Shown here piece by piece: positions 1 to 64,000 of a stretch of 64,000 nt of DNA. Origin of the DNA: Arthrobacter sp. MYb214 (GTDB lineage Bacteria > Actinomycetota > Actinomycetes > Actinomycetales > Micrococcaceae); NCBI RefSeq assembly GCF_002979865.1, contig NZ_PCPZ01000001.1, positions 1,116,001 to 1,180,000 of the forward strand, written 5' to 3'. The translations under genes were made by a program, and so were the position numbers. The notes under the pieces are model-generated. The model was not told the origin of the DNA, searched no databases, and saw only the letters and a program-made list of their open reading frames with translations. How positions within the stretch are numbered: position 1 is the first letter of the stretch; each line of letters opens with the position of its first letter.

Positions 1-275
1 TGCTGTGCCCAGATCGTATACATCTGGTTCACGATGTTCGGCAGCACTAGGCCGACCACGCGGGTCAGAAGCGGGTCCTGCTGCTGCCCATGGTTGGCGG
101 GACGGTAGCCAAGTTCGTTCGCCACCTTCAGCACATGGCGCCGGGTCTCAGGCGAGGCACCGGGTCGACCGTTCATGATGTAGCTGACCGTTGCAGAAGA
201 GACCCCTGCAGCTCGGGCAACAGCAGCAGCAGAGACACGCGCTGGCCGAAGCGATAAATGCGACTGCGTGGTCAA
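1..275 (-). CDS. LacI-family transcriptional regulator (N-terminal part, runs off the window)
   Basis: Only the first 91 codons are present; the gene continues beyond base 1. The protein opens with a LacI helix-turn-helix (VSAAAVARAAGVSSATVSYIMNG), a hinge region containing ANELGYRPA, and the start of the effector domain (VVGLVLPNIVN). The best start is TTG at 275, preceded by GGAGGTG at a good distance; a GTG seven bases upstream is out of frame. It points away from the fatty-acid permease and SDR genes at 553-2694 and is the obvious candidate for their regulator. The effector is unknown because the sugar-binding domain lies outside the window. Confidence 0.85.
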   Translation of the reverse strand, partial: MTTQSHLSLRPARVSAAAVARAAGVSSATVSYIMNGRPGASPETRRHVLKVANELGYRPANHGQQQDPLLTRVVGLVLPNIVNQMYTIWAQ

Positions 276-363
276 CGCGCACCTCCATTGGTGAAATCGG
301 ATAAGAACCTGCGAATGCTTGTGATCACCATTACATGGCATGGAAATACGTTAAGCAACATTA

Positions 364-421
364 AGCTTTAAAAGCTAAATCACCTGAATCACCTTATTCA
401 TGCACCTGAAGCACCGGGTGC
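364..421. promoter_or_regulatory. Repeat-rich regulatory region between lacI-type gene and permease
   Basis: The 277-bp divergent intergenic region (276-552) holds no gene. It contains a perfect 6+1+6 palindrome AGCTTT-A-AAAGCT (364-376) and two copies of CACCTGAA(T/G)CACC (381-393 and 403-415) whose starts are 22 bp apart, about two helical turns. The second copy runs into GCACC-G-GGTGC (411-421). This looks like a regulator-binding array. No convincing -35/-10 pair was found, and which protein binds is inference. Confidence 0.4.
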
Positions 422-552
422 AACCGGAGATAGGACGCCTAGCCACTTACGATTGCTTAATGCCGAACCGCACTAGTAGCGTCCTCGAAAGGATGTGACG
501 GTAGTCATATTCTTCTCCAGCAAATTGATCGGCCTACTCTTGGAGGTGCACG

Positions 553-1902
553 ATGCTCACAACCGCAATGAAGCCTGTGACTCGTCTTGTCGAACGATGG
601 ATGCCATCAGCAATGGTATTCGCCGTCCTGCTGACGTTGATCGTGATGCTCATGGCATTGACGATGACCGATTCGTCTCCGATCGCCGTGGTAAACGCTT
701 GGGGCGAAGGATTGACAGGGCTACTGGCCTTCATCACGCAGATGTGCCTGGCCCTGCTCTTCGGGCATGCACTGGCCCATACCCGCCAGGTCCAGGGGGT
801 GCTGTCGAAAGTATCAAGCATTCCAAAGAACGCGGTGCAGGCCTACGCCTGGGTCACCCTGCTGACCTGCTTGGTGTCCTGGGCCCAGTGGAGCCTGGGA
901 CTAATCGTCGGAGCGATTCTGGCCAAGAGTATCGCCACCAGCTGCCGCGAACGCGGCATCAAAGTCCACTTCCCTTTGTTGGTCGCTGCCGCCTACACCG
1001 GCTTCATTCCCTACCATATGGGATATTCAGGGGCAGCCCCGCTGACTTCGGCCACTCCTGGCAGCTTCATCGAGGAATTCCTGGGTGCTCCGGTCCCGGT
1101 CACGGAAACGGTCTTCAGCTGGTGGAATATGACTGGCCTGCTCATCATGATTCCCGCGCTGGTCATCGGCATGGTGATGTCCCGGCCTAAGACCGACGAG
1201 GAGATCCTGGAGATCCCGCTCAGCAACCCGGATTCCCAGACGGAGGCCCGTCAAGCTGGGAAACCGGGAAGCCCGGCAGATTGGATTGAATCCAAGCGCT
1301 ACGTCACGACCGGACTGGGACTACTGCTCAGCGTCTTCATCGTCGGGCACTTCATGCGCCTGGGCTTCGTTTTGACCTTCGACATCGTGAACTGGTCGAT
1401 GCTCGCGATCATCCTCTTGCTGGTTGACTCCCCTGTAGCGTTGGCCGGGCTGATCAAGAACGCTTCGACAGTCACCGGCGAAGTGCTGCTGCAGTATCCG
1501 CTGTACGCCGGCATCCTGGGGATCGTGACAACGACGGGACTGATCACCGTGCTCAGCGATGCGTTCATCTCGATGTCCAACGCGAACTCATTGCCGATTG
1601 TCGCCTTCCTCGCCGCCGGCTTGGTAAACATCTTCGTGCCCAGTGGTGGCGGCCAATTCGCCATTCAGGGACCGATTTTCATCGAAGCGGCCAACGCCTT
1701 GGGCACGGATCCCGCCTTGATCATCATGGCAATCGGTTACGGCGACACCTGGACCAACATGATCCAGCCGTTCTTCGCATTGCCGATCTTGGCGATCGCG
1801 GGGCTCGGAGTGAGATCCATCTTGAAGTACACCTTTGTTTCATTGGTCATCAGCGGTGCGGTATTCCTCTTCATCTTGCTGTTGCCCACCTACATTTTCT
1901 AA
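553..1902 (+). CDS. Short-chain fatty acid transporter, AtoE family
   Basis: 449 residues, mostly hydrophobic with about 10-12 predicted membrane helices, so a cytoplasmic-membrane permease. Recognisable family features are the start (PVTRLVERWMPSAMVFAVLLT), the GFIPYHMGYSGAAPLTSATPG segment around residue 155-175, and NIFVPSGGGQFAIQGP near residue 360-375. AtoE-type proteins take up short-chain fatty acids such as acetoacetate or butyrate. The start follows GGAGGTG at about 7 bp. The stop lies 24 bp before an SDR dehydrogenase on the same strand, so the two are probably one operon; together they suggest uptake and oxidation of a hydroxy- or keto-acid. The substrate is an inference. Confidence 0.85.
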   Translation: MLTTAMKPVTRLVERWMPSAMVFAVLLTLIVMLMALTMTDSSPIAVVNAWGEGLTGLLAFITQMCLALLFGHALAHTRQVQGVLSKVSSIPKNAVQAYAWVTLLTCLVSWAQWSLGLIVGAILAKSIATSCRERGIKVHFPLLVAAAYTGFIPYHMGYSGAAPLTSATPGSFIEEFLGAPVPVTETVFSWWNMTGLLIMIPALVIGMVMSRPKTDEEILEIPLSNPDSQTEARQAGKPGSPADWIESKRYVTTGLGLLLSVFIVGHFMRLGFVLTFDIVNWSMLAIILLLVDSPVALAGLIKNASTVTGEVLLQYPLYAGILGIVTTTGLITVLSDAFISMSNANSLPIVAFLAAGLVNIFVPSGGGQFAIQGPIFIEAANALGTDPALIIMAIGYGDTWTNMIQPFFALPILAIAGLGVRSILKYTFVSLVISGAVFLFILLLPTYIF

Positions 1903-1926
1903 CGAGCACGCAAACAAGGAATTCCC

Positions 1927-2694
1927 ATGAGTCTTGAACAGTTTTCACTGGCCAACCGTCACGTTTTGGTGACCGGAGCTGGCCGCGGCATCGGGCAGGC
2001 TATGGCACTGGCAGCCGTCAAAGCCGGCGCACGTGTCAGCGCAGTGTCCCGCACGGAGTCCCAGCTGGAGCAAACACGGCAGCTTGCCGGACTCGATGGG
2101 CAACGCCTGCACACCTATACCTGGGATGTAGCGCAAACCGGCAAAGCCAATGAACTTGTAGACCTTGCCGAAGGCAACGGTCCGGTTGATTCCGTGATCC
2201 ATGCTGCGGGTGTGCAGCTGCGCAAGCAGGCCATCGATTTGGATCCTGAGGAATGGCGATGGGTACAGAAGGTCAATGCCGAAGCCCCTCTGTTCCTCAG
2301 CACCGAGATCGCGCGGCGGGAGATCTCCCGCGGCAGCGCGGTCGGAAGCCACGTCTTCCTCTGCTCCCTGGCAAGCACCATTGGGCTGCCCAATGTCGCA
2401 CCATACGTCATGTCGAAGTCAGCCGTACTCGGAGCTGTCCGCGCGCTGTCCCGGGAATGGTCGCAACAAGGCATCCGCGTGAACGGCATTGCTCCCGGAT
2501 ACGTCCAAACGCAGCTCACTTCAGATCTCCTGGCCAAACCGGCAGACAGAGAACGAATTCTCTCACGGATCCCGATGAATAGGCTGGGGCACACTGATGA
2601 CTTTGCCGGACCGGTGGTTTTCTTGCTTTCGGAAGCATCCCGGTACATCACTGGACAGATGCTCAACGTCGACGGTGGCTGGCTGGCCTCCTGA
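1927..2694 (+). CDS. SDR-family oxidoreductase
   Basis: 255 residues, a classical short-chain dehydrogenase. It has the NAD(P)-binding TGAGRGIG motif near residue 17, the HAAG strand motif near 92, a catalytic YVMSK motif (Tyr/Lys) near 160, and a C-terminal GQMLNVDGGW typical of this family. AAGGA lies just upstream of the ATG. It is cotranscribed with the AtoE-type permease and ends in a strong terminator. The best guess is a 3-hydroxyacid (for example 3-hydroxybutyrate) or gluconate-type dehydrogenase. The family does not fix the substrate; the permease neighbour favours a hydroxy acid. Confidence 0.85.
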   Translation: MSLEQFSLANRHVLVTGAGRGIGQAMALAAVKAGARVSAVSRTESQLEQTRQLAGLDGQRLHTYTWDVAQTGKANELVDLAEGNGPVDSVIHAAGVQLRKQAIDLDPEEWRWVQKVNAEAPLFLSTEIARREISRGSAVGSHVFLCSLASTIGLPNVAPYVMSKSAVLGAVRALSREWSQQGIRVNGIAPGYVQTQLTSDLLAKPADRERILSRIPMNRLGHTDDFAGPVVFLLSEASRYITGQMLNVDGGWLAS

Positions 2695-2708
2695 ATCAGC
2701 TAGCAGAG

Positions 2709-2767
2709 ATGCGAAAAACCCCATCACCTCTGGCAATGCGCCAGTGGTGATGGGGTTTTCCGCATCA
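2709..2767. terminator. Bidirectional intrinsic terminator between SDR gene and guaB
   Basis: A long inverted repeat: AAAACCCCATCACC and GGTGATGGGGTTTT flank a CTGGC/GCCAG inner stem and an AATGC loop, with further GATGCG/CGCATC pairing outside. There is an A-run on the left and a T-run on the right, so it can stop both the SDR operon (plus) and guaB (minus), which converge here. Confidence 0.9.
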
Positions 2768-2775
2768 GATGAGCC

Positions 2776-4314
<1,539 letters not shown>

Positions 4315-4402
4315 TTAAATGGTAGAGCTCTTTTGGCGTTCCGGTTATTCCTTCGTGGCGCACTGTGTTCAACCTCATGCCCCATCCCGCATCAGGGGTG
4401 AC

Positions 4403-6565
4403 TTATTCCCAGTTTGTTGCTTCCTTGAAAGAAGAAGCGAACTGGCGCTTGGCACTGAGCACGAAGGTCTTGGACAGGTGCGAATCATCCAGGTACGTCA
4501 AGACGTTGCCAATGACAGCTTTGCAGACCCCCTCGGGGCAGAGCAACCCCGTCATGTCCAGGGAAACAACCTGGTCGCCATAATCATTGGAATCCAGGAA
4601 TTGCTCCACTGGATTCACGCTGTTCAATGCGTAGCCGGCCGAACCATCGCAGTTGGCAGGGAGTCCCTTGTTCGAATCCACGCATTCCGGAATGGAGTAG
4701 GTATAGCGCGGGGTATCGCGCATCGCGATGACCCGGCTTCCGGCATCGAGCAGCGGCTGGATCATCTCGGCGTAGTTGTCCACCAGGATCTCCTGCTCCC
4801 CCGGGCTGCGAAGCATGTCATCAGGGTCCGCTACGGTCTTGCTGGCCGTGGTCAGCACCATCTGCGGAGCCAGGTCCGCTACATATTCCTGCGCCGCGTC
4901 CTGGAAGCCGGAGCAGGCTTCTTCCCCGCGGTCCGCATCGGAGCCGTAGCGGCAACCCGGTTCGTACACCAGGATCCAGCTGCCGCCAGCTTCCTCGATC
5001 ATTGCCGAAGCCGCCGCGGACCAGTGCTGCATGTGCGAATCGCCCAGCAGTACCAGGTCCGGCGCTCCCCCGTCGAAAGTGCCGCCCTGCTCGCAGAAGT
5101 GGATGCGCTCGTCATCTGGAGCGTTCGCCCCTTCGCAGACATCGCCGGGAGTCTGCCATTCGCTATCCAGTTCGGTCGCCAGCGGCAGGGTCAAAGCCGC
5201 AGGTGACGGATCCCAGTCATCTTCGGCGTTGGCCCCGGGGTTGTCGGTGGCGGTCTGCGCCGCGGCCATGGCCCTGCGGTGCTCGACGTTGTTCTCCCAG
5301 GCCATCACCGGAAGGCTGGCTACGCCAAGCCCCACAGCGACCACGGCAAACTGGGCAATGAGCTTGAACCCGGTTTGCGGAATCAGGCGCGAGAAGCTGG
5401 CACTGGCTTGCCAGGCGATGGCCGGTTTCTCGACGAACTTGGTGGTGGCCCATGAAGCGAGGATCGAGGCAAGAATCAAGACACTGCCGGCAGCGAAGGA
5501 GGCCTTCTCGTTCCCGGAGACCTCAAGGTAGAAGACCAGCAACGGCCAGTGCCACAGGTACATGCCGTAGGACAGGTCGCCCAGCTTTACCAGCGGGGGC
5601 AAGGAAAGCAGGCCCGACGGGTTGGCCCAGCTGCGCGGTGCCGGAGCCGAGATCACCAAGGCGGCGGCGACCGTGGGCACCAAAGCCATGAAGCCCGGGA
5701 ACTGCCCCTGCACATCCAGTACGGCGCCACTGCCTATGACGGTGGCCAGGCCGGCCCAGCCTCCGATGCGGCGGATCTTCTCGGGCAGGCTGGAGAGCCA
5801 CGGCAATGCCAAGGCGAGCAGCGAACCGAGGGCGAATTCCCATAGGCGCGCGCCCGTGTGGAAGTAGGCCACCTGCTGGTTGGTGGCGGTGATGTGAATG
5901 GAATACGCGAGCGAGCCGAGGAAGATGGCTCCGAAGGCGCCGCCTGCTACGGCGGCGAAGCTGTGCCGGGAGAAGAGCTTCTTCCAGAGCAGTGCGCTGC
6001 CGGCAAGAACCAGCGGCCAGATGATGAAGATCTGTCCCTGGACAGACAGGGACCAGAAGTGCTGCAGCGGCGAGGCGGCGGCTGTGTTGAAGGCGTAGTA
6101 GTCCACCTGGTGATCCGAGAGGTACCAGTTCTGCCAGTAGAACAGCGCGGCATTGGACTGGTCGATCAGCTCCAGCCAGCGCGTACTAGGCAGGATGATC
6201 CATGCCGCGATGACCACGCCAATGATGACTACCGCCGCTTGCGGTATCAGGCGCGAGAATCGATGCAGCCAGCCGTCGAGCAGAGGCGGGCGCTGCCCGC
6301 GGGCGATGCGCCGTGCGGTGGAAGAAGTGAGGAAGAAGGCGGAGAGCATCAAGAAGATGTCCACACCGCCGGAGACCCGGGAGAACCAGATGTGATAGCA
6401 CATCACCAGCAGGACTGCGAGGGCGCGAAGTCCCTGCAAATCAACTCGGAAACCGGCACGCTGGGTGCTTGTCCGAGACTGATCCAACGTATGGCTCACT
6501 GGCTGCGCTTTCTTCGGGGACAGGTAATTGTCCTCGGCGTTTTCTACTTGATTCACGTCAGACAA
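4403..6565 (-). CDS. Membrane acyltransferase with C-terminal SGNH domain (OafA/YrhL type)
   Basis: 720 residues. The N-terminal acyltransferase-3 domain (about residues 38-400) starts with RVDLQGLRALAVLLVMCYH, including the Arg and His typical of the family, and holds about 10-11 membrane helices. The C-terminal part (from about residue 460) is an SGNH hydrolase-like domain with GDSHMQHW (catalytic Ser) and a late DDSHL (Asp/His pair). Such fusions move acetyl or other acyl groups across the membrane and attach them to surface polysaccharide or peptidoglycan. The substrate is not visible from the sequence. It stands alone between guaB and a TetR gene. Confidence 0.9.
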   Translation of the reverse strand: MSDVNQVENAEDNYLSPKKAQPVSHTLDQSRTSTQRAGFRVDLQGLRALAVLLVMCYHIWFSRVSGGVDIFLMLSAFFLTSSTARRIARGQRPPLLDGWLHRFSRLIPQAAVVIIGVVIAAWIILPSTRWLELIDQSNAALFYWQNWYLSDHQVDYYAFNTAAASPLQHFWSLSVQGQIFIIWPLVLAGSALLWKKLFSRHSFAAVAGGAFGAIFLGSLAYSIHITATNQQVAYFHTGARLWEFALGSLLALALPWLSSLPEKIRRIGGWAGLATVIGSGAVLDVQGQFPGFMALVPTVAAALVISAPAPRSWANPSGLLSLPPLVKLGDLSYGMYLWHWPLLVFYLEVSGNEKASFAAGSVLILASILASWATTKFVEKPAIAWQASASFSRLIPQTGFKLIAQFAVVAVGLGVASLPVMAWENNVEHRRAMAAAQTATDNPGANAEDDWDPSPAALTLPLATELDSEWQTPGDVCEGANAPDDERIHFCEQGGTFDGGAPDLVLLGDSHMQHWSAAASAMIEEAGGSWILVYEPGCRYGSDADRGEEACSGFQDAAQEYVADLAPQMVLTTASKTVADPDDMLRSPGEQEILVDNYAEMIQPLLDAGSRVIAMRDTPRYTYSIPECVDSNKGLPANCDGSAGYALNSVNPVEQFLDSNDYGDQVVSLDMTGLLCPEGVCKAVIGNVLTYLDDSHLSKTFVLSAKRQFASSFKEATNWE

Positions 6566-6854
6566 CCAACCATCTTATCAATTCGCCATGGCCACACCGT
6601 GCGAGTTGACGCTGCTGCCGCTGTAAAGCAGCGTATATAGATTGACCGTATTGGCCTGACCTGCTCAGGATTAGCTGTCGAAATTCGAGAACTGGCGCAA
6701 AGTTCCACGGCGGTTTGCCGCCCAGCCATCGTCGGCACGGCGGCAAATTGTTGCTTGGCCAGGTGAGCGAAGTCAATCCGCGCATTCTGAAACAACAGCT
6801 TTCTTGATTAGACTCATGAATAACTCTGATCAGTTCTAGCCGAGGGGCTCCCGG

Positions 6855-7457
6855 GTGACGTCTTCAACTCCTATGCCAGGACGACGCGAACGCAACAAGC
6901 AGGCGAAGCTTGAACGGATCATCTCCGCGGCCAGCGAACTCTTCGCGGCACACGGTGTCGATGAGGTCACCACGCAGCAGATCGCCGACGCGGCGGATAT
7001 CGGAACCGGAACCCTTTTCCTCTACGCCAAGTCCAAATCCGAGCTGCTGCTCATGGTGCAGACCCACCGCTACGAACGCTCCTTGGAGCAAGGCATCGAG
7101 GCCTCTAAATCAGCAAAGACCGCGCTGGAGGCAACCATGGCCCTTTTGGTACCGATCATCGACTGCAATCGGAAGCATGTCGACAACGGGCGCTTTTATC
7201 TGCGCGAAATGGTTTTTGGCGATTCGGCGGAACCGCATCATGCCGAAGCCCTGCGCATAGCGGCGTTGACCGAACAGGCGATTGCCGAGCTCCTGGGCAC
7301 GCATAGGAATCTGGAGGCGCCGGAGGCAGCCACGATTGCGCGGGCCATCACTTCCATCCAGTTCCTGGCGATGGCTACTGCTGCGGACCCGGCACTGGCC
7401 ACAGCTGAAGTCGCCCGGGGCATCCGCGCTCAGATTGCTGCAATCCTCCCCCACTGA
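6855..7457 (+). CDS. TetR-family transcriptional regulator
   Basis: 200 residues. The N-terminal HTH is typical (ERIISAASELFAAHGVDEVTTQQIADAADIGTGTLFLYAKSKSELL, about residues 18-63), followed by a helical ligand domain. It starts at GTG 6855 with GAGGGG upstream. It converges on the oxidoreductase at 7498-8499, 40 bp away. That oxidoreductase has a palindrome inside its promoter, so this protein is a plausible local repressor; its ligand is unknown. The 289 bp upstream (6566-6854) show no gene. Confidence 0.9.
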   Translation: MTSSTPMPGRRERNKQAKLERIISAASELFAAHGVDEVTTQQIADAADIGTGTLFLYAKSKSELLLMVQTHRYERSLEQGIEASKSAKTALEATMALLVPIIDCNRKHVDNGRFYLREMVFGDSAEPHHAEALRIAALTEQAIAELLGTHRNLEAPEAATIARAITSIQFLAMATAADPALATAEVARGIRAQIAAILPH

Positions 7458-7497
7458 CGAGCAAAGCGCGCCCACCGCCCAGGCGAACGCGCTCGCT

Positions 7498-8499
7498 TTA
7501 CTTCTGCTGCATGGTGATGACGGTCTTGCCGCGCCGGCCACCAGCCTCCATCGATTCAAGGGCCTCTGCAGTTTGCGCAAAACCGAAGACCTGGCCCACC
7601 ACGGGCGTCAGGACCCCGGAGTCCACCAGTTCGGCAATGCCTCGCAGCTGCTGGCCGCTGGGCTTCATGAAGAGGAACTCGTACCCGACACCCAGCTTCT
7701 TGGCCTTCTTGAGAACTGACCGGCTTAGCGCGCGGACCGCCAAGCCCATCACCGGATTCAGCCCTGCTTCCTTGGCGAATGCCGGAGTCGGCGGACCCGA
7801 GATGCCGATGACCTTCCCTCCAGGGCGCAGAACTCCCAGCGACTTGGCAAGCGTTTCGCCGCCCAGGCTGTCAAGCACCAGGTCATAGCCCGAGATACTT
7901 ACCTGGAAATCCTCGGTCTTGTAGTCGATGACTTCATCGGCTCCGAGATCCTGCAAGAATTCGGCGTTCGTCGCCGACGCTGTTGTCGCGACGTAAGCGC
8001 CCAGGTGCTTGGCCAGCTGGATGGCGATGGTTCCGACGCCGCCAGCGCCAGCGTGGATGAGTACTCGCTGCCCCGGCTGCAGATTTCCCCGCTCAACTAG
8101 TACCTGCCACGCAGTCAGTGCAACCAGGGGCAGCGAGGCCGCTTGCACCAGGTCGATGGAGACAGGTGCCTTCGCAATATCCATTTCATTCACGGCCATG
8201 CGCTGGGCGAAAGCTCCGATCCGATGATCTCGAGGGCGGGCAAAAATCTGGTCCCCTACCGTAAAGCCGCGGACTCCTGAGCCGAGCCCGATCACGGTCC
8301 CTGCGACGTCGTGGCCGAGAACCAGCGGCATCTTGTAGGGCAGGATTGCCTTGAATTCGCCTGCGCGGATCTTCTCGTCAAGCTGGTTGACGCCAGCGGC
8401 CGCAATCTCGATGAGTACCTCCCGCTCCCCCAACTCAGGTTCAGCGACCTCGGCCTGCACCAGGGCACCCTTGTAGTTTTCGAGAACGAACGCGTGCAT
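7498..8499 (-). CDS. Zinc-independent MDR oxidoreductase (NADPH:quinone reductase type)
   Basis: 333 residues from ATG 8499, which follows AGGAG by 7 bp; the frame stays open upstream to 8568 but that part overlaps the promoter. It has a GroES-like N-terminal domain (VLGHDVAGTVIGLG near residue 65-80) and a Rossmann domain with HAGAGGVGTIAIQLAKHLGAYV near residue 145. It lacks the usual structural-zinc cysteine cluster, so it belongs with quinone oxidoreductases/enone reductases and not zinc alcohol dehydrogenases. Likely role: NADPH-dependent reduction of quinones or reactive carbonyls. It has its own promoter with an embedded operator and a facing TetR gene. Confidence 0.88.
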   Translation of the reverse strand: MHAFVLENYKGALVQAEVAEPELGEREVLIEIAAAGVNQLDEKIRAGEFKAILPYKMPLVLGHDVAGTVIGLGSGVRGFTVGDQIFARPRDHRIGAFAQRMAVNEMDIAKAPVSIDLVQAASLPLVALTAWQVLVERGNLQPGQRVLIHAGAGGVGTIAIQLAKHLGAYVATTASATNAEFLQDLGADEVIDYKTEDFQVSISGYDLVLDSLGGETLAKSLGVLRPGGKVIGISGPPTPAFAKEAGLNPVMGLAVRALSRSVLKKAKKLGVGYEFLFMKPSGQQLRGIAELVDSGVLTPVVGQVFGFAQTAEALESMEAGGRRGKTVITMQQK

Positions 8500-8551
8500 G
8501 GAAGATCTCCTGTACGGATATGAAATGGGCATCAATCTTTGACTGAGTTCA

Positions 8552-8580
8552 ATTATGAGCGCACTCATTTATCGTGTCAA
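8552..8580 (-). promoter_or_regulatory. Sigma-70-type promoter with embedded operator for the oxidoreductase
   Basis: On the minus strand there is a perfect -35 TTGACA (8575-8580), a 17-bp spacer and -10 CATAAT (8552-8557). Between and across the two elements sits ATGAG-N4-CTCAT (8555-8568). A second, weaker element TTGA-N6-TCAA lies just downstream (8539-8552). An operator between -35 and -10 is the classic layout for TetR repression. The regulator at 6855-7457 is the likely binder (inference). Confidence 0.75.
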
Positions 8581-8620
8581 TGAGCTGGGTCACCCCGGGT
8601 GGATCGTTTTCTGAGAACAA

Positions 8621-8670
8621 AAAGCCGCCGCTGGATCCAGGAGATAAATCCTGGATCCAACGGCGGCTTT
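8621..8670 (-). terminator. Intrinsic terminator of the groES-groEL operon
   Basis: A long stem: AAAGCCGCCG and CGGCGGCTTT outside, TGGATCCAGGA and TCCTGGATCCA inside, with a short loop. On the minus strand it is followed by a run of T residues. It lies 36 bp after the groEL stop. Confidence 0.9.
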
Positions 8671-8706
8671 CGCTCACGAAGCAATGCTTCGGTGACGGGC
8701 TAAACC

Positions 8707-10326
<1,620 letters not shown>

Positions 10327-10341
10327 TTAGAGAGGTTGGCG

Positions 10342-10638
10342 TTACTTTACGACGACTGCCAGTACGTCGCGAGCCGAGAGCACCAGGTACTCTTCGTTGC
10401 CGACCTTGACCTCGGTTCCGCCGTACTTCGAGTACAGGACTACGTCGCCTTCTGAAACGTCCAGGGGAATGCGGTTGCCGTTGTCATCGATGCGGCCTGG
10501 GCCTACGGCGACTACGGCGCCTTCCTGTGGCTTTTCCTTAGCGGAGTCTGGGATGACCAGGCCCGAAGCGGTGGTGGTTACGGCTTCGACCTGCTTGATG
10601 ACAATGCGGTCTTCGAGCGGCTTGATGGAGACAGACAT
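10342..10638 (-). CDS. groES: Co-chaperonin GroES
   Basis: 98 residues from ATG 10638, preceded by AAAGGAGA at ideal spacing; an in-frame upstream ATG has no ribosome-binding site and lies within it. It starts [19 protein letters not shown] and ends with the family's [10 protein letters not shown]. The mobile loop ([19 protein letters not shown]) and the roof-loop region are intact. It forms the heptameric lid of the GroEL chamber and is the first gene of groES-groEL. Confidence 0.96.
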
Positions 10639-10792
10639 GGTCTCTCCTTTTCGTGTATGAACCAATGGTTGTAGGGGTGCGCCCTATGGCATTGGACCAA
10701 CCGTCGTCGCGGTGCCAGTTGGTGGTATCCAGTCAGGCGGTGTGTAACGCTGCAAGCTGCAGATGCAACTTCCATCGTGACACCCACACATG

Positions 10793-10834
10793 ACTTTAGG
10801 ACGAGCTTTAGCACTCGGTCAAGGCGAGTGCTAA
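10793..10834 (-). promoter_or_regulatory. CIRCE operator overlapping the groES promoter
   Basis: A perfect CIRCE element, TTAGCACTC-N9-GAGTGCTAA, lies at 10808-10834. On the minus strand a -35 TTGACC (10817-10822) lies inside the CIRCE spacer and a -10 TAAAGT (10793-10798) follows at 18 bp, giving a leader of about 150 nt before groES. CIRCE is bound by the HrcA repressor, which is released on heat shock (established). hrcA is not in the window. Confidence 0.95.
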
Positions 10835-10842
10835 TCATTGCC

Positions 10843-12405
10843 CTACTTCTTCACACCGGTTCGCGCAGAGCGCACAGCCGCAGACTCTTCGATATCCTCC
10901 GGAGCGTCCAGATCCATCTCGGTGAGCTTGACCATCTTGGACTTGGTCACCATGCGGTGCACCAGCCACAGTCCGAGGAACAGCGGCAGCCCGATATAGG
11001 CCGAGAGCACTTCCAGCCCGTGGCCGGCCAGCACCGCTTGGTAGTTCTGACCGACGATCACGGCAATCAGCATCAGGAAGGCCACGATGGGTCCTAGCGG
11101 GAAGAGCGGGGCCAAGTAGGGCAGGTCCTTCACGCTGTAGCCCTGGGCGAGATAACCGCGGCGGAAGCGGTAGTGGGATACGGCAATACCCACCCAGACG
11201 ATGAACCCGCACAGCCCCGAGACATTCAGCAGCCAGGTATAGGCCGCACCCTGGCCCACCAGGGCGGTGAGGAACCCGAAGAGGCCTACCGCAGCGGTGG
11301 CCAGCAGAGCCATGATCGGCACGCCGCGGGAGTTGGTGCGCCCGAAGATCTTCGGAGCCTTGCCATCGTGGGCCATGGAGTAGAGCATGCGGGTTGAGGC
11401 GTAGAGCCCCGAGTTGCCAGCCGAGAGGATGGCGGTGAGAATGACCGCGTTCATGGCAGCAGCAGCAAAAGCGATGCCGGCCCGCTCGAAGACCAGGGTG
11501 AAGGGCGAGGAAGCCACGTCGGCTTCGCCGCTGGCCAGCAGGCTCGGGTCGGTGAGCGGAATCAGGCAGCCGATGATGAAGATGGCACCGATGTAGAAGA
11601 GCATGATGCGCCAGAACACCCGGCGGATGGCCTTGGGCACTTCGCGGCGCGGATCCTTGGCTTCGCCTGCGGCGACACCCACCAGCTCGGTGCCCTGGAA
11701 GGAGAATCCGGCAATCATGAAGACCGAGACGATGGACAGCCAGCCGCCATGGAAGACATCCTTGCCTTCGCGCCAGTTGGCCAGCGGATCGGTGTGCGCG
11801 CCGAGCACCCCGAAGATCATCAGCACGCCGGCGGCCAGGAAGGCGATGACGGTGACCACCTTGATCATGGCCAGCCAGAACTCGCCTTCGCCGAAGGCCT
11901 TGGCGGACAAAGCATTCAAGGCGGTCAAGGCCACCAGGAAAGAGCCGGCCCAGACCCAACCGGGGACATCAGGCAACCAGAAGCTCATCACGATGCCAGC
12001 GGCCACCAGTTCCGCTGCAACAGTGATGGCCCAGTTGAACCAGTAGTTCCAGCCGATGGCGAAGCCGAAGGAGGGGGAAACGAAGCGGGTAGCGAAGGTC
12101 TGGAAGGATCCGGCCACCGGGATCTTCGCGGTCATCTCGCCCAGGGACTGCATGAGCAGGTACACCATGAGACCCACCGCGGCGTAGGCCAGCAGCGCGC
12201 CGCCGGGACCCGCCTGGGCAATAGTGCCGCCGGAGGCCACGAACAGCCCGGTGCCGATGGAACCGCCAATGGCGATCATCTGCAGGTGGCGGCTGCTCAT
12301 GCCGCGCTTAAGCTGGTTCTGCACCAGGGGTGCGGGATCCACGGCCTTTGGACCGGTTGTCGACGTCACTGTCGTTCGCTGCATAGGTTTCATCACAGGT
12401 GCCAT
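10843..12405 (-). CDS. Amino acid permease, AAT/LysP-like (APC superfamily)
   Basis: 520 residues with about 12 membrane helices. The first helix motif GGSIGTGLFVASGG (about residue 47-60) and the AEL-containing helix 3 are typical of proton-coupled amino acid permeases of the AAT group. The resemblance is strongest to lysine-specific permeases (GFSFQGTELVGVAAGEAKDP around residue 230-250), but substrate cannot be read reliably. A long charged N-terminal tail (about 38 residues) precedes helix 1; ATGs at residues 5 and 8 are alternative starts, and no strong ribosome-binding site decides. It ends 9 bp from the CIRCE element. Confidence 0.88.
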   Translation of the reverse strand: MAPVMKPMQRTTVTSTTGPKAVDPAPLVQNQLKRGMSSRHLQMIAIGGSIGTGLFVASGGTIAQAGPGGALLAYAAVGLMVYLLMQSLGEMTAKIPVAGSFQTFATRFVSPSFGFAIGWNYWFNWAITVAAELVAAGIVMSFWLPDVPGWVWAGSFLVALTALNALSAKAFGEGEFWLAMIKVVTVIAFLAAGVLMIFGVLGAHTDPLANWREGKDVFHGGWLSIVSVFMIAGFSFQGTELVGVAAGEAKDPRREVPKAIRRVFWRIMLFYIGAIFIIGCLIPLTDPSLLASGEADVASSPFTLVFERAGIAFAAAAMNAVILTAILSAGNSGLYASTRMLYSMAHDGKAPKIFGRTNSRGVPIMALLATAAVGLFGFLTALVGQGAAYTWLLNVSGLCGFIVWVGIAVSHYRFRRGYLAQGYSVKDLPYLAPLFPLGPIVAFLMLIAVIVGQNYQAVLAGHGLEVLSAYIGLPLFLGLWLVHRMVTKSKMVKLTEMDLDAPEDIEESAAVRSARTGVKK

Positions 12406-12741
12406 ACAACACCAGTTCCACAGGGGAATGCGACGTGGATCACTTCATGTCTTGCGGAGGACATGCAGCCGCTTGCAGCAAGCGGGGCAACTTGGTCCAG
12501 CGAACCGCTTCCTAGTGGCGGAGAACTGTAAAACAGCGATAGGGCTACTCGTTAGCCAGACGATCCAATTAGCAACAAGCATTACTCTCTCTAACCAAAT
12601 CAATGCCCATGAGATAGCGATACTTAGTCTTTTGGTTTCAGGGCTTCACATCTCCCGGCTTCGAACTGCTCTTGGCGCAACTGCTGGGCGCCCGGATCCC
12701 GGAGCTTGGCGGAGCCCGCTTGGCGATTCTGTGAATTCTGA

Positions 12742-12763
12742 ATGTGACGCGTTTTTGTCACAT
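12742..12763. promoter_or_regulatory. 22-bp inverted repeat in the 434-bp region between permease and methyltransferase
   Basis: The stretch 12406-12839 has no credible gene; it should hold the divergent promoters of the permease (minus) and methyltransferase (plus). Within it is a perfect ATGTGAC-N8-GTCACAT repeat. It resembles a CRP/GlxR site (TGTGA...TCACA), but the spacer is 10 instead of 6, so a different dimeric regulator is more likely. The methyltransferase start has no clear ribosome-binding site; a TAGTCT six bases before its ATG would fit a leaderless transcript. Confidence 0.4.
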
Positions 12764-12839
12764 AGATCACTGGCCCTGCGGGCTGGGCACACCGAGAGGG
12801 CCAGTCTGTTCCAAGACGCATCAACGATAGTCTTGGATC

Positions 12840-14081
12840 ATGGCCCAGGCTTCAAATGACTCAACGCTCAATGAACAATTCGCCGCCCTGCTTTCGGAAG
12901 ACGGCTGGAAGCTGCTTTCCACCATCGACCCGTCCATGGTGGCCACCAAGGATGCTGCTTGGTCGCTGAATGAGAAGCTGCGCAAGGAAGGCCACGACGC
13001 CCAGGTGGTTCGCGCCGTCATGGCGCAGGCCGAGCTGCGTTTCCGGGCGAGGGTGAAATTCGGCCCCTTTGCAGACTCGTTGATCTTGACCCCGGCCGGA
13101 CTGGAGCAGGCCACGCGCCTGACCATCGCCGGGCTGCATGCCCGCCGCTACACCAATGCCGGTTCCACCCACGTCGCAGACCTCGGATGCGGCATCGGCA
13201 CCGACTCCATTGCGCTGGCCAGCGCTGGCCTGCAGGTCACCGCAGTAGAGATGGATGAAACCACCGCGGCAGCCACAACCTTGAACCTGATGCCCTTCGA
13301 CAATGCCACCGTGATCCACGGCAGCGCCGAGGACACCGATCTGACCGGGATTGACGGCGTCTGGCTGGATCCAGCCCGGCGTACCGACGTGAAGGGAAGC
13401 ACCCGCCGACTCTTCGACCCCGAGGCGTTTTCCCCGCCCCTGTCTTTCGTGGAGAAGCTGGTGGACTCCGGGCTGGACGTCGGAGTGAAACTCGGTCCGG
13501 GCCTGCCCCATGAAGCGATTCCGGTGAACGCCGAGGCTGTCTGGATTTCGGACCACGGCTCGGTCATCGAGGCCTGCCTCTGGTTCGGCAAGCTCAAGCG
13601 CAAGGACATCGCCCGTGCCGCGCTGGTCATCGACAAGGACGGCGCCCACGAGTTGGCCAGTGCAGCAGCCGCGGCAAATGACCAGCCGGCCCCGGTAGGC
13701 GAACTGGAAGCGCACATCTACGAACCCGATGGCGCAGTGATCCGTTCCCACCTGATCTCGACCTTGCTGGAGCGCACTGGCGGCCACCTGCTCGATGAGC
13801 ACATCGCCTACTTCACCCATGACCAGCAGATTTCCACGCCGTTTGCCCGCGGCTACAAAGTCATGGCAGTGCATGACTACAACGTGAAGAAGCTGCGCAG
13901 CTGGGTGAAATCCAACGGCATCGGCACATTGGATATCAAGAAGCGCGGAGTCGACGTCACGCCCGAAGAATTGCGCCGCATTTTGCTGGCAGGCTCCCCC
14001 AAGAGCGCCAAGAACAAGGCAACGCTGATCCTGGCTCGCCTCGGCGACAAACGCGTAGCTTTCGAGGTCATCCCGCACTAG
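12840..14081 (+). CDS. Class I SAM-dependent methyltransferase with THUMP-like C-terminal domain
   Basis: 413 residues. An N-terminal helical region (1-95) precedes a Rossmann methyltransferase core with motif I VADLGCGIGTDSIALA (about 116-131), an acidic strand end (AVEMDE) and a motif IV-like WLDPARR (about 179-185). The C-terminal 90 residues (YKVMAVHDYNVKKLRSW onward) match the THUMP-like domain found in this actinobacterial family. The DPAR motif and THUMP-like domain suggest an RNA substrate, but the target is not established. It is a single-gene unit. Alternative: a small-molecule methyltransferase, less likely given the C-terminal domain. Confidence 0.85.
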   Translation: MAQASNDSTLNEQFAALLSEDGWKLLSTIDPSMVATKDAAWSLNEKLRKEGHDAQVVRAVMAQAELRFRARVKFGPFADSLILTPAGLEQATRLTIAGLHARRYTNAGSTHVADLGCGIGTDSIALASAGLQVTAVEMDETTAAATTLNLMPFDNATVIHGSAEDTDLTGIDGVWLDPARRTDVKGSTRRLFDPEAFSPPLSFVEKLVDSGLDVGVKLGPGLPHEAIPVNAEAVWISDHGSVIEACLWFGKLKRKDIARAALVIDKDGAHELASAAAAANDQPAPVGELEAHIYEPDGAVIRSHLISTLLERTGGHLLDEHIAYFTHDQQISTPFARGYKVMAVHDYNVKKLRSWVKSNGIGTLDIKKRGVDVTPEELRRILLAGSPKSAKNKATLILARLGDKRVAFEVIPH

Positions 14082-14236
14082 TCTGGGGTGACGCAGGTCC
14101 CACCGGAGCATTGTCCCGGCAGGAGCGGCGCAATACATACAATGAGTATGGAGAAACATCGAGGAATCGGTGGACGCTCCATCCACTTTGTTCGGCTCCG
14201 GAGCATTCCGTCCGAGACGTCATCAATAGGAGCGCC

Positions 14237-15379
14237 GTGCAGAAAATCGAGTTCGCCCACTCTTCCCAATCCACTATCGGTGTCGAATGGGAAATCGCCT
14301 TGGTCAATCGCGAAAGTGCGGACTTGTGCTCGGTTGCCGAGAGTATCCTTGACCAGCTCAAGGATGAGGCCGGTCTTGACCGCGAAGATGAGCATCCGAC
14401 AGTGAAGCCGGAATTGTTGATGAATACCGTGGAGGTGGTCACCGGTGTCCATACCAACGTGGCAGACGCGGCTGAGGAACTGCGCACCAACGTGCGCATG
14501 CTCAACGAGGTCGCCGGAAACCACGGCGTGGACCTGTATTCCGCGGGCTCCCATCCTTTTGCCGCGCCGACCTTGCAGCCGGTGACGGACAAGGACCGCT
14601 ATGCCAAGCTGATTGACCGCACCCAGTGGTGGGGCCGCCAGATGGTGATCTACGGCGTGCACGTGCACGTGGGCTTGGACGATCGCGAAAAAGCGCTTCC
14701 AATCACTGACGGTTTGATCAACTACCAGCCGCATTTCCAAGCACTCAGCGCCTCCTCCCCGTACTGGGGCGGGGAAGACACCGGCTACGCTTCGCAGCGT
14801 TCGCTGATGTTCCAGCAACTGCCAGCTGCCGGGATCCCCTTCCACTTCGATTCATGGTCCGAATACGAATCCCACGTTGCAGACATGCTGCATACCGGGG
14901 TTATTGATGATGTCTCCGAGATCCGCTGGGATGTGCGTCCGGTACCTCGTTTGGGCACCGTGGAAATGCGCATCTGCGATGGCGTGAGCTCTCTGGATGA
15001 CATTGCCGCTTTTACCGCACTGACCCAGTGCCTGGTGCACGACATGTCGCTATCCATCGAAGCCGGCTACAAGATTCCTGTTATGCCGGCCTGGTTCCGA
15101 GTGGAGAACAAGTGGCGCGCCGCCCGCTACGGGCTGGATGCCATCATCATCCTCAACGCCCAAGGCGACGAGATGCTGGTGACTGACCACCTGCGCTCAG
15201 AGGTCAAGCGCCTGGCACCGATTGCCGAGCAGCTGGGATGCGCCGAGGAACTGCAGGGCATAATCCGTTTGATCGAACGCGGGGCGGAATACCAGTTGCA
15301 GCGCAATACCTTTGCGGCTTCGGGCGGGGACTTCAAGGCAGTGGTGCAGGAAAACGTCCGGCGCATGAAGGCTGTCTAG
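14237..15379 (+). CDS. Carboxylate-amine ligase, glutamate-cysteine ligase type 2 (YbdK family)
   Basis: 380 residues from GTG 14237, chosen because AGGAG lies 6 bp upstream and homologues begin near IGVEWEIALV; the frame is open further upstream to 14111 without a ribosome-binding site. The ATP-grasp-like GCS2 fold is indicated by GVEWEIALV near the start (metal-binding Glu), VYGVHVHVGL-type motif (YGVHVHVGLDD, about residue 140) and RWDVRPVPRLGTVEMR near residue 235. Members ligate glutamate to an amine or cysteine. True glutathione synthesis is unlikely in mycothiol-using actinobacteria, so the physiological amine is unknown. A TACAAT -10-like box is at 14138-14143. Confidence 0.85.
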   Translation: MQKIEFAHSSQSTIGVEWEIALVNRESADLCSVAESILDQLKDEAGLDREDEHPTVKPELLMNTVEVVTGVHTNVADAAEELRTNVRMLNEVAGNHGVDLYSAGSHPFAAPTLQPVTDKDRYAKLIDRTQWWGRQMVIYGVHVHVGLDDREKALPITDGLINYQPHFQALSASSPYWGGEDTGYASQRSLMFQQLPAAGIPFHFDSWSEYESHVADMLHTGVIDDVSEIRWDVRPVPRLGTVEMRICDGVSSLDDIAAFTALTQCLVHDMSLSIEAGYKIPVMPAWFRVENKWRAARYGLDAIIILNAQGDEMLVTDHLRSEVKRLAPIAEQLGCAEELQGIIRLIERGAEYQLQRNTFAASGGDFKAVVQENVRRMKAV

Positions 15380-15406
15380 TCCGGGCAGCGCCCTCGAAGT
15401 CAGGAA

Positions 15407-16081
15407 TTAAGGCATCCAGCTCATGCAGTAATCAAGATTCTTGATAACAGTTCGAGCTGCTGCCTCGGGATCGCCTGCTTCGATTGCGTCTACCAGTGAT
15501 TCGTGGCCCTCGTGCAGGCAGCCATCGAATCCGTCGGCAAGCCTCTGGACCATCTTGGTTCCGTGGAAAACATCCCCGAAGCTCTCATAGATCTCATGCA
15601 TCAGCGGAACACCGGAAGCCCGCGCTACTTCCAGATGGAATTTCCAGTCGGCTTTCGCCCACGCAGGATAATCCCGGTTTCCCCATGCTTCGCTTCGCTG
15701 GCCCAGCAAAGCGCGCAGCTGTTCGACTACTTTTGCATCAGCGGCTTTGGCAGCGAGCCGGGCCGACTGGGTATCCAGGGCGAATCGCACCTGGAGCACG
15801 TCCTGGTCGGAGTGGTCGCGGTACACCCGTTGGGCGGTGCCGCTGATCTCGCTGGTCGCGCGCACATAGGTGCCATCTCCACGGCGGACCTCGAAGATCC
15901 CCGTGCTGGCCAGCGCCTTGATGGCTTCGCGCAAGGTCCCGCGGGAGACGCCCATTTCCGCCATCAGCTCGGGTTCAGCCGGAATGCGGTCCCCCACCTT
16001 CCAGCGGCCCTTCGCTACGGCGCTCTGCAGCTTCGCCACAACCTCTTCGGACAAGGGCGGACGCAATGGGGTCTTGCTCAT
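15407..16081 (-). CDS. FadR-type GntR transcriptional regulator
   Basis: 224 residues. The winged-helix GntR domain covers about residues 8-72 (GDRIPAEPELMAEMGVSRGTLREAIKALASTGI) and an FCD ligand domain follows, with the RFALD, WKFHLEVARAS and GHESLVDAI motifs carrying metal/ligand residues (Asp, three His). It overlaps the transporter gene upstream by 4 bp (ATGA), so it is the second gene of a two-gene operon and very likely controls it through the palindrome at 17354-17375. The ligand is unknown; FCD regulators usually sense small carboxylates. Confidence 0.9.
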   Translation of the reverse strand: MSKTPLRPPLSEEVVAKLQSAVAKGRWKVGDRIPAEPELMAEMGVSRGTLREAIKALASTGIFEVRRGDGTYVRATSEISGTAQRVYRDHSDQDVLQVRFALDTQSARLAAKAADAKVVEQLRALLGQRSEAWGNRDYPAWAKADWKFHLEVARASGVPLMHEIYESFGDVFHGTKMVQRLADGFDGCLHEGHESLVDAIEAGDPEAAARTVIKNLDYCMSWMP

Positions 16082-17349
16082 GGCCGCTCCGCTTCAGCCG
16101 AGCCGTCCACTTCGATCAACGGATGCGAATCGGCTTCGGTACGCAGGCCGCCCAGCTTGTAGCAGAACAGAAGCTGCACCACAGCGAAGGCGAGGATGAT
16201 CACCAAGCCAACCGTCCAAGATCCCAATGCGCCCTGCATGAGCCCCAGGGCGAAGGGTCCAATGGCTGCAATCAGGTAGCCGACAGATTGGGCCACCGTG
16301 GACATTGCTGTCGTTTCTTCTGCGCTGCCGCCACTGCGGCTGAGCATGAGCATCACCAGCGGGAACACCCCGAAGCCCAGGCCAATGAAGACCGAGCTGA
16401 TCAAGGACAGTTCTACCGGCAAGAGCAGCAGAGCGATAAAACCGAGTACCGAGCAGCTGGTAGTCAGCACGAAGGCACTGCGCAGCAGGGCCGGCTTCGA
16501 AGCCATCCAGAGCATGATCATGACTGCCGGGATGCTGACTCCCTGCACGATGCCCAGCATCAAGCCGGCATCAACTGGCTCCAGCCCGCGCGAAATGAGG
16601 ATATGCGGCAACCAGCTGACCACGGTATAGACCAGCAGCGACTGGATGCCGAAAACAGTGGTGAACAGCAAGCCCTTGCGCGTGGCCAGTAGCGGCCATG
16701 GAGAAACATGCGTGCCCTTCTGAACAGCGGAACGCTTCCCGGAGATGGACAGCGGCACAAAGACCAGCAAAGCCAGGCCGGCGGGAATCGCCCACAAAGC
16801 CAATGCCGTCGTCGGCGAACCCGCCTTCACCGCCAGCGGGACGCTGATTGCGGAGGCCAGCGTCGCGCCGATGGACATGGTGGTCGTGTAGGCCGCGGTC
16901 ATCGACGCGGCGCGGTTCCCGTGGTGCTCTCGAATAAATGAGGGCATGGCCACATTGCAGATGGCCAAGCCGCACATGCCTACCACGGTGCCGGCCAGCA
17001 AGGCCCAAGTTGAATCGACAATGCGCAAGGCCAGCCCAGCGGTGAGCAGCAGCAAGGACAGGGCGATGCCCAGTTCCAGTCCGGTCCTGCCGATCACCAA
17101 GCTCGTTGCCGCGCCAGCCACGGCAAAGCACAAAACTGGGATCGTCGGCAGCAGCGAAGCGATGAACGTGCCGTACCCCATCATCTCCTGCAGGTCATGG
17201 AAGAGCGGAGATGCCGAGGCAATACCCATGCGCAGGTTCAGCCCGACGAGGATCACCGCCGCAACTGCCAGTGCGCTTGCCCGCCAGGGATGCTTGGCGG
17301 CTTTGCTGGCAGGAGGCGGGGCCGCGGATTCTGATGCGTTGTCGATCAC
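16078..17349 (-). CDS. MFS transporter, CynX/NimT family
   Basis: 423 residues with 12 predicted helices; a cytoplasmic-membrane carrier. The first helix ends with NLRMGIASASPLF, the hallmark of the cyanate/nitroimidazole transporter (CynX/NimT) group. The 24-residue N-terminal tail is Ala/Pro/Lys rich. The GTG start at 17349 has no ribosome-binding site, while TAATGT lies 7-12 bp before it, which fits a leaderless mRNA. It is cotranscribed with the GntR gene. No cyanase gene is nearby, so a cyanate role is not supported; export of a toxic or metabolic acid is possible. Confidence 0.87.
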   Translation of the reverse strand: MIDNASESAAPPPASKAAKHPWRASALAVAAVILVGLNLRMGIASASPLFHDLQEMMGYGTFIASLLPTIPVLCFAVAGAATSLVIGRTGLELGIALSLLLLTAGLALRIVDSTWALLAGTVVGMCGLAICNVAMPSFIREHHGNRAASMTAAYTTTMSIGATLASAISVPLAVKAGSPTTALALWAIPAGLALLVFVPLSISGKRSAVQKGTHVSPWPLLATRKGLLFTTVFGIQSLLVYTVVSWLPHILISRGLEPVDAGLMLGIVQGVSIPAVMIMLWMASKPALLRSAFVLTTSCSVLGFIALLLLPVELSLISSVFIGLGFGVFPLVMLMLSRSGGSAEETTAMSTVAQSVGYLIAAIGPFALGLMQGALGSWTVGLVIILAFAVVQLLFCYKLGGLRTEADSHPLIEVDGSAEAERP

Positions 17350-17353
17350 GTTT

Positions 17354-17375
17354 AAACATTAGACGTTTGATGTTT
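17354..17375 (-). promoter_or_regulatory. 22-bp operator palindrome overlapping the -10 of the CynX-type/GntR operon
   Basis: AAACAT and ATGTTT form perfect outer arms, and 18 of the 22 positions are symmetric. The palindrome ends 5 bp before the GTG start and covers the likely -10 TAATGT. Repression of its own operon by the encoded GntR protein is the natural reading. No good -35 was found. Confidence 0.65.
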
Positions 17376-17563
17376 CACGCGGCGAATCCTGTGATCCAGC
17401 GCACCAGAACCTCGCGGCGTGCCCGCTTCTGTCCGCCAAGTACTGCTGCTCGGGGCCGAACTCCGGCTACGTCGTGCACTTGGCAAGCACCGCAGGATGG
17501 CCCGCGACCCGATTTACCCCAAGCCACCCTCGGGCTTCCTGGATCCTGGCAGCAGCCAGCCTC

Positions 17564-19156
17564 CTATGCGAAGCCCAGCTCGCGCGCCGTGAGATTCTTG
17601 TATGACGCTTTCCCGCCGGAGACAAAGAGCTTGATCCCGGCATCAGTGGACAGCGGGAACACGCGATGAGAGTGGACGAGCCGCCCGTCGCCGAAGAACA
17701 CCTCGACGCTAGAGCGATCCACCAGGATGCGCACGTCGAGTTTCCCGCTCGGTACCTCCAATGGGCTCTTGGATTCGCCCTTATCCCCCGGATGGAAGCC
17801 CGGCTTGCGATTCACATAGGCGAACCCGCCGGCCAAATAGAGCCCGGTTGCCACATGGCGCGTTCCGGATACGGCCCGGCACAGCTCGAAACCGATGTTT
17901 TCCGGCGGGTTGGCCGGGTCCCACTGCAATTCGCACTGCAGCACATAAGCACTGCTGGAGAACGGGAGAATCTTCTCCCCCGAAACCACAGGGCTGCCGA
18001 ACTTGGTGGTTGCACGGGCTAGCCTGTCCAGCTGCGCCACCGGAACAGAAGCGAGGTAATTGCCATTCGGTCCGGCAACCATCCGCACCTCGCGCACAAT
18101 CATGTCGTCTCCGTTGTAGCCATCGGTGGCCATGCTCGGAGCATTATGCGGATAATCCCAGAAGTTGTTCCAGCCAATGGCGCGGCGCATTCCGGGATTT
18201 TCGCTGCCATCGGCGTGGTGGTCCGGATAGGTCACCGCGCCGTAGAAGTCGAAGCCCCAATCCAGCCATTGCGGCTCGGCTTGCGAAGCAGTGAAGGCCT
18301 TTCCGTCGAAGTCGCCAATCCAGTAGGCGTAGGTAGCGGGCAAATCGCGGGGCTTGCCGTTAGCGCTGGTTCCCAGCACCCAATGCCTGGAGCCATCCGA
18401 AGCCTGGATCTGGAAGAGATCCGGGCATTCAAGAATGCCCAGAGTGGTGCGCACGAATTCGCTGGTTCTCGTCCACTGCTTCAGATCCGCCGAAGCATAG
18501 ATTCCGATGCGGTCTCCCTCGGCATTGAGCAGGACCCACTGAGAGCTCTGCTCATGCCAGATCACCTTCGGGTCGCGGAAGGCATCGGTGCCCGGGTTGG
18601 CCAGAACCGGTTCGGTCCCTCCGGGTATGAAGCTGCGTCCCTTGTCGGTGGAGTACCAGAGGTACTGGGCCTGCACGCCATTGGGGGCTTGGGTGACCAA
18701 AGCAATCAACGTGCCCTTCCCGTATCCTGCGGTGTTTTGCTGGTCGATGACAATTGATCCGGACCAGCAGTCCCCGTTGGGGCTCTCATGCTTGCTGATA
18801 GCTACGCCGCGGTCAGTGAAATTGACGTGGTCAGTGGTACTCGCCATGCGCCAGCTGGTCCCAATGCCGCCGAGAATGTAGTCCTCGTTGTAGAGGTAGT
18901 AGTACAGGTATTCGCCATCAAGATACACCGGACGCTGCGGGTCGTTCTTCCAATTGTCGGGGACGCTGAAGTGGTAGCTGGGACGGTAGCTCATGGCCGG
19001 GGAAACGCCCTTCTTGGTCTTGGAGCTGCCTGCGGGAGCGGCATGGGCTGCATCTGGGCCAACCCCGGCCAGCCCCAAAGCGGTGGCTGCAGCCAGGGTT
19101 TTGACAACATTTCTCCGGGAGGCGCTGCCGTAGGCGGCATTCATATCCAGATTCAA
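17564..19156 (-). CDS. Tat-exported GH32 levanase-type enzyme (LevB-like)
   Basis: About 530 residues. The N-terminus has a twin-arginine signal (SRRNVVK, then a hydrophobic stretch and AHA-A cleavage region), so it is exported folded. The GH32 catalytic residues are present: nucleophile in WKNDPQRP (about residue 70), FRDPKV near 195 and acid/base ECPDLF near 245. NDPQ in place of NDPNG, together with WVLGTSANGKP and TYAYWIGDFDGK, resembles endolevanases of the LevB type and the related levan fructotransferases. It probably releases levanbiose, short levans or a difructose anhydride outside the cell. It is the last gene of the ABC operon. The TTG start overlaps the preceding stop; ATG 19144 is an equally possible start. 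Confidence 0.85.
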   Translation of the reverse strand: MNLDMNAAYGSASRRNVVKTLAAATALGLAGVGPDAAHAAPAGSSKTKKGVSPAMSYRPSYHFSVPDNWKNDPQRPVYLDGEYLYYYLYNEDYILGGIGTSWRMASTTDHVNFTDRGVAISKHESPNGDCWSGSIVIDQQNTAGYGKGTLIALVTQAPNGVQAQYLWYSTDKGRSFIPGGTEPVLANPGTDAFRDPKVIWHEQSSQWVLLNAEGDRIGIYASADLKQWTRTSEFVRTTLGILECPDLFQIQASDGSRHWVLGTSANGKPRDLPATYAYWIGDFDGKAFTASQAEPQWLDWGFDFYGAVTYPDHHADGSENPGMRRAIGWNNFWDYPHNAPSMATDGYNGDDMIVREVRMVAGPNGNYLASVPVAQLDRLARATTKFGSPVVSGEKILPFSSSAYVLQCELQWDPANPPENIGFELCRAVSGTRHVATGLYLAGGFAYVNRKPGFHPGDKGESKSPLEVPSGKLDVRILVDRSSVEVFFGDGRLVHSHRVFPLSTDAGIKLFVSGGKASYKNLTARELGFA

Positions 19157-20100
19157 TTCATTTCGCTTTCGCCGGCCAGCACCCAGTGCTGGCGTGATTC
19201 ATCGATCATGTGCTTTTTCAGGGTGGTGCTGGCCGACCAGCGGTGGATCTGTTCACGCAGGGCCGCGCGCTTCGACGCATCCTGGCTGCTGTCGCGGTCC
19301 GGGTCGGGTACCGCGCCCACCAGCAGCCGGGTGTATGGATGCCGGGGATTGTCCAGCAGCTGCACGGACTCGCCCGACTCGACTATTCGCCCCTCGTTAA
19401 GTACCGCGATCCGGTCCGAGAGATAGCGGGCGGATGCCAAGTCGTGGGTGACATAGAGGATGCAGATCCCATGCTCATCGCGCAGCTTGTGCAGCAGATT
19501 CAGCACGCCGATCCGCACCGAGACATCCAGCATGGAGGTCGGCTCATCGGCCAGGATGACTTTCGGCTTGGCTGCCAGCACGCGGGCGATTGCAATGCGC
19601 TGGCGCTGTCCGCCGGAGAGCTCGTGCGGGAATGAGGACAACACATCCGGGCTCAGCCCGACGGTGGACACCAGCTTGGCCATTTCTGCGCGCTTGGACT
19701 TGATGCTTGGTTGGTGCAGCGCCAAGGCGCGTTCCAGGATGTGCTCCACTCGGAAGGCCGGGTTCAACGAACCGAAAGGGTCTTGGAACACCATTTGCAC
19801 TTCGCTGCGGTAGTTCCGGGCCGCTGATCCCTTGAGCCCGGATATGTCCTTTCCATTGACCAGCATTTCCCCGGAATCCGGTGCCTCAAGCAATGCCAAG
19901 CAGCGGGCCAACGTCGATTTACCGGAACCTGATTCGCCCACCAGCGCCACGATTTCACCGCGGTGCAGATCCAGGTCGATACCCCTCAGGGCCGGAACCT
20001 TCGTGCGACGGAACAGTGCGGTGCTGGTGAAAGATTTGCTCAGCGAACGGATACGCACCACTGGCACCATAGAGGCGTGCTTGGCAGCTGTCGAGGTCAT
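19153..20100 (-). CDS. ABC transporter ATPase, Opp/Dpp family (DppF/OppF-like)
   Basis: 315 residues from ATG 20100, which has AAGGAG upstream and a 4-bp ATGA overlap with the previous gene; the frame is open upstream but that is the neighbour's coding region. It has Walker A GESGSGKST, the signature [16 protein letters not shown] and Walker B VILADEPT. It is one of two nucleotide-binding subunits on the cytoplasmic side of an importer. By family it would be called a dipeptide/oligopeptide ATPase, but the operon ends with a levanase, so transport of short fructans is proposed. It has a shorter C-terminal peptide-family extension than its partner. Confidence 0.88.
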   Translation of the reverse strand: MTSTAAKHASMVPVVRIRSLSKSFTSTALFRRTKVPALRGIDLDLHRGEIVALVGESGSGKSTLARCLALLEAPDSGEMLVNGKDISGLKGSAARNYRSEVQMVFQDPFGSLNPAFRVEHILERALALHQPSIKSKRAEMAKLVSTVGLSPDVLSSFPHELSGGQRQRIAIARVLAAKPKVILADEPTSMLDVSVRIGVLNLLHKLRDEHGICILYVTHDLASARYLSDRIAVLNEGRIVESGESVQLLDNPRHPYTRLLVGAVPDPDRDSSQDASKRAALREQIHRWSASTTLKKHMIDESRQHWVLAGESEMN

Positions 20101-21014
20101 GGCAGTTCTCCTTGAGTGAGGACCGGGGCTTGGGTCGGGGCGACCCAATGGCCTTCGCCTACCTGCCTAAGGTCCTTGATGTTGGTGAATCTGGTGCCTT
20201 CGGCCAAGCCGGTGAGCTTGACTTTCGGTCCGTGCAGGGGCGGGAACGCCCCGAGCAGCGCCTGCGTATAGGGGTGCTTCGAACCATGGCGCAACGACGG
20301 CGCCGGTGCCAGCTCCACGATGCGCCCTCCGTACATGATGCCAATGCGATCGGAGAGCTCAAGCATCAGCGACATGTCATGGGTGATGAACAGGATGGCG
20401 AATCCGAGTTCGCTTTGCAGTTCCCTGATCTGCTCCAGGATTTCTTGCTGAACCACTACGTCCAGCGCCGTGGTGGGCTCATCCAGGATCAGCAACCGCG
20501 GGTTCAGCGCACAGGCCATGGCAATGACAATGCGCTGGCGCTGTCCGCCTGAAAGCTGGTGCGGATAGGCCCGCAATCGCGCCGGATCGATGCGCACCAT
20601 GGTGAGCAGCTCTTCGGCGCGCTGCACCGCGGCAGCACGGGTGCCGCCACGGTGCGTGCGGATCACGTCGACAAACTGCTCGCCAATTCGGGTGACCGGG
20701 TTCAATGAGTTCATCGCCGACTGGAATACCATGGCGACGTTGTTCCAGCGCCAGGCGCGCAGTTCCGCTTCGTCCATGCCCAGCACATCTTGGCCTTCAA
20801 AGAGGATCTTGCCGTGGGTGATCCGCGCAGGATCTTTCAGCAAGCGCATGATCGAGTTGGCAATGGTGGACTTGCCGCAGCCGGACTCCCCCGCCAAACC
20901 GAAGATTTCACCGGAGTGGATGGCGAAGCTGACCCGGTCAGCGCCGCGCACAGCTCTCTCGTCGCTGACGTACTCGACGGTCAGGTCCTGGACTTCCAAT
21001 ACCGGGACGCTCAT
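20097..21014 (-). CDS. ABC transporter ATPase, Opp/Dpp family (DppD/OppD-like)
   Basis: 305 residues. Walker [11 protein letters not shown]-loop [12 protein letters not shown] (the SAMNSLNP form is typical of the family), signature [14 protein letters not shown] and Walker [13 protein letters not shown] are intact. The C-terminus carries the oligopeptide/dipeptide extension ([12 protein letters not shown]), the region that can hold an iron-sulfur motif in some members, but no Cys cluster is visible here. It overlaps both neighbours by 4 bp (ATGA), indicating translational coupling in the operon. Confidence 0.88.
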
Positions 21015-21985
21015 TTTTCTTCCTTTCGCACCACGGTAGTCGCCGCGGTGCTTTTCGTTGCATGCTTCGGGCGGCGCAGGCGCGGATTGGTGATTTCATC
21101 CACCGCGTAGTTGCACAGGGCCAAGGCGAAGGCGACCAAGGCGATGGCCAGGCCCGATGGCACGAAAATCCACCATTGGCCCAGCATCAGCGATCCGTCG
21201 CTGGTCGCCCAGAACAGGTTGGTACCCCAGGAGATGGTGTTCACGTCGCCCAAGCCCAGGAATTCAAGCCCAGCCTGTGCGCCGATGGAGCCGATGATGC
21301 AGCCAAGCAGCGTGGTCATGACGACCGAGGCCATATTGGGGAGCATTTCGCGGACCATGATGCGCAGCGGGCGCTCGCCCGATACCAAAGCCGCGGCAAC
21401 ATAGTCTTTTCCGCGGATGGACATGGCCTGGGAACGCATGACGCGTGCGCTGCCTGCCCATCCGGTAATCATCAGCACCACGATCACCGTGCCAAGACCA
21501 GGCGGCATGAATGCCGCCAGGATCACCAGCAACGGCAGGCCGGGCACCAGCAGGAAGACGTTGGTAACCAGGGAGAGCACCTCGTCCAGGCCGCGGCCGA
21601 AGTAGGCCCCGCTCAACCCGACCAGCACGCCGACAATGGTGGAGAGGATGCCGGCGGCGAAGCCGACGAAGAGCGACGAGCGGGCACCCCACAGGGTCAG
21701 CCCCAAAACGTCTTGGCCCTTGCTGGTGGTACCCAGCCAATGCTCCATGCTTGGTGCGCTGGCACCGGCCGAGGTAATCCGCGACGGATCCCCGGGGAAG
21801 AGCGCCGGGGCAAGCAAGGCCAGGATGATAAAGGCAAGCAGGATGCTGAGCCCAGCCACGGCCTTGCCGTTGCGGAGCAAAGTCCGCAGCAACCGGGTAG
21901 CACTGACTCTGGCACGCGCGGAGCCGCTTTCCTCCGCTGGTTGCGAGGCAGCCAGAGTCTGTGGATCTGTAGCATTCTGGGTCAT
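21011..21985 (-). CDS. ABC transporter permease, Opp/Dpp family (DppC/OppC-like)
   Basis: 324 residues with about six membrane helices and a cytoplasmic N-terminus of about 35 residues. The early LFPGDPSRIT and HWLGTTSKGQDVLGLTLWGARSSLFVG segments are hallmarks of the DppC/OppC subunit, and the EAA-type loop is near residue 210. It lies 5 bp downstream of the DppB-type permease and overlaps the next ATPase by 4 bp. It forms the membrane channel with its partner. Confidence 0.88.
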   Translation of the reverse strand: MTQNATDPQTLAASQPAEESGSARARVSATRLLRTLLRNGKAVAGLSILLAFIILALLAPALFPGDPSRITSAGASAPSMEHWLGTTSKGQDVLGLTLWGARSSLFVGFAAGILSTIVGVLVGLSGAYFGRGLDEVLSLVTNVFLLVPGLPLLVILAAFMPPGLGTVIVVLMITGWAGSARVMRSQAMSIRGKDYVAAALVSGERPLRIMVREMLPNMASVVMTTLLGCIIGSIGAQAGLEFLGLGDVNTISWGTNLFWATSDGSLMLGQWWIFVPSGLAIALVAFALALCNYAVDEITNPRLRRPKHATKSTAATTVVRKEEK

Positions 21986-21990
21986 GGCGA

Positions 21991-22968
21991 TCAGCCTTTC
22001 CGCACGCGAGGGTCGAGTCGGACGTAGACAAGGTCTACGAGGAAGTTGGCTATCAGCACCGCGGCAGTAATGGTCAGGAACATGCCCTGCATCAGCGGGT
22101 AGTCAAGGCCTTGGACAGCGCCGAGCAGCTGGTAGCCGACGCCTGGGTAGGCGAATACCACTTCGGTCAGCAGTGCGCCGCCGACGATGAAGCCGATGCT
22201 CATGCCCATGCTGGTGACCGATGGCAGCATCGCGTTGCGTGCCGCGTAGTTCAGCATGATGCGGTGCGGTCGCAGCCCCTTGGCCTCGGCCATCAAAATA
22301 TAGTCTTCGGAGTTGGTGGCAATCATGGTGTTGCGCATGCCCAGCATCCAGCCGCCCAGGGAAACCAGCACGATGGTCAGCGCGGGCAGGACCAGGTGCG
22401 CTGCAACGTCCAGGATGAATTCGAGATTGAATCCGGGAACCAGGCCTACGGAGAAGGCATGGCGCATCGGGGCGACGCCCATGTTGATGCCGAAGATGTA
22501 CAAGGCCCCCATGGCTAGCCAGAAATACGGGAAAGAACCGATGAACACCAGCAGCGGTGGAGCAACCGAGTCCAAGAAGCCGCCACGGCGCCAGGCGGCA
22601 AGGATGCCCAGGAGGTTTCCGAGGATCACGGCGAAAATCAATGAAGTCAGTCCCAGCAGCAAGGTCCACGGCAGCTGCGAGGCGATGACCTCGGAGACTG
22701 GAGTGGGGAAACGGGAAATCGACATCCCAAAGTCGCCGGTCAAGACACGGCTAAGATAGCCAAAGTATTCGGGGATGATGGGGCCGCCGTCCACTCCCAT
22801 CAGGGTTCGAAGTGCTTCGACTTGTTGTGGCTCAAGCCGTTGCTGCGAGCGGGACAGCATGCGGGTGACGGGATCGCCTGGCATCAGCCGCGGTAGAAGG
22901 AAATTCAGGGTGATTGACGCCCAGAAGGCTAGGAGATAAAAGCCCAAGCGCCGTAGGAGGAAACTCAT
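21991..22968 (-). CDS. ABC transporter permease, Opp/Dpp family (DppB/OppB-like)
   Basis: 325 residues, six predicted helices. The N-terminal arrangement (FLLRRLGFYLLAFWASITLNFLLPRLMPGDPV) is the DppB/OppB signature, and an EAA-like loop lies around residue 220-240. AAGGA precedes the ATG by 8 bp. It is the first membrane subunit after the binding-protein gene (73 bp gap). As with the other subunits, the family name suggests peptides, but the operon suggests fructo-oligosaccharides. Confidence 0.88.
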   Translation of the reverse strand: MSFLLRRLGFYLLAFWASITLNFLLPRLMPGDPVTRMLSRSQQRLEPQQVEALRTLMGVDGGPIIPEYFGYLSRVLTGDFGMSISRFPTPVSEVIASQLPWTLLLGLTSLIFAVILGNLLGILAAWRRGGFLDSVAPPLLVFIGSFPYFWLAMGALYIFGINMGVAPMRHAFSVGLVPGFNLEFILDVAAHLVLPALTIVLVSLGGWMLGMRNTMIATNSEDYILMAEAKGLRPHRIMLNYAARNAMLPSVTSMGMSIGFIVGGALLTEVVFAYPGVGYQLLGAVQGLDYPLMQGMFLTITAAVLIANFLVDLVYVRLDPRVRKG

Positions 22969-23041
22969 GTTGTGTGTCCTTGGCTAAGGATCGCAACGCA
23001 GCGGGCGGACGGTATCCGCCCGCTGCGAAGGGAAAATGTTG

Positions 23042-24718
23042 CTAGTTCGCTGGTTCCAGGCTGGTGAGCACCAGAACGGTGGTCGGGGCCCGGTTGCTCA
23101 ACGTGGCATACGGGTTATCTTCGGTTGGCCAACCCACGAAGTTCTCAGTGGTGTAGGCACCCCATTCCGGGCCGGCGAATAGCGGTACTACCGGTGCCAG
23201 TTCGCTGTAGCGAGCCTGCAGGTCGTTAACGATCTGCTTCTGTTCTCCCTCATCGCCGGCAGCCACGAACTTGTTCAACAGCTCATCTGCTTTTTTATCG
23301 CTGAACCGGTGGTAGTTGTCAAAGGTCTGCTTGCCCACGGGCTTGACGTTCTGGCTGCCCATGAGGTTGAGGTAGTACTGGTAAGGAGTCGGAGCGTTAG
23401 CGGTCCAAACGATTCCGGTGTCGAATTCACCGGTTTCGTAGCTTGCGGTCACCGCGGCCCAATCCGGCGAATCAACAGTGGCCTTGATGCCCACGTCCTG
23501 GAGGTTTTGGGCGATGATATTCGCTACCGAAAGCCAATCCGAGGAGGTTGAACCCACGGAGATATCGAAGGTGAATGGCTTGCCAGCGGCGGTGGTGCGC
23601 TGCCCCTGTGCATTCTCCTTGAAGCCTGCTTCATCAAGAAGCTTCTTTGCGCCTTCCACATCCCGCGTGGTCCAGTCGCACTGTTCGACGACCGCAGTGT
23701 CGCGCCACTTGTCATAGTTGCCGGACAGTCCGGTGCAGTCCGCTGGTTTGGCGTAGTCGGACATGCCGACCTTGACAACCTGTTCGCGGTCTACGGCCAT
23801 GCTCAACGCCTTGCGTACGCGAACATCCGAGAATTCTTTCTTGGTAGTGTTCAGCTGCCAGTTGATTTCGGCGCCAGTGGTCGGGAACCAGAAATGACGG
23901 TGCTCCGGATCCTTGTCCACGTAGGTCGATTGGATATCCGGCATGTAGGTTTGCGTCCAGTCAACATCGCCGGAGATGGCGGCGAGGTTGGCTCCGTCGT
24001 TGCCGGCGAAAGCGAGCATGCGGATGCCGCCGATATTCTGCTTCTCGGGTTGCCAATAGTATGGGTTCTTGCCCAATTCGAAGGACTGCGCCTGGAAATT
24101 GGCTACTTCGGTGTATGGTCCGGTGCCTACCGGTTTCGGGTTCTCTTCATTTCCGGGCTTGTCGAACTTGGACCAGATGTGGGCCGGGACAATCACCTGC
24201 TGGCCCAGTTCGTAGAGGGCCGGGGTGAATGCCTGCTTGAAGTGGAACTCGATGGTCGAGTCATCGAGAGTCTTGATGGACTTCAGGTAGTCATAGCCGC
24301 CGAGCAGTTCCTTTTGCAGTTCAACTGAGAGCTTGACGTCCTTGGACGTCAGCGGGGTGCCATCGGAGAATCTAACGCCCGGACGCAGATTGAAGGCCAG
24401 CGACTTTCCGTCTTTGCCTGCACTCCACTCCGTGGCCAGCCAAGGCACGGTGTCGCCGCCTGCCGGGTTGTAGACCAGCATGGATTCGTAAATGGACTGC
24501 CCGGTCATTGGCGCAGCATTGGGCGAGAAGGGGTTGAAGTTTTTTGAGAAGGTTCCCATGTCCTCGCGCGGAATGGTCAGGAACGCGGCGTTGGCTGATC
24601 CGTCGCCCCCTTCAGTTCCGCCTGGATTCGATGCGACGCATCCGCTCAAGGCGAGGGTGCCGGCCACAGCGGTCGCGGCCACGGCAAGGTGCGCGCGACG
24701 TAAGTATTTGATTATCAT
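23042..24718 (-). CDS. Extracellular solute-binding lipoprotein, family 5
   Basis: 558 residues. A lipoprotein signal peptide with lipobox LSGC (Cys near residue 27) is followed by a linker rich in Gly/Ser and a family-5 (Opp/Dpp) binding domain. MTGQSIYESMLVYNPAGGD, LAFNLRPGVRFSDGTPLT and the C-terminal ELAPVVPLF fit this family. It is anchored outside the membrane and delivers ligand to the DppB/C-like permeases. Family-5 proteins bind peptides, opines or oligosaccharides such as cello-oligomers; here a levanase in the same operon suggests a levan-derived ligand. GAGGAA lies 6 bp before the ATG. Confidence 0.88.
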   Translation of the reverse strand: MIIKYLRRAHLAVAATAVAGTLALSGCVASNPGGTEGGDGSANAAFLTIPREDMGTFSKNFNPFSPNAAPMTGQSIYESMLVYNPAGGDTVPWLATEWSAGKDGKSLAFNLRPGVRFSDGTPLTSKDVKLSVELQKELLGGYDYLKSIKTLDDSTIEFHFKQAFTPALYELGQQVIVPAHIWSKFDKPGNEENPKPVGTGPYTEVANFQAQSFELGKNPYYWQPEKQNIGGIRMLAFAGNDGANLAAISGDVDWTQTYMPDIQSTYVDKDPEHRHFWFPTTGAEINWQLNTTKKEFSDVRVRKALSMAVDREQVVKVGMSDYAKPADCTGLSGNYDKWRDTAVVEQCDWTTRDVEGAKKLLDEAGFKENAQGQRTTAAGKPFTFDISVGSTSSDWLSVANIIAQNLQDVGIKATVDSPDWAAVTASYETGEFDTGIVWTANAPTPYQYYLNLMGSQNVKPVGKQTFDNYHRFSDKKADELLNKFVAAGDEGEQKQIVNDLQARYSELAPVVPLFAGPEWGAYTTENFVGWPTEDNPYATLSNRAPTTVLVLTSLEPAN

Positions 24719-24762
24719 TGAAGTTCCTCATCCATTCATGTGATGTGTAGCGGAGGGGAAGT

Positions 24763-25788
24763 TCATCTGCGGCCGTGCATGGCCACAGACGAACGAATGC
24801 GTGGGGGGCAGCCGATGGTAATTTGGCGATTCTCGATCGGCGAGCCCTCTACCATTTGATTCAATAGGGACACCCCCGCCATGCCCAGTTCTTCGAAGGG
24901 CAAGGCAATGGTTGTCAGCTTTGGCCGCATATGCGGTGCCAGAATTTCCTGATCATCGAATCCGACGATTGAAATGTCTTTTCCCACCTGCAATCCGCGT
25001 TCCTTGATTGCGTCATAGGCGCCCATGGCGATCCGGTCATTTCCGCAAAAAATTGCGGTAGGCGGATCCAGTTGGCTTAGCAGCGTTTGCGTACCGTGGT
25101 ACCCGCTGTCGGCAGTTCCATCACCAGGCACGATCCGGGAATCATCGAATTCAATTCCGTGATCGCGCAGGGCCTGCTTCATACCGGCTTGGCGTCCGAT
25201 TTGCGCAGGAATTCCTGTTTTGAGAGTGATGTGCCCGATGCTGGTGTGCCCGGCCTTGGCCAGGATTTCAGCGGCAGCGTATCCGCCGCCGAATTCATCC
25301 GGAACAATTGATGGCAATTGGCCTCCGGCGTCGAAGCAGTTGACCAGTACGCAGGGAACTGATTTTGCATTTTCCGGCACCGTGATTTGGCGGTGCCAGG
25401 AAGTCGCGATGATCAATCCGCCAACCTGCTGTTCAAGCAGCTTCTCAACGGCGAGGTTGTCCATGCCTGGATCATCGTCGCTGGGTGCGATAAGGAGGAA
25501 GTTGCCGTCTTTCCATGCTGCCTGCTGCGCTCCCTTGATCACGTCAGTGGCAAAGGGCGAGGTGGCAATTTCGGTCACCAGCCCGAACCAGGAGCTGCGT
25601 TTGCTGGCCAAGGTTCGTGCGGCTGCGTTGGGGCGGTAGCCCAGTTCGCGCGCCGTTTGGTTGATTCGTTCTCTTGTGGTTTCGGGGATGCTTGATTCCA
25701 TCCGGCCGTTGAGTACGAATGAGACGGTTGTTCGGCTCACCCCGGCTGCTTTGGCAACGTCGGCCATGGTCACTGACTGCTGAGACAT
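24763..25788 (-). CDS. LacI-family regulator of the levanase/ABC operon
   Basis: 341 residues. The DNA-binding headpiece is MADVAKAAGVSRTTVSFVLNGR with the hinge ELGYRPNAAARTL, followed by a periplasmic-binding-type effector domain (for example IFCGNDRIAMGAYDAIKERG and GFDDQ). It has a strong ribosome-binding site (GGAGG). It is the first gene of the operon, 44 bp upstream of the binding protein, and lies directly behind a promoter with a perfect 16-bp palindrome. Autoregulation and control of the whole operon by a fructan-derived sugar are inferred. Confidence 0.9.
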   Translation of the reverse strand: MSQQSVTMADVAKAAGVSRTTVSFVLNGRMESSIPETTRERINQTARELGYRPNAAARTLASKRSSWFGLVTEIATSPFATDVIKGAQQAAWKDGNFLLIAPSDDDPGMDNLAVEKLLEQQVGGLIIATSWHRQITVPENAKSVPCVLVNCFDAGGQLPSIVPDEFGGGYAAAEILAKAGHTSIGHITLKTGIPAQIGRQAGMKQALRDHGIEFDDSRIVPGDGTADSGYHGTQTLLSQLDPPTAIFCGNDRIAMGAYDAIKERGLQVGKDISIVGFDDQEILAPHMRPKLTTIALPFEELGMAGVSLLNQMVEGSPIENRQITIGCPPRIRSSVAMHGRR

Positions 25789-25851
25789 GCCCCTCCTCCC
25801 CTTCGAGATCAGTGCGTTTCGCGTCGTGCCAACGGTTTGCTAACACGATTC

Positions 25852-25909
25852 AGTAACGCGCGTTACTACGCTGTGAAATAAGGTAACCTACATCACTTAC
25901 GGCTGTCAA
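25852..25909 (-). promoter_or_regulatory. Promoter and LacI operator of the levanase/ABC operon
   Basis: On the minus strand, -35 TTGACA (25904-25909) and -10 TACCTT (25880-25885, 18-bp spacer; TTACCT at 17 bp is the alternative) are followed by the perfect palindrome AGTAACGCGCGTTACT (25852-25867), placed about +6 to +21. A CG-centred even palindrome is typical of LacI operators. The rest of the 370-bp gap to 26158 has no gene; it contains CAGGA-TCGAT-TCCTG (25942-25956) inside TTGAC...GTCAA arms, of unknown role. Confidence 0.75.
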
Positions 25910-26158
25910 GGAAGAAGTTTTGCGGCAGTGAAAATCATTGACAGGATCGATTCCTGACCGTCAAGGCCATGGATCCAAGACATGGGAATCCCTTGCTTCA
26001 TTCAGCTGAGTAGGGCAAATGGGGCACGATGCCACAGGGCAGAGGCGTAATCAGCACCCCGAAGCATGGCAGCCATTCCCCGAAATGGCACTGGTAGACA
26101 CAAAGGAAATCGTGGAAATCAGGTTCGCGGAACCGGCCGGCTCGGTTGCGCCCGCGAG

Positions 26159-27187
26159 TCAGCGGGATTTCATGGACTCGCGCTCGATGAGCGGCATGTC
26201 GATCTGATGCTCCCCGGGCTCCAGCTTTCCATCGAGCAGAAGCTCAACGGCCAGAGCACCCATCCCCTCATATGGAAGTCGAATAGAGGTCAATTGCGGG
26301 CGAAGGTAGCTGGCAATGATCTCGTCATCGAAAGACAGCACGGACAGGTCCGTTCCTGGCTTCAGGCCATTTTCGGCGAGCGCTTGGAAGACACCCATGG
26401 CCACGCGGTCATTGGCGCAAATGATGGCGTCAGGGTTGTACCCGTCGGCTAGCATCCGGATTGTTGCTTCATATCCGTCGGTGGGGTTCCAGTCGTCGAG
26501 CACCCAGTGGCCCAGTACTTCGAGGTTTGATTCCGCCAAGGCTCTGCGCAGGGAGCCGAAGCGGCGAGAGATACTTGGATAGGTTCGCGGATCCTTTTCG
26601 GCGTTTTCAAGTTCACCGATGACCGCAACACTCTTCGCCCCGGATTCGATAACCCTCTGCACGGCTTTAGCCCCCGAATCCATCTCATTGGGAAGCACTG
26701 CGACGCAAGGGCTGTCGTCAATGCCGTTGACCAGCACGGTGGGCAATCCAGTTTTCGGGATCTTCAAATCACGTTGGCGAGAATCCATGAACCCAAGAAT
26801 CAGCCCGTCAACGTCCCGGTGGGTCATCTGCGTTATTGCTTCAGCCATTTGTTCTGGCTTGCCGAAGGTCTCAGCAATGAGCACCGTATGGTCTCGCTCT
26901 TCCGCTGCGCGCAGGATGCCGGTGATCATTTCGGAAGCAAAACGAGTCACGGTAACTTGATCAGAGATGAACCCCAGGGTGCGCGTCTTCCCGCTTCGCA
27001 AGGATTGGGCTGCCGCATTTGGCCGGTAACCCAGTTTCTTGGCGGCCGCGCGCACTCGTTCCGTGGCTTCGGCGGACAGTCGCGTGCCCGGCTTATTGTT
27101 CAGGATCATGCTGACGGCAGCCTTGGACATCCCCGAAGCTTCTGAAACGTCAGCAATTGTTATCCGCTTGGCTTTAGGCGATTCCAC
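26159..27187 (-). CDS. LacI-family regulator, CscR-like
   Basis: 342 residues starting at GTG 27187 behind GAGGG. Headpiece ITIADVSEASGMSKAAVSMILNN, hinge KLGYRPNAAAQSLRSG, and a sugar-binding effector domain with ICANDRVAMGVFQALAENG and SFDDE. It is divergent from the cytoplasmic GH32, fructokinase and symporter genes, the same layout as cscR in sucrose operons. It is a different regulator from the LacI at 24763 (the recognition helices differ: SRTTVSFVLNG versus SKAAVSMILNN), so the two halves of the fructan locus are probably controlled separately. Confidence 0.9.
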   Translation of the reverse strand: MESPKAKRITIADVSEASGMSKAAVSMILNNKPGTRLSAEATERVRAAAKKLGYRPNAAAQSLRSGKTRTLGFISDQVTVTRFASEMITGILRAAEERDHTVLIAETFGKPEQMAEAITQMTHRDVDGLILGFMDSRQRDLKIPKTGLPTVLVNGIDDSPCVAVLPNEMDSGAKAVQRVIESGAKSVAVIGELENAEKDPRTYPSISRRFGSLRRALAESNLEVLGHWVLDDWNPTDGYEATIRMLADGYNPDAIICANDRVAMGVFQALAENGLKPGTDLSVLSFDDEIIASYLRPQLTSIRLPYEGMGALAVELLLDGKLEPGEHQIDMPLIERESMKSR

Positions 27188-27206
27188 ATTTCCCTCTTGA
27201 GACAGT

Positions 27207-27224
27207 TCGAATGCAATTATTCGA
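27207..27224. promoter_or_regulatory. Inverted repeat upstream of the CscR-like gene
   Basis: TCGAAT-N6-ATTCGA, perfect 6-bp arms, lies 20-37 bp before the GTG of the LacI gene at 27187. It may be an autoregulatory site. Its sequence differs from the operator at 27269-27284, so binding by the same protein is uncertain. Confidence 0.35.
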
Positions 27225-27234
27225 CCCTAGCCTA

Positions 27235-27284
27235 TTGCAGTGATTCGGCCACGCTGTTAGAGTCTTGTGCTAAATCCATTTAGC
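27235..27284 (+). promoter_or_regulatory. Promoter and LacI-type operator of the sucrose/fructan module
   Basis: -35 TTGCAG (27235-27240), 17-bp spacer and -10 TAGAGT (27258-27263) place the start of transcription near 27270. The palindrome GCTAAAT-CC-ATTTAGC (27269-27284) covers about +1 to +16, where a LacI repressor would block initiation. It ends 16 bp before the GH32 start. Confidence 0.65.
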
Positions 27285-27300
27285 CAACTCATATCGAAGG

Positions 27301-28782
27301 ATGGCAGCGTTGCCCGAAACTCAACAGGTCGCGGTGAAGCGACCACAGCTACATTTCACTGCGAAGAAAAACTGGATCAATGACCCCAATGGATTGTTCT
27401 TTGACGGAAAGCAATACCACCTGTACTTCCAGCACAATCCTCACGGCGTAGGCCACGGATTCATGTCTTGGGGCCACGCGGTCAGCACCGATCTGGTGAA
27501 CTGGGAAGAACTTCCTATCGCGATTCTGCACGGCGACATGGCTGATATCTTCTCCGGCTCCATCGTGGTGGACCACGAAAATACCAGCGGCTTCGGCGAC
27601 GGCACGGTTGCGCCGGTCGTTGCCATCTACACCGCGGCAGCCAAGGATGAGACCAACCAGTCCCAAGCCATCGCCTACTCGCTGGATGGTGGAATCACTT
27701 TCACCAAATACGGGCAGAATCCAGTTCTGGATCGAGGGTCCAAGGACTTCCGCGACCCAAAGGTCATCCGATACGAATCCGAGCAGGGTTCCTTCTGGGT
27801 CATGGTTGCTGTTGAAGCCATTGATCGCCGAGTGATGATCTACCGTTCTGAGAACCTCAAGGACTGGACCGAGCTCTCCAGCTTCGGACCCCAGGCTGCT
27901 GTTGCCGGAATCTGGGAATGCCCAGATCTATTCCAGCTACCAGTTGCCGGCACAGACCAGCTGAAGTGGGTTCTAATTGTTTCGCTGAACCCAGGCGGCG
28001 TGGCCGGCGGCTCAGGTACCCAGTACTTCATTGGTGAATTCAACGGCACCACCTTCACTCCTGATGAGACTCAGGAAACTTGGGATAGCTTCGGATACGA
28101 ATCCTTGAAGCAGGGCGACTGGCTGGACTGGGGACGCGACTTCTATGCAGGTGTCAGCTTCCACGGCTTGCCACTAGACGAGCAAACTCTCATTGCCTGG
28201 ATGAGCAACTGGGACTACGCCCGCGAGCTCCCCCACGACGGATGGCGCGGATCCATGAGCGCCGCACGCCGGCTGGATTTGGTGAAAGACTCCAACGGCA
28301 AGTTGGACATTCGCCAGCGCATTCTCGGATTGCCAAAAGCCGACGTTGCATCAAGCAAGGCCAACGCTGGCGAAAATCGTATTGAGCTGGGCTCCCCCGC
28401 TCTGGTTGAACTGACGTTTGCTACCAGCCCAACCGAACCAGCAGTCCTTTCCTTATTCCGCGCCGATGACACTCTTATCAGCGAACTCACCGTTGAATCC
28501 GCATTGATTCAGCACCGCCGCGAAGCAGGCAAGGTAGACCACGAGCTCTACGCCTCCAACCAGCGCATGCCTCTGCCCGCTGGTTCGGATGAACTAGATG
28601 TGAAAGTTCTCGTGGATCACGGATCTATCGAAATCCTAGCTGCTGGTGGTCGACGTTCCCTTACGGATCAGCTCACCGGTGAGGCAGCGCTGGCCTACGC
28701 GACCTTGCGCGTCGCAACTGGTGCGAATGCGTCTTTCAAAGTTCAAGAACTCTCTGATAACGCACTGGAGCCCAAGGCATGA
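27301..28782 (+). CDS. Cytoplasmic GH32 beta-fructosidase (sucrose/fructo-oligosaccharide hydrolase)
   Basis: 493 residues without a signal peptide. All three GH32 signatures are present: WINDPNG (nucleophile Asp, about residue 26), FRDPKV near 155 and WECPDLF (acid/base Glu) near 205, then a C-terminal beta-sandwich. It releases fructose from sucrose or from imported fructo-oligosaccharides. GAAGG abuts the ATG at 27301; TTG 27310 would give better spacing and may be the true start. It overlaps the fructokinase gene by 4 bp. The equivalent of cscA/sacA. Confidence 0.92.
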   Translation: MAALPETQQVAVKRPQLHFTAKKNWINDPNGLFFDGKQYHLYFQHNPHGVGHGFMSWGHAVSTDLVNWEELPIAILHGDMADIFSGSIVVDHENTSGFGDGTVAPVVAIYTAAAKDETNQSQAIAYSLDGGITFTKYGQNPVLDRGSKDFRDPKVIRYESEQGSFWVMVAVEAIDRRVMIYRSENLKDWTELSSFGPQAAVAGIWECPDLFQLPVAGTDQLKWVLIVSLNPGGVAGGSGTQYFIGEFNGTTFTPDETQETWDSFGYESLKQGDWLDWGRDFYAGVSFHGLPLDEQTLIAWMSNWDYARELPHDGWRGSMSAARRLDLVKDSNGKLDIRQRILGLPKADVASSKANAGENRIELGSPALVELTFATSPTEPAVLSLFRADDTLISELTVESALIQHRREAGKVDHELYASNQRMPLPAGSDELDVKVLVDHGSIEILAAGGRRSLTDQLTGEAALAYATLRVATGANASFKVQELSDNALEPKA

Positions 28783-29684
28783 GCCGCATTAGCGTAATGG
28801 GCGAATCCCTCGTCGACGTTGTTGAAGAAACTGCGCATCCTGGCGGATCACCGCTGAATGTCGCCGTCGGGCTTGCCCGGCTGGGACATGATGTTCAGTT
28901 CTATACGGAATTCGGTCAGGATTCCTACGGCATTCAAATTGCGGAGCACCTGGATCAGGCGGGAGTGCATGTTGCCGCCGGCTCAGTAACTGGGCATCCC
29001 ACGTCCGTAGCCCAGGTAGTGATGGATGAGCACTTCAATGCTCGTTACACCTTCGACATCCACCAGCAGATTCCTGCTGTCCCCGCTGATGATTCCAGCG
29101 AATTGCTGCACACCGGTTCCATCGCTGCTTGGATTGAACCCTCGGGTCAAATCATTGTCGATGCTTTCAAGAATGCATCAGACGATTCACTTCGAAGCTA
29201 TGACCCTAACCTCCGTCCGGATCTTGTCGAGGACAGGGACTCGGCTTTGCAACGCATTGAGCTGCTGATGGGCCTGAGCCACATCGTGAAGCTCAGCGAC
29301 GTTGATGGTCAGTGGCTATACCCAGGCCTAGAGCCATGGGAGGTTCTGAAGCACGTAGCCAGCCTCGGCCCAGCCTTGGCGGTGATGACTCAGGGCGGCG
29401 ATGGTTGCGTGGCGCTTTCCTCGGGACGGCAATTTGATGTCGCTGCCTCTCCCACCAATCTTGTGGACACCATAGGTGCCGGGGACGCCTTCATGTCCGG
29501 GCTGCTCTTTGGAGTGCTGGCTAATCCAGAATTCGCTCAAGCTCTTCGTCACGGCGCAACGGCTAAGTCTCAAGATGTTGAAGAGGCACTTCGTCAGGCC
29601 TTAACCTCAGCTGCACTGACAGTGGCACAAGCCGGAGCCAATCCCCCGTGGATTAAAGACTTCTCCCTCGCAATCGCTCAGTAA
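28779..29684 (+). CDS. PfkB-family carbohydrate kinase, probable fructokinase
   Basis: 301 residues, ribokinase fold. It starts ISVMGESLVDVVEE, carries the substrate-site GGSPLNVAVGLARLG (about residue 24-38) and ends with the anion-hole/catalytic motif DTIGAGDAFMSGLLFG near residue 230-245 (catalytic Asp in GAGD). It phosphorylates the fructose released by the upstream GH32 to fructose 6-phosphate. ATGA overlap with the GH32 gene indicates coupled translation. The substrate is taken from context. Confidence 0.9.
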   Translation: MSRISVMGESLVDVVEETAHPGGSPLNVAVGLARLGHDVQFYTEFGQDSYGIQIAEHLDQAGVHVAAGSVTGHPTSVAQVVMDEHFNARYTFDIHQQIPAVPADDSSELLHTGSIAAWIEPSGQIIVDAFKNASDDSLRSYDPNLRPDLVEDRDSALQRIELLMGLSHIVKLSDVDGQWLYPGLEPWEVLKHVASLGPALAVMTQGGDGCVALSSGRQFDVAASPTNLVDTIGAGDAFMSGLLFGVLANPEFAQALRHGATAKSQDVEEALRQALTSAALTVAQAGANPPWIKDFSLAIAQ

Positions 29685-29723
29685 CTACGCTTCGCAGCGT
29701 TCACGAAAGAATCCAGGACAAAG

Positions 29724-31022
29724 ATGGCTGGCATTACGACTACTTACAAGAATCCTATTTACCTCCAGAGTTCCTTCTCGATGCTCCTGTTCTTCGCATC
29801 GTGGGGCATCTGGTGGTCCTTCTTCCAGATCTGGCTCACCAGCGAATCAGCAGGTCTAGGGCTCACCGGGGCACAGGTCGGCACGCTCTACTCGGTAAAC
29901 TCGCTGGCAACGCTGATCCTGATGTTTGCCTACGGGACCATTCAGGATCGGCTTGGCGACAGAAAGCATCTGGCCACCATTCTTGCCTCGGTGACCGCCC
30001 TGATCGGGCCATTCTGCACGTGGGTCTACCAGCCACTATTGCAGTCCCAGTTCATGGCCGGCGTGCTCATTGGCGCCATTGTCTTGTCAACTGGTTTCCT
30101 AGCCGGAGTTGGGCTATTTGAAGCCTTGACCGAACGCTACAGTCGCCGTTTCAACTTTGAATACGGGCAGGCCCGCATGTGGGGGTCCTTTGGCTACGCT
30201 CTGGTCGCATTGGCGGCCGGCTTCCTGTTCACTATCAACCCCATGCTGAACTTCTGGATCGGGTCCGTTCTGGGCCTGGCCCATCTCCTGCTGCTGGTGC
30301 TGGGCCGTACCAATAGACAGCCAGTGATCGCCGCCGGTTCCGGCAGGAAAATTCTTTCCCCCGCAACTACACCGACAATTCGTGAAATGTTCAGGCTATT
30401 CCGGCTGCCGAGTCTCTGGCTGATCATCTTGTTCGTCATGCTATCTTGGACGTTCTACACCGTCTTCGACCAGCAGATGTTCCCCGAGTTCTACACCGGC
30501 CTATTTGAATCACCCGAGACCGGACAGCGGGTATACGGAATCTTGAACTCAGTTCAGGTGTTCGTTGAAGCGGCCATGCTTGGCATCATCCCCCTGGTCA
30601 TGCGCCGGATAGGCATTCGTTCAGCATTGCTACTGGGAGTGGCCATCATGTTTGTCCGCATCATCGGCTGCGCTCTGGTTGACGATCCGGTGCTGGTCTC
30701 GGCAATCAAGATGTTGCATGCCATTGAGACACCGCTATTCATCTTGCCGATCTTCCGTTACTTCACGCTGCACTTCAATCCGGCACTGTCGGCAACCCTA
30801 TACATGGTTGGGTTCCAAGTATCGGCACAGATTGGCAACGTCATTCTGTCCACTCCCCTCGGTGCGCTCCATGACCGTATGGGCTACCAGCAGACCTTCA
30901 TCGTGATTTCTCTAGTTGTGCTATTAGCTGGGATCTACGGATTCTTCGCTCTCAAAAAAGATGATCAGCAGGTAGATGGTGACCCGTTCATGCGTCATTC
31001 AAAAGCTGCCATGAACTCATAG
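29724..31022 (+). CDS. LacY/CscB-type oligosaccharide:H+ symporter (MFS)
   Basis: 432 residues with 12 predicted helices. Helix 1 (FSMLLFFASWGIWWSFFQIWLT) and the loop GTLYSVNSLATLILMFAYGTIQDRLG match the LacY/CscB oligosaccharide:proton symporter family, and the 6-7 loop and FDQQMFPEFY in helix 7 are typical. With the GH32 and fructokinase it makes a cscA-cscK-cscB type cassette, so sucrose (or another short fructoside) is the expected substrate. It lies 39 bp after the kinase and ends at a strong terminator. Confidence 0.88.
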   Translation: MAGITTTYKNPIYLQSSFSMLLFFASWGIWWSFFQIWLTSESAGLGLTGAQVGTLYSVNSLATLILMFAYGTIQDRLGDRKHLATILASVTALIGPFCTWVYQPLLQSQFMAGVLIGAIVLSTGFLAGVGLFEALTERYSRRFNFEYGQARMWGSFGYALVALAAGFLFTINPMLNFWIGSVLGLAHLLLLVLGRTNRQPVIAAGSGRKILSPATTPTIREMFRLFRLPSLWLIILFVMLSWTFYTVFDQQMFPEFYTGLFESPETGQRVYGILNSVQVFVEAAMLGIIPLVMRRIGIRSALLLGVAIMFVRIIGCALVDDPVLVSAIKMLHAIETPLFILPIFRYFTLHFNPALSATLYMVGFQVSAQIGNVILSTPLGALHDRMGYQQTFIVISLVVLLAGIYGFFALKKDDQQVDGDPFMRHSKAAMNS

Positions 31023-31037
31023 CTGACTATTAGGCGA

Positions 31038-31081
31038 AGCGGGGTGGGATGTTGTCGAATTCGACGACATCCCACCCCGCT
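31038..31081 (+). terminator. Intrinsic terminator of the sucrose/fructan module
   Basis: Nearly perfect 20-bp stem: AGCGGGGTGGGATGTTGTCG pairs with the following CGACGACATCCCACCCCGCT around an AATT loop (one G-T mispair). The T-run after it is short. It starts 16 bp after the symporter stop. Confidence 0.85.
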
Positions 31082-31256
31082 CTCGTTTGAGTAAGGAATG
31101 TCAAAAATGCGCAACTTCTGCATTGGGTTTATTTATGTTGCACACCTATTGTCGATGACTTAATTTCATCATTTCGTCACTCTGGATTCCTACGATCTAA
31201 ACATTGTCGCCACGATAATTACACGGCGAATCACAGAATCATTTTGAAAGGTCTCC

Positions 31257-32429
31257 ATGAAAACATCGTCTTCTGTTCCACGTCGCGGGATATTGGTTGC
31301 CGGCACCGCAGCCGCTATCACCGGACTCTTCGCCGCCAACAGCGCCACTGCATCCCCAGCACCGGCTGAGAATCCGGGAACGGCTCCCAGGCCAAAACTG
31401 AAATTCGCGGCAGATGGCAAGTTCAAGATCGTTCAGTTCAATGACACCCAGGATGGACCGCGCACCGATCGTCGCACCATTGAGCTGATGGAGAAGGTTC
31501 TGGATGCCGAGAAGCCCGGCTTCGCCCTGATCAACGGCGATGTAATCAATGGCTCCTCTCAAACAGTTACCGAAGTCAAGCAGGCTATCAACAACGTCGT
31601 GCAGCCGATGGAGTCCCGCGGTATCCCTTGGGCACTTACCTTCGGCAATCACGATGAAGATTCAATGCCCAATGGCACAGGCATGGACGAGGCAAAGATC
31701 CTGAACTTCATTCGAGGCTATGAGTTCAATGCCAACTCGAAGAATGACAAGATTGTTGGCGAATCGAATTCCCAGTTGCTGATCGCTTCCTCGAAGACCG
31801 CCAAACCTGTCTTTGGCATCTGGCTGCTTGATTCGAACCGCTACGCTCCAAAGACTGTTGGCGGCCAGGACTTCGAGGGCCTCATGTCCTACGACTGGAT
31901 CCGTCCCGAGCAGATCGCTTGGTATCGCGAGGCTTCCATAGCCACCGAAAACCGCTACGGCAAGGTTCAGTCGCTAATGTTCTTCCACATACCACTGTGG
32001 GAGCACAACCACATGTGGTACGGCGCCCAGTTCACCTCGAACGACGCTGACCACGAGAAGGCCATCAAGAAGCACTCTATCGTCGGAGTGAAGAACGAGG
32101 GCGTCTACACCGGCGCATTCAATTCCGGCATGTTCGCCGCGCTGCAGGAACGCGGAGATGTCCGGGGCGTGTACTGCGGCCACGACCACATCAACACCTA
32201 CATGGGTGACTACTACGGCATCGAGCTCGGCTACGGTCCAGGTACCGGTTTCGGCACCTACGGCCTCGGTGGGACCGAGAACCATCACCTACGCGGCGCC
32301 CGGGTCTTCGAACTCGACGAGAACAAGAACAGCGTTTACGCCGGAACCCGCACCGTGTTCGCCAAGGATCTGGGTATCGACATGGGTACTCAGGGACAAC
32401 CGATCGAAGGGCCACTGCCGCTTCCATAG
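31257..32429 (+). CDS. Tat-exported calcineurin-like metallophosphoesterase
   Basis: 390 residues. A twin-arginine-like leader (PRRGILVAG, hydrophobic core, then ATASPAPA) directs export. The metallophosphoesterase motifs follow in order: FNDTQDG near 62, INGDVIN near 95, GNHDED near 128, FHIPLWEH near 243 and CGHDHIN near 302, supplying the dinuclear metal ligands. It probably hydrolyses extracellular phosphate esters; the Purple-acid-phosphatase-like form GNHDED/CGHDH does not identify a substrate. AAAGG lies 7 bp before the ATG. It is a single gene with its own terminator. Confidence 0.9.
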   Translation: MKTSSSVPRRGILVAGTAAAITGLFAANSATASPAPAENPGTAPRPKLKFAADGKFKIVQFNDTQDGPRTDRRTIELMEKVLDAEKPGFALINGDVINGSSQTVTEVKQAINNVVQPMESRGIPWALTFGNHDEDSMPNGTGMDEAKILNFIRGYEFNANSKNDKIVGESNSQLLIASSKTAKPVFGIWLLDSNRYAPKTVGGQDFEGLMSYDWIRPEQIAWYREASIATENRYGKVQSLMFFHIPLWEHNHMWYGAQFTSNDADHEKAIKKHSIVGVKNEGVYTGAFNSGMFAALQERGDVRGVYCGHDHINTYMGDYYGIELGYGPGTGFGTYGLGGTENHHLRGARVFELDENKNSVYAGTRTVFAKDLGIDMGTQGQPIEGPLPLP

Positions 32430-32445
32430 CCAAGACAAGTTCTGA

Positions 32446-32499
32446 GCAAGACGAAACCGACCGACGAATGAGCGATTTCGTCTTGCCCAGACTTTTTTT
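32446..32499 (+). terminator. Intrinsic terminator after the metallophosphoesterase
   Basis: GCAAGACGAAACCG (32446-32459) pairs with CGATTTCGTCTTGC (32473-32486) with one mismatch, followed shortly by a seven-T run (32493-32499). Confidence 0.85.
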
Positions 32500-32518
32500 A
32501 CCGCAGCGAAACTGGTAA

Positions 32519-33258
32519 CGGCAAATTATCGAACAGCTGGAAACCATGGCCGGCGTATTTGTAAAGCGTTCCAGACCTTCTACGAAGACGCCTCCATCCA
32601 CGAGGAATCCAACCCGGCATCATCTTCGACATGATCATGAAACCGGACTCGATGGGGAGCTACAGCGACAAGGACGTGGACCAGGTCGCCACGAAGTGGG
32701 TAGCCCAACACAACCACAAGGGCTCGGACTCACACCTGCAACCTCCCATCGACGTATTCCACGACCGCCGCAGGAATGCCACGCAGGATAACAACACTCT
32801 GGAACCGGAACAACCAGTCGAATTCCGCAAAACCGCGGGCGCCTTCAACAAGTCCTACGACTTCTTCTCGCAGGTCATCGACTACGGCAGCACCCGAATC
32901 GAGAAATTCGCGATCTACCTGAAGCTACTGGCCAAGGCACTGCAGACCACAGCCGCCGGCAACAGCTTGGACCTTTCCGATGCGGCGCTCACCCACTATG
33001 CCCTGAGGTGCAAGAAGCACAGGACCTGGAGCTAGTGGGTGGGCAAGGCAAGGGAATCGAGAGGTGACTGCAGCCGATTCGGGCGTTGTGCGGGAGACGA
33101 CCCTACGCACTTTCGACGGACAGATTAAGCAGATCAACGAGCTATTCGAAGACACCGGAATCAGCGACGACGACCAAATCAATGCCGTCGAATCGATCAT
33201 GCGCACGCCGAACCACACGAGCAGTTACAACGTGAAGCGATTGCAAATGGACCGATAG
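32519..33258 (+). pseudogene. Decayed 3' end of a type I restriction endonuclease R subunit (hsdR)
   Basis: Three reading frames must be joined to recover one protein. Frame A gives IEQLETMAGVFVKR (from about 32528), frame B FQTFYEDASIHEESNP (from 32569), and frame C GIIFDMIMKPDSMGSY (from 32616) continuing through FHDRRRNAT, FRKTAGAFNKSYDFFSQV and DLSDAALTHYALR, then a last shift near 33012 into RTFDGQIKQINELFEDTGIS. This matches the helical C-terminal region of HsdR proteins (FYEDA, PGIIFDLI, LYAFLSQ, LELTYYRL-type motifs). The motor and nuclease domains, hsdM and hsdS are absent. It is a remnant with at least three frameshifts and has no function of its own. Confidence 0.75.
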
Positions 33259-33600
33259 ATTTCAGTTCATCGCCAAGTCTTCCCGAGACTATTGACAAGA
33301 TCACCTACACCTCGGGAGAAGGACGCAAAAGGCAATCAATGCCTAGCTAGAGGTGGATGCCCCGGACGAGATAGTTCATTTTCTTCTTGCGACTGGTTTG
33401 CAAGATCGGGCTAGGAAGCCTTCGCAACGTGATGCTATGACGAATCATTACCCTGAGACACATAGACGTACATAGGTGCAAGAGGTCTTGCTGTTCGCTT
33501 TTCCACTCAGTGGCTCATGACCCCGTTAGGAGTTTTGTTTAGTCTTGGACCGACAGATCTTGACTACGAATGCCGATTAGGATGGACAACCCTAGAAATT
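33259..33600. other. Non-coding stretch with no recognisable feature
   Basis: No convincing gene, tRNA or repeat was seen here. It separates the hsdR remnant from the tsaD terminator and has lower GC than the flanks, consistent with a degraded island end. Short open frames exist (for example a 37-codon frame near 33360) but show no family resemblance or ribosome-binding site. Confidence 0.5.
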
Positions 33601-33639
33601 AGTTTGGGGTCCACCGCCTGTACGTGGTGGCCCCAAACT
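33601..33639 (-). terminator. Hairpin downstream of tsaD
   Basis: AGTTTGGGG(T)CCACC pairs with GGTGGCCCCAAACT with a single bulged T. It lies 17 bp after the tsaD stop. On the minus strand it is followed by AATTTC and not a full T-run, so it may end the alr-tsa operon inefficiently. Confidence 0.6.
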
Positions 33640-33655
33640 GAGGTTGCTCAGGTGT

Positions 33656-34735
33656 CTAGCTTCGAGAATTCAAAACGATGTTCGTTACCGGCTGCGAAGA
33701 GTCGGTTGCGAATTCCAGCCCAGACGGAGAAACGCCATCAGCAACCAGCTGCGCGCCGAGAGCTGCAACCATTCCGCCGTTGTCCGTGCACAAGCTAAAC
33801 GGAGGAACCACCAAGGCTATGCCCGCAGAAGCACATCGGGCCGCCAGAAGTTCACGCAGTCGAGTATTCGCCGCCACTCCCCCGCCCAGAAGCAGAGTCT
33901 TCAGTCCCTGTTCCTGCATCGCCCGGACTGCCTTCGACGTGATCACGTCTACGACAGCTTCCTGGAATGAAGCGGCAATGTCAGCAACTGGGATCTCTCC
34001 GCCGTTGGCCTCGAAGTGCTCGACGCAACGGGCTACAGCAGTCTTCAGTCCTGAGAACGAGAAGTTGTTGCGGTGCTTGCCAGGATTCTCGGCACTGCCC
34101 ACGAACTTCGGCAGCGACAAGCCGCGAGGGAATCGGAATGCCTTTCGGTCTCCATCCTTAGCCGCCTTGTCGATAGCCGGACCACCTGGATACCCGAGAC
34201 CCAGCAAACGAGCAGTCTTGTCATAGGCTTCACCGGCTGCATCATCAATCGTGGAGCCCAACAGCTGCACGTCGTTAGTCAGCGAAGTGACCTTCAAGAT
34301 TTCGGTGTGCCCCCCTGAGACCAGCAGTGCCCCGAAAGTTGGCGGCAATACGGTTCCTTCGAGAACGCCAACACCTACGTGAGCAACCAAGTGGTTGATC
34401 CCGTACAACGGCTTCCCTGTAGCCAACGCCAGAGCCTTGGCTGCCGAAACTCCAACCATCAGAGCACCGGCCAGGCCTGGACCGCTGGTCACGGCAATGG
34501 CGTCAATGTCATCAAGAGTCAGTTCCGCGGTGTCCAGAGCTGACTGCAGGGTGGGCACAAAGGCTTCCAAGTGAGCTCGCGCAGCGATCTCGGGAATCAC
34601 TCCTCCAAAGCGTACGTGCTCATCCATGGAACTGGAGACAGCGTTAGCAAGCAGCCTATTGCCGCGCACGATGCCCACGCCGGTTTCATCGCAGGAAGAC
34701 TCGATGCCCAGTACTACGGGTTCTGTGTTGCTCAT
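33656..34735 (-). CDS. tsaD: tRNA N6-threonylcarbamoyladenosine synthase subunit TsaD
   Basis: 359 residues. It transfers the threonylcarbamoyl group to A37 of ANN-decoding tRNAs, working with TsaB and TsaE. The N-terminus [16 protein letters not shown], the metal-binding HLVAH (HxxxH), and [11 protein letters not shown] are diagnostic; [14 protein letters not shown] follows near residue 185. It is last in the tightly coupled order alr-tsaE-tsaB-rimI-tsaD and overlaps rimI by 4 bp. Confidence 0.96.
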
Positions 34736-35226
34736 GCGTTGCGTTCTTCCTCTTGTCCTTGCTGGACATCCAGCGGCAGTCTCATAATAAGCGCGTCTAC
34801 CCCGCCCTTGTAGTAGCCCTTGCGACGGTGAATGGTAGTGAATCCCATGGATTCATACAGACCAATGGCACCGGGGTTATCAAAGCGAACTTCGAGCATC
34901 ACATCCAATGCATTCTTCTCGCCTGCGGTCTGGATGAGCAATGCCAAAAGCTTGCGTCCCAAGCCTCGCCCTTGGTAGTCCGGGTGCATGGCAATAGTTT
35001 GCACATCGGCAATCGGCAAGACCACGCACAGGCCGGCATAGCCGATAACTCGACCAGAGTCTTCATAGACCCAGTAGGTGCGGGTGTCGCGCTGCGCTAG
35101 CTCGGATTCGAAACCAGCCAGTGGCCATGCATCCTCGGGAAACAGCTGCTGTTCCAGCTCGTGGACGGCCAGCAGATCCTCGGCAACCATGGGACGCAGG
35201 ATGACCTGGTTCGCCTCGTTCATCAC
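34732..35226 (-). CDS. rimI: GNAT acetyltransferase RimI (ribosomal protein S18 alanine N-acetyltransferase type)
   Basis: 164 residues. The GNAT acetyl-CoA loop [11 protein letters not shown] lies near residue 84-94, and [29 protein letters not shown] near 112-140 is the RimI C-terminal signature. It overlaps tsaB and tsaD by 4 bp each. RimI acetylates the N-terminus of S18 in enterobacteria; in actinobacteria the target may be broader. Confidence 0.92.
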
Positions 35227-35897
35227 TTAGCCTGCTTCATGAACGCCGGAACCTGTGCATCGGATTCACGCAGGTACTGCGGCGAAGTGTCAGACAGATC
35301 CTTGCCCGCAGCCAGATCGCTTATGCCTCGGCGGACGAGGTAGCCAGCGTTTGCAATCCATTCAAAGGACTCAGGCATGGGCTTGGCCCCGGCTTCTTCC
35401 AATTGCTCGGCATAGATTCCGGCGCCAATGCCGTAGACCGGGAATGCAGGAAGGGCTGAAGCAGCTGAAACATGCGGGCCATCAACCATGGCTCCGTCCT
35501 GGTCGTAGCGAGCCCAGTACACTTCTTTGCGGCGCGCATCGGAAGCCACAATGAACTGTGCCGGAGCCTCGCCTGCATCCAGCACCTGTTCGGCGAGCGC
35601 ATGCAAGGACATCACACCATGCACGGGTACCTGCCATACGAAGCCGAAGGTACGCGCGGCAACCAAGCCAACGCGCAGGCCGGTGAACGGGCCCGGCCCT
35701 ACGCCAACGATAATGCCAGCAAGGTCTTGGCCTTTCTGTCCATGAGCGTCCAAGAGTTCCTTGACGTATGCCGACAGGGTTTCGGTCTGGTCGTTCCCCT
35801 TGGATGAAACCCGCTGGTCGACAACTAAACCGGTGGCATTGTCAACCAGTGCCACCGATGCGTTGGCGGAGGTGTCGATAGCTAAGTAGTTAGGCAT
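35223..35897 (-). CDS. tsaB: tRNA threonylcarbamoyladenosine biosynthesis protein TsaB
   Basis: 224 residues. The ASKHA-type N-terminus (LAIDTSANASVALVD) and GVGPGPFTGLRVGLVAARTFGF (about residue 65-86) identify TsaB, the non-catalytic partner that dimerises with TsaD for t6A37 synthesis. It overlaps tsaE by 8 bp and rimI by 4 bp. Confidence 0.94.
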   Translation of the reverse strand: MPNYLAIDTSANASVALVDNATGLVVDQRVSSKGNDQTETLSAYVKELLDAHGQKGQDLAGIIVGVGPGPFTGLRVGLVAARTFGFVWQVPVHGVMSLHALAEQVLDAGEAPAQFIVASDARRKEVYWARYDQDGAMVDGPHVSAASALPAFPVYGIGAGIYAEQLEEAGAKPMPESFEWIANAGYLVRRGISDLAAGKDLSDTSPQYLRESDAQVPAFMKQAK

Positions 35898-36477
35898 GCT
35901 TCTCTTCCGTGTGCTGCGCAGTTACTGCAGACAGCAAAGTGTCTTTCAACTGGGCAAAGGTGTCCTCGTCCCAGCGCGGGCCGATCCCCTTCAGGCTAAA
36001 CAACCGCGGCTCGTCCAGCTCTTCCTCCGATTCTTCCCACGGGTTGGCACTCGGTGCGGCCAGGGCTTCGCGGTCCAGCTGGATTTCCAGACGCGAGTCC
36101 GTGAGATGTTCCACCTTGCCCAGCCCCCACTCCACAACGGTGACTGAATCAGCCAGCGTTGATTCGAGATCCAGGGTGTCCACGTCGTCGTGGCCCTTCA
36201 AGCGGTAGGCATCCACGTGGATCAGTCCGGGGCCATCGCCTAGCGCCGGGTGCTGGCGGGCCAAAACGAATGTAGGCGAGATGATTCCCTCGCGTACATT
36301 CAGTCCCACGCCCAGTGACTGAGTCAGGGTCGTCTTACCAGCGCCCAAGGCCCCGGTAAGAATCACCAAGTCTCCGGCTTTGAGCTGGGCACCAAGAGCT
36401 TCCCCCAGCGCTTCGGTAACAGTGAGGTCATCTAGTTGGCAGGAGAATTCCCGCACCGGGTTACTCACCGGCTTCAC
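35890..36477 (-). CDS. tsaE: tRNA threonylcarbamoyladenosine biosynthesis ATPase TsaE
   Basis: 195 residues, somewhat longer than the ~150-residue minimum because of an acidic C-terminal region. The Walker A LTGALGAGKTTLTQSLG lies near residue 40-56, and SPTFVLARQHP and HVDAYRL further identify TsaE, whose ATPase activity resets the TsaBD complex. It overlaps the alr stop by 17 bp if GTG 36477 is used; GTG 36468 is an alternative start. Confidence 0.93.
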   Translation of the reverse strand: MKPVSNPVREFSCQLDDLTVTEALGEALGAQLKAGDLVILTGALGAGKTTLTQSLGVGLNVREGIISPTFVLARQHPALGDGPGLIHVDAYRLKGHDDVDTLDLESTLADSVTVVEWGLGKVEHLTDSRLEIQLDREALAAPSANPWEESEEELDEPRLFSLKGIGPRWDEDTFAQLKDTLLSAVTAQHTEEKHA

Positions 36478-37660
36478 CCCAGCTGCCTTCGATGTAGTAG
36501 CGGGGCACGCGCGGAGAAATGCGGGTTACCACTTCGTAGTTGATGGTGTTCGCCGCATAGGCCCAAGTGTTCACCGACTGCCCGCCTTTACCGAAGATAA
36601 TCGCCTCGGCGCCGAGGAAGTCCTCAGGCTTGATGTCCGCGCCCAGATCAATGACGCACTGGTCCATGGCGATGCGTCCGCGTACCGGGTAGGTGCGTCC
36701 GTTAACTGTTACCGGCGCACCTGTTGCGATGCGCGGCAAACCGTCTGCATAGCCCATGGGGATCAGCCCGAGGTAGGTCTCCGCTTCAGTCTTGTAATTC
36801 AGGCCGTAGGACACGCCCTGCCCCGGATGGACCTTCTTGACGTTAGCCACGCGGGTCTTCACTGTCATGGCTGGACGCAGGCCGAAACTTTCTGGCGAGT
36901 CGGTTTCAAAGGGGCTCAGGCCATACAAGCCCAACCCCAAGCGCACCATGTCGTGGTGCGAATCAGGTCGCGAAAGGATACCCGGCGTATTGGCGATATG
37001 GCGCACTTCAAGATCGAAGCCGGCTGCTTCTACCAGTTCTATGGCCTTGTTGAAGATTTCCAGCTGCTCGTCCGTTTCGGGCCGCTCTGGCTCATCTGCG
37101 ACCGCGAGGTGGGAGAAGATGCCAACTACGCGCAGCAGTCCTTCTTCTTGGAAGTCGCTGGCGCGGTTCAACAGATCAGGCAGGGCATCCATAGTTGAGC
37201 CATTGCGGCCAAGTCCTGTGTCCACCTTGATGTGGATACGTGCCGGTGTCTGCACGGCACGTGCTGCGGCGGCAACGTATTCCAGCTCCCAGCCTGAGAC
37301 TCCCAGATCAAGACCGGCATCAATGGCGGCCTCGAATGGGGTGTCCTCGGTGTGCAGCCAGGCCATCATGGGAGCATCGATGCCCGCTTCACGCAGGGCG
37401 AGAGCTTCCGTGGCATGGGCACACCCGATCCAGCGGGCGCCGCCCTCCAAGGCGGCCTTGGCTACGGGGATAGCTCCATGGCCGTAGGCGTCTGCTTTGA
37501 CGACGGCCATAACTGCAGCTGGGGCTACAACATCAGAAATCTGCTTGACGTTGTTGCGGATGGCCGACAAGTCAATGACTGCACGACGTTCAAATCCGAT
37601 AGCCTGTGCACCGCTGGTGCTCTTTGTCAGGTTGCTTTCTTCAAGCGCTTCAGAGTTCAC
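36461..37660 (-). CDS. alr: Alanine racemase
   Basis: 399 residues; converts L- to D-alanine for peptidoglycan. The PLP lysine lies in AVVKADAYGHG (about residue 50-60), and the C-terminal catalytic Tyr region is GVSYGLNYKTE near residue 285. There is a 25-residue N-terminal extension before RAVIDLSAIRNN, so a later start is possible. The start is GTG. First gene of the alr-tsaE-tsaB-rimI-tsaD string. Confidence 0.94.
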   Translation of the reverse strand: MNSEALEESNLTKSTSGAQAIGFERRAVIDLSAIRNNVKQISDVVAPAAVMAVVKADAYGHGAIPVAKAALEGGARWIGCAHATEALALREAGIDAPMMAWLHTEDTPFEAAIDAGLDLGVSGWELEYVAAAARAVQTPARIHIKVDTGLGRNGSTMDALPDLLNRASDFQEEGLLRVVGIFSHLAVADEPERPETDEQLEIFNKAIELVEAAGFDLEVRHIANTPGILSRPDSHHDMVRLGLGLYGLSPFETDSPESFGLRPAMTVKTRVANVKKVHPGQGVSYGLNYKTEAETYLGLIPMGYADGLPRIATGAPVTVNGRTYPVRGRIAMDQCVIDLGADIKPEDFLGAEAIIFGKGGQSVNTWAYAANTINYEVVTRISPRVPRYYIEGSWGEAGE

Positions 37661-37740
37661 CTATTCATCTTCGCACTTTTCGGTTCCGCTTGCCTTGTTC
37701 ACCCGTGCGCAGTTCGGCACATAGTGCGAGTTAAAGTCGG

Positions 37741-37783
37741 AAGGGGCGGACCCAAGCAACTGTGTTGCTGGGTCCGCCCCTTT
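37741..37783 (-). terminator. Intrinsic terminator downstream of mscL
   Basis: Long GC-rich stem, AAGGGGCGGACCC and GGGTCCGCCCCTT, with inner AGCAAC/GTTGCT pairing and a three-base loop. It lies 22 bp past the mscL stop and 80 bp before the alr start. Confidence 0.9.
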
Positions 37784-37804
37784 GAGACGGATGTTTGTCA
37801 GGGC

Positions 37805-38203
37805 TTAGCGCAGAGTCTTCAGCTCGTCGCGGATCTGGGCGAGCAGCTCCAGCTGTGGATCTACTTCTTCCTCTGGCTCTTCTGCACCGGCAGCACGGCG
37901 TGCAGCCAGTCGCTCGTTGAGCTTGGTCATTGGCAGAACCAGCGCGAAGTAGACAGCTGCAGCAATCAGCAGGAAGTTGACCAGTGCAGTCAGGAAGACA
38001 CCGAACTTGATGTCAACGCCGTCAATGGTTAGCAACAAGAAGCTGTCGAAGTTTGGAGATCCAACCAGGGCGGCGATCAATGGCATCAGCACATTATCGA
38101 CCAAGGCGGTGACTACAGCGCCGAAGGCAGCGCCGATAACAACAGCAACGGCCAGATCGACAACGTTGCCCTTCATAATAAAATCGCGGAAACCTTTTAG
38201 CAT
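37805..38203 (-). CDS. mscL: Large-conductance mechanosensitive channel MscL
   Basis: 132 residues from ATG 38203 (an in-frame ATG 15 bp earlier lacks support). MLKGFRDFIMKGNVVDLAVAVVIGAAFG is the family N-terminus and first membrane helix; a second helix (VFLTALVNFLLIAAAVYFALVLP) follows, then a charged C-terminal bundle. It opens under membrane tension to release solutes in hypo-osmotic shock. There is no ribosome-binding site; TATGCT lies 7-12 bp before the ATG, suggesting a leaderless transcript. Confidence 0.95.
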   Translation of the reverse strand: MLKGFRDFIMKGNVVDLAVAVVIGAAFGAVVTALVDNVLMPLIAALVGSPNFDSFLLLTIDGVDIKFGVFLTALVNFLLIAAAVYFALVLPMTKLNERLAARRAAGAEEPEEEVDPQLELLAQIRDELKTLR

Positions 38204-38313
38204 GGTTAGAGCATACACAGGAAAATCACAGCACGACTACGAATTTTGGCTCCGATCTGTAATAGTTCGGCAAACTCACAGAAATCGTTTGCTTAAATAT
38301 CAGCTGAAGAAGC

Positions 38314-39291
38314 CTAGATTTTCCTCAATAGCATCCTGCGCACCGAGTGATCCGCCGCCTTGCGCAGTACTAATTGCGCCCGCCCACGCGTAGGCAAGAC
38401 GTTTTCCCTGAGGTTCGGCTCGTTAATGCGCTTCCAGATACCGTGAGCAGTTTCCCGTGCCTCGACATCAGTGAGCTGGGCATAGCGGTGGAAGTAGCTG
38501 GCAGGGTCGGAGAAGGCACCGGAGCGCAGACGCATGAACCGCTTGATGTACCACTCTTCGATATCCGCGGTACGCGCATCCACGTAGACGGAGAAGTCGA
38601 AGAAGTCGCTCAGGGCCAGGCCCACGGTCCCATCGGAACGGGTTCGAGCAGGCTGCAATACGTTCAGTCCCTCGACAATCAATACCTGCGGTGAGCGGAT
38701 TACGTTGCGCTCCCCCGGGATGATGTCGTAGGTCAGGTGCGAGTAGACCGGAGCGCTTACTTCTGGGGCACCGGACTTTACCGCCGAGACAAAGCGCAGC
38801 AGCGCCCGCCGGTCATAGGATTCGGGGAACCCCTTGCGGTGCATGATCCCGCGGCGCTCGAGCTCGGCATTCGGGTACAAGAAGCCATCAGTGGTTATGA
38901 GCTGGACATCAGGCGTATGCGGCCAGCGGCGCAGCATTTCCTGCAGTACACGGGCAGTTGTGGACTTCCCCACGGCAACCGAGCCGGCGACGCCGATGAC
39001 AAAAGGCGTGCGGCTGGTCTGCTCGCCCAAGAAGGTAGTGGTTGCCTGATGCGTCGCGCCGGCACCCTCGACATAAAGCGACAGCAGGCGGCTCAGTGGC
39101 AGGTAGACGTCCCGGACCTCTTGCAAGTCCAGCTGGTCGCCGAGGCCGCGTAGCCGCTCAATGTCCGAGTAGTTCAGCGGCTGTTCCATTTGATTGGACA
39201 GGCGCGCCCATGTCTCGCGCTCCAGTTCAACGAAAGGCGAGATAGGCGTTTCAAGTGTTCCGTGTGGTTCCACGAGGGTAAATTCTGCCAA
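38314..39291 (-). CDS. coaA: Type I pantothenate kinase
   Basis: 325 residues from TTG 39291, selected because GGAG lies 7 bp upstream and homologues begin near this point (AEFTLVEP); ATG 39306 is the alternative. It catalyses the first step of coenzyme A synthesis. P-loop [17 protein letters not shown] is near residue 95-110, with DGFLYPN and [13 protein letters not shown] further on. Divergent from glmS. Confidence 0.93.
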
Positions 39292-39440
39292 GAATATGCT
39301 CCACATCCCAATTAACAACATCAACAAGGCAATTGGATTAGTCAAAAAACGGCCGACTGGTGATCTAAGACATAGGTAATTTTGAGTGCTCCGACACGAT
39401 TATTCCCATCGATGGGCATTGAACCGGTAGGATTTTTCCC

Positions 39441-41312
39441 ATGTGCGGAATTGTTGGATATGCAGGAACCTCGAGCCAGGTCGCCGATCATGGCGCCCTC
39501 GACGTTCTAATTGAAGGTTTGCGTCGGTTGGAATACCGCGGCTACGACTCGGCTGGTGTCGCTGTTGTTGCCGATGGCGCCATTCATTCTCGTAAGAAGG
39601 CCGGCAAGCTGGTCAATCTGGAAAATGAAATTGCCGAGTCCCCATTGCCTAAGTCGATGACCGGCATTGGGCATACCCGTTGGGCAACCCACGGTGGTCC
39701 GAGCGATCAGAACGCTCACCCACACCTGGCCGATGGTGGCAAGCTTGCCATGATCCACAACGGAATTATTGAAAACTTCGCCGGCATCAAGGCCGGCTTG
39801 GCAGCCGAGAGCGTTGAATTCCTCTCGGATACCGATACCGAGGTTGCCGCAGCTCTGCTGGGCAAGCTCTACAGCTCCGAGGCCGAAGGCGATTTGACCC
39901 GCGCCATGCAGCTTGCTGTTCAGCAGCTCGAAGGTGCTTTCACCCTCTTGGCAGTTCACCAGGACCACCCAGGTGTTGTCGTTGCGGCTCGCCGCAACTC
40001 CCCTCTGGTTCTCGGTCTGGGCGATGGCGAAAACTTCCTGGGTTCGGATGTCTCCGGCTTCATCGACTTCACCCGTCGTGCCGTAGAACTGGGCCAGGAC
40101 CAGATCGTAACCATCACCCCGGATAACCATTCCATCACCGACTTCGACGGCAACCCGGCCGAAGGCAAGGAATTCACCGTTGACTGGGATGCAGCCAGCG
40201 CTGAAAAGGGCGGCTTCCCATCCTTCATGGAGAAGGAAATCTTCGACCAGCCTGCAGCTGTTGCCGACACCCTGCTGGGCCGCTCGGACGCTGATGGCCG
40301 ACTGACCCTGGACGAACTGCGTATCGCTCCAGAGGAACTGGCCGAAATCTCCAAGATTGTTGTTCTTGCTTGCGGCACCTCGGCATATGCCGGCTCCGTG
40401 GCCAAGTACGCTATCGAGTCCTGGTGCCGTATCCCGGTAGAAGTTGAGCTCTCCCACGAGTTCCGCTACCGCGAGCCAATCGTGGACGAAAAGACCCTGA
40501 TCGTTTCGATCTCCCAGTCCGGCGAAACCATGGACACCTTGATGGCTGTGCGTTACGCCAAGGAGCAGGGCGCCAAGACCATGTCGATCTGCAACACCAA
40601 CGGATCGACCATCCCACGCGAATCGGATGCGGTGCTGTACACCCACGCTGGTCCGGAAATTGCTGTGGCTTCCACCAAGGCATTCCTGGCACAGATCACC
40701 GCAACCTACCTGCTGGGCCTGTATCTGGCGCAGCTGCGCGGCAACCTGTTCCAGGGCCAGATCAAGGACATCCTTGCCGACCTGGGCAAGATCCCTTCCA
40801 AGATCCAGGACGTCTTGGACCGCGCGGAAGAGATCAAGGATCTGGCACGCAACATGTCAGATGCCAACTCCGTGCTGTTCCTGGGCCGCCACGTAGGCTA
40901 CCCGGTAGCAATGGAAGGCGCCTTGAAGCTCAAGGAAATCGCCTACATCCATGCTGAAGGCTTCGCCGCTGGCGAGCTGAAGCACGGCCCTATCGCCCTG
41001 ATCGACGATGGCCAGCCAGTGTTCGTCGTAGTTCCTTCCCCTCGTGGTCGCGACTCGCTGCACTCCAAGGTTGTCTCCAATATCCAGGAAGTGCGCGCCC
41101 GTGGCGCTAAGACCCTGGTTATTGCCGAAGATGGCGATGCTGCGGTCAAGGACTTCTCCGAGTGGGTCTTCTACGTGCCAGAAACCCCAACCCTGCTGAT
41201 GCCTCTGCTGGCCACCGTGCCACTGCAGATCTTCGCTTGCGAACTGGCATCCGCCAAGGGCTTCGATGTCGACCAGCCACGCAACTTGGCCAAGTCGGTG
41301 ACCGTGGAGTAA
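39441..41312 (+). CDS. glmS: Glutamine-fructose-6-phosphate aminotransferase (isomerizing)
   Basis: 623 residues. The N-terminal glutamine amidotransferase has Cys2 (MCGIVGYAG) as nucleophile, and GHTRWATHG. Two SIS isomerase domains follow (VACGTSAYAGSVAKY, SISQSGETMDTLMAV, and a C-terminal SAKGFDVDQPRNLAKSVTVE ending). It makes glucosamine 6-phosphate for cell-wall UDP-GlcNAc. AGGA is 8 bp before the ATG. The intergenic region before it contains CCCATCGATGGG (39405-39416). No glmS ribozyme-like structure was recognised. Confidence 0.96.
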   Translation: MCGIVGYAGTSSQVADHGALDVLIEGLRRLEYRGYDSAGVAVVADGAIHSRKKAGKLVNLENEIAESPLPKSMTGIGHTRWATHGGPSDQNAHPHLADGGKLAMIHNGIIENFAGIKAGLAAESVEFLSDTDTEVAAALLGKLYSSEAEGDLTRAMQLAVQQLEGAFTLLAVHQDHPGVVVAARRNSPLVLGLGDGENFLGSDVSGFIDFTRRAVELGQDQIVTITPDNHSITDFDGNPAEGKEFTVDWDAASAEKGGFPSFMEKEIFDQPAAVADTLLGRSDADGRLTLDELRIAPEELAEISKIVVLACGTSAYAGSVAKYAIESWCRIPVEVELSHEFRYREPIVDEKTLIVSISQSGETMDTLMAVRYAKEQGAKTMSICNTNGSTIPRESDAVLYTHAGPEIAVASTKAFLAQITATYLLGLYLAQLRGNLFQGQIKDILADLGKIPSKIQDVLDRAEEIKDLARNMSDANSVLFLGRHVGYPVAMEGALKLKEIAYIHAEGFAAGELKHGPIALIDDGQPVFVVVPSPRGRDSLHSKVVSNIQEVRARGAKTLVIAEDGDAAVKDFSEWVFYVPETPTLLMPLLATVPLQIFACELASAKGFDVDQPRNLAKSVTVE

Positions 41313-41327
41313 TCCACCGAGCACCAG

Positions 41328-41367
41328 AATTGCGGGCATTCCCTTTCCGGGAATGCCCGCAATTTTT
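41328..41367 (+). terminator. Intrinsic terminator after glmS
   Basis: Perfect 16-bp stem AATTGCGGGCATTCCC / GGGAATGCCCGCAATT around a TTTCC loop, followed by a T-run. Confidence 0.95.
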
Positions 41368-41399
41368 ATGCCCTGCAAGCACTGGATAAACTGATAGGC

Positions 41400-41750
41400 A
41401 TGATTGCAGGAATTGGAGTGGACATCGTTGATGTGCCGCGTTTTGGCCGCCAGCTCGAGAAGACTCCACGCTTGCGTGAACGGCTCTTCACCGAAGAAGA
41501 GCGGGGCCTGCCCCTGCGATCCCTGGCGGCCCGCTTCGCGGCCAAGGAAGCCATCGCCAAGGCGCTGGGAGCTCCTGCGGGCATGAACTGGCAGGACTGC
41601 ACTATCCGCAAAGATGAAGCCGGTGATCCCCAGGTTCACAACACTGGTTCAGTGGCCGCTGCCAGCGAGCTGCGTGGCATCAAATCATGGCATCTGACCA
41701 TGTCCCACGATGGAGATATGGCTATCGCAATGGTGGTTGCAGAACGCTAG
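41400..41750 (+). CDS. acpS: Holo-[acyl-carrier-protein] synthase
   Basis: 116 residues. [14 protein letters not shown] at the N-terminus holds the Mg-binding Asp, and [18 protein letters not shown] (about residue 45-62) holds the catalytic Glu/Lys. It moves 4'-phosphopantetheine from CoA to ACP. Length is normal for AcpS. Placed between glmS and nnr as in related genomes. Confidence 0.94.
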
Positions 41751-41833
41751 GCACCAACGCCACGACGAAAGAATAACGACACGCATCTCATTAAATAGGG
41801 CATCGCACAGGTGCCTTGAGTATTGTTTGTCTT

Positions 41834-43360
41834 ATGATTCCTGTCTACAGTGTTGCGCAAATTCGTGCGGTTGAAGCCCAGGAGAACTCCAAGCGGGGCG
41901 AGACCAGCTTAATGAAGCAAGCAGCCGCCCATTTGGCTTCAACGGCAGTCGCCATGCTGACCGAGAATTCCAGCGCCGATCCGGCTTTCGTGGTGGCGCT
42001 TATCGGCCCGGGCAACAACGGTGGAGATGGCTTGTATGCACTGGCAGAGCTCCAACTGCAGAAGATTTCCACTCTGGCTCTGCAGTGCCACGAACAGATC
42101 CATGCCGAAGGTGCTGCAGCATATCAAGCTGCCGGCGGTACCGTGCTGGACCTCTCCGACGGTCAAGGCGAATTAGCTAATGCCTCGCTCATTATTGACG
42201 CCATCTACGGCCTTGGATACCGTGCCGGCTCTGATTTGCCGAAGCTTCCTGCTGGCGCACGGGTGCTGGCCTGCGATATTCCTTCAGGCCTGGATCCTGA
42301 AACGGGCGTTGCGCAGGACTCTGTTCTTCGCGCAGAACGCACGGTAACTTTCGGTGCCATGAAATCCGGTCTTCTGTCTGTAGACGGACCGCTGGTTACC
42401 GGTGACATTACCGTGGCAGATCTCGAATTCGACTTTTCTTCCGTCCAAGCTGGAACGCAGCTTGTGGACGAGGTGGCCACTCGCGAGCTGCTGGACCAGC
42501 ACCGCTCTTGGCGGGATGCCGGACGGCACAAGTACCAGCGTGGAGTCCTGGGACTCATCGCCGGTTCCGGCCTTTATCCCGGAGCTGCTCAGCTGACCGC
42601 CAAGGCCGCTGTAGCCTGCGGCGTCGGATTGCTTCGCACCCACGTGCCAGAATCCATTCAGCCGCTCATGGCCGTCGCCGTGCCGGAGTCCGTGCCACTG
42701 GATGATGAGCAGATCAAGGAAGCGCTGTCTTCCTCCCGCCGTCAGATTCACGGCAAGGGCGCCAAGATCAAGGCTTGGGCCATTGGCCCGGGCTTGGATG
42801 GACGCACTCCCCCGACTGGCGCCATCGCTGATGTCTTTGCCAGCCCGCAGCCGGCCGTCATTGACGCGTCCGGATTGGAAGTCGTTCCTGCCGGCCCAAG
42901 CGAGCAGCCTCGCGTGCTGACGCCTCATGCCAAGGAACTGCGCATGCTGCTCAGCCGCGCTGGAGTGAAGATCACTCCCGATGAGATTTCCCAGGACCCG
43001 ATTCGCTGGACCCGGTGGGCCGCCCTGGCATACAACGCCGTGGTCCTGCTCAAGGGACCAACCAGCTACATTGTGGCCCCCAATGGCGACAGCCTGATGG
43101 TGAGCCACTCGGCACCAGAATTGGCCACTGCAGGCAGCGGCGATGTCCTGACCGGCATCCTGGGCTACATGCTCTCCGACAGCTCGCTCACGGGCACCGA
43201 AGGCCTGCGAACCGTGCCTAACCGCCGCATGATGGAACTGACCGCGTGTGCCGCTTACATTCATGGCCACCTGGGCCGGGTGACCGCTTCAGAGGGAACT
43301 GTCAATGCTTCGCGCCTGATCGAGAACCTGCCTAAGGTCATGAAGCAGTTCGGCTTCTAG
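41834..43360 (+). CDS. nnr: Bifunctional NAD(P)H-hydrate epimerase / ADP-dependent dehydratase
   Basis: 508 residues from ATG 41834. The N-terminal YjeF_N epimerase domain (to about residue 215) has GPGNNGGDGLYALAEL; the C-terminal YjeF_C dehydratase domain has GSGLYPGAAQLTAKAA, HAKELRMLL and TAGSGDVLTGILGYML. Together they repair hydrated NADH/NADPH. No ribosome-binding site precedes the ATG, and TATTGT at about -13 fits a leaderless transcript; TTG 41816 is an upstream alternative. Confidence 0.94.
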   Translation: MIPVYSVAQIRAVEAQENSKRGETSLMKQAAAHLASTAVAMLTENSSADPAFVVALIGPGNNGGDGLYALAELQLQKISTLALQCHEQIHAEGAAAYQAAGGTVLDLSDGQGELANASLIIDAIYGLGYRAGSDLPKLPAGARVLACDIPSGLDPETGVAQDSVLRAERTVTFGAMKSGLLSVDGPLVTGDITVADLEFDFSSVQAGTQLVDEVATRELLDQHRSWRDAGRHKYQRGVLGLIAGSGLYPGAAQLTAKAAVACGVGLLRTHVPESIQPLMAVAVPESVPLDDEQIKEALSSSRRQIHGKGAKIKAWAIGPGLDGRTPPTGAIADVFASPQPAVIDASGLEVVPAGPSEQPRVLTPHAKELRMLLSRAGVKITPDEISQDPIRWTRWAALAYNAVVLLKGPTSYIVAPNGDSLMVSHSAPELATAGSGDVLTGILGYMLSDSSLTGTEGLRTVPNRRMMELTACAAYIHGHLGRVTASEGTVNASRLIENLPKVMKQFGF

Positions 43361-43373
43361 GCTCTGGGTCCCT

Positions 43374-44093
43374 CTAGAGGCCGCCAGAAACTTTGAGAAC
43401 GCTGCCGGTGGTGTAGGCGGCTTCGCTAGACAATAGCCAAGCCACCGCACCGGCTACTTCTGTCGGCTTGCCTGCGCGTCCCATCGGGATCGTCTCGGCG
43501 ATTTGCGCAGGGCGCTGTGGATCCTTATGGAATTCAGTCCAAAGCGTTCCCGGGCTAACCGCATTCACTCGGATGCCGTCCTTAGCCAGTTCCTTGGACA
43601 GTCCCACTGTCAAGGCTTCTACTCCGGCCTTGGCTGCAGCGTAATGCACGTACGTGAAGGGGCTTCCGGATTCAGCCGCCACCGATGAAATGTTCACGAT
43701 TGCACCACCGCCATGTGACCGGAGCAGGGGCAGCGCATATTTAATGCAGGTAATTGGGCCCAGAAGGTTCACGTTCAGATCCGCGGCGATATCGGTCAAC
43801 TCGTTGTCTGCCAGATTTCCGATGGCCGTCGCTGATCCCGCGTTGTTTACCAGTCCTTCAAGTTCCCCAATGTCCTTCACTCGGGCGAAGAACCTTGCCA
43901 CTGATTCTTCATTGGCGCAGTCGATCTGCAGGACATGGCAAATCGCGCCGAGCTCACGGACTTTATCTGCCACTGCCTGCGCCGATTTCTCATCCTGCCT
44001 GTAGCCGATGATCAAGTTGCGGTCGGTGGCTAGACGCAGCGCAATCGCGGCTCCTAACCCACGACCACCGCCGGTGACCACAGTGTATGCCAT
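43374..44093 (-). CDS. SDR-family oxidoreductase
   Basis: 239 residues from ATG 44093, which has GGGAG upstream; the open frame further upstream overlaps ugd and is not coding. VTGGGRGLGAAIAL is the cofactor motif, NNAGSA follows near residue 85, and the catalytic YAAAK is near 152. The C-terminus ends VLKVSGGL, a variant of the usual VDGG. Substrate unknown. It follows ugd by 46 bp on the same strand, so the two may be cotranscribed, and converges with nnr. Confidence 0.85.
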   Translation of the reverse strand: MAYTVVTGGGRGLGAAIALRLATDRNLIIGYRQDEKSAQAVADKVRELGAICHVLQIDCANEESVARFFARVKDIGELEGLVNNAGSATAIGNLADNELTDIAADLNVNLLGPITCIKYALPLLRSHGGGAIVNISSVAAESGSPFTYVHYAAAKAGVEALTVGLSKELAKDGIRVNAVSPGTLWTEFHKDPQRPAQIAETIPMGRAGKPTEVAGAVAWLLSSEAAYTTGSVLKVSGGL

Positions 44094-44139
44094 GCGGCTC
44101 CCCCTCTCTTGCAGTTGCGGTCGCGTACCGCAGCTAGCT

Positions 44140-45513
44140 TCAGGAAGCCTGTACCGGAATCGAGGTAGTTGCCGGAGCCATGTTGCCCAGCTCGAAGTAT
44201 TCACCCGGACCGGTAACAGTCCAGCCCTGATTCCGCCATTCAGGGCGGTCCAGGACGTTGCGCCCGTCAATCAGCTGCTTGTTGGCCACTAGATCCGCCA
44301 GATCCGACGGATTCAGTTCGCGGAATTCATTCCATTCGGTCAGCACCAAGGTCAGGTCCGCATCCTTCGCCGCTTCCTTGAAGGAATCAACGTAGTTCAA
44401 GCGCGGGAAACGGCCGGCAGCGTTGGCGTTGCCTTCTGGGTCGTAGACCGAGACTTCAGCGCCCTCGTTGTACAGGCGGACGGCTATATCCAGTGCTGGC
44501 GAGTCCCGCACATCATCGCTGTTCGGCTTGAAAGTCACGCCGAGTACGCAGACATGCTTGCCTGCCAGCTCATTGCCCAGCATGTGCGAGGCCAGCGAGA
44601 CCACGCGGTCACGGCGTCGCAAATTGATCTGGTCGACTTCAGCCAAGAAGCCCATGGTCTGGCTCAGGCCAAGTTCGCTGACGCGTGCTTGGAGGGCTCG
44701 AATGTCCTTGGGCAGGCAACCGCCACCGAAGCCCACTCCAGCGTTCAGGAAACGGCGTCCAATGCGCTTATCGTGGCCAATGGCGTCGGCAAGGACCTTA
44801 ATGTCGCCGCCTACGGTTTCAGTCACCTCCGCAAAGGCGTTGATGAAAGAAATCTTGGTAGCCAGGAAGGCGTTGGCTGCAACCTTGACCAGTTCTGCAG
44901 TCTCCAGGTCCGTGGCGATCTCCGGAGTATCCAAGGCAAGGATCGGTGCATAGACTTTGCGCAGCAGTTCCAGTCCGTGTTCATGCTCCAGGCCGTAGAC
45001 CAGGCGATCGGGGCGCAGGGTATCCTGGACGGCGAAGCCTTCTCGAAGGAACTCCGGATTCCATGCCAGCGCGATGCTGCTTCCGTTCTTGGCGTCTTGG
45101 GCAATTTTCTCGCTCAGCCGGCGTGCGGTGCCTACCGGCACGGTGGACTTCCCGACAATCAGCGCTTCGCCGGTGATGTGCTCCAGCAGCGAATCCACAG
45201 CACCGTCTACGTAGGACATGTCTGCGGATTGCGAGTCGGCGCGCTGCGGGGTGCCCACGGTGATGAAGTGGATATCCGCGCCGGCAGCGACTTCTGCGTA
45301 GCTGTCGGTGAAGCGCAGGCGTCCGGAGGCCACATGCTTGCGCAGCAGTTCTGGCAGGCCTGGCTCGTGGAAGGGCAGAACGCCAGCGGCCAGTGCTTCC
45401 AGCTTGGCTTTGTCTACGTCCAGTCCAATGACTTCATAGCCCAGTTCAGCCATGCAGGCGGCATGGGTTGCACCGAGGTAGCCGGTGCCGATCACGCTGA
45501 TGCGTAAAGTCAC
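44140..45513 (-). CDS. ugd: UDP-glucose 6-dehydrogenase
   Basis: 457 residues. The Rossmann motif IGTGYLGATHAACMAELG is at the N-terminus; ESTVPVGT-type segment GKSTVPVGTARR lies near residue 120; the catalytic Cys is in GVGFGGGCLPKD (about residue 262); the UDP-binding C-terminal domain follows. It oxidises UDP-glucose to UDP-glucuronate for surface polysaccharide. It sits between nnr and glmM, so it is an insertion in the conserved cell-wall/CoA neighbourhood. Confidence 0.93.
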   Translation of the reverse strand: MTLRISVIGTGYLGATHAACMAELGYEVIGLDVDKAKLEALAAGVLPFHEPGLPELLRKHVASGRLRFTDSYAEVAAGADIHFITVGTPQRADSQSADMSYVDGAVDSLLEHITGEALIVGKSTVPVGTARRLSEKIAQDAKNGSSIALAWNPEFLREGFAVQDTLRPDRLVYGLEHEHGLELLRKVYAPILALDTPEIATDLETAELVKVAANAFLATKISFINAFAEVTETVGGDIKVLADAIGHDKRIGRRFLNAGVGFGGGCLPKDIRALQARVSELGLSQTMGFLAEVDQINLRRRDRVVSLASHMLGNELAGKHVCVLGVTFKPNSDDVRDSPALDIAVRLYNEGAEVSVYDPEGNANAAGRFPRLNYVDSFKEAAKDADLTLVLTEWNEFRELNPSDLADLVANKQLIDGRNVLDRPEWRNQGWTVTGPGEYFELGNMAPATTSIPVQAS

Positions 45514-45569
45514 GAAAGTCCTTCTCTCCGAGAACGCGAACCGATATCAGTTTCTATTAGTTAGCATGC

Positions 45570-45616
45570 CACACCCCCGCAGCGTGTTCCGGCGTGGAAC
45601 GCGCTGCGGGGGTGTG
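45570..45616. terminator. Strong hairpin between ugd and glmM
   Basis: CACACCCCCGCAGCG pairs with CGCTGCGGGGGTGTG, extended by TGTTCC/GGAACG-type inner pairing. It lies 46 bp past the glmM stop. The T-rich flank is on the plus side, so on the minus strand it works as a hairpin without a clean T-run. Confidence 0.75.
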
Positions 45617-45661
45617 AGTTTTCTTGATATTTACGTGTTGGTTGCTGGGAAGCTACTGGGC

Positions 45662-47008
45662 CTAGAGGGCCAGATGCTCCTTGACCGATCCTGCCAGAGC
45701 TTCGGCTTCGGCCTGGGCCTGCTCGTGGGTAGCTGCCTCGACCATGACGCGAACTACTGGCTCGGTCCCCGATGGACGCAGCAGCACACGGCCGGTGGTG
45801 CCCAAGCGTGCCTCAGCAGCGGCAATTGCCCGCTGCAGCGGTTCGCATTCTGGAACGCTGGCCTTGTCTACGCCGCGTACGTTGATCAGCACCTGTGGCA
45901 GGACGGTCAGCACGGCAGCAAGTTCCTTCAGGGTCTTGCCGGTAGCCTTCACGCGGGCCGCGATCATCAGGCCGGTCAGCACGCCGTCGCCGGTGGTGGC
46001 GTGCTTGGAGAAGATCACGTGGCCGGATTGCTCGCCACCCAGGGAGTAATCGCCTTCGCGCATGCCTTCGAGCACGTAGCGGTCACCCACGCCGGTCTGC
46101 TTAACAGTGATGCCTGCTGCTTCCATGGCCAGGGTCAGGCCGAGGTTGCTCATCACGGTGGCAACCAGGGTGTTGTCCTTGAGTTCGCCGCGGTCCTTCA
46201 TGTCCAGTGCCATGACGGCCATGATCTGGTCACCGTCGACGACGGTGCCTTCATGGTCTACTGCGAGACAGCGGTCAGCGTCGCCGTCGTGCGCGATGCC
46301 CAGGTCCGCGCCGTGCTCCAGCACAGCGGCCTGCAGCTTCTCCAGGTGGGTGGAGCCGTAGCCGTCATTGATGTTGATGCCGTCTGGATCTGCGCCAATC
46401 ACGACGATCTCTGCGCCGGCAGCCTTGAACACCTCTGGGGAGCAGCCCGAAGCAGCGCCGTGGGCGCAGTCCAGAACTACCTTCATGCCATCCAGCCGGT
46501 TGGGCAGGGCCTGCAGCAGGTGCATGATGTAGCGGTCCTCAGCGTCGGCGAAACGCGAGACTCGACCTACCTCACCGCCGGTTGGACGTGGCTTTGGCAT
46601 CTTCAAGCAGGCTTCGATGGCATCTTCCAGCGCATCGTCCAGCTTTTTGCCGCCACGGGCCAAGAACTTAATACCGTTATCCGGAGCCGCGTTGTGCGAA
46701 GCGGAGATCATGACACCGAAATCGGCGTTCAGGTCCCCTACCAGGAATGCCGCCGCAGGAGTCGGCAGCGTGCCGGCATCCATGACGTCTACGCCGGAGG
46801 CGGCCAGGCCGGCCTCAATTGCGGCAGACAGGAAGTCACCACTGATGCGCGGGTCCTTGGCAACCACAGCGACCGGCTTGTAGCCGTCCTCTGGCTGGCT
46901 CAAGCCCAGCACCACCGATGCCGCCTGCGCCAGTTCCAGCGCGAGCTCGGGAGTTAACAGTTCGTTTGCTTTTCCTCGGACCCCATCGGTCCCAAATAAC
47001 CTTGCCAT
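45662..47008 (-). CDS. glmM: Phosphoglucosamine mutase
   Basis: 448 residues from ATG 47008 (homologues start [12 protein letters not shown]); TTG 47017 is an in-frame alternative. The phosphoserine loop is [15 protein letters not shown] (about residue 98-112), the metal loop is [11 protein letters not shown] near 240, and the phosphate-binding [14 protein letters not shown] is near 410-425. It makes glucosamine 1-phosphate from GlmS product. GAAGG lies very close to the ATG. Confidence 0.95.
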
Positions 47009-47116
47009 CGCCTTCAATCATATGCCCTCTGCATTGATTTATACGGCTTAAAGTCCCGCATTGGCAGTGAGATGAGAAAAGATTAATGGGATCTTGCAGT
47101 CTTCGGCGTTAAAAGT

Positions 47117-47158
47117 CCAAAGGCCCCGGCGTCCTTTGCAGGATGCCAGGGCCTTTGG
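47117..47158 (-). terminator. Intrinsic terminator of rplM-rpsI
   Basis: CCAAAGGCCC and GGGCCTTTGG arms with inner GGCGTCC/GGATGCC pairing, then ACTTTTA on the minus strand. It lies 20 bp past the rpsI stop. Confidence 0.88.
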
Positions 47159-47177
47159 AAAGACCTTGAAGCAAGGT

Positions 47178-47678
47178 TTAGCGCTTCGAGAACTGCGAAG
47201 CCTTACGTGCCTTCTTCAGACCAGCCTTCTTGCGCTCGATGACGCGTGCGTCACGAGTCAAGTAGCCAGCCTTCTTCAGGGTAGCGCGGTTTGCATCGCG
47301 ATCGATCTCGTTCAGCGAGCGAGCGATACCCAAACGCAGTGCACCGGCCTGGCCGGAAATGCCGCCACCGTTGATACGAGCGATAACGTCGTAAGCACCC
47401 TCAAGACCAAGGATCTTGAAAGGCTCGTTGACGTCCTGCTGGTGCAGCTTGTTAGGGAAGAAGTTCTCCAGGGTGCGACCGTTAACGGTCCACTTGCCGG
47501 TGCCTGGTACCAGGCGAACGCGGGCGATAGCCTGCTTGCGACGGCCAACTGCTGCACCTGGAACGGTCAGCGGAGCGCGCTCGGTTTCGGCAACTACAGC
47601 CGAAGCAGAGGTCTCGGTGGTGTAAGTCGAAGGGGTCTCGCCTTCGAATTCAGTGGTTTCTTCAGCGTTCTGAGCCAC
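47178..47678 (-). CDS. rpsI: 30S ribosomal protein S9
   Basis: 166 residues. The conserved core begins at [17 protein letters not shown] (about residue 45) and ends [12 protein letters not shown], the tail that reaches the P-site tRNA. An acidic, low-complexity N-terminal extension of about 40 residues precedes the core, as in other actinobacteria. It follows rplM by 38 bp in the same operon. Confidence 0.96.
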
Positions 47679-47716
47679 GATAATCTCCTATTAAGTATTT
47701 CTTCTCGGGGCCAGGA

Positions 47717-48160
47717 CTACTGAGCGACCTGGGTGATTTCCAGTGCCTTTGGCGACTGAGCAGCGTGTGGGTGCTCGGCGCCGCGGTAGACCTTCAGCTT
47801 CGACAGCTGGGCATCGGAAAGCTTGTTCTTAGGCAGCATGCCCTTGATGGCCTTCTCAACAGCCAGTACTGGGTTCTTTTCCAGCAAGTCTGCGTAGTTG
47901 ATGCTCTTCAGGCCACCTGGGAAACCGGAGTGGCGGTAAGCGCGCTTGTTCAGCAGCTTCTTACCGGTCAGTGCAACCTTGTCTGCATTGATGATGATGA
48001 CATGGTCGCCCATGTCCATGTGTGCAGCATAGGTTGGCTTGTGCTTGCCGCGCAGCAGGGTTGCGGCCTGGACGGCGAGACGGCCGAGTACTACGTCGGT
48101 GGCGTCAATGACAAACCACTGACGAGTCTGGTCAGCCGGCTTTGGGGTGTACGTACGCAC
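47717..48160 (-). CDS. rplM: 50S ribosomal protein L13
   Basis: 147 residues from a GTG start. [27 protein letters not shown] and [12 protein letters not shown] are diagnostic, and MLPKNKL follows near residue 107. First gene of the rplM-rpsI operon, behind an approximately 230-nt leader. Confidence 0.97.
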
Positions 48161-48428
48161 AGTAATTGCCTTACGTTGATTCGTTTCTGGTCAAACAGTC
48201 GCTTGGCTGAAGGCGGTGAGATCCCCCAGTGACAGGCACTGTCGTGTTGTTCTTGTGTTTAGACCAGTACGCCAGGTGAGGACTGATGATAACCGGCCGT
48301 CCATATATTGTTCGCACACCCAGCAGACCAGCGACTATGCAACTAAGCCGTCACGCTTGGGCGTGTAGTGTCGAACGTGGACATACACAACTCATAAAAG
48401 TTTAGCGGATTAAAGTGTTTCCGGCCAA
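48161..48428 (-). promoter_or_regulatory. Promoter and long 5' leader of rplM-rpsI
   Basis: The 325-bp gap between truA and rplM has no gene. On the minus strand, -35 TTGGCC (48423-48428), an 18-bp spacer and -10 TAAACT (48399-48404) predict a start near 48391, giving a leader of about 230 nt. It contains short hairpins such as CACGC/GCGTG. A leader this long before rplM could hold an autoregulatory site for L13; that is inference. Confidence 0.5.
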
Positions 48429-48485
48429 AAAAGCATGTACGTCGTGAGCAACAACACCCTTAAGATCCCGGGGATTATCGGTTAA

Positions 48486-49421
48486 TCAGCTTTCCATGCA
48501 GGCTTCGTCAACTTCGGCTTCGGTTCGCCGTGCGCGGGTCAGAAGTGCTCGTTCTGCCAGTTCTTCAGCCTCTGGGTAGTAGACCTCTTCGAGGACCAGA
48601 GCCCGCGGGTGCGAAAGCTTGGTCTTGGAGTCGCGGACCATCTGTTCCAGCCGCTGGGCCAGGAACCCCGGTTGCTCACGCCCATCCCCCACCATCATCG
48701 CGGCACCGATTAGCGCACGGACCATGTTGTGGCAGAAGGCATCGGCCTTCAAATGGGCCAGCACCAAGCCGTCGGCTCCGCGGGTGAAGGTGAATTCCTG
48801 CAGGGTACGAATGGTCGTGGCATGCGGACGGGGCTTGCAGTAGGTCAAGAAGTCGTGGCGGCCCAGCACGCTTTGCGCCTCGCGATTCATCGCCTCGACA
48901 TCCAGCTCTTCACGGTGCCACGTGGTCAGGTGGCGGGTCAGTGGATCCCAGCGCTGCTGCCCATCGGCAATCCGGTAGGAGTAGCGGCGGGCCAGCGCAG
49001 AGAAGCGGGCATCGAAGCCTTCTGGTGCGCGTTCGGCTTCATGCACCCAAACGGCACCATCTTGACGGCCAAGGATGCCGTTGATGCGGCGTACGAGCGC
49101 AGGACCGGGAGCCAAGGGCGCCTTGCGTGGCAGTCCCGCGTATTCTTCCTCGGTCAAATCGAAGTGCACCACCTGGTGGCGGGCATGCACACCTGCATCG
49201 GTGCGTCCGGCAACAACCACGCGCACGCGGCGCCGGATCATCATTTCCAGGGCCTCTTCAACCAGCTGCTGCACGCCCAAGACATTGGGCTGGCGAGCCC
49301 AACCGCTATAGGCGGCACCGTCGTATCCGAGCACCATGCGCATGCGGATCCATGCTGGTGCTGCAGTGGCCCCCAATGCGGTGGTGCCCATTGGATCGAT
49401 GCTTTCTGGCTGAGTACTCAT
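48486..49421 (-). CDS. truA: tRNA pseudouridine(38-40) synthase
   Basis: 311 residues from ATG 49421; the frame is open 14 codons further upstream without support. GYDGAAYSGWARQP opens the catalytic domain, and the catalytic Asp lies in VVAGRTDAGVHARHQVVHFD. NMVRALIGAAMMVG is the C-terminal signature. It modifies the anticodon stem of tRNAs. CATAAT at about -13 suggests a leaderless mRNA. In most actinobacteria truA directly follows rplQ; here two lipoprotein genes on the other strand separate them. Confidence 0.94.
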   Translation of the reverse strand: MSTQPESIDPMGTTALGATAAPAWIRMRMVLGYDGAAYSGWARQPNVLGVQQLVEEALEMMIRRRVRVVVAGRTDAGVHARHQVVHFDLTEEEYAGLPRKAPLAPGPALVRRINGILGRQDGAVWVHEAERAPEGFDARFSALARRYSYRIADGQQRWDPLTRHLTTWHREELDVEAMNREAQSVLGRHDFLTYCKPRPHATTIRTLQEFTFTRGADGLVLAHLKADAFCHNMVRALIGAAMMVGDGREQPGFLAQRLEQMVRDSKTKLSHPRALVLEEVYYPEAEELAERALLTRARRTEAEVDEACMES

Positions 49422-49589
49422 GTATTCAATTATGCGTAAGCAGACGCGCAACCGTCGAATCAAGTGCCCGCCTTCACGCCGTTATCCACAGGCGCCAAAA
49501 CGAGAGCTGCTGCCGGGAGTAGCCTATGTGCATTCCACGGACCTGCCGCGCAGGCGGCTGGTTCACTAGCAACGTTCTAAGGACTCGCC

Positions 49590-50042
49590 ATGTTCAGGAA
49601 TGCAGTTAGCTTTATCGCGATATCAGTTGCTGTCCCGCTCTGCTTAAGCGGCTGCAGTTCGGGACAGCTGAGCACAAAGCAATCATGCGCCCTCATTAAT
49701 GAACTGGCCGTAGAACATTCCATCGAGGAAAAGTGGGCCCTGGCATATATGGGAATTCTTGCGCAGAATTCACAACCTGCGATTGAGGCTATGGAAACAG
49801 CCATCGGCATCCACCGGGAAGTCTCCGAGCAAACTGGCAATAGGCACTTGCGCACTGCATTGCGGTCCGAAATCGAAAACTACCAAGACTTCATTGACCT
49901 CATTGCCAATCGCTACTTTGACGATCCAACGCTCGCGTCAGACGTTGAGGCAACCGAGGGCGGACTGCAAGATCAATACACCGACTATGTGCGTGAAACG
50001 TGCCCAGCTTCCGCTTCTGAACCTGATCCGTCCGCTTCTTAG
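49590..50042 (+). CDS. Small lipoprotein of unknown function, copy 1
   Basis: 150 residues. A short signal peptide ends in lipobox LSGC (Cys near residue 21), so it is exported and lipid-anchored. The mature part is helical and acidic, with one Cys shortly after the lipobox (STKQSCALINE) and one near the end (RETCPAS), a spacing shared with the next gene. A region before the ATG (CTAAGGA) is also similar in the two genes. No known domain recognised. It is a probable tandem paralogue of the gene at 50170. Confidence 0.75.
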   Translation: MFRNAVSFIAISVAVPLCLSGCSSGQLSTKQSCALINELAVEHSIEEKWALAYMGILAQNSQPAIEAMETAIGIHREVSEQTGNRHLRTALRSEIENYQDFIDLIANRYFDDPTLASDVEATEGGLQDQYTDYVRETCPASASEPDPSAS

Positions 50043-50169
50043 GAACCCGCTGCTTGCCGATCCGCTCATGTCATACACTGCCTGCAATAACTCCTGATTA
50101 TAGAATAAACAGGTACTTATCGGTGCCTCACGTGCTGGGCCATCGGATCATCATCGTCTAAGGATCTCC

Positions 50170-50610
50170 ATGTTGAAAAAGTTCGCGGCATCTTCCGCTG
50201 CGCTCACCCTTGCATCTGTCATGCTCACTGGTTGCAGTGCAGGCAAAATGTCCACCGAGGAAACCTGCGTTTACATCAACGACCAGGTGGCTGAACGCGA
50301 ACTGCAGAAGAAGGCGGAGGACTCCAGCGCTGAGCTCTTGGCTGGCGATACATCGGCTTATGCCGAGATCATGAACGAGTTTGATTCCATCCTGGGCGAA
50401 GCCGCTGAGAACACGAAGGACAACAAGCTTGCCACGTCCTTGAATGCGGCATCGGAGCAGACCAAGAAAATGGCTGGCCTGATGGCTGAGGGCAACAGCA
50501 GCAACATGATGGAAATTTCGCAGAAGATCGCCGAACTGGATACGACTGAAGCTTCCGAGGCTACCGAATACCTGAATACGGCTTGCCCGGACATGGATTC
50601 GTTCAGCTAG
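50170..50610 (+). CDS. Small lipoprotein of unknown function, copy 2
   Basis: 146 residues. Signal peptide with lipobox LTGC (Cys near residue 22), then SAGKMSTEETCVYINDQVAE, which parallels SSGQLSTKQSCALINELAVE in copy 1. Another Cys occurs close to the C-terminus (LNTACPDMD versus RETCPAS). The middle is alpha-helical and acidic. AAGGA lies before the ATG. It ends at a terminator shared with rplQ. Function unknown; two conserved non-lipobox Cys suggest a disulfide. Confidence 0.8.
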   Translation: MLKKFAASSAALTLASVMLTGCSAGKMSTEETCVYINDQVAERELQKKAEDSSAELLAGDTSAYAEIMNEFDSILGEAAENTKDNKLATSLNAASEQTKKMAGLMAEGNSSNMMEISQKIAELDTTEASEATEYLNTACPDMDSFS

Positions 50611-50685
50611 GCAATTCCAAGATGCGGATGCCCCTGCCCTCCAACTGACGGGCAAAATCACCCGCGTCTTCACGCAAACAGGCAT

Positions 50686-50732
50686 AAAAAAGATTCCCGT
50701 TGGTTCCTTGCGGATCCAACGGGAATCTTTTT
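50686..50732. terminator. Bidirectional terminator between lipoprotein copy 2 and rplQ
   Basis: AAAAAGATTCCCGTTGG pairs with CCAACGGGAATCTTTTT, giving an A-run on one side and a T-run on the other, so it works in both directions. Confidence 0.93.
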
Positions 50733-50768
50733 CGGCTTTGCAGGCAGAGAGCATTAGCTCGAAGGGGC

Positions 50769-51215
50769 TTAGGCCTCTTCGGTCTCAGCAGCCTTCTCGG
50801 CAGCCTTGGTGGCTTCCTTGACGACAGCCTGCTTTGGCGAAACTGGCTCCATCACGAGCTCGATAACAGCCATAGGAGCGTTGTCGCCCTTGCGGTTACC
50901 GATCTTGGTGATGCGGGTGTAGCCACCCTCGCGGTTTGCCATTGCTGGTGCGATGTTCTCGAACAGTTCGTGAACGATCGACTTGTTGGTGCGCGAACGC
51001 GAAGCGATGACGGCCTGGACGCGGCGACGCGAAGCCAGGTCTCCGCGCTTAGCGAAGGTGATCAGGCGCTCTGCGTGTGGACGCAGACGCTTGGCACGGG
51101 TCAGGGTGGTGGTGATCTTCTTGTTCTCGAAGAGCTGTGCCGACATGTTAGCGAAAATCAATCGCTCATGTGCTGCACTGCCGCCGAGACGCGGACCCTT
51201 GGTAGGGGTAGGCAT
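50769..51215 (-). CDS. rplQ: 50S ribosomal protein L17
   Basis: 148 residues. [24 protein letters not shown] and [22 protein letters not shown] identify L17. The C-terminal 30 residues are Ala/Glu/Lys rich, an actinobacterial extension. It is the last gene of the infA-rpmJ-rpsM-rpsK-rpoA-rplQ string. Confidence 0.97.
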
Positions 51216-51297
51216 TGTGGTTCTCCTAGATGAATAACCCGTACTGGACGAATATTTCGTTCAGTCGGATGAAGTAGTGTGTCGCTAGACGCGGGTC

Positions 51298-52299
51298 TTA
51301 CAGACCTTCGTCGTATTCGTCGCCATCGTCGATGGCGCTACGAGCGGCCAGATCGAAGCCTGGAGGGGAATCCTTCAGGGCCAGACCCAGTTCAACCAGC
51401 TTGGCCTTGACTTCGTCAATGGACTTCGCACCGAAGTTGCGGATGTCCATCAAGTCGGCCTCGGAGCGGGTTACGAGTTCACCCACAGAGTGGATGCCCT
51501 CACGCTTCAAGCAGTTGTACGAACGAACGGTGAGTTCCAGATCCTCGATCGGCAGCGCCATGTCAGCAGCCATAGCTGCATCGGTTGGCGATGGACCGAT
51601 TTCGATACCTTCAGCCTGAGTGTTCAGTTCGCGGAACAAACCGAACAGCTCAACCAGGGTGGTACCTGCGGATGCAACTGCATCGCGCGGGGTGATCGAT
51701 TCCTTGGTCTCCACGTCAACGATCAAACGATCGAAGTCGGTGCGCTGCTCGACACGGGTTGCTTCCACGCGGAAGGTCACCTTCAACACTGGGGAGTAGA
51801 TCGAATCAACTGGGATTCGACCGATCTCGCCATCAATGTTCTTGTTCTGAGCGGCAGACACATAGCCACGGCCGCGCTCAATGGTCAGTTCCATGTCGAA
51901 CTTGCCATTGGCGTTGAGGGTGGCGATGTGCAGATCAGGGTTGTGGAACTCCACACCTGCTGGAGGGGTGATGTCCGCTGCAGTAACGATGCCCGGGCCC
52001 TGCTTGCGCAGGTAGGCAACGACTGGCTCGTCGTGCTCGGAAGATACCGACAGGTTCTTGATGTTCAAGACCAGTTCGGTGACATCTTCCTTGACACCGG
52101 CTACGGTGGTGAACTCGTGCAGTACACCGTCAATTCGAACACTGGTGACAGAAGCACCAGGAATCGAAGAGAGCAGAGTACGGCGGAGCGAGTTACCAAG
52201 GGTGTAGCCAAAGCCTGGCTCCAGTGGTTCGATAACGAACCGGGAGCGGTTTTCGGCAACTACTTCTTCGGTCAGGGTTGGGCGCTGCGTAATGAGCAC
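51298..52299 (-). CDS. rpoA: DNA-directed RNA polymerase subunit alpha
   Basis: 333 residues from GTG 52299. The N-terminal dimerisation domain contains [28 protein letters not shown], and the C-terminal domain (from about residue 250) contains [15 protein letters not shown] and [15 protein letters not shown], the DNA/UP-element-binding helices. The tail is acidic. rpsD, which lies between rpsK and rpoA in some actinobacteria, is absent here. Confidence 0.98.
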
Positions 52300-52406
52300 T
52301 TACATTTCCTTTCAGCGAGCGTCCGCTATATGACGCCTCACGGGGGTGGAAACGACGGTAGCCTGAGGTGGCCGTTCGTCTTTTTGCAGGCTAATAAGTC
52401 CAAGAT

Positions 52407-52444
52407 AGTCACCGGAGCACCCACGAGTGAATGCTTCGGTGACT
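52407..52444 (-). other. Stem-loop in the rpsK-rpoA intergenic region
   Basis: AGTCACCGgAGCA and TGCTtCGGTGACT pair with one mismatch around a 12-nt loop. A second short stem (AGGCT/AGCCT) lies just upstream of it on the minus strand. There is no T-run. The 170-nt spacer before rpoA is unusually long inside an operon, so it may be an attenuator or processing site. Confidence 0.5.
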
Positions 52445-52469
52445 TCTTAGGCTAAGCCTAGCGAATCAA

Positions 52470-52871
52470 TTAGACGCGGCGACGCTTCGATGGGCGGCAA
52501 CCGTTGTGAGCGCTTGGGGAAACATCCTGGATGGATCCAACCTCAAGGCCAGCAGCCTGCAGCGAACGGATCGCGGTTTCGCGTCCCGAGCCTGGGCCCT
52601 TGACGAAAACGTCAACCTTGCGCATGCCGTGCTCTTGAGCGCGCTTTGCAGCGGACTCAGCAGCCATCTGGGCAGCGTATGGGGTCGACTTGCGCGAACC
52701 CTTCATGCCTACCTCGCCGGCCGAAGCCCACGAGATAACAGCGCCAGTCGGATCGGTGATCGATACGATGGTGTTGTTGAAGGTGCTCTTGATATGCGCC
52801 TGTCCCTGCGCAATATTCTTTTTGTCCTTGCGACGCGGCTTACGTACCGCTCCACGAGTCTTTGGGGGCAT
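52470..52871 (-). CDS. rpsK: 30S ribosomal protein S11
   Basis: 133 residues. [44 protein letters not shown] and the C-terminal [11 protein letters not shown] are unmistakable. It forms the platform of the 30S subunit with S7 and binds 16S rRNA. 43 bp downstream of rpsM. Confidence 0.98.
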
Positions 52872-52914
52872 TTCTTCTCCTACGAAAAAAGTATTTGAAC
52901 TAGATCGCTAAGAT

Positions 52915-53289
52915 TTAGCGAGTCTTCTTCTTACCTGCGACGGTACGCTTCGGGCCCTTACGGGTACGTGCGTTGGTCTTGGTGCGCTGACCGCGGACCG
53001 GCAGGCCCTTACGGTGACGAATACCTTCGTAGGATCCGATCTCAACCTTGCGGCGAATGTCAGCCTGAACCTCACGGCGCAGGTCACCTTCAACCTTGTA
53101 GGTGCCTTCGACGAAGTCGCGCAGCTGCACGAGCTGGTCATCGGTGAGATCCTTGACGCGAGTGTCCGGGCTGATGCCGGTCGCTGCGATGGTCTCTTCT
53201 GCACGGGTCTTGCCCACGCCGTAGATGTAAGTCAGCGCGATAATTACGCGCTTCTCGCGTGGAATGTCCACGCCTGCTAAACGAGCCAA
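52915..53289 (-). CDS. rpsM: 30S ribosomal protein S13
   Basis: 124 residues from TTG 53289, chosen because S13 proteins begin (M)ARLAGVD(I/L)PREKRV and AAAGG lies 7 bp upstream; an in-frame TTG at 53304 lies before the ribosome-binding site. [19 protein letters not shown] and [22 protein letters not shown] are typical. It contacts the P-site tRNA and 50S bridge. An 80-nt structured RNA lies 31 nt upstream of the start. Confidence 0.97.
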
Positions 53290-53320
53290 GTGGCTACCTT
53301 TCAACGAACGGAGGTCTGGA

Positions 53321-53400
53321 GCAGTACCTTCCGTGATTGCTCACGGCCCCGGCCTCCGAATCCGGGGGTACACCAGGACTTTCGTCCTAGCTGATACTGC
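53321..53400 (-). ncRNA. Four-way-junction RNA in the rpsM leader (candidate ribosomal-protein leader)
   Basis: Read on the minus strand, GCAGTA (53400-53395) and TACTGC (53326-53321) close a junction holding three hairpins: CTAGGAC-GAAA-GTCCTGG (about 53390-53373), CCCCGG-N9-CCGGGG (53367-53347) and CCGTGA-GCAA-TCACGG (53346-53331). Two loops are GNRA tetraloops (GAAA and GCAA). It sits between rpmJ and rpsM, ending 31 nt before the TTG start. It resembles a cloverleaf but lacks tRNA T-loop, D-loop and discriminator features. Proposed role: cis-regulatory leader bound by S13 or a related protein (inference). Confidence 0.6.
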
Positions 53401-53437
53401 CTAATTGACTACGCGTGGGAATCCCGTAAAAACGGAA

Positions 53438-53551
53438 TTAGCCCTGACGCTGCTTGTGGCGTGGGTTCTCGCAGATCACCATGACCACGCCGTTACGACG
53501 GATCACCTTGCACTTGTCGCAGATCGGCTTCACGCTAGGGTTAACCTTCAA
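53438..53551 (-). CDS. rpmJ: 50S ribosomal protein L36
   Basis: 37 residues, TTG start at 53551: [18 protein letters not shown] then [18 protein letters not shown]. The zinc ligands C-x2-C...C...H are all present, so this is the zinc-containing (C+) form of L36. AAGGAC lies upstream. Too short for ordinary gene calling, but certain by sequence. Confidence 0.96.
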
Positions 53552-53676
53552 GGCTTTGTCCTTTTGCGGTTGCAGTTAAATGTGGAGCAGTAAAAAGCTT
53601 TGTCCAAGAACATCCTTCAGCGGCCGTAGCACAAGATTGCGCTTCGCACGCTGGGAAAGTCTTGGATTCTGCAGAT

Positions 53677-53898
53677 TTACTTGTAGCGGTAAACGATGCG
53701 ACCTCGGTTGAGGTCGTATGGGCTCATTTCAACCTGCACTCGGTCCTCTGGGAGGATTCGAATGTAGTGCTGACGCATCTTACCCGAGATAGTGGCGAGC
53801 ACTACGTGTCCATTCGGCAGCTCCACGCGGAACATCGCGTTCGGCAGTGCTTCCGAGACGGTGCCCTCTACCTGGATGACGCCTTCCTTCTTGCCCAT
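53677..53898 (-). CDS. infA: Translation initiation factor IF-1
   Basis: 73 residues. [68 protein letters not shown]-type OB fold, complete and near identical to other actinobacterial IF-1. It binds the 30S A site at initiation. The 230-bp gap upstream contains its own promoter and an AAAACCC-GA-GGGTTTT palindrome (53972-53987). Confidence 0.97.
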
Positions 53899-54017
53899 TT
53901 TCCCCGCTAACTTTTTTTGTTGGCAATTTCCACCAACAAGTAATTGGTTCTGGTCCTTGATCCCTGTACCGAAAACCCGAGGGTTTTAGGCGCAATTAAA
54001 TCAGGAACCAACAAACA

Positions 54018-54047
54018 ACGATACGGCATTAGTCCACACAGTGCCAA
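54018..54047 (-). promoter_or_regulatory. Promoter of the infA-rpmJ-rpsM-rpsK-rpoA-rplQ operon
   Basis: On the minus strand, -35 TTGGCA (54042-54047), an 18-bp spacer and -10 TATCGT (54018-54023). It lies downstream of the map terminator and predicts a leader of about 110 nt before infA. Confidence 0.6.
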
Positions 54048-54072
54048 TCGTTCATTGACATTTAAAATGTTA

Positions 54073-54108
54073 GATCCAGCACGCCACAGCCATGTGGCGT
54101 ACTGGATC
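54073..54108 (-). terminator. Intrinsic terminator after map
   Basis: GATCCAGCACGCCACA and TGTGGCGTACTGGATC pair with one mismatch around a 4-nt loop, followed by AACATTTT on the minus strand; 20 bp past the map stop. Confidence 0.88.
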
Positions 54109-54128
54109 CGATGATTTCCAGGCTGGTG

Positions 54129-54962
54129 CTAGCCCTGGATCGGCGATGGGGTGACGCCGAATGGGGCCAGCCCGGCCGCTCCCCCATCGTGCGCGGTCAA
54201 TACCCAGATGCCGCCCATGTGGAATGCCACGGTGTGCTCCCACTGCGAGGCGTTGGACTTGTCGTTGGTGACAACAGTCCAGTCGTCTTCCAGCACGGAG
54301 GTTTCGATACCACCGCGAACCAGCATTGGCTCGATGGCCAAGCACATGCCCGGCTTGATGCGCGGGCCTCGGTGCCCGGAGTTGTAGTTCAGCACATCCG
54401 GTGCCATGTGCATCTGCGAACCGATGCCATGGCCGCAGTAATCCTCGAGGATGCCCAGCTCGTCGCCTGGCTGGCTGGTGACGAAGTCATCGATGGCCTG
54501 GCCGATCTGGCCGATGAAGCGTGCGTTGGCCGCCGCGGCGATGCCGGCCCACATGGCCTGCTCGGTGATGTCGCTCAGGCGCTGGTCAGCTGGGTCGATG
54601 TTCTCGCCCACCAGCACGGTGCGTGCCGAGTCGGAGTGCCAGCCGTCGATGATGGCGCCGCCATCGATCTTCAGCACGTCGCCGTCCTTCAGCTCGTAGT
54701 CCGATGGGAAGCCGTGGACTACCTCGTGATTGACCGAAGCGCAGATGTTCGCTGGGAAGCCATGGTAGCCAAGGAAGTTGCTGGTCGCGTTGTGGCGTTC
54801 GAGCACCTTGCCAAAGGCCTGGTTGATCTCTTCGGTCCGCACCCCGGGCCGAGCCATCGCAACGGCTTCGTCCAGCGCTTCAGCCAGCACCAATCCGGCC
54901 TGGCGCATCTTCAGGATCTCGGAGTTGGATTTGTACTCGATTTTCGGCTGTCCTAAAGCCAA
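54129..54962 (-). CDS. map: Type I methionine aminopeptidase
   Basis: 277 residues. It removes initiator methionine from nascent proteins. The metal ligands are visible: GGAIIDGWHSDSARTV (two Asp), CGHGIGSQMHMAP (His), IEPMLVRGG (Glu) and the C-terminal EHTVAF (Glu). The protein ends in a short Gly/Ala/Pro tail. It lies between adk and infA, with terminators on both sides. Confidence 0.96.
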   Translation of the reverse strand: MALGQPKIEYKSNSEILKMRQAGLVLAEALDEAVAMARPGVRTEEINQAFGKVLERHNATSNFLGYHGFPANICASVNHEVVHGFPSDYELKDGDVLKIDGGAIIDGWHSDSARTVLVGENIDPADQRLSDITEQAMWAGIAAAANARFIGQIGQAIDDFVTSQPGDELGILEDYCGHGIGSQMHMAPDVLNYNSGHRGPRIKPGMCLAIEPMLVRGGIETSVLEDDWTVVTNDKSNASQWEHTVAFHMGGIWVLTAHDGGAAGLAPFGVTPSPIQG

Positions 54963-55042
54963 TGTGATTCCCCTGCCTCAAAGTGTGATGTCCTTGCCGC
55001 GTGCCGCTGCCGGCAACCGCAAGGTCCATCAATGCAAAAAGT

Positions 55043-55091
55043 GCGCAGGGACCGGGCTGCAACATCCATTGTTGCTGCACGGTCCCTGCGC
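55043..55091 (-). terminator. Intrinsic terminator after secY-adk
   Basis: GCGCAGGGACCG and CGGTCCCTGCGC arms, with inner GCTGCAACA/TGTTGCTGC pairing (small bulge), followed on the minus strand by CACTTTTT-type sequence. Confidence 0.88.
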
Positions 55092-55107
55092 GTTGTAACG
55101 CTTGTGT

Positions 55108-55680
55108 CTAGGCGTTGACGTTCAACGCTGCAAGAACACGCTCGGTGACTTCGTCGATAGCGCCCAGGCCGTCGACCTTGCGCACGATGCCGCGTTCCTC
55201 GTAGCGCTCCACAACGACGCGAGTCTCGTCGTTGTACAGGCCCAGGCGGTGGCGGATGACCTCTTCGGTGTCATCGGCGCGGCCTTCGATCTGCGCACGC
55301 TTCAGCAGACGGGCTACCAGCTCGTCGTCATCAGCGGTCAGCTGCAGCACTGCGTCCAGGGCAATGCCCTTGTTGGCCAGCATCGCATCCAGCGCGTCCA
55401 CCTGCGCACTGGTGCGCGGGTAGCCATCGAGCAGGAAGCCCTTGGCGACATCGTCCTGGTTCAGGCGGTCTTCAACCATGTTGTTGGTGACCGAATCAGG
55501 TACAAAGTCTCCGTTGTCAATGTACTTGCTGGCTTCGAGACCCAGCGGGGTGCCGCCCTTGACGTTGGCACGGAAGATGTCGCCGGTCGAGATGGCGACA
55601 ATGTCCAAGCGCTCGGAGATCTTTACGGCCTGGGTGCCTTTGCCGGCACCGGGTGGTCCAATAATAAGCAGTCGACTCAT
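55108..55680 (-). CDS. adk: Adenylate kinase
   Basis: 190 residues, the short-LID (no zinc finger) form. P-loop GPPGAGKGTQAVKI, the NMP-binding STGDIFRANV, FLLDGYPRT and the Arg-rich LID are present. It interconverts ATP+AMP and 2 ADP. It overlaps the secY stop by 4 bp, so the two are coupled. Confidence 0.97.
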   Translation of the reverse strand: MSRLLIIGPPGAGKGTQAVKISERLDIVAISTGDIFRANVKGGTPLGLEASKYIDNGDFVPDSVTNNMVEDRLNQDDVAKGFLLDGYPRTSAQVDALDAMLANKGIALDAVLQLTADDDELVARLLKRAQIEGRADDTEEVIRHRLGLYNDETRVVVERYEERGIVRKVDGLGAIDEVTERVLAALNVNA

Positions 55681-56981
55681 CGCAGAAGCCCTTCATAGTT
55701 CCGTTGCTGCATTTGAGCATTGATTTGCTTGACGGTTTCCAAACCCACACCAACCATAATCAGGATCGATGTACCGCCAAATGGGAAGCTTTGGTCAGCG
55801 TTGAACAGCACGAAGGCAATCAGCGGGATCAACGCAACGAACGCAAGGTACAACGCGCCCGGGAAGGTAATACGGGAAATCACGTACTGCAGGTAATCGG
55901 CGGTCGGACGACCAGCACGAATGCCCGGAATGAATCCGCCGTACTTCTTCATGTTGTCGGCGACCTCTTCAGGGTTGAAGGTAATCGCAACATAGAAGTA
56001 GGTGAAGCCGATGATCATCAAGGTGTACACCAGCATGTACCACGGCGATGAAGTCGCCGAGTGCTCCTGCAGCCACATCGCCCACTGGGGCAAGGTGCCA
56101 TCATCGTTCTGGTTGAACTGAACGATCATCTGCGGCAAAGCCAGGATGGAGCTGGCGAAGATCACTGGGATCACGTTCGCCATATTCAGCTTCAAAGGAA
56201 TATAGGTGGAGGTGCCGCCCACGGTGCGGCGTCCCACGGTGCGCTTGGCGTACTGCACCGGAACACGTCGCTGGGACTGCTCGACGAAGACCACCAGAGC
56301 AACAATCAACAAGCCCACCAGCAGCACGCCAATGAAGGTCATGATGCCCTGCGCCTGGAAGATGGCGCCCATCGAGGATGGGAAACCCGAAGCGATGGAG
56401 ATGAAGATCAGGATGGACATGCCGTTGCCGATGCCGCGCTCGGTGATCAACTCGCCCATCCACATGATCAGGCCGGTGCCTGCGGTAAGGGTGATGATCA
56501 TCAGCAGGATGACAATCAACGAGTCATCCGGGACCAGCGGAAGGGTACAGCTTGGGAACAGGCTGCCGGTACGGGCCAGGGTGACCAAGGTGGTTCCCTG
56601 AAGCAGTGCCAAGGCGATGGTCAGGTAACGCGTGTACTGCGTCATCTTGGCCTGGCCGGCCTGGCCTTCCTTGTGCAGGGCCTCGAAGTGCGGGATCACC
56701 ACACGCAGCAACTGGACGATAATTGCCGCAGTAATGTACGGCATGATTCCCATTGCGAAAACCGAGACCTGCAACAGGGCGCCGCCGCTGAACAGGTTCA
56801 CGAATGAATAAAGTCCACCGGTGGTTTCACCCATTGCCAGACACTGCTGAACGTTGCTGTAATCAATGCCCGGAGCGGGAATGAATACACCGACACGATA
56901 GATCGCAATGATCCCAAGCGTGAACAGCAACTTGTTGCGCAGATCAGGCGTCCGAAAAACTCGGGCTATGGCGCTGAACAA
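55677..56981 (-). CDS. secY: Preprotein translocase subunit SecY
   Basis: 434 residues with 10 membrane helices. The plug and first helices (FTLGIIAIYRVGVFIPAPGI, FSGGALLQVSVFAMGIMPYITAAIIVQLL) and the C5 loop (NPEEVADNMKKYGGFIPGIRAG) are typical. It is the channel of the Sec machinery in the cytoplasmic membrane. First gene of secY-adk with its own promoter upstream, separate from the rplO operon. Confidence 0.97.
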   Translation of the reverse strand: MFSAIARVFRTPDLRNKLLFTLGIIAIYRVGVFIPAPGIDYSNVQQCLAMGETTGGLYSFVNLFSGGALLQVSVFAMGIMPYITAAIIVQLLRVVIPHFEALHKEGQAGQAKMTQYTRYLTIALALLQGTTLVTLARTGSLFPSCTLPLVPDDSLIVILLMIITLTAGTGLIMWMGELITERGIGNGMSILIFISIASGFPSSMGAIFQAQGIMTFIGVLLVGLLIVALVVFVEQSQRRVPVQYAKRTVGRRTVGGTSTYIPLKLNMANVIPVIFASSILALPQMIVQFNQNDDGTLPQWAMWLQEHSATSSPWYMLVYTLMIIGFTYFYVAITFNPEEVADNMKKYGGFIPGIRAGRPTADYLQYVISRITFPGALYLAFVALIPLIAFVLFNADQSFPFGGTSILIMVGVGLETVKQINAQMQQRNYEGLLR

Positions 56982-57038
56982 GCGTCCTCCTGAAGTAAGT
57001 GCTTGAGCCTGAGGAAGAGATTCTTCCCAGACCTAACG

Positions 57039-57069
57039 ATTCTAGCGGTCTGTTAGGCAATCCTGCCAA
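57039..57069 (-). promoter_or_regulatory. Promoter of secY-adk
   Basis: On the minus strand, -35 TTGGCA (57064-57069) and -10 TAGAAT (57039-57044), spaced 19 bp. The spacing is long, but the -10 matches at five of six bases. Leader of about 50 nt. Confidence 0.5.
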
Positions 57070-57177
57070 ATGCGCCACACGAAATGCACACAAATGTTTG
57101 CAGGAATGATCCTAAACCGACTAATCAGCCAAGCAATTATAAGAAATCTTAGAATGTTTCGCCGAGAGAAAAAGAAA

Positions 57178-57215
57178 GTCCCGGTTCACGTTGATTGCTC
57201 AACGCGAACCGGGAC
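57178..57215 (-). terminator. Intrinsic terminator of the rplN-rplO operon
   Basis: GTCCCGGTTC and GAACCGGGAC arms with an inner CGTTG/CAACG stem, followed on the minus strand by TTTCTTTTTCTC. It lies 22 bp past rplO. Confidence 0.92.
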
Positions 57216-57237
57216 CATTCAAAGGCTTGACCCTGTA

Positions 57238-57690
57238 TTAGAGGGTGTTTGCCGAGCCGCCAGCAGCAGCGATCTTCTCGGAAGCGGAAGTCGAGAAGGC
57301 GTTAACCTTCACGTCAACCTTAACCGTGATGTCGCCGGTGCCCAGCACCTTGACAGGCTGGTTCTTGCGAACGGCGCCCTTGGCAACCAGTGCCTCGACG
57401 GTGACTTCGCCACCTTCTGGGAACAGTTCCGAGATCTTGTCCAGGTTTACAACCTGGAACTCGACGCGGAATGGGTTCTTGAAGCCGCGCAGCTTTGGCA
57501 GACGCATGTGCAGCGGAAGCTGACCACCTGCGAAGCCTGCCTTCACCTGGTAACGAGCCTTGGTACCCTTGGTACCGCGACCTGCGGTCTTACCCTTGGA
57601 GCCCTCACCGCGACCCACGCGGGTCTTAGCGGTCTTGGCACCCTCAGCTGGGCGCAGGTGGTGAACCTTAAGTGCTTTTTCTTCAGCCAT
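57238..57690 (-). CDS. rplO: 50S ribosomal protein L15
   Basis: 150 residues. [36 protein letters not shown] and [18 protein letters not shown] identify L15, which stabilises 23S rRNA domains II and V. Last gene of the spc-type operon; the usual neighbour secY is separated from it by a terminator and promoter. Confidence 0.97.
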
Positions 57691-57692
57691 CT

Positions 57693-57899
57693 CTACTTCG
57701 CCTCCTCGACCTTCAGCAGGTGTGGGACCTTGTTGACCATGCCAACAGTCACAGGATCGGCGGTGCGAACAACGGTGTGACCGATGCGCTTCAGACCCAG
57801 CGAGCGAACAACGTCGCGCTGGCTCTGGTTTCCACCAATGATGGACTTGACCTGGGTGATTGCCAGCTTGGCATCGCTTGGAACAATGTTCTTAGCCAT
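57693..57899 (-). CDS. rpmD: 50S ribosomal protein L30
   Basis: 68 residues: [33 protein letters not shown] and the VRTADPV-type end. Normal length for the family. It sits 2 bp from rplO and 3 bp from rpsE. Confidence 0.96.
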
Positions 57900-57902
57900 T
57901 GA

Positions 57903-58613
57903 TTAAGCACCTGCCTTCTGGGCCTGGATGTGACGCAGCATTGCTGCTGGTGCAACCTCGTCCAGCGGAAGACCGCGGCGAGCTGCAACAGCTTCAGGCT
58001 CTTCCAGAGCCTTCAGTGCAGCAATGGTGCCCTGAACGATGTTGATCTGGTTCTGCGAACCCATCGACTTCGACAGGATGTCGTGGATGCCTGCGCATTC
58101 CAACACGGCGCGCACTGGGCCACCGGCGATAACACCGGTACCAGGAGCTGCTGGACGGAGCAAGACAACGCCAGCGGCGGCCTCACCCTTGACCAGGTGT
58201 GGAATGGTGGTGCCAACGCGTGGAACGCGGAAGAAGGACTTCTTGGCCTCTTCTACGCCCTTTGCGATAGCAGCAGGAACTTCCTTGGCCTTACCGTAGC
58301 CAACGCCGACCATACCGTTGCCGTCGCCAACGACCACAAGTGCGGTGAAGCTGAAGCGACGACCACCCTTGACGACCTTGGAGACGCGGTTGATAGCTAC
58401 AACGCGCTCAAGGAACTTGTCCTTGTCTTCGTTGCGGCTATCCTTCTGGTCACGACCACGACCGCGGCCTTCGCCACGTCCACGGCCTTCACCACGACCG
58501 CGGCCTTCGCCGCGACGGGATCCTGCGTTCTCGGTAGCGGGAGCCGATGCAGTCTCGACTGCTTCAGTAGCTTCAGACACCTGAGTTTCCTTCTTGTTAG
58601 TTGCTTCGCTCAC
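57903..58613 (-). CDS. rpsE: 30S ribosomal protein S5 with RG-rich N-terminal extension
   Basis: 236 residues. The S5 core starts near residue 67 ([50 protein letters not shown]) and is complete. Before it lies a 65-residue extension with an acidic/Ala part and then a Gly-Arg-Glu repeat ([21 protein letters not shown]). The repeat is encoded by about three 18-bp DNA units (58459-58512). E. coli S5 is about 165 residues. GTG start, 4-bp overlap with rplR. Confidence 0.95.
58459..58512 (-). repeat. Three 18-bp tandem repeats inside rpsE
   Basis: Units at 58459-58476, 58477-58494 and 58495-58512 (CGACCGCGGCCTTCGCC-type, one unit with three changes), plus a partial unit upstream. They encode the GRGEGR repeats of the S5 N-terminal extension and could change length by slippage. 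Confidence 0.85.
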
Positions 58614-58981
58614 AGTGCCAGCCCACCTTCACGTGCGCCGTCAGCAACAGCAGCCACGCGACCGTGGTACTTGTTGCCACCGCGGTCGAAGACAACTGCT
58701 TCGATGCCAGCAGCCTTGGCGCGCTCTGCAACGAGCTCACCAATGCGCTTGGACTTTGCGGTCTTGTCGGCATCGCTTGCGCGAAGATCTGCTTCCATGG
58801 TCGATGCGCTGGCCAGGGTGATACCCTGCGAGTCGTCTACGATCTGTACGAAGATGTGACGAGCCGAGCGGTTGACAACCAGGCGTGGACGAACGGAGGT
58901 ACCAACGATGTGCTTGCGCAAACGCTGATGACGACGACCGCGCTGAGCGGACTTGCTCTTGCCCTTGATTCCGATAGCCAT
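58610..58981 (-). CDS. rplR: 50S ribosomal protein L18
   Basis: 123 residues. [37 protein letters not shown] and [25 protein letters not shown] are typical; L18 binds 5S rRNA. It overlaps rpsE by 4 bp and follows rplF by 2 bp. Confidence 0.97.
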
Positions 58982-58983
58982 GA

Positions 58984-59520
58984 TTACTTACCAGCCTTTC
59001 CGACCTTGCGGCGGATGATCTCGCCAGCGTAGCGAATGCCCTTGCCCTTGTAAGGCTCGGTCTTGCGCAGCTTGCGGATGTTAGCGGCAACTTCACCGAC
59101 GTGCTGCTTGTCGATACCGGCAACGGTGATCTTGTTGTTGCCCTCGACCGAGAAGGTGATGCCCTCAACGGCAGCAACCTTCACTGGGTGCGAGTAGCCC
59201 AGAGCAAGCTCCAGCTCGGCACCCTTAGCCTGTACGCGGTAACCGGTACCGTGGATTTCGAGCTTCTTCTCGTAACCATCGGTTACACCAGTGATCATGT
59301 TGCTGATCAAGGTACGGGTCAGACCGTGCAGCGAACGAGCCTCGCGGGAGTCGTTCGGGCGGCTGACGGTAACAGTGTTCTCGTCCTTGGCAACGGTGAT
59401 TGGAGCCTTAACGGTGATCGAAAGTTCACCCTTAGGACCCTTGACGGCGACCAGCTGGCCGTCGACGTTCAACTCAACGTTGGCAGGTACGGAAATCGGA
59501 AGACGTCCAATACGTGACAT
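58984..59520 (-). CDS. rplF: 50S ribosomal protein L6
   Basis: 178 residues with two repeated alpha/beta domains. [17 protein letters not shown] and the C-terminal [28 protein letters not shown] are diagnostic. It lies near the factor-binding site of the 50S subunit. Follows rpsH by 20 bp. Confidence 0.97.
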
Positions 59521-59540
59521 TGTATGTTTCCCCTTTCCCG

Positions 59541-59939
59541 TTACCAGACGTAGGCGAGGACTTCCCCACCCACGCCCTTCTTTGCAGCCTGACGGTCAGT
59601 AAGCAGACCGGAGGAGGTGGACAGGATAGCGATACCAAGACCACCGAGCACGTGAGGCAGGTTGGTGGACTTTGCGTAAACGCGAAGACCTGGCTTGGAG
59701 ATACGGCGTACGCCAGCGATCGAACGCTCGCGCGATGGGCCGTACTTCAAAGTGATAGTCAGAGTCTTGCCGACTTCTGCTGCTACTTCCTCGAACGAGG
59801 CGATGTAGCCCTGTTCCTTGAGGATGTTAGCAATGCGCACTTTCAGCTTGCTCGACGGCATCGACACAGTGTCGTGGTAAGCCGAGTTGGCGTTGCGCAG
59901 ACGAGTCAGCATATCTGCGACTGGATCTGTCATAGACAT
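59541..59939 (-). CDS. rpsH: 30S ribosomal protein S8
   Basis: 132 residues. [31 protein letters not shown] and the end [34 protein letters not shown] identify S8, a key 16S rRNA central-domain binder. It follows rplE directly (57 bp), with no rpsN between. Confidence 0.97.
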
Positions 59940-59996
59940 GTGGGCTTCAGCCCTTCCTCGTTACGGTTTCCTTAGCGGACCTGTAACGTAGTGAGA

Positions 59997-60566
59997 TTAG
60001 TTGTTGGTCTTGAATGGGAAGCCCAGAGCCTTAAGCAAGGCACGGCCTTCGTCATCAGTCTTGGCGGTGGTAACGACAGTGATGTCCATACCACGTACGC
60101 GGTCAACCTTGTCCACATCGATTTCATGGAACATCGACTGTTCGGTCAGACCGAAAGTGTAGTTGCCATTGCCATCGAACTGGCGGTCGCTCAAGCCGCG
60201 GAAGTCGCGGATACGAGGCAGTGCCAGGGTGATCAGGCGGTCGACGAATTCCCACATGCGATCGTTACGCAGGGTGGTGTGGGTACCGATTGGCATGCCT
60301 TCGCGCAGCTTGAACTGTGCGATCGACTTGCGGGCCTTGGTAACCACTGGCTTCTGACCGGTAATTGCGGTCAGGTCGCGTACGGCGCCTTCAATGAGCT
60401 TCGAGTCCTTGGCTGCTTCGCCAACACCCATGTTCACGACAACCTTGGTCAGGGATGGTACCTGCATTGGGTTGGCGTAGTTGAACTGCTCCTGCAGGGC
60501 AGGGCGGATGTCAGCTGCGTACTTAGCCTTCAGACGTGGCTGGATCTTGGTGGCTGCTTCAGTCAT
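59997..60566 (-). CDS. rplE: 50S ribosomal protein L5
   Basis: 189 residues. [52 protein letters not shown] and [11 protein letters not shown] are typical. It binds 5S rRNA and contacts P-site tRNA. Its ATG overlaps the rplX stop by one base (TAATG). Confidence 0.97.
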
Positions 60567-60910
60567 TACAGATCCTTTCCGGAAGCCTTGGCGTAACGAA
60601 CGCGTACAGTCTTGGACACGCCGTTCTTTTCTACGGTTTCCTCGCGGAAGCCGACGCGGGTTGGCTTCTTGGTCTCTGGGTCAACCACTGCAACGTTGGA
60701 AACGTGCACTGGAGCCTCGACAACCTCGATGCCGCCGGTGGTCGAACCGGATTCGGTCTGACCTGCCTTGGTGTGCTTGGTGACGCGGTTAACGCCTTCG
60801 ACCAGCACGCGGTTGGACTCGGTAATGACCTTCAGGACCTTGCCCTGCAAGCCACGTTCCTTGCCAGCGATGACCTGAACCAGGTCACCCTTCTTGATCT
60901 TTGCGCCCAT
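60566..60910 (-). CDS. rplX: 50S ribosomal protein L24
   Basis: 114 residues. The KOW motif ([25 protein letters not shown]) and NRVTKHTK identify L24, an early 50S assembly protein. It is 2 bp downstream of rplN and is translationally coupled to rplE. Confidence 0.96.
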
Positions 60911-60912
60911 GG

Positions 60913-61284
60913 TTACAGCACCTCCGGAGCCAGCGAAACGATCTTCATGAACTTCTTGTCACGAAGCTCGCGGCCCACTGGGCCGAAAATACGAGTACCA
61001 CGAGGATCGGCAGCGTCACCCTTGAGGATAACTGCAGCGTTCTCGTCGAACTTGATGTAGGAACCGTCTGCACGACGGATTTCCTTCTTGGTGCGAACGA
61101 CGACTGCCTTTACGACGTCGCCCTTCTTTACGTTGCCGCCAGGAATTGCATCCTTGACGGTAGCGACAATGGTGTCGCCAATGCTTGCGTAGCGACGCTT
61201 CGAGCCACCAAGAACACGAATGGTAAGGATTTCCTTAGCACCAGTGTTATCGGCAACCTTAAGTCGCGACTCCTGCTGAATCAC
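60913..61284 (-). CDS. rplN: 50S ribosomal protein L14
   Basis: 123 residues. [19 protein letters not shown] and [27 protein letters not shown] are diagnostic; ends [20 protein letters not shown]. First gene of the spc-type operon here. The usual upstream neighbour rpsQ is not within 500 bp. Confidence 0.97.
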
Positions 61285-61796
61285 TTCTTACTCCTGTCGT
61301 CTCGCTGGTTCTCATGAATGAGCCTTGCGGAACGGATATGGTCTCCACGATACGTATCGCTTACCCCCACTGGCGCGGGCGCACCGAATGCTGATCCCAA
61401 ATGCCGGCAGGGCCGAGGCGTAAAATATCGAGGCTGCACTTGCGCGGCCAAACGGATTTGGACCGCACTGCATTATGTCGAAGGTGGATAGTCCCCGGGC
61501 ATGATGCGCACAGATTCTTAAGTCTAGCCTAGAGTGGCGCGAATCCGAAATGGTGTGGTAAGAGAAAAGCGAGCGTCGTTCGTCACACCAAGGACACCGC
61601 AGATTCGCTGAATTTCGGGGTTTTGGTACTGCCATCCAGCTGGGCAACTGGTCGCTTGCGGTGGCATCAGAGTGTCATTCGAGGTAGCCCATGCGCCACA
61701 GAAGATAAAAAGCGGCTGAATCGCCAAAAGTGAAATTATTTTTCGGTCAGCCCTGGGCAGCTCCAGCATCCGGCCGTCACCGGCAGGAATCATTGC
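61285..61796. other. Non-coding region upstream of rplN
   Basis: This 512-bp stretch has no credible gene. It should contain the promoter of the rplN-rplO operon; a TAGACT box near 61517-61523 (minus strand) with a TTCGGA 17 bp upstream is only a weak candidate. No terminator for the EEP gene was recognised. Confidence 0.45.
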
Positions 61797-62762
61797 TCAG
61801 CGACGGAATTCGACCGTGGCGCTCACCGCAAGATGATCCGAGCCGTCGATGATGTGAGAAGAAGAGCCCGTGATGGACAGGCCCTTCGCCACGATATGGT
61901 CAATGCCGATCAATAGCGGGAAGCTCCGGCTGGCTGGCCAGGTCGCGCGGGGCCAGATTCCATCAGCCTGCGCATACCCGTCCCCCAGGGCACGGAATCC
62001 TGGATGGGAGCGAACTGAGTTGAAGTCGCCAGCAAGGATAACGGGATGATCACGCTGCTGATTCGACCAGTCGATGACTGCTTCCAAGCCCTGGCTCCAT
62101 CGTTGCGCAACGCCAACCGGCGGATAGACATGGATGCCGGCCACCCGCACGATCCCACCGGGTGCCTGCACATCGGCAACCGGCAAGGAGTACCAACCGG
62201 TGTCCGCTGAATCCAGATCGGTGGAGCGTTCCTGCAATGGGTACTTTGAGAAAATCACGGTATCCCGTTCTCCCCCGGCGGGTGCCTCTTGGCTCCGATA
62301 GCCAAATCCATCCAGCGCGTCCAGCCCTGCGAGTTGCTGGTGCATTGGTTCGCTGGTTTCAACAAGGACGAGAATCTGCGGATCCGTGTCCCTGATCAGT
62401 TCAGCGAGCTGCGCCGGATTCGCTCCTGCCTTCAGGGCATTGAACGATAGGAGAACCAGCTCGGAGCTGCCGTTTCCGGTCTGGCCAGCGGGAGAGCTCC
62501 ATTGCACGTTGGGCAGTGTACCGCAGAGCAGGAACACCAGCACGAACCCGCTGATGAGCCATTGCTTGCGCAGTAGCCCGATAACCAGAACCACTGCCGG
62601 GAAGAGCAACAGATATGGCTGGAATGCCTGAAGCTTGGGAATCAATCCTGCACCGGGGAAACCCAGATACGGGAGTATGCCAATAGCTAGGGAAGCAACA
62701 AGAAGCGTACCCATAGGCCATCCCAGGGAAGGTTTTCGGGCACGCGTCATCGTCATCATCAT
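61797..62762 (-). CDS. Endonuclease/exonuclease/phosphatase-family protein with membrane N-terminus
   Basis: 321 residues. Three membrane helices occupy about residues 15-85, then an EEP domain that is likely outside the cell. Its motifs are SFNALKAG near 107, VLVETSEP near 135 (metal Glu), IHVYPPVG near 207, AGDFNSVRSHPGFR near 242 and a terminal SDHLAVSATVEF near 310 (catalytic Asp/His). Such membrane-anchored EEP proteins are common in actinobacteria; whether it acts on DNA, phospholipid or another ester is unknown. Four Met codons sit at the start. Confidence 0.88.
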   Translation of the reverse strand: MMMTMTRARKPSLGWPMGTLLVASLAIGILPYLGFPGAGLIPKLQAFQPYLLLFPAVVLVIGLLRKQWLISGFVLVFLLCGTLPNVQWSSPAGQTGNGSSELVLLSFNALKAGANPAQLAELIRDTDPQILVLVETSEPMHQQLAGLDALDGFGYRSQEAPAGGERDTVIFSKYPLQERSTDLDSADTGWYSLPVADVQAPGGIVRVAGIHVYPPVGVAQRWSQGLEAVIDWSNQQRDHPVILAGDFNSVRSHPGFRALGDGYAQADGIWPRATWPASRSFPLLIGIDHIVAKGLSITGSSSHIIDGSDHLAVSATVEFRR

Positions 62763-62859
62763 CCGAGCCTATTCGAAGCAGATGACAATTCCGGCAAGGA
62801 CACTTCCGCCTAGGTACGATAGCGGCTCGATGCGATTGCGACTGCCCTTGGCTTCTTCA

Positions 62860-63363
62860 TCACTGCTGCGAGGCCCACTGCGCGACGCGCTGGGCGCTCT
62901 CTTCCAGCGACAGGTCTTCCACCCTGGACATGATGGACCAGCGCACACCGAAGGGATCCAGAATCGAAGCGAAGCGGTCACCCGAGACGAAGTTGCCCAG
63001 TGGTTCTCGGATACTGGAACCGGCAGCCTCGGCCCTGGCCACCACCTCATCTGCGTTTTCGCAGTAGAAACCCAAGGAATAGCAGGCATTCGGCGCAGCT
63101 GGCGGGCTGACTAGTCCGTAGGCCGGCGAAGGTTCCCCGATCTGCAAACGGCCATTGCCGAATGCAATTTCTGCATGCACGACAACGCCTCCCATTTCGG
63201 TGGAATCTACCACTGTCGCACCGAATACTTCTTCATAGAACCCCAGCGCTGCCCTTGCGTTGGGCACAGCCAAGAATGGCGTCAGACTGGTGAATCCATG
63301 AGGGACACCGGCAGTTGTATGCATTCCCGTCACACCTTGCGTGACTTCATCTTGATTTTCCAT
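62860..63363 (-). CDS. VOC-family (glyoxalase/PhnB-like) protein
   Basis: 167 residues. SLTPFLAVPNARAALGFYEEVFGATVVD opens the first beta-alpha-beta-beta-beta module, and SGDRFASILDPFGVRWSIMSRVEDL closes the second, the PhnB/YdeN-like pattern. HAEIAFGNGRLQIGE lies between. Members bind a metal or small ligand; enzymatic activity is unknown. It is divergent from the AraC gene at 63435. Confidence 0.87.
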   Translation of the reverse strand: MENQDEVTQGVTGMHTTAGVPHGFTSLTPFLAVPNARAALGFYEEVFGATVVDSTEMGGVVVHAEIAFGNGRLQIGEPSPAYGLVSPPAAPNACYSLGFYCENADEVVARAEAAGSSIREPLGNFVSGDRFASILDPFGVRWSIMSRVEDLSLEESAQRVAQWASQQ

Positions 63364-63434
63364 GTCCCTAGGCTAGTCCGTGTGGCACGCTGGTTCTTGT
63401 AGATATGCGACAACCTGCACGGGTGGTAGAGGCC

Positions 63435-64000
63435 ATGGAATCAGCACCGGATCCGCGAGGCGTTCTCTATCCTGCCCGGCTACCGGCAATCGAGCGATTC
63501 TCCCCCGGTCCAGGACTGCAGGAATTGGTCTCCTGGTTTTGGCTGGTGGATTGGAACATCGCGCCCGGACGTACCTCACGGCAAGAACTCCTGCCCTTTC
63601 CGCAAATGAATCTGGTCATTGAGCCAGAAGGCATTACGCTATCCGGCCCGGCCAGCGGCGCTTCGCACCGCGACCTGGCCGGGAGCAGTTGGGCAGTCTC
63701 CGCCTTGTTGCGCCCAGCGGCTGCGCAGGCTCTCAATGTGTCCCCCGCAGAGTTGCTGGACCAGGAAATCCAGTTCAGCGCACCTGGGCTGCTGGCCTCG
63801 ATAACAAGGATGAAGACTCAACCCGGCCACGGGAACTCCGGTTCGGCCTGTGCCGAGCTCTTCGATTCGTGGCTCACCGCTCACCTTCCAGCAGCCACAA
63901 GTTCTGGCCTCCAAGCTAATAAGCTGCTCGACACCGTCGCAGCGGAGCGCGGAATCGTAAGGGTCTCCCAACTGGCCCATCGCTTGTCGCTCAGTACACG
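63435..64000 (+). CDS. AraC-family transcriptional regulator (partial, runs off the window)
   Basis: About 188 codons are present and the frame is open to the window end. The N-terminal part (RGVLYPARLPAIERFSPGPGL, then VSWFWLVDWNIAPGRTSRQELLPFPQMNLVIEPEG) is the DUF6597-type sensor domain of AraC regulators, and the last visible residues (RGIVRVSQLAHRLSLST) are the start of the HTH. ATG 63435 has a GAGG upstream; ATG 63405 is a possible earlier start. It is divergent from the VOC gene and may regulate it. Confidence 0.75.
   Translation, partial: MESAPDPRGVLYPARLPAIERFSPGPGLQELVSWFWLVDWNIAPGRTSRQELLPFPQMNLVIEPEGITLSGPASGASHRDLAGSSWAVSALLRPAAAQALNVSPAELLDQEIQFSAPGLLASITRMKTQPGHGNSGSACAELFDSWLTAHLPAATSSGLQANKLLDTVAAERGIVRVSQLAHRLSLST

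Follow-up and report, generated by a model that had tools for sequence, protein, structure and literature searches.

A LacI-controlled operon pairing a family-5 ABC importer with a LevB-type GH32 enzyme in Arthrobacter: a probable system for the uptake of levan fragments

Organization of the operon

The window analyzed here, a 64,000-nucleotide stretch of the Arthrobacter sp. MYb214 genome, contains seven contiguous minus-strand genes that encode a LacI regulator, a family-5 solute-binding protein (SBP_bac_5), two permeases, two ATPases and a GH32 enzyme (Table 1), all at the positions and in the order described in an earlier note on this DNA. The main Pfam domain scores above cut-off in each of the seven products, and the SBP_bac_5 protein, the two BPD_transp_1 permeases and the two ABC ATPases lie in one unit, as in a family-5 (Opp/Dpp-type) importer. 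Two domains fall under their cut-offs: oligo_HPY, which passes in one ATPase only, is slightly short in ATPase D (26.3 versus 27.1 bits), as is BPD_transp_1_N in permease B (19.8 versus 23.8 bits). The 4-bp overlaps that the note had claimed are found at three junctions (permease C/ATPase D, ATPase D/ATPase F and ATPase F/GH32), but permeases B and C are separated by a 5-bp gap instead. The ATPase F/GH32 overlap holds only with a TTG start of the GH32 gene, for which ATG 19144 could be an alternative; the start of ATPase F is most likely ATG 20100, behind AAGGAGAA, rather than the mechanically assigned TTG 20148.

Table 1. Features of the operon and of the adjoining genes
Feature	Position	Strand	Evidence
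Predicted Tat-type exported GH32	17564..19156	-	PF00251 217.8 bits, PF08244 68.7 bits
ATPase F	19153..20100	-	ABC_tran 121.8 bits, oligo_HPY 34.1 bits
ATPase D	20097..21014	-	ABC_tran 106.8 bits
Permease C, Opp/Dpp type (OppC_N)	21011..21985	-	BPD_transp_1 82 bits, OppC_N 26.6 bits
Permease B, Opp/Dpp type	21991..22968	-	BPD_transp_1 139.6 bits
Family-5 solute-binding lipoprotein	23042..24718	-	SBP_bac_5 250.5 bits; LALSGC lipobox by eye
LacI-family regulator	24763..25788	-	Pfam LacI 58.8 bits, Peripla_BP_3 110 bits
LacI-type operator, perfect 16-bp palindrome AGTAACGCGCGTTACT	25852..25867		12-bp core kept in homologous loci
TTGACA, candidate -35 element	25904..25909	-	by eye; weak
Second LacI regulator, belonging to the neighbouring divergon	26159..27187	-	domain search
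GH32 without signal peptide (by eye)	27301..28782	+	domain search
PfkB-family kinase, predicted fructokinase (substrate inferred)	28779..29684	+	PfkB 129 bits
LacY-type sugar/proton symporter	29724..31022	+	LacY_symp 401 bits

The divergent neighbours of the operon include a cytosolic GH32, which is likely to hydrolyze imported fructans to fructose, a PfkB kinase and a LacY-type symporter. The genome encodes two GH32 enzymes and 12 family-5 binding proteins, and since only the operon's binding protein lies near GH32 genes, sitting between both of them, the gene set is not a matter of chance. Synthesis of levan by the organism itself was considered and rejected because this genome lacks GH68, which a search of 19 genomes detected in five.

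The exported GH32 is probably an endolevanase

The exported-type enzyme contains the GH32 domains and the catalytic motifs KNDPQ, RDPK and ECPD, with D72, D195 and E243 as the motif residues. It is nearest to LevB1 (PDB 9h8i; 46% identity, 474 bits), and matches levan fructotransferase (LFT; PDB 4fff) at 40% identity (323 bits). Its motif WKNDPQRPV has the counterpart WKNDPQKPV in LevB1, whereas WLCDPQRPV occupies this place in five of the six rows of the LFT clade. In a quick tree of 162 rows, in which long branches were flagged, the enzyme joins LevB1 with a support of 90, beside a flagged long branch; in a more careful tree of 32 rows, built with alternate LevB-type rows and with five outgroup rows, the same join has a support of 64/24. 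The enzyme falls outside the LFT clade in both trees. The description 'LevB-like' given earlier draws on the nearest match and the shared motif; the careful tree adds only the position outside the LFT clade, its join with LevB1 being weak. We conclude that the enzyme is probably a LevB-type endolevanase acting on levan.

If the enzyme were instead a levan fructotransferase, the importer would take up DFA IV, a ligand that the earlier note had listed. The 40% identity to LFT is compatible with this idea, as is the careful tree, which gives no resolved order among the window clade, LevB1 and the LFT clade; however, the window clade (100/99) and the LFT clade (100/98) are separate in that tree. 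On clade and motif we hold the idea to be unlikely. DFA IV is also less likely as a ligand here because in one relative (L097) the LFT-clade gene lies in a locus of its own with SBP_bac_1-type transport genes.

Conservation of the locus and of its operator

The same gene order, which the earlier note had proposed looking for, recurs in relatives. Our sample of 84 related loci draws its genome loci from the best 80 of 367 confirmed relatives and therefore leans to close kin; 78 of the loci reach at least 7.5 kb downstream and can be evaluated for gene order. The order LacI, binding protein, permease B, permease C, ATPase, ATPase is kept in all 78, and a GH32 gene lies downstream of the importer in 77. 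The subfamily is spread across Micrococcaceae, Microbacteriaceae, Promicromonosporaceae, Cellulomonas, Streptomyces and others. In the one record examined for the next-nearest binding proteins (33%, Rhizobium), GH3 adjoins them and no GH32 is listed. In G033, a 28% relative is found near LFT-type GH32 genes, so sugar use may extend beyond the subfamily.

The secreted enzyme is LevB-type in 34 of 77 loci, S2-type in 17 and neither in 26, the last class being judged within the stretch examined. A GH32B-type gene, the type of the cytosolic enzyme in Table 1, occurs in 13 of 13 loci without S1 versus 14 of 64 with S1. The fixed core consists of the importer and the cytosolic GH32, and the secreted enzyme varies. 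Within the genus, the LevB-type enzyme (at least 61%) is found in seven of 18 genomes, all seven of which belong to the eight whose binding protein reaches at least 71%.

Because the secreted partner varies, we can only infer that beta-2,6 fragments are what is taken up. The system may be a broad importer of fructo-oligosaccharides (beta-2,1 and beta-2,6, perhaps kestoses), to which the levanase is a lineage-specific addition. Apart from the varying partner, this possibility draws on near-identical binding proteins that occur with different secreted enzymes and on the catalytic part of the S2-type GH32, which is nearest to exo-inulinase. Yet the sole secreted GH32 in the window is LevB-type, and a match between the carboxyl end of the S2-type enzyme and a levanase's carbohydrate-binding module likewise speaks for levan. 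We regard a broad importer as a serious but tentative alternative; as it would take up levan fragments too, it overlaps with our preferred explanation, and the odds of the two are not additive.

The palindrome AGTAACGCGCGTTACT ahead of the operon contains the sole exact TAACGCGCGTTA of the 3.72-Mb genome. With at most one mismatch, this core is present upstream of LacI in 81 of 83 evaluable homologous loci, in which the cognate LacI is 51-93% identical where listed. The core appeared in 3 of 8300 shuffled upstream sequences, a control that used mononucleotide shuffles of a set including five with a wrong LacI start. In the window alone, one site is found at two or fewer mismatches versus 1.23 expected by chance, and the weight of the operator therefore comes from its conservation, which marks the unit as a LacI-regulated sugar operon. 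In locus L060, where the LevB-type gene stands apart, the operator also precedes that gene. A wide regulon was rejected, as the genome contains one exact site and one with a single mismatch. Of the single promoter/operator proposed at the front of the operon, the operator holds, but the promoter amounts to a TTGACA seen by eye at 25909-25904, where a consensus scan listed none. A LacI regulon survey (PMC4052901) mentions fructooligosaccharide once in passing; the terms levan, fructan, inulin, Micrococc and Arthrobacter gave no hits in it.

A binding site of the sugar type, not the peptide type

A profile of the binding protein scores far higher with chito-oligosaccharide binders (338-343 bits) and Thermotoga sugar binders (198-231 bits) than with the peptide binders DppA (111 bits) and enterobacterial OppA (97 bits), and the protein's nearest solved structures are chito-, manno- and cello-oligosaccharide binders. 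We take the anchor of the peptide amino end to be an Asp, D436 in DppA and D419 in OppA. A structure whose title names DppA D436R exists. In an alignment at about 20% identity, this Asp is found in none of 46 sequences, and Asn takes its place in 38.

The Vibrio protein VhCBP binds (GlcNAc)2, and its description gives N204, D365 and the stacking residues W363 and W513 as ligand contacts (PMC8449061). The equivalents of Asn204 and Asp365, N240 and D394, are kept in 46 of 46 sequences; N240 falls within a poor stretch (238-258) of our structural model, whose mean pLDDT is 80.1. Trp363 is replaced by Ser392 in all 46, and Trp395, three residues further on, is invariant. An equivalent of Trp513 is likewise missing: the Vibrio row used ends before 513, but no Trp follows W530 in any of the 46. 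At the level of aligned residues, the comparison with sugar and peptide binders that the earlier note had suggested supports a site of the sugar type.

An ordinary di- or oligopeptide, opine or nickel importer that stands before a levanase by chance would have the same fold and subunit types, which are those of Opp/Dpp/Nik systems. This explanation is rejected on the GH32 linkage, which extends across families and orders, and on the binding-site residues, including the missing anchor Asp; in addition, none of the NCBIfam models listed attains its cut-off with the ABC subunits, the listings for the two ATPases comprising the best-scoring 25 out of 190 and out of 188. We consider it highly improbable.

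A model for fructan utilization

Gene content and order, operator conservation, the nearest enzyme, the sugar-type site and the co-occurrence are computed results. The fructan importer, most likely of levan oligosaccharides, is the best-supported explanation of the transporter because of the GH32 linkage (77/78), the LacI operator (81/83), the LevB1-nearest enzyme, the sugar-type site and the adjacent cytosolic GH32 and PfkB kinase. The uptake of levan oligosaccharides, as originally proposed, is supported, with fructans as the most likely cargo and the beta-2,6 specificity as a predicted part. We put the probability that the whole is a LacI-controlled fructan-utilization operon, importing levan fragments through a family-5 importer, at roughly three in four. 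In the model that we infer for the catalytic product, ligand, transport and inducer, the Tat-exported LevB-type GH32 would cut levan outside the cell and release short beta-2,6 fructo-oligosaccharides, which the family-5 lipoprotein would capture and the Opp-type permease/ATPase complex would import. The cytosolic GH32 would then split them to fructose for phosphorylation by the PfkB kinase, and the imported fructan or a product would probably release LacI from the palindromic operator.

Relation to known systems

A close functional parallel is inuABCDEF of Lactobacillus delbrueckii, an oligopeptide-annotated ABC importer with two binding proteins, two permeases and two ATPases that was shown to import inulin (PMC8346543). 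As described there, it takes up inulin polymers rather than levan and its cluster has no degradation gene; the comparison is at the level of description. Thermotoga maritima TM1223 and TM1226 and a thermophilic cellobiose-binding protein, compared as proteins, are peptide-annotated family-5 binders whose structure titles name bound manno- or cello-oligosaccharides, at 24-26% identity to the operon's binding protein; VhCBP and VcCBP of Vibrio differ from it in the two stacking Trp residues. On the enzyme side, LevB1 has the motif WKNDPQ(R/K)PV in common with the window GH32, and levB of B. subtilis lies in a sacB operon (as cited in PMC8325422) and not beside an importer. LFT is likewise a levan-acting GH32, but forms a separate clade, and in L097 its kin lies beside SBP_bac_1-type transport genes.

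No description of the operon was found in the titles and abstract openings of the open-licence literature searched. The claim of novelty is softened, however, by the L. delbrueckii importer: a peptide-annotated importer for inulin is known, and it is the widespread version described here that is new to the literature searched. On balance we favour the view that this is a widespread actinobacterial mode of fructan uptake, absent from that literature, whose family-5 importer was adapted to fructofuranosides, losing both Trp residues that stack on pyranoses and having the invariant Trp395 and Trp438 instead. In this view the importer and the cytosolic GH32 form the fixed core, the secreted levanase is exchangeable and the LacI operator is private to the system, and some Glutamicibacter have in addition a separate route of LFT and an SBP_bac_1-type transporter.

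Family naming assigns importers of this kind to peptides or nickel. For the whole subfamily, gene context, operator and binding site all indicate fructans, and many transporters would be re-labelled accordingly. The operon would provide a defined system for studying levan use by soil bacteria, and lends itself to a clean test of how a pocket for pyranoses was changed to suit furanoses.

Gene order of the operon and its conservation

The seven genes named in the earlier note, a LacI regulator, a family-5 binding lipoprotein, two permeases (PermB and PermC), two ATPases (ATP-D and ATP-F) and a secreted GH32 enzyme, are all present, contiguous and in the order claimed. The 4-bp overlaps described there hold at three junctions by gene coordinates, but the permease genes are spaced by 5 bp; the binding-protein gene is flanked by gaps of 44 and 73 bp. 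The second ATPase most likely starts at ATG 20100, which is preceded by AAGGAGAA and overlaps the first ATPase gene by 4 bp; the mechanically assigned start at 20148 is unlikely.

Coordinates of the operon and of the related loci discussed in the text
Feature	Sequence	Coordinates	Strand
Seven-gene operon (LacI, family-5 binding lipoprotein, two permeases, two ATPases, GH32)	Window	25788-17564	minus
Segment compared with locus L104	Window	17564-21014	
S2-type GH32	L002	19160-22729	
S2-type GH32	L016	17519-21256	
Second levan locus	L097 (genome G012)	6371-13818	
Second levan locus	L100 (genome G002)	8975-16441	
Second levan locus	L005	1917-3518	
Opp-type locus with LFT-clade genes	L095 (genome G033)	1411-19519	

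Of the twelve family-5 binding proteins encoded in the window genome, only that of the operon is near the genome's two GH32 genes, and it sits between them. To check the gene order in relatives, as proposed earlier for the Micrococcaceae, 84 homologous loci were collected: 80 on genome contigs (the best 80 of 367 relatives) and four on plasmids. Within this set, 78 loci extend at least 7.5 kb past the binding-protein gene; the order LacI, binding protein, PermB, PermC, ATPase, ATPase is kept in all 78, and a GH32 gene follows within 7.5 kb in 77. A GH32 is likewise present in four of the six shorter loci; the remaining two stop less than 1.2 kb from the binding-protein gene. Hosts among the best 80 include Arthrobacter, Pseudarthrobacter, Microbacterium, Cryobacterium, Isoptericola, Promicromonospora, Cellulomonas, Propioniciclava and Streptomyces. 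The plasmids (L001-L004) are large: three linear from Streptomyces and one circular of 1.35 Mb from Arthrobacter.

The window genome is assigned to the genus Glutamicibacter: the loci nearest to the window among the best 80 have binding proteins 88-92% identical to its own, and include Glutamicibacter ardleyensis, whose locus is the one of the 78 with no GH32 downstream (L007, the same place as G010). The single GH32 of this species, of the GH32B type defined below, lies on a different contig, and no LevB-type gene was found in its genome (L007 / L098) though the whole importer is kept, as would fit a scavenger. Between the window operon and its closest relative, L104 (genome G013), protein identity is 99% from LacI through PermC and falls to 95, 87 and 81% along ATP-D, ATP-F and the GH32, a pattern that would fit replacement of the levanase end through recombination.

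A conserved operator ahead of LacI

A palindrome, AGTAACGCGCGTTACT, is located 79 to 64 bp upstream of the LacI start. Allowing up to one mismatch, the 12-bp core is present in the 300 bp ahead of the cognate LacI in 81 of the 83 evaluable loci of the set; sites in the remaining two carry two mismatches, and 44 of the 83 contain two or more sites. Shuffled upstreams contained the site in 3 of 8,300 cases, and 125 of the 132 matches in the 83 loci fall within stretches upstream of LacI. A LevB-type gene standing apart in L060 has its own copy upstream, and L063 has a site 25 bp ahead of the match to another GH32 gene. Across the window genome the site occurs once exactly and once with a single mismatch. 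This distribution speaks for the operon as one predicted co-regulated unit. The earlier claim of a promoter and operator at the front is thus supported for the operator, whereas a promoter scan gave nothing above shuffles.

Probable identity of the secreted GH32

The best solved match of the window GH32 is the endolevanase LevB1 (PDB 9h8i; 474 bits, 46% identity), followed by levan fructotransferase (LFT; 323 bits, 40%). A quick tree of 162 GH32 rows places the window enzyme in a clade of 38 rows (support 100) whose join with LevB1 has support 90, adjoining a flagged long branch; the LFT clade (support 100) stands apart. A careful tree of 32 rows likewise separates the window clade (100/99) from the LFT clade (100/98). 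All 38 window-type rows contain WKNDPQRP(I/V), and LevB1 has WKNDPQKPV; the LFT clade has WLCDPQRPV in five of six rows and WVGDPQRPL in the sixth. Because clade and motif both differ, an LFT identity is unlikely. By sequence, LevB1 is the nearest known enzyme and the window GH32 is likely an endolevanase; the label 'LevB-like' agrees with this proximity and the shared WKNDPQ(R/K)P motif, but the careful tree leaves the joining point of LevB1 poorly supported (64/24). LevB-type enzymes of at least 61% identity occur in 7 of 18 Glutamicibacter genomes, all among the eight with a binding protein of at least 71%.

Some Glutamicibacter have a second levan locus (see table). In L097 it lies between LacY and TsaD and contains an LFT-clade GH32, a LacI (45%), two permeases, an SBP_bac_1 protein and a very divergent 491-residue GH32. 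It looks like a CUT1-type route for DFA IV, a possible ligand named in the earlier note, of which the divergent GH32 may be the hydrolase. L095 encodes a binding protein of 28% identity that has Opp-type genes of its own; next to it are two LFT-clade GH32 genes, another GH32 that is divergent, a LacI and two additional permeases. A levansucrase (GH68) gene lies about 1 kb or less from a GH32 gene in genus members G002, G004, G006, G011 and G012.

Variation in the GH32 partner

GH32s were typed by best match to four seeds: the window GH32 (LevB-type), the second GH32 of the window (GH32B), and S1 and S2 of plasmid locus L002. Downstream of the importer, the 78 evaluable loci carry S1 with LevB-type (27), S1 with S2 (18), S1 alone (16), LevB-type alone (6), GH32B alone (6), S1 with GH32B (4) or no GH32 (1). 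An exported-type, Tat-like start is found in 32 of 38 LevB-type sequences, 2 of 69 of S1 type and 3 of 36 of GH32B type. S2 proteins are about 1200 residues long, and the carboxyl end of the L002 copy matches a levanase sugar-binding module; the S2-type GH32s of L002 and L016 have SDPNG without the usual preceding Trp, and extra domains that are 3keto-disac_hyd according to Pfam.

In the set, 77 loci include both flanks. S1 is missing from 13 of these, and a GH32B-type gene is present in all 13 versus 14 of the 64 with S1 (Fisher p = 1.1e-7, n = 77, the related loci not being independent). Since GH32B-type is always present where S1 is missing, each of the 77 carries one or more GH32s of a type that is mostly cytosolic. 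S1 is absent from the window, whose GH32B sits in a divergent neighbouring unit alongside a LacY symporter and a PfkB kinase (129 bits). The secreted partner is LevB-type in 34 of the 77, S2 in 17 and neither in 26. Binding proteins with as much as 94.6% identity pair with either LevB-type or S2. The variable part of the system is the secreted enzyme.

Precedents and proposed function

The inuABCDEF importer of L. delbrueckii, annotated as an oligopeptide ABC importer, imports inulin and not levan (PMC8346543), and the fold of the operon's binding protein is common to Thermotoga and Vibrio sugar binders. Levan gene sets from Cellulosimicrobium (PMC8325422) and Priestia (PMC11540611) contain levanases and, in the portions of text covered, no such importer. 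No description of the operon was found by title or start of abstract in the open-licence literature searched, in keeping with the earlier remark that it is not a standard system, but the inulin importer is a partial precedent.

The genes, their order, the operator, the nearest relatives and the residues are computed here; the gene-context case for the operon is firm, and its ligand is predicted. In the proposed levan-oligosaccharide uptake, the levanase would produce levanbiose and levantriose extracellularly, the importer would take them up, a cytosolic GH32 and the kinase would yield fructose 6-phosphate from the imported fragments, and LacI would sense an imported sugar.
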